DNA of 32,155 nt from Verrucomicrobiia bacterium (GCA_013360985.1 JABWAM010000003.1:1-32155); one strand, 5' to 3'; shown: positions 1 through 32,155, counted from the stretch's first letter. Notes: generated by a model from the sequence alone, not told the origin. Numbers and translations: made by a program.

Positions 1-2
1 TC

Positions 3-239
3 GGCCTCGGGCATGTCCTCCTCGAATGGCGGATCTGGCGCGAGATCCGCTATCCTCTCGGCGTCGTTTTCCTGCCTCCCGTGCTCCTGGCGGGCGGAGC
101 GGTCGCCCTCAGGTTTGTCATGGGGGATACCCTGCCGTTCGCGGGCAGGTTCGCGCTCGCGGGAACGTACGCGGCCCTCGCGGCGTGGGAATGGCTCGCC
201 GGCCGCCGAAGGTTTCTGCCGTCGCCATCCGCCATTTGA
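3..239 (+). CDS. C-terminal fragment of a multi-span membrane protein, possibly a polysaccharide flippase (5' truncated by window edge)
   Basis: Manual translation of the frame starting at base 3: GLGHVLLEWRIWREIRYPLGVVFLPPVLLAGGAVALRFVMGDTLPFAGRFALAGTYAALAAWEWLAGRRRFLPSPSAI*; hydrophobic segments; stop TGA at 237-239; absent from ORF track because it has no start in the window. Confidence 0.55.
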   Translation, partial: GLGHVLLEWRIWREIRYPLGVVFLPPVLLAGGAVALRFVMGDTLPFAGRFALAGTYAALAAWEWLAGRRRFLPSPSAI

Positions 240-270
240 AGGCTCCGCGCCGTTCCCCTTTCCCATCTCC

Positions 271-1041
271 ATGAAAGCTTTCCTCCTCGCCGCCGGCCTC
301 GGGTCGCGGCTGCGGCCGCTGACGGATCGCACCCCGAAATGTCTGCTTCCCATCGGCGGACGCCCGATGCTGCAGATCTGGCTGGAGCAGATGGGGAGTT
401 GGGGCGTCACCGACGTGCTCGTGAACACGCACCACCTCTGGGAGCAGGTGGAGGCTTTCGCATCGACCTGGCGGGGAAAGGCGAAGCTCCATCTCGCCCA
501 CGAGCCCGATCTCTTGGGAAGCGCCGGCACTCTGCGCGCGAACCGCGCCTTCGTAGAGGGCGAGGAGAGCTTCCTCGTCCTTTACGCGGACAACCTCACC
601 GCATTCCGCGCCACGCTCTTGCTGGAACGCCTCGACGCGGAACGGGAGCGCTCGCCGCTTGCGGCGATGGCCCTCTTTCGCAGCCCGCGCCCGAAAGACT
701 GCGGGATCGCCGCGCTCGATGCCGAAGGCTGGGTCACCCGCTTCGCCGAAAAGCCGCGCGAGCCGAAGTCCGACCTCGCGAACGCGGGCATCTACGCCTT
801 CGCCGCCGGCGCGCTCGACCTGATTCCCGAGAAGGCCGTCGCCGACATCGGCCACGACCTCATCCCGCGCCTCGTCCCGAGGATCGTGGGCGTAGAGATG
901 AAGGAGCGCCTTCTCGATATCGGGAGCACGGCAGCCTACCTCGAGGTCCGGGACGCTTCGTTCGAGGAATGGGCGAACGCGTCGATTTCCTCGGCGACGA
1001 GCCAGACCGGTCGTGCGGCAGCCTCCTCGAAGGTCCGGTAA
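271..1041 (+). CDS. NDP-sugar nucleotidyltransferase (mannose-1-P/heptose-1-P type)
   Basis: MKAFLLAAGLGSRLRPLTDRTPKCLLPIGGRPML, the GxGxRLxPLTxxxPKxLLPIGGxPML signature; internal ATG at 271 within the 13..1041 ORF. Confidence 0.9.
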   Translation: MKAFLLAAGLGSRLRPLTDRTPKCLLPIGGRPMLQIWLEQMGSWGVTDVLVNTHHLWEQVEAFASTWRGKAKLHLAHEPDLLGSAGTLRANRAFVEGEESFLVLYADNLTAFRATLLLERLDAERERSPLAAMALFRSPRPKDCGIAALDAEGWVTRFAEKPREPKSDLANAGIYAFAAGALDLIPEKAVADIGHDLIPRLVPRIVGVEMKERLLDIGSTAAYLEVRDASFEEWANASISSATSQTGRAAASSKVR

Positions 1042-1883
1042 AGATATTCGCCGAGCAGGGCGGTACTCAGAAGCTGGGCGCCCAGGAGGATCGCCCCGGC
1101 GGACAATACCAGTCCAGTAGTTGACCCGCCATCAGTCAGCGCCCAGATGAGGCTTGCGAGGCCCGCCAATCCTACGAACAGCCCGAGGGGAAGGCAGAGC
1201 CGCAGCGGCCGCGCGCTGTATGCGAAAATTCCATTCGCGAAGAGCTGCACCTTTTTCGCGAGCGTCCACTTGGAGCGCCCAAACGAACGAGGCGGGCGGT
1301 CGTACTCGAGGACCCGTTGGCGAAAGCCCAGATTCATCAAGAGGCTCAGGATCGAAACATTCCGTCCGCTCTGGCGGTTGACGGCCTCAATGGCCGGGCG
1401 GCGCGCCATAAAAACGTCGATGCCGCCCGGCGGCATTCGCTGTGGAGTGAGACAGTTCATCGCCGCATAAAACGAGCGGGCAAAGAAACGGTCCACGGCC
1501 CCGTCCGCGCGACGTCGTCGGGCGCCGAACACGAGGTCGGCGCCCTCCCGGCAGGCTTCGAGGAAGCGCGGGATGAGATCCACCGGAGTTTGCAAATCGG
1601 CGGCGAGGTTCATCGCGTATTTTCCGCGAGCCGCGCGCAGGGCGGCGAGCAGGGCTGCATGATTGCCGTAGTTTCTTGCCAAACGCACCCCGCGCACGCG
1701 CGAGTCCGAAGCCGCGAGAGACTTCACCGCCTCCCAGGAACCGTCGGTCGAGCCGTCGTCCACGAGAAGAAGTTCCCACTCCACCTGGGGGAGGCGCTCC
1801 ATGGCCGCAGTCACCGCGCGGTGGAGCCGCGGAAGGTTTTCGGCCTCGTTGAGAAGGCCGACCATCAGAGAGAGCTCGATCAT
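936..1883 (-). CDS. GT2 glycosyltransferase, polyprenyl-phosphate sugar synthase type with C-terminal TM segments
   Basis: N-terminal LLVDDGSTDGSWEAV and LARNYGNHAALLAAL, DLQTPVDLIPRF, C-terminal two-TM region and RPVWLVAEE tail. Confidence 0.88.
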   Translation of the reverse strand: MIELSLMVGLLNEAENLPRLHRAVTAAMERLPQVEWELLLVDDGSTDGSWEAVKSLAASDSRVRGVRLARNYGNHAALLAALRAARGKYAMNLAADLQTPVDLIPRFLEACREGADLVFGARRRRADGAVDRFFARSFYAAMNCLTPQRMPPGGIDVFMARRPAIEAVNRQSGRNVSILSLLMNLGFRQRVLEYDRPPRSFGRSKWTLAKKVQLFANGIFAYSARPLRLCLPLGLFVGLAGLASLIWALTDGGSTTGLVLSAGAILLGAQLLSTALLGEYLYRTFEEAAARPVWLVAEEIDAFAHSSNEASRTSR

Positions 1884-2587
1884 GGGCGTGCGGGTTGCGT
1901 GTGATCGCGCAGGATGAAGGACTTTCGCCGTTCGTCAGGGGTCCGGATCCTCATCACGCGCGCCGGGACGCCGGCCACGACGGCTCCGTCCGGGACGTCG
2001 TCAACGACGACCGCGCCGGCTCCGACCACCACATCCTCGCCGACCTTCCGACAAACGACGCTCGCTCCGGCGCCGATGAAGGCGCCCTGTCCGACTTCGA
2101 CGGCAGCGCAGAAAACGGCGCCCGGCCCGAGGTAGACGTTGTCGCCGAGAACGCATTCGTGTTCGACCACGCCATTCGAATAAAGAACGCAGTTGGCGCC
2201 CAGGCGGGCGAACGCGTGGACGACCGCGCCCGGACAGATGATCGCGCCGGGACCGATCTCCGCTCGCGTGTTCACATGGGCTGCGGGCGAGAGGGCGCTG
2301 GGGGTCTCGAGCCCCAGAGAGCGGAGGCGGGAAAAAACGGACGCACGCACGGGCATGTGATTGCAACTCACGCCGACCAGCGCGCCCTGCACGCGCCCTT
2401 CCGCGGCGAGTTTCTCGATGTGGACGAGGGGGGTGAACACGGGAAGCCCGAGCAGCGTGGATCCCTTGAGCGCATCGTTGTCGTCGAGGAAACAGGTCGC
2501 TTTCCATCGACCGACAAGAGCGTCGGCGACGGTGGCGCAGACCACCTTGCCGTGCTCGCGAGCGCCGAGGATGGCGAGCGCTTTCAT
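1880..2587 (-). CDS. NeuD/PglD-like sugar O/N-acyltransferase (left-handed beta-helix)
   Basis: MKALAILGAREHGKVVCATV N-terminal domain followed by hexapeptide repeats (IGPGAIICPGAVVHAFARLGANC...AGVPARVM); internal ATG at 2587. Confidence 0.85.
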   Translation of the reverse strand: MKALAILGAREHGKVVCATVADALVGRWKATCFLDDNDALKGSTLLGLPVFTPLVHIEKLAAEGRVQGALVGVSCNHMPVRASVFSRLRSLGLETPSALSPAAHVNTRAEIGPGAIICPGAVVHAFARLGANCVLYSNGVVEHECVLGDNVYLGPGAVFCAAVEVGQGAFIGAGASVVCRKVGEDVVVGAGAVVVDDVPDGAVVAGVPARVMRIRTPDERRKSFILRDHTQPARP

Positions 2588-4209
2588 GGGCGTTTTTTCT
2601 CGATCACCCGTTTTCCGAGGAACAGGGCGTCCAAACCGGAGCCGTAGAAAGTCGAAATCGCCTGGTTGGGATTCTCGACGATGGGTTGGCCGCGAATGTT
2701 GAAACTGGTATTCAAGACCACGGGAACGCCGGTGCGGCGCCCCAGTTCGGCCAGGAATCGATGGTAAAGAGGTTCGGCCTCGGCGCGGACGGTCTGCACG
2801 CGCGCGGTATTGTCCGCGTGGGTGACCGCCGGGATCCGCGCCCGGGCTTGCGCCCGGACGCCGAAAGTTCGGGTCATGAAAGGCGATTCGACAGGTCTTT
2901 CGAAGAAATCCCCCGCGTTCTCCAAGAGGACCGACGGAGCGAAGGGACGAAATCCTTCGCGGAATTTCACGACTGCGTTGACGCGATCCTTCATCTCCGC
3001 GAGGCGCGGGTCGGCGAGGATGGAACGATGTCCGAGGGCGCGCGCTCCGTACTCCATGCGCCCCTGGTGCCACCCGACGATCTTCCCCTCGGCGACCATG
3101 CGGGCCGCTTCGGCGGCGGGGTCGGGGCATTCCCGCGAAGGGGAACCAACTTCCGAAAGGGCCTTCGCGATCTCCAGTTCGCCGTACTCAGGACCCATTG
3201 CGGCCGTGGAAAGCGGGGGAGGGAGGGGAAGTCCGCGTTGCCATCCGGCCAGGAGGGCGGCCCCTAAAGCGAGGCCGTTGTCGCCGGCCACCGGAGGGAC
3301 ATGGAGGGCGTCGAAGAGGCCCGCTTCGGCGATCTTCTGGTTGAGCACGCAGTTCATGGCGACGCCGCCGGCGATGCACGCCCGCCGCAAACCGGTCTCT
3401 GCGCGGTAATGCGCGAAGAGGCCGAGGGCGGTTTTCTCGAGGAGCGCCTGCGCGCTGGAGGCCAGGTCCATGTGGCGCGGCCCGATCTCTTCCCAGCGGA
3501 GGCGGGCGGGTCCAAGCCGCTGGAGCAACGCGTGGTTGAACAGCGGCTCCTGGGTGGACAGCGGCGGTTCGCCGGGGCCCGCGCTGCGGAACCCTTCGTC
3601 ATTCAGCTTGTAGTCGGCCTTCGACGGAGACAGGAGCCAGTCGAGCGCAATCGAGGGATGGCCGTAGGACGCGAGCCCCATCACCTTGTATTCGTCCTCG
3701 CCGAAATCAAACCCGAGGTGTTGGGTGATCGTCGCGTAGAAAAGCCCCAGCGACTGGGGAAAGGGCCAGCGCCGCAGGGACCGAAGCCCTCGGCGGTCCG
3801 CAGCCGAGACCGTTGTGGCCACGCCATCACCGCTGTAGTCATAGGTGACGACAAGCGCCTCGTCGAAACCACTTCCGAGGAAGGCCGCGGCGGCGTGCGC
3901 CTCGTGGTGATCGCACAGCTCGATCTTCGGCGCGTGCCCGTGGACAAAGAGGAAATACTCGCGAAGGCGGGCCTCGATGTTTCGATACGTGATTCCGGGA
4001 AAGACGACGAGATCAATGTCCTGGATGCGCAGGCCGCCCGCGCGGAGACAGTAACGGATCGCGTGGGTGGGAAGGTTCCCGGGCGCATGCTTGACGCGCG
4101 TGAAGCGCTCCTCCTCGGCGGCGGCGACAACCTGTCCGTCCACCGCGAGCGTCGCGGCGGCGTCCCAATTGCCCATGCGCACCCCTCCGCAAATTCCGAG
4201 GATCCTCAT
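2584..4209 (-). CDS. Carbamoyltransferase, NodU/CmcH family
   Basis: MRILGICGG...AAAEEERFTRVKHAPGNLP; CDHHEAHAAAAF; EYGARALGHRSILADPR; VVLNTSFNIRGQPIVENPNQAI. All are NodU-family landmarks. Confidence 0.93.
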   Translation of the reverse strand: MRILGICGGVRMGNWDAAATLAVDGQVVAAAEEERFTRVKHAPGNLPTHAIRYCLRAGGLRIQDIDLVVFPGITYRNIEARLREYFLFVHGHAPKIELCDHHEAHAAAAFLGSGFDEALVVTYDYSGDGVATTVSAADRRGLRSLRRWPFPQSLGLFYATITQHLGFDFGEDEYKVMGLASYGHPSIALDWLLSPSKADYKLNDEGFRSAGPGEPPLSTQEPLFNHALLQRLGPARLRWEEIGPRHMDLASSAQALLEKTALGLFAHYRAETGLRRACIAGGVAMNCVLNQKIAEAGLFDALHVPPVAGDNGLALGAALLAGWQRGLPLPPPLSTAAMGPEYGELEIAKALSEVGSPSRECPDPAAEAARMVAEGKIVGWHQGRMEYGARALGHRSILADPRLAEMKDRVNAVVKFREGFRPFAPSVLLENAGDFFERPVESPFMTRTFGVRAQARARIPAVTHADNTARVQTVRAEAEPLYHRFLAELGRRTGVPVVLNTSFNIRGQPIVENPNQAISTFYGSGLDALFLGKRVIEKKRP

Positions 4210-4222
4210 CAGGGGCAGGATG

Positions 4223-4972
4223 CTACCGCCGGGAGGCGGTCCCTGTCGAGAGAGGCCAATTCCACAACGCGTCGGAGGCGTCGCAATCGAGAAGCTCCAC
4301 GGTTTCGCGAAGAGTGACGCTGCGCCAGCGACCGGCGGCTGCGGCGTCGAGCAGTTCTCCAAAAAGCGCGGCCACGCCCGGTCCCTTGCGTCGGAGCGCA
4401 GCCAGCTTTGCCGGCTCATGATAACAGGCTTTGGCCTTCTCGTAATCGGCGAGCGTGGAGGCGTTCACGAACCAGGGGATTGGGTGGAAATCCACCACTA
4501 AAAGAGGCTGAATGGAGGGAAGGGACGCCGCCCGGAAGCCTCCCGGATGGCGCGACGGGACGCAGAGGTGAAAGAAATCCATGTAATGAACCGGGATTTC
4601 CCAAAGCCCTGTCTCGCGGCGGAAGGGGGCAACCGCTTGTCCAGGGACAAAGAGGTTGCTCTGATAACGGATGCCCCATCCCGGCAGGAGGCGCACCAAG
4701 CGCGTGTCGGAGTGCAGCGAATGCGAGCGCAGCCCCACGGCGTGGGGATGCCGCCGTCGCAGCTTCTCGAAAGTCGGGATCCAGTCCGATTCCCCGTGAA
4801 AATTCGGGTGAAGGGCCATCTCATGCGAGCTGTTGATTTCCAACTCCGGCGTGTCGGTGCAAAAGAGCGTGGCGCGCACGCCGCGCTTTTCCACTTCCGC
4901 CAGCATCTCGTGGACGATCGGGGCGGGCGCCCACTCGACATCGATGGTCAGCGCCAGGAGAGGAGCGGGCAT
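4223..4972 (-). CDS. Polysaccharide deacetylase family protein
   Basis: LALTIDVEWAP, RATLFCTDTPELE, EMALHPNFHG (HxxxH), GLRSHSLHSDTRL, VVDFHPIP; NodB-like fold landmarks. Confidence 0.82.
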   Translation of the reverse strand: MPAPLLALTIDVEWAPAPIVHEMLAEVEKRGVRATLFCTDTPELEINSSHEMALHPNFHGESDWIPTFEKLRRRHPHAVGLRSHSLHSDTRLVRLLPGWGIRYQSNLFVPGQAVAPFRRETGLWEIPVHYMDFFHLCVPSRHPGGFRAASLPSIQPLLVVDFHPIPWFVNASTLADYEKAKACYHEPAKLAALRRKGPGVAALFGELLDAAAAGRWRSVTLRETVELLDCDASDALWNWPLSTGTASRR

Positions 4973-4976
4973 GGGA

Positions 4977-5624
4977 TCAAACGGACCGTAGACGGCGAGC
5001 GGGGTTGCCCACCCAGACCTCGCCGGGGGGTACGTCCTTGAGGACCACGGCGCCGATGCCGATCAGGGCGCCTTCACCGATGCGCACGCCCTCCCGCACC
5101 CGGCATCCGGAACCCAGATAGGCGTTGCGACCGATCCGTACGCCGCCGGAGAGTAGCGCTCCGGTCGCGAGGACCGCGAAGTCTTCGATCACCGAGTCGT
5201 GGGAAATTACGCAGTTCTGCAGCGCCATGATATGGCTGCCCAGGCGTGCGGCGGCGCCGACCGCGCCGTTCGCCAACACCACCGTGCCCCGCCCAAACCG
5301 CGCCGACGCGGAAATCGTCGCGCGCGGATCCAGGATGGTCAGAAAGGCGTCCGCGGGCGCGCCGGTTCGCGCGACAATCCCCGGTTTGGCCGGATAACTG
5401 GTCGGCGACCCGATGGCGTTCACGAAGCAATCGTCCGCGAAATCCTTCGCGGCTGCGATGGGCCCCAATACGGGAAGTCCATCCACGATGTTCCCTTGAG
5501 GGATCGCGTCGTCGAGGAATCCTCGAGCCTCGGGCGTGGAGGGATCGGCGTTCCGAGCGCGCCGCAAGGCTTCCAGCACGTCCCGGGCGTTGCCATTGAC
5601 ACCGAGGATGCAAACACGCTTCAT
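4977..5624 (-). CDS. NeuD/PglD-like sugar acyltransferase
   Basis: MKRVCILGVNGNARDVLEALR...GFLDD then hexapeptide repeats IGRNAYLGSGCRVREGVRIGEGALIGIGAVVLKDVPPGEVWVGNPARRL. Confidence 0.85.
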   Translation of the reverse strand: MKRVCILGVNGNARDVLEALRRARNADPSTPEARGFLDDAIPQGNIVDGLPVLGPIAAAKDFADDCFVNAIGSPTSYPAKPGIVARTGAPADAFLTILDPRATISASARFGRGTVVLANGAVGAAARLGSHIMALQNCVISHDSVIEDFAVLATGALLSGGVRIGRNAYLGSGCRVREGVRIGEGALIGIGAVVLKDVPPGEVWVGNPARRLRSV

Positions 5625-5655
5625 TGCGGGTCATCTCACCGTCGCCGCTCTCCAT

Positions 5656-6705
5656 TTGAAAGCAGAAAAGCCATCCCCCACGGCCTCGCGGATTCGCGTC
5701 GGGATCGCCGGACTCGGCCACTGGGGCCCCAATCACGCCCGCACCTTCGGCCGCCTTGCAGATCTGGCGGCGATCTGCGACCGCAGCCCGGGGCGTCTCG
5801 CTCAAGTGGGCGCGCTCTTCCCCGGAGTCGCCCGCTACCGGGAATTCGAGGAGATGCTCGATCGCGCGCGTTTGGATGCCGTCATCATCGCGACGCCGAC
5901 TTCTTCCCACGAAGGGTTGGTCGCGGCGACGTTGCGCCGCGGGCTTCATGTTCTTTGTGAAAAACCGCTGGCCCTTCGGGCTGCGGACGCCGCGCGCCTG
6001 GCCTCAGACGCGCGGCGACGTCGGCAGATCCTGATGGTGGGCCACACCTTTCTCTTCAACAGCGGCATCCGCCATCTACGCGGCCTGCTTCGCGCGAAGA
6101 ACCTTGGGCGGATCTATTATCTCCATTCCAAGCGGACGCACTATGGGCTGTTCCGTCCCGACGTGAGCGCGATCTGGGATCTCGCGTCGCACGATGTGGC
6201 GATTTTCAACTACCTCCTCGATTCTCGGCCTACCGAGGTCTCTGCCGTCGGGTTCGACTGGCTGCGGCGGGAACTTCATGACCTCGGCTTCATCACGTTC
6301 CGTTATCCGGGCGGGATCGCGGCACACATCCACGTCGGCTGGCTCGATCCCAAGAAGGTCCGCGAGATCACCGTGGTCGGCGACCGCCGCATGGCGGTGT
6401 GGCAGGACGGCGGCTCCCCGGGTCCCGTGACGCTGTACGACCGTTACGTGGTCCGCGGGCGGCCCCTTGTGCGCGAGTTCGGCGAGTTCCAGCTCCTGCC
6501 GCGCGAGGGGGATATCACGGTGCCCAATCTCCCGCTTGAGGAACCCCTTCTTGTGCAGGCGCGCGAATTCCTTGCCGCGATCTCGGAAGGATCCTCGCCG
6601 CTCTCGGATGGATGCTTCGCTGCCGAGGTGGTGCGCGCGCTTGAGGCGACCGACCGCTCCGTCCGTCTGCATGGCGCGCCCGTCAGGATTCACTCCCGCC
6701 GTTGA
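5656..6705 (+). CDS. Gfo/Idh/MocA family oxidoreductase (sugar dehydrogenase)
   Basis: RVGIAGLGHWGPNHARTFGRL Rossmann motif; DAVIIATPTSSHEGLV; HVLCEKPLAL; MVGHTFLFNSGI. Start uncertain (TTG 5656 or ATG 5608). Confidence 0.9.
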   Translation: MKAEKPSPTASRIRVGIAGLGHWGPNHARTFGRLADLAAICDRSPGRLAQVGALFPGVARYREFEEMLDRARLDAVIIATPTSSHEGLVAATLRRGLHVLCEKPLALRAADAARLASDARRRRQILMVGHTFLFNSGIRHLRGLLRAKNLGRIYYLHSKRTHYGLFRPDVSAIWDLASHDVAIFNYLLDSRPTEVSAVGFDWLRRELHDLGFITFRYPGGIAAHIHVGWLDPKKVREITVVGDRRMAVWQDGGSPGPVTLYDRYVVRGRPLVREFGEFQLLPREGDITVPNLPLEEPLLVQAREFLAAISEGSSPLSDGCFAAEVVRALEATDRSVRLHGAPVRIHSRR

Positions 6706-7244
6706 TGAAACGATTGCCCAAGAAGCCTTTCGTTCACGCCGCCGCGAGGGTGGAAAGCTCCCGGATCGGCGCGCGCACCCGGATCTGGGCTTTCAGCCAT
6801 GTGCAACCGCGCGTGCGCCTGGGCGCCGACTGCAACGTGGGCGAGCACTGCTTTATCGAAAACGGCGTGACGATCGGCGACCGGGTGACCATCAAGAACG
6901 GCGTTTCCCTCTGGGAGGGAATGCGCGTGGGTCACGACGTCTTCATCGGACCGAACGCGACGTTCACCAACGACCTTCGCCCGCGCTCGCCAAGATCCGC
7001 CGCGGGCAAGGGGCGCTATCGCACGAAGGATTGGTTGGCGCGCGTCATTCTCGAGGCGGGGTGCAGCGTCGGGGCGAACGCCACGGTGATCGGCCCGGTG
7101 CGCCTCGGCCGCGGATGCATGGTCGCCGCGGGCGCGGTGGTCACCCGCAACGTCGCTCCGTGTGAACTCGTCGCCGGCAATCCCGCCCGTCGGATCGGCT
7201 GGGTCAACCTCCGCGGAGAACGCGTCGCCCGTCGCCCCCGATGA
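6705..7244 (+). CDS. WbpD/WlbB-like hexapeptide N-acetyltransferase
   Basis: GARTRIWAFSHVQPRVRLGADCNVGEHCFIENGVTIGDRVTIKNGVSLWEGMRVGHDVFIGPNATFTNDLRPRS; NPARRIGWV. Start overlaps upstream stop (TGATG). Confidence 0.88.
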   Translation: MKRLPKKPFVHAAARVESSRIGARTRIWAFSHVQPRVRLGADCNVGEHCFIENGVTIGDRVTIKNGVSLWEGMRVGHDVFIGPNATFTNDLRPRSPRSAAGKGRYRTKDWLARVILEAGCSVGANATVIGPVRLGRGCMVAAGAVVTRNVAPCELVAGNPARRIGWVNLRGERVARRPR

Positions 7245-8221
7245 ACGCAATCCGCGGCGCGACCTTCCTGATCACCGGCGGCGCGGGCCTCGTCGGCTCG
7301 CATCTCGCGGATCAGTTGCTCGCCGCGGGCGCCGCGAAAGTTCGCGTCCTCGACAACTTCCTCCGCGGCCGCGAGGAGAACCTCGCCGCCGCAGCGGCCA
7401 CTGGCCGCCTCGAACTCCATCGCGGGGACGTGCGGGATGCGGACCTCGTGGATCGCCTCGCCCGGGGTTGCGACGGCGTCTTCCACCAGGCGGCGATGCG
7501 CATCACGCTCTGCGTGGAGCGCCCGCGCGAGTGCCTCGACTCAATGGTGATGGGCTCCCTCAACGTGGTCGAGTCGTGCCTCCGCCACAAGGTGAAGAAG
7601 CTCATCGCGGCCTCCTCGGTGAGCGTCTACGGCCTCGCGGAGGAATTCCCCATCCGCGAGACGCATCACCTCTACGCGAACCGGACGCTCTACGGCGCCG
7701 CCAAAGTCGCCAACGAACAGATGTATCGGGCGTTCGCGGAAATGAACGGTCTGACGTATGTGGCGTTCCGTTACTTCAACGTGTACGGCCCGAGAATGGA
7801 TCGCACCGGTGCGTACACGGAAGTGATGATCCGTTGGCTTTACGCCGCGATGGACGGACAGCGCCCCAAGATTTTCGGGCGCGGCGAACAGTCCATGGAT
7901 TTCGTGCACGTGGAGGACATCGCGCGCGCCAACCTCGCAGCCTGGGAACGCGACGTCACCGACGAAGTCTTCAATGTCTGCACGGGACGCGAGACGAGCT
8001 TGATCGAGCTCTGGCGGATCATCCAGGAGGTCACTGGCGCGCGCGATCTCGAACCCGAGTATCTCCCCGCGCGCACCGTCGGTCCCGTGGGCCGCAGGGT
8101 GGGGGACCCGTCGAAGGCCGAGAGACTCCTCGGTTTCAAGGCGCGCATCCCGCTCGAAGAAGGGATGCGTTCGCTCTCCGCATGGCTGAAGGGCGCGCCC
8201 CGCATGGAGGCGCCTCAATGA
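7241..8221 (+). CDS. NAD-dependent sugar epimerase/dehydratase (extended SDR)
   Basis: FLITGGAGLVGSHLAD; SSVSVYGLAEEFP; LYGAAKVANEQMYRAF; YFNVYGPRMD. Confidence 0.9.
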   Translation: MNAIRGATFLITGGAGLVGSHLADQLLAAGAAKVRVLDNFLRGREENLAAAAATGRLELHRGDVRDADLVDRLARGCDGVFHQAAMRITLCVERPRECLDSMVMGSLNVVESCLRHKVKKLIAASSVSVYGLAEEFPIRETHHLYANRTLYGAAKVANEQMYRAFAEMNGLTYVAFRYFNVYGPRMDRTGAYTEVMIRWLYAAMDGQRPKIFGRGEQSMDFVHVEDIARANLAAWERDVTDEVFNVCTGRETSLIELWRIIQEVTGARDLEPEYLPARTVGPVGRRVGDPSKAERLLGFKARIPLEEGMRSLSAWLKGAPRMEAPQ

Positions 8222-9318
8222 ACATCCCTGTCGCCAAGGTAGACTTGGAAGAGAGCGACCTGCGCCGCGTCGAGGAGGTCGTCCGCTCGGGATGGATCAT
8301 GCAGGGGCCGAAGGTGGAGGCCTTCGAGCGGGCGATCGCCGATTTCTGCGGCGCCCGCCATGCCGTGGCGGTTACTTCGGGAACGACCGCTTTGCACCTC
8401 ATGCTTCACGCCGCGGGGATTGGCCTTGGCGACGAGGTCGTGGTCCCCTCGTTTTCCTGGATCGCGACCGCCAACTGCGTGGCGTACTGCGGCGCGACGC
8501 CCTCTTTCTGTGACGTGGATCTCGCGTCTTACAATATGACGCCTCCGCTGGCCGAGGCGGCGATCACTCCCCGCACCAAAGCCATCCTTGCGGTTCATCA
8601 GTTTGGGATGCCCTGCGACCTGGACGGGTTCGCGCGTCTGGCGCGAGAGCGGGGCGTCATGCTTTTCGAGGATGCCGCCTGCGCCATCGGGAGCGAATCC
8701 CGCGGGGTCCGGATCGGAGGATTCAAATCCTCCGTCGCGGCATGTCTCTCGTTTCATCCCAGGAAAGTTTTGACGACGGGGGAGGGAGGGATGCTCCTGA
8801 CGAACGACGCCGCGCTTGCTGAAAAAGTTCGGCAACTCCGGAACCACGGGCTGGAGAACGGGCGGTTCGTGGAGATCGGTTACAACTTCCGCATGACCGA
8901 TCTCCAGGCTGCCCTGGGAATCGGTCAGGTCGCGCGTCTGCCCGAGACGCTCGCGAAACGTCGCGCCCTCGCGGAGGTCTATCGCAAGGAACTCGGAGGG
9001 GTCGCGGGCCTGCGGCTGCCCGAGGAGATATCCGGGGGTTGCACAAACGTCCAGTCTTTCATGGTGCGTTTCCCCGAAGGAGGGCGGACGCTGCGGGATC
9101 GCGTCGCTTCCGCGCTTGCCGCCCGGGGAATCGCCACGCGCCCCGGGATTGCGCCGATCCATCTCGAGCCATGCTATGCGAAGGTCTGTGCGGGATTGCG
9201 CCTTCCAAACACCGAACGGCTTGCGGGAGACGGTCTCGTGCTGCCCCTTTATGCTTCGCTGACCCCCGCGAAGGCTGTCGAAATTTCCCACGCGCTTCTC
9301 GCAGCGCTGCGTGCCTGA
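8218..9318 (+). CDS. DegT/DnrJ/EryC1 (ArnB-type) sugar aminotransferase
   Basis: SGWIMQGPKVEAFE; AVAVTSGTTALHLML; VVPSFSWIATANCV; LFEDAACAIGSESRG; FHPRKVLTTGEGGML; ATG at 8218 overlapping upstream TGA. Confidence 0.92.
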   Translation: MNIPVAKVDLEESDLRRVEEVVRSGWIMQGPKVEAFERAIADFCGARHAVAVTSGTTALHLMLHAAGIGLGDEVVVPSFSWIATANCVAYCGATPSFCDVDLASYNMTPPLAEAAITPRTKAILAVHQFGMPCDLDGFARLARERGVMLFEDAACAIGSESRGVRIGGFKSSVAACLSFHPRKVLTTGEGGMLLTNDAALAEKVRQLRNHGLENGRFVEIGYNFRMTDLQAALGIGQVARLPETLAKRRALAEVYRKELGGVAGLRLPEEISGGCTNVQSFMVRFPEGGRTLRDRVASALAARGIATRPGIAPIHLEPCYAKVCAGLRLPNTERLAGDGLVLPLYASLTPAKAVEISHALLAALRA

Positions 9319-9515
9319 TCACGCCATGGTTGTCCCCCGGCGCATCTCCCCCGAGATGTCGACGGTATCTGGCCGCCCATGCTGTGATCCTGGAAATGTC
9401 GTGAAGGCGTCGCCCATTTCTCGTACGAGAATGGGTTTCCTATGCCTTGCGCGGGGATTTGGGGCGCGCGGGACGCATTGCGTTCCCGCGGGAGTTTCGC
9501 GAGAATCGCGCGGTC

Positions 9516-10703
9516 ATGGCTGGTGAACGTCCCCTCTGTATCTCCACGCTGGATCTTGCGTTTTTTCGGCAGGGAGGAATCGTCACCAAGGCGCTGGCCC
9601 TGGCGCGCGTCGCGGCACGCGCGGGATATGCGCCGTTCTTCCTGACGCCCTCGGTGGATCTTCATCACACCATTCGGCGAACGCTCTCAGGCGGAACGCG
9701 CCCGGCCACACGCGAGTCCGTCTTTGCGGGCTACCGTTGCGTTCAAATGGCCGCGCGCTTCCCGGAGTTCGAATTTCGCGCGCACTTCTTCGATCCGGTT
9801 CGCGTGCGGAAGGCGCTGGGAGAACGCGCCGTGTGCGTCATGGTGAGCGGAAACAATCACGCCGCGCGGCCGTTCCTCGATCTCGGCCGCGCCTTCAGCA
9901 TGTGGCCGGGATCCACCTTCTGGGAGGATTGCCGCCATCGGGTCCTCGCCGCGCCGTGGGGCGTCCGAAAGGCCCTCGACCTTGCCACGCGCCCACTCTC
10001 CGAGCGCCTCGAGCGTCGGCTCTTCGCCGCCGCCCGCAAGGTGGCCGTCGATACGCGCTACACGCGCGACTGCGTGCTGCGCCTCGACGCCTCCTGGGCG
10101 CCGAAAACGACGATCGTGCCCGTTCCCGTGGATACGGATCGCTACCGTCCGGGGGAAGGAAATCCCGAACCGCAGATTTTGTTCATTGGACGACTCTCGG
10201 ATCCTCGGAAGAATCTTGGTCTTTTGCTGGACGCCTTCGCGCGGGCTGCCTCTCGCGCGCCTGGGCTCCGCCTCGCGCTGATCGGGAGCGGAGACGAATC
10301 CGTCGCCGCGCGCCTGGTCGGCCATCCCTGCGCCGACCGGATCGCCTGGCTGGCCGACGTTACGGAGGAACAGAAAATTCGTCACCTCCGCGCTTCTCTG
10401 GCTCTCGTCATCCCGTCGCATCAGGAGGGGTTCGGGATCACCGGCGCCGAGGCCCTCGCCTGCGGCACGCCCGTGATTTCCACGCCGTGCGGTGGCCCGG
10501 AGGATTACGTGGTCAACGGTCAAACGGGCCGCCTCCTCCGTGGTTTCGACGCGCCGGAAATGGCGGAGGCGATGCTGGAAATGGCGAACGACGCCGTGGA
10601 GCGCCGCCGGATGTCGACGGAGGCGCGTGCCCTCGCCGAAGAACGATTGAGCGAACAGGCGGTGAAACCGGACCTGCTGAAACTCATCGAAGCGGCTGCG
10701 TAA
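9516..10703 (+). CDS. GT4 family glycosyltransferase
   Basis: VPVPVDTDRYRPG; ILFIGRLSDPRKNLGLLLDAF; VIPSHQEGFGITGAEALACGTPVISTPCGGPEDYV. Internal ATG 9516. Confidence 0.88.
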   Translation: MAGERPLCISTLDLAFFRQGGIVTKALALARVAARAGYAPFFLTPSVDLHHTIRRTLSGGTRPATRESVFAGYRCVQMAARFPEFEFRAHFFDPVRVRKALGERAVCVMVSGNNHAARPFLDLGRAFSMWPGSTFWEDCRHRVLAAPWGVRKALDLATRPLSERLERRLFAAARKVAVDTRYTRDCVLRLDASWAPKTTIVPVPVDTDRYRPGEGNPEPQILFIGRLSDPRKNLGLLLDAFARAASRAPGLRLALIGSGDESVAARLVGHPCADRIAWLADVTEEQKIRHLRASLALVIPSHQEGFGITGAEALACGTPVISTPCGGPEDYVVNGQTGRLLRGFDAPEMAEAMLEMANDAVERRRMSTEARALAEERLSEQAVKPDLLKLIEAAA

Positions 10704-10835
10704 GGCGGCAACGGCGGGTGCGGAATCCCACCTTGATCCTCCGCTTGGTCGGTGGAGGAAATTCCCGCAGCTTCCAAGGGGGAGATCAAGAAGGGCCCCA
10801 AATCCCCGCGTAAGACATGGGGGGAGTCCACCTTC

Positions 10836-10987
10836 GGTCGAGGAACAGGCGACGCCCTCGCGACATTTTGGACTCAGGCCGCGGCCGCGGCGCCGCCGGC
10901 GACGGCGCCCTCCCTCGCTTCGCGACCGAGCGGATTTTCCTCGAACACGGAATGCGGAAAGGTAGGGCGAGGCCGCCGGCCGAGCCA
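10836..10987. repeat. GC-rich REP-like/palindromic intergenic sequence
   Basis: Non-coding stretch with GGCGCCGccggcgaCGGCGCC (7-bp stem) and GGTAGGGCGAGGCCGCCGGCCGAGCC imperfect palindrome; no convincing ORF. Confidence 0.35.
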
Positions 10988-11121
10988 TCACACCTTTCGT
11001 GTGGGGAGTCTGAAATCTCGACGCAACCCACCCCTCCGATCCTCCATGGATGATGATGAGGGTTGCCCTCTGAAAATGGAGTTGATCCGTGGATTTGGGA
11101 GGGGGACATCCCCTCCGCGCT

Positions 11122-12036
11122 TCATGCAGCGGGTTTGCGCGTTTCCCAGAACAGGAACCATCCGAAACGCGCGTTCACCCAGGCGTCGAAGCGTTTCGCG
11201 AGGGCGGGGGAGATGCGGCGGAGAAGAGGCGAAATCTTCGGCAGGGCTTCGGAGCCGGCTTCCTGGAGGATGCGAAAGCGCGGAGGTTCGAACTCCCCCA
11301 GAAGTTCGCGCGCTTCCGAAACCGTATAGTGTCGGGCGATCGCGCCGTCGGTGAAGGTCTGGTTGACCTCCTCGAGCGTCCGCGTCAGGAGTTTGCCGCG
11401 GACAAGGCCGTGCTGGAGGCCGCCGACGATCCAGTAGCGGACGCTGCGGCGGTGATAGACCATTGCACGGAACAAACCGCCAGGTCTGAGCACGCGACGG
11501 ATCTCGGCGACGATCGCGGGGGTGTTCGCCGAATGATGGATTACGCCCCACGACCAGACCTGATCGAAACAGGCCGCGGGGTAGGGGAGACGTTCTCCGT
11601 CGGCGCGCACGATCCCCACGGCGATCCCTTTTTGAGAACATCGGGCGCGCGTCAGTTTCACCGCGGTTTCCGTCAGATCCATCGTGACCACGCGCGCGCC
11701 CGCGGAGGCGAAAAGCGTGGCATGCAGGCCGAGGCCGCAGCCGATTTCCAGGATGCGCTGTCCGCGCGCGCCTTGCCAGTCGATGAGGCGCGAATAGGGA
11801 GGGTCGGCGGGGTAGGCGGGGTGGCCGAAGGGGCGATGCGCCTCGATCGCGCGGCGGTCGCTTTGCTCGAAGAACTCCGGGGTCCCCGGCGGCGCCGCGA
11901 TCACCCCGTCCCAATCGTAGGTCATTGGACGGGCGTTCCACCAGGAGGCATTATCCTGTTGCGAGATTTGCACGGAAGGGTTTATGCCGTTATGAGAACT
12001 TCGCCACAAGGCGGCGTTTTCACCTTCGATTCTCAT
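11122..12036 (-). CDS. Class I SAM-dependent methyltransferase
   Basis: WWNARPMTYDW; RILEIGCGLGLHATLFASAGARVVTMDLTETAV; DQVWSWGVIHHSANTPAIVAEIRRVLRPGGLF. Start uncertain (ATG 12036, GTG 11973 or ATG 11925). Confidence 0.88.
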   Translation of the reverse strand: MRIEGENAALWRSSHNGINPSVQISQQDNASWWNARPMTYDWDGVIAAPPGTPEFFEQSDRRAIEAHRPFGHPAYPADPPYSRLIDWQGARGQRILEIGCGLGLHATLFASAGARVVTMDLTETAVKLTRARCSQKGIAVGIVRADGERLPYPAACFDQVWSWGVIHHSANTPAIVAEIRRVLRPGGLFRAMVYHRRSVRYWIVGGLQHGLVRGKLLTRTLEEVNQTFTDGAIARHYTVSEARELLGEFEPPRFRILQEAGSEALPKISPLLRRISPALAKRFDAWVNARFGWFLFWETRKPAA

Positions 12037-12802
12037 GCGTTACAAACTGATCAGTTGCGAAGTCTTTCTCCGGGAAATGTGCGCCGCGATTGCGAAATCG
12101 CCGCATCAGGTGGACCTCGAGTTTTTGCCCAAGGGGCTTCACGACCTGGGATGCGTCGGGATGCTCGCCCGCATGCAGGCGGCCGTCGACCGGGTCAAGG
12201 AGGAGGACTACGATACCATCCTGCTCGGCTACGGCTTGTGCAACAACGGTCTGCACGGCCTCGTCGCGCACGGGCTTCCGCTGGTCGTGCCGCGCGCACA
12301 CGACTGCATCACTCTGTTCCTAGGGAGCAAGGAGCGTTATCTCGAATATTTCCACGCGAATCCGGGCGTTTTCTTCAAGACCACCGGCTGGATCGAACGC
12401 GGGACCGCGTCGGGAGAGCTGAGCCAACTCTCCATCCAGCAGAGGAACGGCATGAATTCCAGTTTTGAGGAACTGGTCGAGAAATACGGCGAGGACAACG
12501 CGAAGTTTCTTTGGGAAGAGCTCTGCCAGCACTCCAAGCATTATGGCCAGTTCACCTACATCGAAATGGGCGTCGCCGACGAAAGACCGTTCCAGGAGCA
12601 AACCAAGAAAGAAGCCGAGAAACGGGGCTGGAAATACGAATCGATCCAGGGCGACCTCGGCATCATTCAGCGCCTGGTCAACGGCGATTGGCGGGATGCG
12701 GAAGTGCTCGTGGTGCCGCCGCATCACAAACTGGTCGCAAAACACGACGAAGGGATCGTCGCCGTGGCGCCGTTGCCGCCCGCTTCCGCGTCCGGCGCGT
12801 AG
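12035..12802 (+). CDS. DUF1638-like protein of unknown function
   Basis: MRYKLISCEVFLREM; DTILLGYGLCNNGLHGLV; LVVPRAHDCITLFLGSKERYLEYF; GVFFKTTGW match my memory of DUF1638 landmarks. Confidence 0.75.
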   Translation: MRYKLISCEVFLREMCAAIAKSPHQVDLEFLPKGLHDLGCVGMLARMQAAVDRVKEEDYDTILLGYGLCNNGLHGLVAHGLPLVVPRAHDCITLFLGSKERYLEYFHANPGVFFKTTGWIERGTASGELSQLSIQQRNGMNSSFEELVEKYGEDNAKFLWEELCQHSKHYGQFTYIEMGVADERPFQEQTKKEAEKRGWKYESIQGDLGIIQRLVNGDWRDAEVLVVPPHHKLVAKHDEGIVAVAPLPPASASGA

Positions 12803-12835
12803 CGCGTGGAAATCGCAACAGCCGACGCAGGACGG

Positions 12836-13252
12836 CTATTCGCCGATGATCTTCACGAGAACGCGTTTGCGCCGGCGTCCGTCGAATTCGCCATAGAAAA
12901 TCTGCTCCCACGGGCCGAGATCGAGGCCTCCTTGGGTGACGGCGACGACCACCTCGCGGCCCATGATCGTGCGCTTGAGATGAGCGTCCGCGTTGTCTTC
13001 GGCGCCGTTGTGCGCGTACTGCGCATGCGGTTTTTCCGGCGCGAGCTTCTCGAGCCACTTCTCGAAGTCCGCATGCAGCCCGCGTTCGTCGTCGTTGATG
13101 AAGACGCTGGCGGTGATATGCATCGCGTTGACGAGCGCCAACCCCTCGCGCACGCCGCTCTCGCGGAGACAGGCCTCGATTTGGGGAGTGATGTTCAGCA
13201 ACGCCCGGCGCGCGGGAACTTCGAACCAGAGTTCTTTCCGAAAGCTTTTCAT
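12836..13252 (-). CDS. YjbQ/UPF0047 family protein
   Basis: [79 protein letters not shown]; start chosen at [12 protein letters not shown] (13252). Confidence 0.9.
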
Positions 13253-13431
13253 TCCGGCCAGGCTAACGGAGGGGCGACGCAAGGGCGAGACGGCAGCTTC
13301 AGGCTTTCAGATTTTCTTCAATATTACATAGAATAAGTATTGTGCGACGTTATCTTATCCCAAAGGGAGAAGGAAAAGATTCGACAAGCGTAAGATCGAG
13401 ATGCTCGCCCGCTGGGGCGCGGTCTTTTTGA

Positions 13432-14352
13432 TTACCGAACTTCGGGGCTTCCCGGAAACCTTGCGAGAACCGAACGAAAATCTTCAGGAATTGGAGCGGA
13501 GAATTCTAGAGGCTGCGCGGTTCGCGGATGGCGAAAGCCGAGTCGCCATGCGTGAAGCATCTGACGATGTGGAATCTGGGTCGCAACAGATCCCTTGCCA
13601 TAAAGCAGGTCGCCGAGCACCGGGCATCCCAGAAATGCCAGATGCACGCGGATCTGATGCGTGCGCCCCGTGAAAATCCGGCATTCGAGAAGACTGGTCT
13701 CCCGTCCGCGGGCAAGCACCTTCCAATCGGTCCGAGCGCTTCTTCCGTCCTTGCGAACGGTCATTCGCTGGCGGTGCACGGCATGGCGACCGATCGGCGC
13801 ATCCAGTCGTCCGCGGTCGCTCCGCGGAAGGCCGCGGACCAGCGCCAGATAGACTTTGATGAATTCGCGGGCCTTCAAGGCTGCGGCGAGCGCGCGGTGC
13901 GCGGCGTCGTTTTTCGCGACCACGAGACAACCGCTGGTGTCCTTGTCGAGGCGATGGACGATCCCAGGGCGTTCCTCGCCGCCAATGCCGCTGAGTTGCC
14001 CTCGGCAATGATGAAGCAGCGCGTGGACGAGCGTGCCATCTCGTCGCCCCGCGCCGGGATGCACGACCATACCGGCCGGCTTATTGACGACCAGGAGGTC
14101 GCCGTCCTCGTAGAGGATGTCGAGGTCGCGCGCTTCGGGGAGGAGAGATGCGGGACGCGGAGGGGGGAAATGAACCTCGATGCGGTCCCCTGCCCTGACG
14201 CGCGCCGAAGGAAGCGCGGCCTGTCCATTGAGGAGAACGTTCCCTTCAAGGATGAGGCGCTGGAGCGCCGAGCGCGACGGTTCGGGGAAATGCGCGCGCA
14301 GCCATGCGTCGAGACGGCGCGCATTCTCCGTGGCGGTGAGCGCGTGCCTCAT
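13432..14352 (-). CDS. RluA/RluD-family pseudouridine synthase
   Basis: ILYEDGDLLVVNKPAGMVVHPGAG; GIVHRLDKDTSGCLVVAKND; GRTHQIRVHLAFLGCPVLGDLLYG; S4-like N-terminus; internal ATG at 14352. Confidence 0.93.
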   Translation of the reverse strand: MRHALTATENARRLDAWLRAHFPEPSRSALQRLILEGNVLLNGQAALPSARVRAGDRIEVHFPPPRPASLLPEARDLDILYEDGDLLVVNKPAGMVVHPGAGRRDGTLVHALLHHCRGQLSGIGGEERPGIVHRLDKDTSGCLVVAKNDAAHRALAAALKAREFIKVYLALVRGLPRSDRGRLDAPIGRHAVHRQRMTVRKDGRSARTDWKVLARGRETSLLECRIFTGRTHQIRVHLAFLGCPVLGDLLYGKGSVATQIPHRQMLHAWRLGFRHPRTAQPLEFSAPIPEDFRSVLARFPGSPEVR

Positions 14353-14368
14353 CGCTCGGGCCTCTGCG

Positions 14369-14800
14369 TCAGGGCGTCTTTTCCGCCGGCGCGGTCGCAA
14401 AAGCGACGTTCCAGATATCCGCCGCCCGGCAGGTGTCGAGCACCGCGATGACGTGGCGATAGCTGACCTCTTCGTCGGCGCGCAGGATGACTGCCTGATT
14501 GGGGAATTGCGCCACGATTCGTTTGAGGATCTCGAGAAGCTCTGCGTGATCCACCGCGCGACGGTTGAGGATGACCCGCCCATCTTTCGCGACGTTGAGC
14601 ACGATTTCTCCCGGCAGCCGTTTCGGTTCCTGCCCCTGCTTGGCCGTCGGCACCCGCACATCGAGCTCAGTCTCGTAACGCGCGACGTTCCATGTGAGGA
14701 GAAAGAACGTGAGCAGAAAGAGGATCACGTCGATCATCGGCGCCAGTTGCAGCCCGATGGGTTCGGTGCGAGTTCGCGCGCGAAAGTTCACGGAAGACAA
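14369..14800 (-). CDS. exbD: ExbD/TolR biopolymer transport protein
   Basis: LQLAPMIDVILFLLTFFLLTW; single N-terminal TM with conserved Asp; periplasmic domain VPTAKQG...VILRADEEVSYRHVIAVLD. Confidence 0.88.
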   Translation of the reverse strand: MSSVNFRARTRTEPIGLQLAPMIDVILFLLTFFLLTWNVARYETELDVRVPTAKQGQEPKRLPGEIVLNVAKDGRVILNRRAVDHAELLEILKRIVAQFPNQAVILRADEEVSYRHVIAVLDTCRAADIWNVAFATAPAEKTP

Positions 14801-14813
14801 TTCGTCCGAGACG

Positions 14814-15563
14814 TCAATTCTTGCCGAGGCGAGAAATCATGGCGCCCACAAGCGGGGTGGCGGCGGCTTCGAGATCCGAAATCAACCCCTGCACTCGCCC
14901 GCGAAACCAGGAGTAGAAAAACATCGCGAGGATGCCGACCACCAGACCGGCTGCTGTCGCCACCAACGCTTGGGAGACGCCACCGGCGAGGAGCATGGTG
15001 CGCATGGGAGTGGCCTCGCTGGCAATCGAGCCGAACGAACGCAAGATCCCGACAACCGTGCCAAAAAGCCCGAGCATTGGGGCGAGCACGCCGACATCCA
15101 TGAGGTAGACGACCATCTGGGTCAGCGCCGCCGATTGGCGGTTCCCCTCGGATTGGGCCACCTCGCGAATGGCCGCCCCCCCAACGTCGGGATTCTCCAC
15201 GGCGAAGGTCAGCGTTGTCTCGATCACACGCGCGAGAGCTTGCGGCTCACGCCGCGCCGCGTCGGCCAGCCGTCCCCAATCTCCCTTTTGAATGAGGTCT
15301 CCCGCCTGACGGGAAAACTCCGGCGTCGCCACACGCGACGCCCGGAGCGCAAGCAGGTAGTAAAGAATCAACGCCACGGCGATGACGGAGATGACGAGCA
15401 GCGGAATCATCACCCATCCTCCCGCGACGAGAAGCTCCCAGAGACTGAGCTCTGCCGAGACCGGAGCGGACGCGGGAAGCGCGCCTGCCGCGGGCGCGAC
15501 AGTTTGCGCGGCGGCTCGAACCGCCGCCGCGAATGAGAGTAAGGCGATGGGAAGGAATTTCAT
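14814..15563 (-). CDS. exbB: MotA/TolQ/ExbB proton channel family protein
   Basis: Signal-like N-terminus MKFLPIALLSFAAAVRAAAQ; GVLAPMLGLFGTVVGILRSFGSIA; GGVSQALVATAAGLVVGILAMFFYSWF. Confidence 0.9.
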   Translation of the reverse strand: MKFLPIALLSFAAAVRAAAQTVAPAAGALPASAPVSAELSLWELLVAGGWVMIPLLVISVIAVALILYYLLALRASRVATPEFSRQAGDLIQKGDWGRLADAARREPQALARVIETTLTFAVENPDVGGAAIREVAQSEGNRQSAALTQMVVYLMDVGVLAPMLGLFGTVVGILRSFGSIASEATPMRTMLLAGGVSQALVATAAGLVVGILAMFFYSWFRGRVQGLISDLEAAATPLVGAMISRLGKN

Positions 15564-15673
15564 GGCGACCTCGGAGGCGATTAGAAGCCGGAGCGTCCGC
15601 CGACGCAATGCGTTTCCGCGACTCCCATTTGAAGATTGCCGGACGGTCTCGCATCGGCTAGGGGGGCATCGCC

Positions 15674-16246
15674 ATGAAATACCAAACCATCCTCCTCTTC
15701 GGAGCGCCGGGTTGCGGCAAGGGAACCCAAGGGAAAATTCTCGGACAGATCCCAGGCTTTTTCCTCCTTTCATGCGGCGACGTCTTTCGAGGGCTCGATT
15801 CCCGATCCAAACTGGGGCAAATTTTTCTCGAATACTCAAGCAAAGGGGAGCTTGTTCCGGATGAGTTCACCGTTCAACTGTGGCAAAACCATGTGGACGC
15901 CCTGGTGCAAGCGAAGCGCTTTTCTCCCGATCGCGACATACTCGTGCTCGACGGCATCCCGCGGAATCTGAATCAGGCGAAGATCATGTCCGATCGCCTT
16001 TGCGTCACGCGCCTTTTCCATCTCGATTGCCCGGACCGCGCCAAGCTCGTGGAACGCCTCAAGCGGCGGGCGTTGAGAGAAAATCGCCTTGATGACGCCA
16101 ACGAAGCGACGATTCGCCATCGGATCGAGGTCTACGAGGCGGAGACGGTGTCCGTCCTCGGCTTTTACGACAAGGATCTGGTCGCGGTCATCGACGGCAC
16201 CCGCTCGCCCCTCGAGGTTGCGCGCGCCGTTCTCGCGCGGCTTTGA
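15674..16246 (+). CDS. adk: Adenylate kinase-like nucleoside monophosphate kinase
   Basis: ILLFGAPGCGKGTQGKIL P-loop; SCGDVFRG; ILVLDGIPRNLNQAKIM; short LID region; C-terminal IDGTRSPLEV. Confidence 0.82.
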   Translation: MKYQTILLFGAPGCGKGTQGKILGQIPGFFLLSCGDVFRGLDSRSKLGQIFLEYSSKGELVPDEFTVQLWQNHVDALVQAKRFSPDRDILVLDGIPRNLNQAKIMSDRLCVTRLFHLDCPDRAKLVERLKRRALRENRLDDANEATIRHRIEVYEAETVSVLGFYDKDLVAVIDGTRSPLEVARAVLARL

Positions 16247-16258
16247 CGCCGTTGGAAG

Positions 16259-16320
16259 CTCCCCCGCCCTGCCGCCGAGGCGCGCGGCCGCATCGGCGGC
16301 AAGCGTTTGTCGGGGGGGAG
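16259..16320. other. Nested inverted repeat (candidate structured RNA/terminator region)
   Basis: Outer arms CTCCCCCG / CGGGGGGGAG and inner perfect 9-bp arms TGCCGCCGA (16270-16278) / TCGGCGGCA (16293-16301). Confidence 0.4.
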
Positions 16321-16396
16321 GAAGGTCGGATTCCCTATTGAATCCGCAAGCCGCGCGAGAGTTGCCTTCCGGGCGCGATTTTGGGAGAAAGGTCCG

Positions 16397-16855
16397 ATGA
16401 TTCAAGGCGTTGACATCAAGGAACTCGCCACGCACGCCGACGAACGCGGCTTTTTTCGCGAGATCATTCGCGCCACGGATCCCTTCTTTGCCGGCGCCTT
16501 CGGCCAGTGGAGCCATTCCATGATGCACCACGGCGTCGTCAAGGCGTGGCATATCCATCGGATTCAGACGGATTGGTGGTATGTGGCGACCGGCCTCCTC
16601 AAAGTCGCCTTGCACGACCTTCGCGAAAGTTCCGCCACGCGCGGCCAGACGATGGAATTGCTGATGGGCGAGCATCAGCCGCCGCATGTCGTCAAAATCC
16701 CGTCGGGCGTGGCCCATGGCTGCCGGGTAATCAGCGCGCCGGCACACCTCTTTTACCTCACCTCGAAGGAATACGATCCGTCGGACGAGGGGCGGATCCC
16801 GCACGACGACCCAAAAATCGGTTACGACTGGCTCAAGCCTTCGAAGATCGGCTGA
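16397..16855 (+). CDS. dTDP-4-dehydrorhamnose 3,5-epimerase-like cupin
   Basis: DERGFFREIIR; AWHIHRIQTDWWYVATGLLKVALHDLRESSATRG; VVKIPSGVAHGCRVIS; DDPKIGYDW. Confidence 0.85.
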   Translation: MIQGVDIKELATHADERGFFREIIRATDPFFAGAFGQWSHSMMHHGVVKAWHIHRIQTDWWYVATGLLKVALHDLRESSATRGQTMELLMGEHQPPHVVKIPSGVAHGCRVISAPAHLFYLTSKEYDPSDEGRIPHDDPKIGYDWLKPSKIG

Positions 16856-17945
16856 TCGCCTGCGCGCGCAGAATCCTCAGGATGCGCCGCGACGCCCCGA
16901 AATTCAGCGGCGCCACGCGCGTCGCCACCCGCGCGCGAAACGCGGAGGAGTCCATGAGGCGCTCGGCGGCGAGGCAGATCGCCGCAGGATGCGTGCCGAC
17001 CAGAAAATTCTTTCCTGCCTTCACGAGGCGCGTCCATTCGGTCTCCTCGCGGAGAATGAGGCAGGGCGTATTCACCACCGCCGCCTCCTCCTGAATCCCG
17101 CCCGAGTCGCTCAACACGAACATCGCCTCGCGCATGAGCGCCACGAAATCGAGGTTTCCGAGAGGATCGAGCGCGCGGATCCTCTTCGCCAAACGGATTC
17201 CATGCCGCTTCAGAACGCCTCGGGTCCGCGGATGCACGGGGAACAGAACCGGTAGACGCGTCGAAATCCGCTTCAGCGCCTCCATGAGTCGGAGGCAGCG
17301 CGCGGGGTCGTCCGTATTTTCCGCCCGATGGATCGTCGCCAATGCAAACCCTCCGCTCCGCACGCCAAATCGCCGCAGGCGTTCCTTACCGGCGAGACGC
17401 ATGGTGCGCCGCACGGCGTCCAGCCCGGTGTTGCCGACCAGATGGACTTTCGGAGCGCGAATCCCTTCCTCGCGCAGATGCCGCACCGCCTCGGCGTCCG
17501 GAGCGAAGAGGAGGTCGGAAACGTGGTCCACGAGGACGCGGTTGATCTCCTCGGGCATCGCGCGGTTGAAGGAGCGGCATCCGGCCTCGATATGCGCGAT
17601 GCGGATTCCTCGTTTTGCGGCCACGAGCGCGCCGGCGAGAGTGGAGTTGGTGTCCCCGAGCACCATCACCCACTCCGGCGCGAACCGCGTCAGGATCGGC
17701 TCCAGCCGTTCGAGCATCCGCGCGGTCTGCGCGCCCTGACCGCCCGATCCCACCTTCAGAAAATCATCCGGCGTCCGAAGTCGCAACTCGCGGAAGAACA
17801 CGCGGTCCATGTTCTCGTCGTAATGCTGCCCGGTATGCACGAGGCGGTGACGGAAGGCCCGATCCAAGAGCGGCAGGATCGGCGAGAACTTGACGATTTC
17901 CGGCCGCGTGCCGAGCACGCTGAGGATGCGGGGTCGGCGTCTCAT
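16833..17945 (-). CDS. wecB: UDP-GlcNAc 2-epimerase, non-hydrolysing (WecB/WbpI family)
   Basis: ILSVLGTRPEIVKFSPILP; HTGQHYDENM; VLGDTNSTLAGALVA; HIEAGCRSFNRAMPEEINRVLVDHVSD; SDSGGIQEEA. Confidence 0.93.
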   Translation of the reverse strand: MRRRPRILSVLGTRPEIVKFSPILPLLDRAFRHRLVHTGQHYDENMDRVFFRELRLRTPDDFLKVGSGGQGAQTARMLERLEPILTRFAPEWVMVLGDTNSTLAGALVAAKRGIRIAHIEAGCRSFNRAMPEEINRVLVDHVSDLLFAPDAEAVRHLREEGIRAPKVHLVGNTGLDAVRRTMRLAGKERLRRFGVRSGGFALATIHRAENTDDPARCLRLMEALKRISTRLPVLFPVHPRTRGVLKRHGIRLAKRIRALDPLGNLDFVALMREAMFVLSDSGGIQEEAAVVNTPCLILREETEWTRLVKAGKNFLVGTHPAAICLAAERLMDSSAFRARVATRVAPLNFGASRRILRILRAQAISRSSKA

Positions 17946-18670
17946 GGAAGAAAGCTGCCGGGGCGAAAGAGCAAACGCGCGAGCAAATGGAGATGCGCCC
18001 GGATCACCTTGACCGTCTTCATTTTCGATTCGCCGAAGCGGCGGACCGTGAGGGTCGCCGGCGTCTCGGCAACGCGCAGGTCTTGCGTGAGCGCCTTGAG
18101 CATCATTTCGGCGAGGCAGGTGAAGTCGACCGCCGGAGAAGCGATTTGCGACACGATCTCCCGACGGTAAACGCGCGCGAGCGCTGTAAAGGTGTAGATT
18201 CGCTTTCGGAGGATCAGACGATACATCGCCGTCAGAGAACGGCTGAGGAACATCCGATAGACCGGAACACCCTCGACGCGGCCCCGGGGATGGTAGGGCG
18301 ACACCGTGACGAGATCGGCCCCCTGCTCCATTTCCGCCAACATAGGTTCGAGGAGCGACGGATCATAGGTGCAATCGCTGTCGAGATTGGCGATCCATTC
18401 CCCTTGCGTTTCGGCCACCCCGGTGCGTACGGCGGCGCCGAGGTTCATGTTGCGCGCATGACGGACCACGCGCGTCCGGGGCCGCGATCCGAACGCCTCG
18501 CAGAGAAGGAGGTAGGTGTTGTCCCGACTCCCGTCATCCACAAACAGGAGATCCACCTCGCGTCCCGTCGCGGCGACGCGGTCGAGCACGGGGAGGAGGC
18601 GCTCTTTGAGTTGAGGGATGCCGTCCGCCTCGTTGTAGCACGGCACCACCACGCTCAGTGTGGCGGGCAT
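17942..18670 (-). CDS. GT2 glycosyltransferase (DPM1-like)
   Basis: LSVVVPCYNEADGIPQL; LLFVDDGSRDNTYLLL; NLGAAVRTGV; IANLDSDCTYDPSLL. Confidence 0.9.
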   Translation of the reverse strand: MPATLSVVVPCYNEADGIPQLKERLLPVLDRVAATGREVDLLFVDDGSRDNTYLLLCEAFGSRPRTRVVRHARNMNLGAAVRTGVAETQGEWIANLDSDCTYDPSLLEPMLAEMEQGADLVTVSPYHPRGRVEGVPVYRMFLSRSLTAMYRLILRKRIYTFTALARVYRREIVSQIASPAVDFTCLAEMMLKALTQDLRVAETPATLTVRRFGESKMKTVKVIRAHLHLLARLLFRPGSFLP

Positions 18671-18674
18671 GGAA

Positions 18675-19250
18675 TCAATCCACCGGCTCGAACTTGACGC
18701 GCAGCTTTTCGTGCGTCCTTTCGCACTTGAACACGAGATAATCGGCCTCGGCCTGGACGGACGTCATCTCAAACCCGCTCCGGCTGACGAAACCTTTGAG
18801 GCGGGCTGGGTTCCCGATGTAAAGCCCGTAAGGAAGCGTATCCACCGTGATCACGGCGCCTGCGGCGATCATGCAATATTCCCCGAGCGTGATTCCGCAC
18901 ATCACCGTCGCGTTCGCGCCGACGGAGCACCCGCGGCGCAGGAGCGTCGGCACGACCTCCCAGTCTTTCGTGAAGGCGCGCGGGCGAAAGTCGTTGGTGA
19001 AGGTGGAATGCGGTCCGACGAAGACCTCGTCTTCGAGAGTGACGCCTTTGTAGATGGAAACGCCGTTCTGGATTTTGACTCCGTCACCAATCACCACGCC
19101 GGTGTCAATATAGACGTCCTTGCTGATGATGCAGTTTCTCCCGATCTTCGAGCCTTCGCGCACCTGCGCTTGGTTCCAGATCTTTGTCCCCTCTCCGATC
19201 TCGGCCTGGGGCGCCACTTCAGCGGAGGGATGGATATACACCTTGTTCAT
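18675..19250 (-). CDS. WbpD-like hexapeptide acyltransferase
   Basis: IGEGTKIWNQAQVREGSKIGRNCIISKDVYIDTGVVIGDGVKIQNGVSIYKGVTLEDEVFVGPHSTFTNDFRPRA; IGNPARLKGFVSRSG with C-terminal extension. Confidence 0.88.
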   Translation of the reverse strand: MNKVYIHPSAEVAPQAEIGEGTKIWNQAQVREGSKIGRNCIISKDVYIDTGVVIGDGVKIQNGVSIYKGVTLEDEVFVGPHSTFTNDFRPRAFTKDWEVVPTLLRRGCSVGANATVMCGITLGEYCMIAAGAVITVDTLPYGLYIGNPARLKGFVSRSGFEMTSVQAEADYLVFKCERTHEKLRVKFEPVD

Positions 19251-19256
19251 GCGCGG

Positions 19257-20192
19257 TCACTTTGCCGAAGAGGAGGGGTTCCGACAAGCATGGAGTCGCG
19301 CCCTTTCGGCTCGAAGCGTCTGCCGAAGTCCGTCGTCAAAATTCTGACGGGGAAAAAAATCCAGCAGCGCCTGCGCGCGGCGCGTCGCCGCCCGCATCCT
19401 TCGGAGGCGCCCCGCGCCGGAACGAATCTTTGGATGCGCGCGATGCCCTGCCCACGCGCCAATTTTCCGGGCCGCCGCGAGCAGGCGCGTTTCACATCCC
19501 GATCCGATGTTGATGACGCCGGAGGCCTCTTCCCGGTTGATCGCCGCGGCGAGGGCTTGCGCGGCATCTTGGACGTGAAGGAAATCGCGGGAGTTCTTCG
19601 GAGAACGGTCGATGGCCACCGCTTCTCCCGCGAGGATACGGCGCGCGAAAAGATTGAGCACGGTTTCGCGCGGACGCCCGTCCACCGCTTCTCCGTAGAG
19701 GTTGAAAAAACGCAGGACGCAAGCGGATGCCGCATGTCGGAGGACCAGAATTTCCGCGCAAGCCTTGAGAAAGCCGTAGATCGAGAGCGGACTCAAAGGA
19801 TCGCTTTCACGCACCGGCAGCCGCGGCGGATCACCATAAACTTCCGAACTGGAAGCAAAAATCACGCGTTTCACGCCCGCGCGGCGCGCGGCATCCAGCA
19901 GACGGCGCGTTCCGTCCAGAATGACCGCGGCGGCCGCGGCGGGGTCGCGCTCGCATTCCAGGAGCGAGGCCGTGGCGAGATGAATCACCGCGCGGCATCC
20001 CTTGAGGGAACGCTCCCATTTTCCCTTCCGACAAAGATCGCCTTGGATCCATCGCACGCGATCGCCGCGTCGGCGGGAAGGCGTGCGGGCCAAACAGCGC
20101 AAGCGCCACCTTCTCCGTCGCGCCTCGCGCAGAAAATGCCCTCCGACGTAACCGCTCGCGCCCGTAACGAACAGAGGAGCCTTCGCCGGCAT
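19257..20192 (-). CDS. NAD-dependent epimerase/dehydratase (extended SDR)
   Basis: LFVTGASGYVGGHFL; ASSSEVYGDPPRLP; SIYGFLKACAE; RFFNLYGEAVDGRP. Internal ATG 20192. Confidence 0.88.
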   Translation of the reverse strand: MPAKAPLFVTGASGYVGGHFLREARRRRWRLRCLARTPSRRRGDRVRWIQGDLCRKGKWERSLKGCRAVIHLATASLLECERDPAAAAAVILDGTRRLLDAARRAGVKRVIFASSSEVYGDPPRLPVRESDPLSPLSIYGFLKACAEILVLRHAASACVLRFFNLYGEAVDGRPRETVLNLFARRILAGEAVAIDRSPKNSRDFLHVQDAAQALAAAINREEASGVINIGSGCETRLLAAARKIGAWAGHRAHPKIRSGAGRLRRMRAATRRAQALLDFFPRQNFDDGLRQTLRAERARLHACRNPSSSAK

Positions 20193-20206
20193 CGCCGAAG
20201 CTCCTC

Positions 20207-21184
20207 TCAGAGCAGACGCTCCGGGTGTTGCTGATACCATCGCACGGTGCGCGCGATCCCTTCCTTCCATTCGACTTCGGGACGGAATCCGAGAAGCTTC
20301 ACGGCCTTTTCGGTCGCGGCGCAATGACGCCGCACGTCGGCGGGCCGCGCGGGCTCGAAGCGCGGCGCCGGGCGCCATCCCATCAACCGGCTCACTTCCT
20401 CGACGATTTCGATTACGCGCAGTTCGGCGCCGCTGGCCAGATTGACCGTCTGCCCGGCCACCGACTCTTCCTCATAGAGACGAACCAAACCGCGTGCGGT
20501 ATCGGTCGCGTAAAGATAGTCGCGCGTCTGCTGTCCGTCGCCGAAGATCACCGGCGTCTCCTTTCGCAAAATCCGTTGAATGATCCGCGGGATGATCCCC
20601 GAGAAATCGCGCCCGTTTTGCCGCGGACCATAGTTGTTGAAGGGCCGGCCGATCGTCATATCGATCTGGAACGTCCTCCGATAGGACTCGACGAACAGCG
20701 CCGCGGCGGCCTTTGCGGCGGCATACGGCGTCTCGGCCTTGAAGGGATGCTCCTCATCCATGGGCGCCTTTTGGGCGGTCCCGTAAGCTTCCGAAGAAGA
20801 GCAGTGGATCAGCGTGCGAAAGGCGCCCTGGCGACACAGTTCGCAAACGTTCAACGCGAGCTTGCAGATCACCTCCGACGCCCAGAGCGGACGATCGAGC
20901 GATGCGGGGAGCGGGATCGTCGCCAGATCGAAGACCACGTCGATGCCCCGTCCGTCAAAGAGGCGGCGGAACCCGTCGAAGTCGGCTGCGTTCTGTTCGA
21001 CAATCTCGAGAGAGGGATAGCGCTGCTTCGCCTCGATCAGATTGTCGCGATTGCCCAGAAAAAAATCGTCCACGACCACGAGGCGCGCGGGTTCGCGCGC
21101 GGCGAGGACGTCCACCAGGTGGCTGCCGATGAAGCCGGCGCCGCCGGTCACCATGATTCGTTTTCCCGAGAGCGTTCGCGTCAT
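20207..21184 (-). CDS. NAD-dependent epimerase/dehydratase (extended SDR)
   Basis: RIMVTGGAGFIGSHLVDVL; HCSSSEAYGTAQKAPMDEEHP; YAAAKAAAALFVESY; RPFNNYGPRQNGRDF; GDGQQTRDYLY. Confidence 0.92.
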   Translation of the reverse strand: MTRTLSGKRIMVTGGAGFIGSHLVDVLAAREPARLVVVDDFFLGNRDNLIEAKQRYPSLEIVEQNAADFDGFRRLFDGRGIDVVFDLATIPLPASLDRPLWASEVICKLALNVCELCRQGAFRTLIHCSSSEAYGTAQKAPMDEEHPFKAETPYAAAKAAAALFVESYRRTFQIDMTIGRPFNNYGPRQNGRDFSGIIPRIIQRILRKETPVIFGDGQQTRDYLYATDTARGLVRLYEEESVAGQTVNLASGAELRVIEIVEEVSRLMGWRPAPRFEPARPADVRRHCAATEKAVKLLGFRPEVEWKEGIARTVRWYQQHPERLL

Positions 21185-22632
21185 ATTCCAAGCTTCTCTT
21201 TCAGAGCGGCGTTGACCATCGCAGGATTCGCTTTGCCTTGCGAGCGCTTCATGACCTGCCCAACCAGATTGCCGACCGCTTTCACGTTGCCCTCGCGGAT
21301 CTGCGCGACCATCGCGGCATTGACCGCGAGCACCTCGTCACAGAGCTTTCCGATGGCGTCCGTGTCGCTTACCTGCTCCATGCCGCGCTCCACCACAATC
21401 TCGTCCGCCGCGCGCCCCGAGCGAAACATTTCGGCGAAGACCTCCTTCGCCTGGCTGCTGCTGATCCTTCCGGCGTCGGCCAGATCCACGAGGGCCCCGA
21501 GCGCCTCCGGCGCAATCGGGCTTTCGACAAGGGGCTTCCCCGCCGCGCCGAGCTCGCGGAGCAGATCGTTGACGACGAAGTTGGCGACTCCGTTCGCGTT
21601 CTTCGTCGTCGCGGCGGCCTTCTCGAACCAGTCGGCGAGCTCCCGATCGGCGACGAGCACCTCCGCATTGGATTCCCCCACCCCGAGCCGCCGCATCAAC
21701 CGCTCCTTGCGCGCGACGGGAAGCTCGGGAACGGCGCGACGCACTTCGTCGATCCACGAGTCCACGACCACCGGTAAGAGATCCGGCTCAGGAAAGTAAC
21801 GGTAGTCGTGCGCCATTTCCTTGCTGCGCATCCCGAAGGTCGCCCCGGCGGCTTCATCCCAGCGGCGGGTCTCCTGCGCGATGCGTCCGCCGTTCCGCGC
21901 GACGTCCATCTGGCGTTCGATCTCGTGGGCCAGCGCGCGCCGCACGCCGCTGATCGAGTTCATATTCTTGATCTCGACCTTGGCGCCGAGCTCCTCCTGG
22001 TCCACCGGACGAACGGAAACGTTGCAATCGCAGCGCAACTGCCCCTTCTCCATGTCGGCGTCGCTGACGCCTCCGTAGAGCAGCACGAGGCGCAGAGTGG
22101 ACAAGAAGGCGAAGGCCTCCTCGGGACTGCGGAGATCCGGCTGCGTGACGATCTCCATGAGCGGCGCGCCGGCGCGATTGAAGTCCACGCCGGTCGCCGC
22201 TTCGAAATGGAAGGATTTGGCGACGTCCTCCTCGAGATGGATGCGGACCAGGCGGATCCGCCGCGACTCTTCCACCGTCTTTTGGGCGTCCTTGGGATAG
22301 TTCTCGCGGGGGAGAACCAGCTCGCCGCCCACACAGATCGGCAGGTCGTACTGCGAGATCTGATAATTCTTCGACACGTCCGGGTAGAAATAGTTTTTGC
22401 GGTCAAACTTGCATCGCGGGGCGATGGCGCCCCCGAGCATCAAGCCGGTGAGCGCCGTCAGGCGCAACGCCTCGAAGTTCGGCGACGGCAACGCGCCGGG
22501 CAGCCCCAGGCAGACGGGACACGTCTGCGTGTTCGGAGGCGCTCCGAAGGTATTCGCGCAGGCGCAAAACATCTTGGTCCGCGTCCGGAGTTGGACGTGG
22601 ACCTCAAGGCCGATGACCGCCTCGTAGTTCAT
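21181..22632 (-). CDS. gatB: Aspartyl/glutamyl-tRNA(Asn/Gln) amidotransferase subunit B
   Basis: MNYEAVIGLEVHVQLRTRTKMFC; CPVCLGLPGALP; KNYFYPDVSKNYQISQYDLPI; VEIKNMNSI; MRSKEMAHDYRYFPEPDL; YqeY-like tail. Internal ATG 22632. Confidence 0.97.
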   Translation of the reverse strand: MNYEAVIGLEVHVQLRTRTKMFCACANTFGAPPNTQTCPVCLGLPGALPSPNFEALRLTALTGLMLGGAIAPRCKFDRKNYFYPDVSKNYQISQYDLPICVGGELVLPRENYPKDAQKTVEESRRIRLVRIHLEEDVAKSFHFEAATGVDFNRAGAPLMEIVTQPDLRSPEEAFAFLSTLRLVLLYGGVSDADMEKGQLRCDCNVSVRPVDQEELGAKVEIKNMNSISGVRRALAHEIERQMDVARNGGRIAQETRRWDEAAGATFGMRSKEMAHDYRYFPEPDLLPVVVDSWIDEVRRAVPELPVARKERLMRRLGVGESNAEVLVADRELADWFEKAAATTKNANGVANFVVNDLLRELGAAGKPLVESPIAPEALGALVDLADAGRISSSQAKEVFAEMFRSGRAADEIVVERGMEQVSDTDAIGKLCDEVLAVNAAMVAQIREGNVKAVGNLVGQVMKRSQGKANPAMVNAALKEKLGI

Positions 22633-24083
22633 AAGGGCGGCGCCTCCTCGCGCCACGCAGTCGCTTGCTCGTAAGCGTCCGCGATCCGGAAAATCGTCTC
22701 CTCCCGCATCCAGGGGCCGATAATCTGGAGGCCGACCGGCAGGGTGGTTTCTCTCACGACGAAACCGCAGGGAAGCGAGATCGCGCAGGCGCCGGCGAGA
22801 TTCACCGCGATCGTGAAGATGTCGGCGAGATACATCTGGAGAGGGTCCTGCATCTTCTCGCCAAGCTTGAAAGCGGGCGTCGGGGTCGTCGGCGTCAGGA
22901 TCGCGTCGCAACGCGCAAACGCCTGTTGGAAATCTCCGCGGATGAGCGTGCGCGCCTTCTGGGCGTGGAGGTAGTAGGCGTCGTGGTAGCCGCGGCTCAG
23001 CACGTAAGTCCCGAGGATGATGCGCCGCTTGACTTCGGCGCCGAACCCCTCGGCGCGCGTGCGGCCGTACATCTCGAGAAGATCAGAAGGCTTCTCCGCG
23101 CGATGGCCGTAGCGCACTCCGTCGAAACGGGCGAGGTTGGCGCTGGCTTCCGCTGTGGCGAGCACGTAATAGGTCGCTACGGCGTACTCGGTGTGAGGCA
23201 GCGAGACCTCGACGATCTCGGCGCCGAGTTTTTCGAGTTCGCGCGCGGCTCGCCGCACGGACTCTTCGACGTCGCGCTCGATTCCCTTCAAAAAGTATTC
23301 GCGCGGCAATCCAAGCTTCAGGCCGCGCACCCCGCGCCCGAGAGCGGAGGAAAGATCCGCGGGCGCATCCGAGAGCGAGGTGCTGTCGTGCGGATCGTGA
23401 CCCGCAATCGCGTTGAAAAGGAGCGCGGCGTCGCGCACGTCTCGCGTGAGGGGGCCGATTTGATCGAGCGATGAGGCGAAAGCGACCAACCCATAACGGC
23501 TCACCCGTCCATAGGTCGGCTTCAGACCGACGCAACCGCAAAACGCGGCGGGCTGTCGGATCGAGCCGCCGGTATCGCTTCCGAGGGCGGCAAACGCTTC
23601 GCGCGCGGCGACGGCGGCGGCTGCGCCGCCGCTCGATCCGCCCGGCGCCCGTGCCGGATCCCACGGGTTTCGCGTCGCGCGCACGGAAGAGGTCTCCGTG
23701 GAAGACCCCATGGCGAACTCATCCATGTTCGCGCGTCCGAGCAACACCGCCCCAGCCCGCCGCAGCTTCTCCACTACGGTCGCGTCGTACGGCGCGCGAT
23801 AGCCGCGCAAGATGCGCGAAGCACAAGTGCAAGGCTGCCCGCGGACGCTCAGGTTGTCTTTCAGAGCGATCGGGATGCCGTGGAGCGGCCCGGAAGGCGG
23901 CGCCGCGTCGCGAGCCCGGGCCTCCGCCAAGGCCGCCTCGGCGTCCACATGGAGCATCGCGGAGATTTGGGGTTCGACCGCCTCCATCCGCGCGAGCAGC
24001 GCGCGGACGAGATCTTCGGAAGAAACCTCGCAGCGGCGAATCGCCGCGACGGCCCGCGACGCGGTGAACTCGTGGAGTTTCAT
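22629..24083 (-). CDS. gatA: Asp/Glu-tRNA amidotransferase subunit A
   Basis: GPLHGIPIALKDNLSVRGQPCTCASRIL; ARAPGGSSGGAAAAVAA; ALGSDTGGSIRQPAAFCGCVGLKPTYGRVSRYG amidase signature. Confidence 0.97.
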   Translation of the reverse strand: MKLHEFTASRAVAAIRRCEVSSEDLVRALLARMEAVEPQISAMLHVDAEAALAEARARDAAPPSGPLHGIPIALKDNLSVRGQPCTCASRILRGYRAPYDATVVEKLRRAGAVLLGRANMDEFAMGSSTETSSVRATRNPWDPARAPGGSSGGAAAAVAAREAFAALGSDTGGSIRQPAAFCGCVGLKPTYGRVSRYGLVAFASSLDQIGPLTRDVRDAALLFNAIAGHDPHDSTSLSDAPADLSSALGRGVRGLKLGLPREYFLKGIERDVEESVRRAARELEKLGAEIVEVSLPHTEYAVATYYVLATAEASANLARFDGVRYGHRAEKPSDLLEMYGRTRAEGFGAEVKRRIILGTYVLSRGYHDAYYLHAQKARTLIRGDFQQAFARCDAILTPTTPTPAFKLGEKMQDPLQMYLADIFTIAVNLAGACAISLPCGFVVRETTLPVGLQIIGPWMREETIFRIADAYEQATAWREEAPPL

Positions 24084-24101
24084 CGCGATTCCGCCCTCAA
24101 T

Positions 24102-24392
24102 CTATTCGACGACCTTCGGCACCATAAAAAGATGCTCGGCGCGCAATGGCGCGTTGGCGGTGGCGTCGTCCGGCGACAGCGACGGCGCGGGGTCGTCCGC
24201 GCGCATCGGGTTCACGCGTTCCACAACGTGCGCCGTTGGCTCGATGCCGCGCACATCGAGCTTCCGAATCTGCTCGATGTAACGGACGATTTGTTCGAGC
24301 TGCTCTTGGTAACGGCAGGCCTCCTCTTCGGATAGCTTGAGTCTGGCGAGTTGCGCCACGTAACGAACATGGAGATCGGAGGAAGAGTTCAT
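24102..24392 (-). CDS. gatC: Asp/Glu-tRNA amidotransferase subunit C
   Basis: VRYVAQLARLKLSEEEACRYQEQLEQIVRYIEQIRKLDVRGIEPTAHV...NPMRADDP; ATG at 24392. Confidence 0.95.
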   Translation of the reverse strand: MNSSSDLHVRYVAQLARLKLSEEEACRYQEQLEQIVRYIEQIRKLDVRGIEPTAHVVERVNPMRADDPAPSLSPDDATANAPLRAEHLFMVPKVVE

Positions 24393-24417
24393 GCTGCGCG
24401 AAGAAATGCGAAAGGAA

Positions 24418-24747
24418 TCACCGGAGGATGCTCCAAAGCTTCCCGAGAGCCCAGAAGAAGGCGATGAACCCCGCCATCGCCCAAAGGATCGTCCGATTGC
24501 GATGCCTTCGCCTCTCGTTGACCAGAGGGAGACGGCGCTCGTTGTCCGCCGACTTCGAAAAGCGCAGAAGCCGCCGAAGCGACGAGATTCCCTCTCCTTC
24601 CGCCGACGCCGCGCGAGGCGCGGGAATGGATCGCGGACGCTCGATCTGGCGATGCAACTCTCGAATCCGACGGTCGAGTTCGCGCGCCTTGACGCGCTTC
24701 TCCTCCGCCTCAAGGGCCACTCGAGAACGAGCCTTTCCGCCAGTCAT
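24418..24747 (-). CDS. Hypothetical protein, charged N-terminus and C-terminal TM anchor
   Basis: 109 aa; charged helical region KRVKARELDRRIRELHRQIER; terminal hydrophobic segment ILWAMAGFIAFFWALGKLWSILR. Confidence 0.6.
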   Translation of the reverse strand: MTGGKARSRVALEAEEKRVKARELDRRIRELHRQIERPRSIPAPRAASAEGEGISSLRRLLRFSKSADNERRLPLVNERRRHRNRTILWAMAGFIAFFWALGKLWSILR

Positions 24748-24761
24748 GAGAACGCCTGCGC

Positions 24762-25424
24762 CTATTTATGGGAGAGCCAAAGGAGCAAAGCGATCGCGCC
24801 GAGGATCAGGATCGGCAGAGATCGGGCAAAGCCACGCTGCAACTCGAGCGCAAAATTGAAGGCGCGGGCGTCTCCGGACGCCGTCGCCGCGGCGCCTCTC
24901 AAAGCCGCGTCGGCCTCGAGGCGGATCGGGCCTTCCCCAAGAAAGGTGAGTTGCGCGCGGCCTCGATTGAGTTCCGCCCTTGCCCCCTCGACGGTCGCCA
25001 CCGCCTTGGCGAGGCGCGCCTTCACCTCATCGCCATGCCACTCGCTCTCGCGGATCTCCTGCAGCTTGACGATGTGCTCCTGAAAGCTCTGGCGAAACTC
25101 CGCGAGCGACGAGCTTTGCTTATTGAGTTCGTACTCCTCCTTTTCGATGGAAGCGACGGCGCGGCCGAGTTCCTCAAGCATTTCGGACTTTCCGAGCTCG
25201 AACTCCTCCTCGCGACGACGGAGATCCTCGAGCTCTTTCTGCTCGCGCTCGAGATCGTCTTGCTGCTGTCGCAGTTCGAGCATCTGCCGGCGCGCGGCCT
25301 CCACGCGCGCGTCGATTTCGGCGCGGCTCGGAGAGGAGCTTCCGCTCGATTTCAGCGCGCCGGCGTCGCTCTTGGAGGCATCGGGAATCACCAGATCGGG
25401 GTCGACAAATTCTCGGGATTTCAT
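24762..25424 (-). CDS. Hypothetical coiled-coil protein with C-terminal TM anchor
   Basis: 220 aa; long Glu/Leu/Arg-rich region (LRQQQDDLEREQKELEDLRRREEEFELGKSEMLEEL); C-terminal SLPILILGAIALLLWLSHK. Confidence 0.75.
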   Translation of the reverse strand: MKSREFVDPDLVIPDASKSDAGALKSSGSSSPSRAEIDARVEAARRQMLELRQQQDDLEREQKELEDLRRREEEFELGKSEMLEELGRAVASIEKEEYELNKQSSSLAEFRQSFQEHIVKLQEIRESEWHGDEVKARLAKAVATVEGARAELNRGRAQLTFLGEGPIRLEADAALRGAAATASGDARAFNFALELQRGFARSLPILILGAIALLLWLSHK

Positions 25425-25611
25425 AAGGTAGCGGAAGGGGTTGCGTCGGATTTGGGCTCAAATCAAGTGAACCGCCGTCCGGCCGAACGCCTCGGCGCGA
25501 ACGCGGCAGCCGCGCTCCGCGCGGCCGCGAGGAGATATACCAGCCGCACGCCCCAAGACCAACGAAAATCCTGGCGCGCCGTCGCGCGCGACGGCGCCTG
25601 GCGGGCGAGTT

Positions 25612-26679
25612 TCACAGTTTCACCGCGAACTTCTCGCCTTTTTTCGCGTCGAGGCAGAAGCCCGCCATGAGGGCCGCCAGCCTTTCGAGATCCCCCAAAT
25701 GGATGACCTCGACCGGCGAGTGCATGTAACGGTTCGGCAGCCCGAGGCTTACCGTCGGGATGCCCCCCCGCTGCACGAAGATCGCATCGGCGTCGGTGCC
25801 CGTCGCGCGCGGATCCGTGGAATACTGCACGGGAATCTTTCGCTTCCTGGCCGTTGCCTCGAGACGTTCGAACAACACGGGATGATTCGCGCTGCCGATT
25901 CCGAGCGTCGGCCCTTTCCCGAGCCGCACGTCGCCCCAGCGCTTCTGGTTCACACCGGGGATATCGGTCGCCTGACCTACGTCGGCGACGAGCGCCGCGT
26001 CGGGATGGACGCGGTATCCCGCCATGGCGGCGCCGCGCAAGCCGATCTCCTCCTGCACCGTCGACACCGCCACCACGCAGGCCTCGAGTTTCTTTTCGCC
26101 GCACAGCAGGCGGAGCGTTTCCGCCGCGGCGAAAATTCCGATGCGATTGTCGCAGCCGCGCGCCACCGCAAGGTCCCCCCGCAGGATTTCGAACCCGTCG
26201 GCGAACGTGACCACATCCCCCACTCTCACGAGCTTGGCCGCCTCTTCGCGATCTCTCGCTCCGATATCCAGAAAGCAGTCGTGCAGCTTCGGCGCTTCGG
26301 GCTTTACCTCGCGATCCTGCATGTGCGGCGCGAGCGTACCGGTGACGCCGCGAACGGGTCCCTGACGCGTCTGCACGATCATCCGCTGCCCTCGCACCAG
26401 CGCCGGATCCACCCCTCCCACCCCGGTCAACCAGACAAACCCCTCCTCCGAGATGTGCTGAACCATGAAGCCGATCTCATCGGCGTGACCGGTCACCATA
26501 ATTTTCGGTGAACCGCCTTCATTGATCCAGGCATAGACGTTGCCGTAAGCGTCGCTTTCCACGCGATCGGCGAAGCGCGCCACCCGATCGCGCCATACGC
26601 GCTGGGCGGCCTGCTCCTGGCTCGTGACGCTCATCGTATTGAGCAGGGACTTCAGAAATTCGAGGCTCTCGGGTCTCAT
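25612..26679 (-). CDS. M42 family metallopeptidase
   Basis: KIMVTGHADEIGFMVQHI; ARGCDNRIGIFAAAETL; VSTVQEEIGLRGA; STDPRATGTDADAIFVQRGGIPTVSLGLPNRYMHSPVE. Confidence 0.93.
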   Translation of the reverse strand: MRPESLEFLKSLLNTMSVTSQEQAAQRVWRDRVARFADRVESDAYGNVYAWINEGGSPKIMVTGHADEIGFMVQHISEEGFVWLTGVGGVDPALVRGQRMIVQTRQGPVRGVTGTLAPHMQDREVKPEAPKLHDCFLDIGARDREEAAKLVRVGDVVTFADGFEILRGDLAVARGCDNRIGIFAAAETLRLLCGEKKLEACVVAVSTVQEEIGLRGAAMAGYRVHPDAALVADVGQATDIPGVNQKRWGDVRLGKGPTLGIGSANHPVLFERLEATARKRKIPVQYSTDPRATGTDADAIFVQRGGIPTVSLGLPNRYMHSPVEVIHLGDLERLAALMAGFCLDAKKGEKFAVKL

Positions 26680-26780
26680 GCCCGCGACTCTCGCGCGGGC
26701 GCCGCGAGATTTCCAGCCCGAACCACAAGGCGAAAGGCGCGTGAAGTTGGAAATTGGAAATCACGCGGGCCTCGGCTCCA

Positions 26781-28556
26781 ATGCCGCGGATGACCGATGT
26801 GCGCTCGCTCTTATCCCAAGCTCTATCCTCGGCCCTCGACGCCGTGTGTCCGGGCCACGCGCTGACCGTCCCGTCCGTCAGCGCCTGCCACGACGCGCGC
26901 TACGGAGATTATCAGTCCAACGTGGCGATGCTCGTCGCCGCGGCGGGAAACCTTGCGCCGCGGGAATTGGCGGCGTCCGTGGCCGGCGCGCTCCGGTTGG
27001 AGGACCTCTGCGCCAAGGTGGAGGTCGCCGGACCCGGGTTCATCAACTTCCATTTGCGCCCCTCGCGAATCGCCGCGCTGATCGCCGAGATGGCCGCGGA
27101 TCCGCACAACGGCATCGCGTCCGCCGCGAACCCCCGGCGAATCGTCGTGGACTTTTCGAGCCCGAATACCGCCAAGGCGATGCATGTGGGGCATATCCGC
27201 TCGACGTTCCTGGGCGACGCGCTTGCCCGGTTTGCCCGCGCCGTCCGCCACGAGGTCATCACCGACAACCACGTTGGCGACTGGGGCGCCCAATTCGGAA
27301 TGCTCATCCATGGGTACAACACCCGCCTCGATCGCGAGGCCGAGAAGCGAGATCCCGTCGCGGAATTCGAGCGTCTCTATCGCGAGGTCAGCCAAGAATC
27401 CTCCCGAAACGAAGAGACGCGGGAAAAAGCGCGGCGCGAGTTGGCGGCGCTCCATGCCGGCGAGGCCGAAAGCGTGGAGGTTTGGAAGAAGATCGCCGAG
27501 CTCTCGCTCGCCGAATTCGAAAAGCTCTATCGCCGCCTCGGGGTGCGGTTCGACCATTGCCTCGGCGAAAGTTTTTACAACCCGAGCCTCCCGGAGGTGG
27601 TCGCGGAACTGCGACGACTCGGGATCGCCGAGGAGAGCGAAGGGGCGATCTGCGTCTTTTTTCGCGAGGATCCCGTCTTGAAGGACGCCGCGCCGATGAT
27701 GATCCGAAAAAAAGATGGCGCGTTCCTCTACGCGACTACCGACCTCGCCACCCTCCGCCATCGCGCGCGGGAATGGCGGGCCGACGAAATCCTTTATGTC
27801 ACCGACGCGCGACAGAAGCTCCACTTCCAGCAGATCTTTGCCGCCGCGGAGAAGTGGGCCGGCGCGCCGGGGAACTCCCTCCTCGCCTCCGCCGATGCGC
27901 GCCTGCCGCGCCTCCGCCACATCGTCTTCGGGAGCGTCCTCGGCGCCGACAAAAAACCGATCAAGACGCGCTCGGGCGATCCGATCAAGCTCGCCGATCT
28001 GCTCGACGAAGCGGAGGCGCGCGCGCTCAAGATCATCGAGAAAAAAAATCCCGCGCTCTCCGCCGAAGCGCGGCGCGCCGCCGCTCGCGTTCTCGGCATC
28101 GGCGCGGTGAAGTACGCCGACCTCTGCCAGAACCGCAATCTCGATTATGTCTTCGACTGGAACAAGCTCCTCGCCCTCCAAGGCAACACGGCGCCTTACC
28201 TCATTTACGCCTACGTCCGGATCCGCTCGATTTTTCGCCAGGGAGGGATTGCGCCTCTGGGACAGACCCTTCCTCCGCCCTCCGTCCTCTCGCACGACGC
28301 CGAGCTTGCGCTCGCGAAGAAGCTGATCCAGTTCGGCGACACCGTTCACGCCGTGCTCGACGATTGCCGGCCGCATCTGCTCGCCGGTTATCTCTACGAG
28401 CTTTCGACGCGCTTCAGCCGCTTCTACGAAACCTGTCCCGTTCTCAAGGCCGCGGAACCTGATCGCGGCGCGCGCCTGCTCCTTTGCGATCTTACAGCCC
28501 GCGTCCTCCAGCGCGGTTTGGGCCTCCTCGGCATCGAAACGATCGAGGAGATGTAG
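26781..28556 (+). CDS. argS: Arginyl-tRNA synthetase
   Basis: VVDFSSPNTAKAMHVGHIRSTFLGDAL (HIGH motif); NHVGDWGAQFGMLIHGY; ATTDLATLRHR; KTRSGDPIKLADLLDEA; DALR-type C-terminus. ATG 26781 or 26790. Confidence 0.96.
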   Translation: MPRMTDVRSLLSQALSSALDAVCPGHALTVPSVSACHDARYGDYQSNVAMLVAAAGNLAPRELAASVAGALRLEDLCAKVEVAGPGFINFHLRPSRIAALIAEMAADPHNGIASAANPRRIVVDFSSPNTAKAMHVGHIRSTFLGDALARFARAVRHEVITDNHVGDWGAQFGMLIHGYNTRLDREAEKRDPVAEFERLYREVSQESSRNEETREKARRELAALHAGEAESVEVWKKIAELSLAEFEKLYRRLGVRFDHCLGESFYNPSLPEVVAELRRLGIAEESEGAICVFFREDPVLKDAAPMMIRKKDGAFLYATTDLATLRHRAREWRADEILYVTDARQKLHFQQIFAAAEKWAGAPGNSLLASADARLPRLRHIVFGSVLGADKKPIKTRSGDPIKLADLLDEAEARALKIIEKKNPALSAEARRAAARVLGIGAVKYADLCQNRNLDYVFDWNKLLALQGNTAPYLIYAYVRIRSIFRQGGIAPLGQTLPPPSVLSHDAELALAKKLIQFGDTVHAVLDDCRPHLLAGYLYELSTRFSRFYETCPVLKAAEPDRGARLLLCDLTARVLQRGLGLLGIETIEEM

Positions 28557-28593
28557 ACCCTCCCGACGCGCGCCCGCCGCATCACGAATCGGT

Positions 28594-29871
28594 TCATTCG
28601 GAAGGGCGCGCCCCTTCCCACGGCTCGACCGGCGCGCGTCGGTCGGACGGGGCATGGAGGGTGTCGAGGCGACGCAGCGCCGGCCATTTGAACGCGGCGG
28701 CGATCACAACGGCAATCGTCCCGAGGCCTCCGGCGACCACCGAAATCACGGGGGTGAACAGCGCGGCGAGCGCCCCCGACTCGAAGGCGCCCAATTCGTT
28801 GGAGCAACTGATGAAGACCGTGTTCACGGAGGTCACCCGACCGCGCATGCGGTCGGGTGTGCGAAGCTGGAGGAGACTGTGGCGGACCACGACGCTGAGG
28901 TTGTCGCACATGCCGGTCAGACAGAGCGCGACCATCGAAAGCCAGAACGATCGGGAGAGCCCGAACACCACCGTCGCGACGCCGAATCCCGCGACCGCCC
29001 AGAGCACGACGACCCCGGCCCGGCGGCGCACCGGACGAAAGGCGGACCAGACGGCCATGCTTGCGGCGCCAAACGCCGGCGCCGCGCGCAACCAACCGAG
29101 CCCCGCGGGTCCGACCTGAAGGATGTCTCGGGCGTAGATGGGGAGCAGAGCGGTGGCGCCTCCGAGCAAAACCGCGAACATATCGAGCGCGATGGCGGGG
29201 AGAAGGATCTCGTGATGCCACACGAAACGGAAGCCCGCGGAAACGTTGGCGAAGGTCATCGGATTCCGGGAGGGCGGCGGGCGGACAACCCGAATTTGGA
29301 GCAGATTGAGGATGAAGAGGAGCACGAGCGCCGCGCAGGCGAGATAGGCGGGGACCGCGCTGTGTTGAAGGGCGATCAGCATCCCCCCGAGCGCGGGACC
29401 GATCACCGAGGAGAGTTCGAACCCGCTGCTCCGCCAGATGATCGCGTTTGCGTAATGCTCGGCGGGCAGGAGCGACGGCCAAAACGCGTTGTTCGACGGC
29501 GCGCTGAAGGCGCGCCCCACCGCGACGCAAAAGAGGCAGATATAAATCAAGACGACCGGGCCCTGGGTCGCGGCGAGCAGGGCGAGGGCCAACGCCATCG
29601 CGACCATCGCGCCTTGGGCCGCCACGAGCAGACGGCGACGATCGAGACGGTCCGCGAGATGGCCCGCCGGCATGGCCAACAGGAGGATCGGGATGACCTG
29701 GACCAGCCCTACCGCCCCCAGGGCAAAGGCGAGGTTTGTGCGCTCGTACAGGTCCCATCCGATGGCGACGCTCTGCATCGACAGACCGATGTTCGCGAAG
29801 ACCCCGCCGAAAAAGAAACGGCGATAGGAGGCGTAACGAAGCGCCGCGTAAGGATCGTGCGCCGCGCTCAC
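28594..29871 (-). CDS. MFS transporter
   Basis: About 12 hydrophobic segments; GHLADRLDRRRLLV loop 2-3 motif; RTPDRMRGRVTSVNTVFI; EntS/MFS_3-like. Confidence 0.9.
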   Translation of the reverse strand: MSAAHDPYAALRYASYRRFFFGGVFANIGLSMQSVAIGWDLYERTNLAFALGAVGLVQVIPILLLAMPAGHLADRLDRRRLLVAAQGAMVAMALALALLAATQGPVVLIYICLFCVAVGRAFSAPSNNAFWPSLLPAEHYANAIIWRSSGFELSSVIGPALGGMLIALQHSAVPAYLACAALVLLFILNLLQIRVVRPPPSRNPMTFANVSAGFRFVWHHEILLPAIALDMFAVLLGGATALLPIYARDILQVGPAGLGWLRAAPAFGAASMAVWSAFRPVRRRAGVVVLWAVAGFGVATVVFGLSRSFWLSMVALCLTGMCDNLSVVVRHSLLQLRTPDRMRGRVTSVNTVFISCSNELGAFESGALAALFTPVISVVAGGLGTIAVVIAAAFKWPALRRLDTLHAPSDRRAPVEPWEGARPSE

Positions 29872-30605
29872 GCGACCGGCGCCTCATCGTAATAGCCGAG
29901 CACGTGAAGCCGGTAGAACACCGCCAGCGTATCCCAACCGGCGCGAAACATGGCGCTCGCCGCGATGCGCGGGTATTTCCCCGTGCGCTCGATCACGACC
30001 GGCGCCTCGACGATCCGTCCGCCAAAGTGGTGGACGACGACGAGCAGTTCGAGATCCGATGCGTACGCCTTGACCAGCAGCCGCGGCATGGCCCGCGCAA
30101 GCGCTTCGCGACGAAAGAGCTTGATCCCCGTCTGCGTGTCGCGCACAGGAAGGCCGAAAAGGATGCGGGTCAGCGTGAAGTACACGAGGCTCACCAGGCG
30201 GCGATGCCATGGATAGTCCACCTGGGAACGCGGATGCCACTTGCTCCCGATCACGACGTCGGCGTCCTCCCGCTCCATGAAGGCCGCCAGCGCGCCGAGT
30301 TGTTCCGGCGGCAGGTCCATGTCTGCATCGAGAAAAACGACGCGCTCCCCGCGGCTCGCGGCGAACCCCTGGCGCAGGGCTTCCCCTTTGCCTCGATTCG
30401 AGAAAAGGCGAAGGACGCGAAGCTCGGGCGCCGCGGCGCGCGCGGCTTCGGCGGCCTCCGCCGTTCCGTCCGAACTGCCGTCGTCCACAACCACGATCTC
30501 GAATCTCTCCGCCCATGTCGCCAGATGCGCCCGGGTTCGCGCGATCGTCGCTCCGATGCGCGTCGCCTCGTTCCAAGCGGGGAGGATCACGCTGATCATG
30601 CTCAT
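29868..30605 (-). CDS. GT2 glycosyltransferase, ALG5-like (polyprenyl-phosphate glucosyltransferase type)
   Basis: MISVILPAWNEATRIG; IVVVDDGSSDGTAEAA; NRGKGEALRQGF; VVFLDADMDLPPEQL; RDTQTGIKLFRREAL. ATG 30605. Confidence 0.9.
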   Translation of the reverse strand: MSMISVILPAWNEATRIGATIARTRAHLATWAERFEIVVVDDGSSDGTAEAAEAARAAAPELRVLRLFSNRGKGEALRQGFAASRGERVVFLDADMDLPPEQLGALAAFMEREDADVVIGSKWHPRSQVDYPWHRRLVSLVYFTLTRILFGLPVRDTQTGIKLFRREALARAMPRLLVKAYASDLELLVVVHHFGGRIVEAPVVIERTGKYPRIAASAMFRAGWDTLAVFYRLHVLGYYDEAPVA

Positions 30606-30789
30606 GGATGCGCGTCTCTTTTTCCCGCAACTCCCTCCTCTTCGCCAGACAAAACGAAGGCAAACCTGGAGTCGGATCGAAAGATCGGAGAAGGGCGGAG
30701 CGTCGAGCCCTCCCGCTGCGTTCGGCGGCGCGCCCAAGGATGGACAAATCGCGAACGCCGCTCCATCCTTCGGCATAATTCGACTGGTC

Positions 30790-30872
<83 letters not shown>

Positions 30873-30880
30873 CCCTTCGC

Positions 30881-30910
30881 CCGGAAGAGGGCGGCGTCCT
30901 TGTCTTCCGG
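30881..30910 (+). terminator. Hairpin immediately downstream of tRNA-Leu; possible terminator or processing signal
   Basis: Perfect 8-bp arms CCGGAAGA (30881-30888) / TCTTCCGG (30903-30910), 14-nt loop; no downstream T-tract. Confidence 0.35.
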
Positions 30911-30970
30911 CGGACGACGAAAACCTCTGGCGGACCGCGCAACGAAAACGTTGCCATCCTTCCCCGGATC

Positions 30971-31378
30971 GTGGAGAAGAAGGGTGTCCCCCGCTTCGCT
31001 TCCGTGAACCAAATCGTCCTCAGCGATCGTGCCGCCGCCGATCTCGCGCAGATCGATCGTCTCGAACAGCTTCAAATCGTCGGCGAGTTTTCGCGCCTCC
31101 GCCGGGAGACGCTTCGGATCGGTCGCGACGGCATCGGCGAAATCCACAAGGGACACCGCACGCTTTACCGCAGCCGCTTCAAGGAATACCGAATTTATTT
31201 CGAGAAGAAGGATGATCAACTCCTCGTTCACCATCTCCTCCACAGCAATACGCTCCGAGATTTTTTTGTCCGCTCCAACCTCGACGTGCAGAACGACGAT
31301 CAGTTCGAAGAGAGCGCGAAGTTTTGGAAGTTCCTCGAGCAGCGCGCGCCGAAAGTGCGCACCGACGAACCGCCTTGA
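30971..31378 (+). CDS. Hypothetical protein, possible RelE/ParE-like fold
   Basis: GTG start; LYRSRFKEYRIYFEKKDDQLLVHHLLHSNTLRDFFVRSNL resembles the beta-strand core and C-terminus of RelE-superfamily proteins. Confidence 0.5.
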   Translation: MEKKGVPRFASVNQIVLSDRAAADLAQIDRLEQLQIVGEFSRLRRETLRIGRDGIGEIHKGHRTLYRSRFKEYRIYFEKKDDQLLVHHLLHSNTLRDFFVRSNLDVQNDDQFEESAKFWKFLEQRAPKVRTDEPP

Positions 31379-32155
31379 TGCGTCGCGCGGCCCTGCTCCT
31401 TGTCGGCCATGGGGCCTCTGCCGACGCGCGCGCCGGCCAATCTCTCCGCGCCGCGGCATCGGCCCTTCGAACCCGCGGCGTTTTCCGCGAGGTGCGGATC
31501 GGATTCTGGAAAGGCCGTCCGCGTCTCGACCTCGCCGTCGCCCGCGCGAGGAGTCCGATCGTCCTCATCGTTCCATGGCTCTTCAGCGACGGCTGGTTCT
31601 TCCGTCGCGTTATTCCCCAGGCGCTCGGGTTGTGTGGCCGCGTTGCGCAACGGGAGGGACGCCTCTTCCTCCTCGCCGATCCCGTCGGCGTCCATCCCGA
31701 CATGGCGAAGGCGGTCCTGCGCGCCGCCGCCTTTGCCTGTCGTTCCGCGCGCGGCGTTTCTCCTCCGCGCGCCCAAACGACGCTGATTGTGGTCGGCCAT
31801 GGAACAAACCGCGACGGTTCCTCCGCCACCGCGGTGCGCGCCGCCGTCGCCGAACTCCGCCGCCGCGACCAGTGGGCCCAAGTTCTTCCCGCCTACCTGG
31901 ATCAAGAACCTTCCGCGCGCCGCGCGCTGCACCGGGTGCGCGCCCCGTACGCCGTCGTCGTTCCCTTCTTCGCGGGCGACGGACCGCACTCGAGGCGCGA
32001 TCTCCCGCGCCTCATGGGCCTAATGCCCCGCGACGCCCTCCGCCCTCCTCCGAATCCGATCCGATGGCGCAAGCGCCTGCTTGTCTGGCGCGCGCGCGCG
32101 CTGGGAACCGGTCCATGGATGCCGCGGATCGTGCTCGACCAGGCGCGCAAGGCCC
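31378..32155 (+). CDS. CbiX/sirohydrochlorin chelatase-like protein, two-repeat (3' truncated by window edge)
   Basis: Manual translation MRRAALLLVGHGASADARAGQSL...PWLFSDGWFFRRVIPQALGL...TTLIVVGHGTNRDGSSATAV...YAVVVPFFAGDGPHSRRDLP; start overlaps upstream stop (TGATG); open to window end, so absent from ORF track. Confidence 0.8.
   Translation, partial: MRRAALLLVGHGASADARAGQSLRAAASALRTRGVFREVRIGFWKGRPRLDLAVARARSPIVLIVPWLFSDGWFFRRVIPQALGLCGRVAQREGRLFLLADPVGVHPDMAKAVLRAAAFACRSARGVSPPRAQTTLIVVGHGTNRDGSSATAVRAAVAELRRRDQWAQVLPAYLDQEPSARRALHRVRAPYAVVVPFFAGDGPHSRRDLPRLMGLMPRDALRPPPNPIRWRKRLLVWRARALGTGPWMPRIVLDQARKA

Follow-up and report, generated by a model that had tools for sequence, protein, structure and literature searches.

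Which sugar does a compact operon modify when it sets a carbamoyltransferase, a deacetylase, two NeuD-family acyltransferases and a GT2 glycosyltransferase side by side, and in which order do these enzymes act? We addressed this question in a stretch of 32,155 nucleotides (the window) from a Verrucomicrobiia bacterium (GCA_013360985.1 JABWAM010000003.1:1-32155), which is contig C22 of a metagenome-assembled genome (MAG) of 2.67 Mb and 76% completeness. An earlier note on this DNA had claimed a sugar-decoration operon related in its enzyme classes to Nod-factor tailoring.

A five-gene operon conserved within the genus

The operon spans positions 5624 to 936 on the minus strand and consists of five co-directional, tightly packed ORFs, transcribed in the order NeuD1, deacetylase, carbamoyltransferase, NeuD2 and GT2 (Table 1). 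The arrangement previously claimed, five minus-strand genes with ATGA overlaps or gaps under 15 bp, was seen in full: the overlaps can be read in the sequence at 2584-2587 (carbamoyltransferase/NeuD2) and 1880-1883 (NeuD2/GT2), while the gaps measure 4 bp (NeuD1/deacetylase) and 13 bp (deacetylase/carbamoyltransferase). All five proteins have domain matches exceeding Pfam or NCBIfam cut-offs. Four of them carry neither transmembrane (TM) segments nor a signal peptide, the exception being GT2 with two C-terminal TM segments.

Table 1 Features of the operon and of the adjoining genes in the window.
Feature	Position	Strand	Basis
Sugar-1-phosphate nucleotidyltransferase, converging on the operon	271..1041	+	PF00483
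GT2, polyprenyl-phosphate sugar synthase type (GtrB/ArnC-like)	936..1883	-	PF00535, GtrB/ArnC matches
NeuD2, NeuD-family N-acyltransferase with PglD_N domain	1880..2587	-	TIGR03570, PF17836
O-carbamoyltransferase, NodU/CmcH/TobZ family	2584..4209	-	PF02543, PF16861
WbmS-like deacetylase, soluble, without signal peptide or TM segment	4223..4972	-	PF22537, 3hft
NeuD1, NeuD/PglB/VioB-family left-handed beta-helix N-acyltransferase	4977..5624	-	TIGR03570, VioB match, HD motif
Gfo/Idh/MocA oxidoreductase, UDP-GlcNAc 3-dehydrogenase-like, first of divergent operon	5692..6705	+	PF01408
WbpD/WlbB-like hexapeptide N-acetyltransferase	6705..7244	+	PF00132; also in SJ867
SDR sugar epimerase/dehydratase	7241..8221	+	PF01370, E 2e-54
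DegT-family sugar aminotransferase	8218..9318	+	PF01041, E 2e-111
GT4 glycosyltransferase, last of divergent operon	9516..10703	+	PF00534; kept in SJ867

The only other genome of the same genus that we searched, SJ867 (also a MAG, Verrucomicrobiota), has the same five genes in the same order, adjoined by the same divergent operon (Gfo/Idh, WbpD-like, SDR and DegT), and its contig is collinear with positions 1-16,246 of the window. Between the two genomes, amino-acid identity is 62% for NeuD1 and 82-91% for the other four operon proteins, and dN/dS is 0.07-0.24 across all five genes, indicating purifying selection. These ratios, together with the identical gene order, exclude a chance ORF structure and confirm that the five-gene operon is real.

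Genes of the Gfo/Idh, WbpD-like, SDR and DegT types serve 2,3-diamino sugar synthesis in other bacteria. The Gfo/Idh protein of the window matched NF040723 with an E value of 1.4e-40, under the cut-off of that model. Beyond the nucleotidyltransferase gene, SJ867 continues with a Wzx-like flippase gene (L059, Polysacc_synt_3), followed by genes for a GDSL protein, a PMT_2 glycosyltransferase, a C-methyltransferase, another Gfo/Idh protein and a GT2 protein. The region is a large surface-glycan locus.

Synonymous divergence between the window and SJ867 was lower in the nucleotidyltransferase, GT2, NeuD2, carbamoyltransferase and deacetylase genes (0.61-0.71) than in NeuD1, the divergent operon and the other genes that we compared (0.80-1.42), all of these being high values and rough estimates. 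This difference would fit a joint exchange of the five genes from the nucleotidyltransferase to the deacetylase, taking place once the two species had separated and bounded by NeuD1.

The deacetylase belongs to the WbmS-like family

The deacetylase had been taken for a NodB-like protein. However, PF01522 was not matched, and PF22537 (WbmS-like) alone was reported at an E-value threshold of 0.001, scoring 102.9 bits against a cut-off of 27. The sole PDB sequence match was 3hft, the WbmS protein of Bordetella (E 3e-14). The H-x3-H metal motif of CE4 enzymes is likewise absent, with a single invariant His at that place (HPNF, H55). When an AlphaFold2 model (pLDDT 88) was searched with Foldseek, 3hft was again the best match (E 1.4e-16, TM 0.74); ArnD ranked lower (E 6e-5, TM 0.53), and CE4 enzymes were also among the more distant matches. 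Twelve residues are invariant in 19 relatives, among them the putative active-site residues D11, H55, R82, H84, D132, H163 and N170. By sequence and predicted fold, the protein is thus placed in the WbmS-like family, named for a Bordetella O-antigen protein.

This family is rare. PF22537 was matched in 3 of 289 genomes of the window's phylum, one being the window's own and one a weak match; in two other classes, sets of 369 and 395 genomes gave one further match each. WbmS is absent from the four other genomes of the order, which leaves the two of the genus as its sole carriers there, and none was found in viral contigs and plasmids. Our search of open-access papers returned neither a proven substrate for any WbmS-like protein nor a direct account of WbmS function or of a deacetylase-formyltransferase pair.

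Acyl-adding enzymes follow WbmS genes in other phyla

GTDB genome contigs were scanned with a WbmS alignment, yielding 18 loci, one in SJ867 and 17 in other lineages. The latter include Gamma-, Alpha- and Deltaproteobacteria, Myxococcota and actinobacteria, as well as MAGs of Lentisphaeraceae, Melioribacteraceae and Thermodesulfovibrionales; because sampling relied on conserved-motif patterns, it is biased to closer relatives. Outside the genus we counted 18 WbmS-like copies (L029 has two), two of which lie at a contig edge, leaving 16 with a readable downstream gene.

In 13 of these 16 copies, the next gene encodes an acyl-adding enzyme. Ten are followed directly by a sugar N-formyltransferase gene (L031, L033, L034, L037, L039-L043 and L045), with an overlap of 4-10 bp or a gap of 8-12 bp, and the Asn-x-His motif is kept in all ten formyltransferases; a hexapeptide acyltransferase takes this place in the other three (L029, L035 and L036). 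The expected rate is about 10% (22 of roughly 217 other genes in the loci, assuming 0.95 genes per kb), which gives a binomial p of ~4e-11 for the full count, 3e-9 when the three actinobacterial loci are collapsed, and 2e-7 if, after collapsing, the base rate is raised to 15%. L044 has a formyltransferase gene close by on the opposite strand, and the short flanks of L047 and L048, which came from genome searches and were left out of the count, show no such neighbour. A trio of Gfo, DegT and WbpD genes, as in the window, occurs near WbmS in L037, L039, L042 and L043. Since an acyl-adding enzyme follows WbmS so much more often than expected, we infer that the role of WbmS-like enzymes is to release an amine, which their partner then re-acylates.

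The window differs from this pattern, which is one of this analysis and not a published family criterion. No formyltransferase or hexapeptide acyltransferase gene directly follows its WbmS gene; instead, the carbamoyltransferase gene lies immediately downstream, with NeuD2 after it, and NeuD1 immediately upstream. NeuD1 is likely the partner of the WbmS-like deacetylase, but it may not be a dedicated one, because its identity to the SJ867 protein is so much lower than that of its neighbours. Carbamoyltransferase genes are absent from all 17 WbmS loci outside the genus. As the rest of the order also lacks WbmS, the full five-gene set is, as far as sampled, a genus-level variant. Co-occurrence of the five families across genomes, proposed earlier as a check on the operon, therefore extends to SJ867 but stops at one genus, which goes part of the way towards the refutation that the note had named, a gene set conserved in close relatives only. 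The enzyme kinds are already known and only their combination is confined in this way, whereas the pair of deacylase and re-acylase recurs across phyla.

The carbamoyltransferase, NeuD and GT2 proteins

The carbamoyltransferase carries both domains of its family, PF02543 and PF16861, and matched the structures of NovN, GdmN and TobZ with E values down to 9e-100. Its HxxxH motif (101/105), D124 and D310 align with these structures; from TobZ, we take HxxxH and Asp to be metal-binding residues. Domains and residues together identify it as a member of the family, so the earlier designation as NodU-type is right at the level of the family but fails for NodU itself, whose model (NF041651) gave 150.6 bits against an equivalog cut-off of 1000. 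Characterised members of this family target hydroxyls. The neighbours of other carbamoyltransferase loci of the genus include neither WbmS nor a glycan operon.

Both acyltransferases proved to be NeuD proteins, as claimed, scoring above the TIGR03570 cut-off of 160.8 bits (NeuD1, 165.9; NeuD2, 171.9), with 33% identity to each other (68/205). The best PDB match of NeuD1 is VioB (E 1.6e-31), and its His142 sits in the HD motif. NeuD2, with its PglD_N domain (PF17836) and His143, best matches the pilin-glycosylation acetyltransferase 4m98 and a perosamine N-acetyltransferase. Both therefore fall in the family of the 4-amino-sugar N-acetyltransferases PglD, VioB and PerB, which supply their best-matching solved structures; the window differs from these systems in that two NeuD copies flank the deacetylase and the carbamoyltransferase.

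GT2 matched GtrB sll0501 (E 6e-44, covering residues 2-298) and ArnC (E 1e-37) best in the PDB, and its hydrophobic 19-mers at 229 and 259 lie at the C terminus. It thus combines the GT2 domain, the C-terminal TM pair and the full-length match of GtrB/ArnC-type enzymes. The NodC model (TIGR04242) gave 24.3 bits against an equivalog cut-off of 550, which agrees with the claim of a polyprenyl-phosphate glycosyltransferase distinct from NodC, and a GT2 of this type supports the sugar-decoration operon as a whole. The specific ArnC model (NF007986) gave 133.4 bits against an equivalog cut-off of 529. A GtrA flippase, as a partner of GT2, had no match in the window genome or SJ867.

The Arn pathway (ArnB-ArnC-ArnD, Und-P-Ara4N) likewise brings together a DegT aminotransferase, a polyprenyl-phosphate GT2 and a NodB-fold deacylase. 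By analogy, GT2 might load an acylated amino sugar on undecaprenyl phosphate, after which the WbmS-like enzyme would deacylate it on the lipid to leave a charged amine, as ArnC and ArnD do, with the NeuD and carbamoyl steps coming earlier or being separate. The ArnC match of GT2, the presence of ArnD among the Foldseek matches of the deacetylase, the match of the DegT protein to the ArnB model (E 2e-74, under cut-off) and the PMT_2 glycosyltransferase gene ~3 kb beyond the nucleotidyltransferase gene in SJ867 are consistent with such an order. We nevertheless consider it unlikely: WbmS fits the deacetylase far better than ArnD does, GT2 falls well short of the ArnC model, and the acyl-adding partners of WbmS elsewhere would make little sense if a free amine were the end product. 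The window also lacks an ArnA formyltransferase and adds NeuD and carbamoyl steps to the Arn scheme.

The earlier note had instead proposed a sequence parallel to Nod-factor tailoring, in which a position laid bare by deacetylation goes on to receive carbamoyl and acyl groups. Every enzyme class required is present in one operon, and in general terms deacetylase, carbamoyltransferase and acyltransferase correspond to the rhizobial NodB, NodU and NodL. Yet the chitin synthase NodC is missing, the deacetylase belongs to another family, the NodU and NodC models are far under their cut-offs, and the setting in the window is a cytosolic amino-sugar one, so the analogy with Nod-factor tailoring is not supported, while the expectation of a different product is. 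The order of exposure followed by carbamoylation is doubtful, because the genes beside WbmS elsewhere, without a carbamoyltransferase among them, suggest that the freed amine is re-acylated and because the characterised carbamoyltransferases of the family modify hydroxyls. We regard this reading as very improbable.

A proposed model of N-acyl exchange, carbamoylation and lipid loading

Beyond what the data establish directly (gene content and order, conservation in the genus, enzyme families, fold, and a re-acylase beside WbmS in other phyla), we infer a substrate, the amine and acyl group concerned, a step order and a final acceptor. The divergent operon (Gfo/Idh, DegT, WbpD-like and SDR) would make a UDP-linked diamino sugar, from which the WbmS-like enzyme would remove an N-acetyl group in the cytosol. 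The freed amine would be re-acylated by NeuD1, NeuD2 or both, resulting in N-acyl exchange; a hydroxyl would be O-carbamoylated by the carbamoyltransferase; and GT2 would attach the completed sugar to polyprenyl phosphate, on which it would be exported and passed on to a glycan. We give roughly even credence to the hypothesis that the cluster is such a tailoring arm of the surface-glycan locus.

The N-acyl exchange is favoured because both NeuD proteins pass the family cut-off and best match 4-amino-sugar N-acyltransferases, and because acyl-adding enzymes, with the Asn-x-His motif in every formyltransferase, so often follow WbmS. The pathway as a whole gains from the recurrence of the Gfo, DegT and WbpD trio near WbmS, from the four proteins without TM segment or signal peptide next to a GT2 with two C-terminal TM segments, from the Wzx-like flippase and PMT_2 glycosyltransferase genes of SJ867, and from purifying selection on all five genes. 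It is further favoured by the O antigen of Bordetella, which carries wbmS in its locus and consists of 2,3-diacetamido sugars. In contrast, the carbamoyltransferase gene, rather than an acyltransferase gene, lies directly downstream of WbmS in the window, and GtrA is missing from both genomes. The NeuD enzymes can, moreover, simply complete the DegT product without any deacetylase, which also counts against the pathway.

In another reading, the enzymes would serve separate sugars within a single polysaccharide repeat and be grouped in one operon only because they contribute to the same glycan: the NeuD proteins would acetylate DegT products, WbmS would deacetylate a different residue, and the carbamoyltransferase would modify yet another. 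Such gene mixes are common in O-antigen loci, the locus has two NeuD genes and one or more DegT genes, and NeuD1 has diverged unlike the other four genes. We consider these independent decorations rather improbable, since the proximity of WbmS to acyl-adding enzymes across many phyla makes a functional link likely for at least that pair.

The O antigen of Bordetella, whose wbm locus holds wbmS, is a polymer of 2,3-diacetamido sugars (PMC2279256); wbmS lies in a serotype-variable region of this locus (PMC3849452), and formyltransferase genes have been reported in a wbm locus (PMC12243275). The wbm locus of Bordetella bronchiseptica (WbmS, 3hft) and the window share the deacetylase family by sequence and fold, but in the window WbmS lacks an adjacent formyltransferase, and two NeuD genes, a carbamoyltransferase and a GtrB/ArnC-like GT2 are found.

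WbmS has a solved structure, and we found no assigned reaction for it; its acyl-adding neighbours provide a specific, testable one, N-acyl exchange on a nucleotide amino sugar. More tentatively, with somewhat less than even confidence, we suggest that WbmS-like deacetylases, each together with its dedicated partner, be it a formyltransferase, a hexapeptide acyltransferase or a NeuD protein, constitute a widespread, undescribed module that replaces N-acetyl by a different acyl group on nucleotide-linked amino sugars, to which the genus studied here would add carbamoylation and polyprenyl-phosphate loading. The window would thereby extend the acyl-exchange chemistry of WbmS. If true, this would account for N-formyl and other N-acyl groups at sites that initially bear N-acetyl in the surface sugars of bacteria; such sugars influence antigenicity.

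Carbamoyltransferase and WbmS-like loci beyond the operon

In two genomes of the genus, G000 (that of the window) and G289, each of about 2.7 Mb, carbamoyltransferase genes occupy a minimum of four or five loci. Inspection of the neighbours did not reveal a glycan operon around any of these loci other than the window's.

Among WbmS-like loci of other origin, L029 carries two such genes, one preceded by a formyltransferase and the other followed by a hexapeptide acyltransferase; two genes between them appear CitE-like by sequence impression. No sugar-acyl partner was found among the genes adjoining the WbmS-like genes of L030 and L047. An NYN-domain gene lies downstream in L030, and a gene that, judged by sequence impression, looks radical-SAM-like lies upstream in L047.

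Positions of the features discussed
Feature	Source	Position	Strand	Content
Carbamoyltransferase contigs	G000	C1, C22, C120, C225, C402
Carbamoyltransferase contigs	G289	C22, C38, C53, C61
WbmS-like genes	L029	6068-6796; 8989-9675
WbmS-like gene	L030	4268-5077
WbmS-like gene	L047	1486-2217
Second amino-sugar cluster	window	16833-21184	-	UDP-GlcNAc 2-epimerase, GT2, hexapeptide acetyltransferase, two SDR
Overlapping gene pair	window	28594-30776		GT2, MFS transporter
tRNA-Leu	window	30790-30874		after the MFS transporter/GT2 pair

Divergence from the same-genus relative

Besides the main locus, the window holds a second amino-sugar cluster, with no blastn match in the contig of SJ867, the only same-genus relative. 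Synonymous divergence from SJ867 is only 0.61-0.71 for the nucleotidyltransferase, GT2, NeuD2, carbamoyltransferase and WbmS-like genes (271-4972), and 0.80-1.42 for the remaining compared genes (4977-16246). The low-divergence stretch ends sharply at NeuD1, and the comparison suggests that the genes from the nucleotidyltransferase to the WbmS-like gene may have been exchanged as a block.
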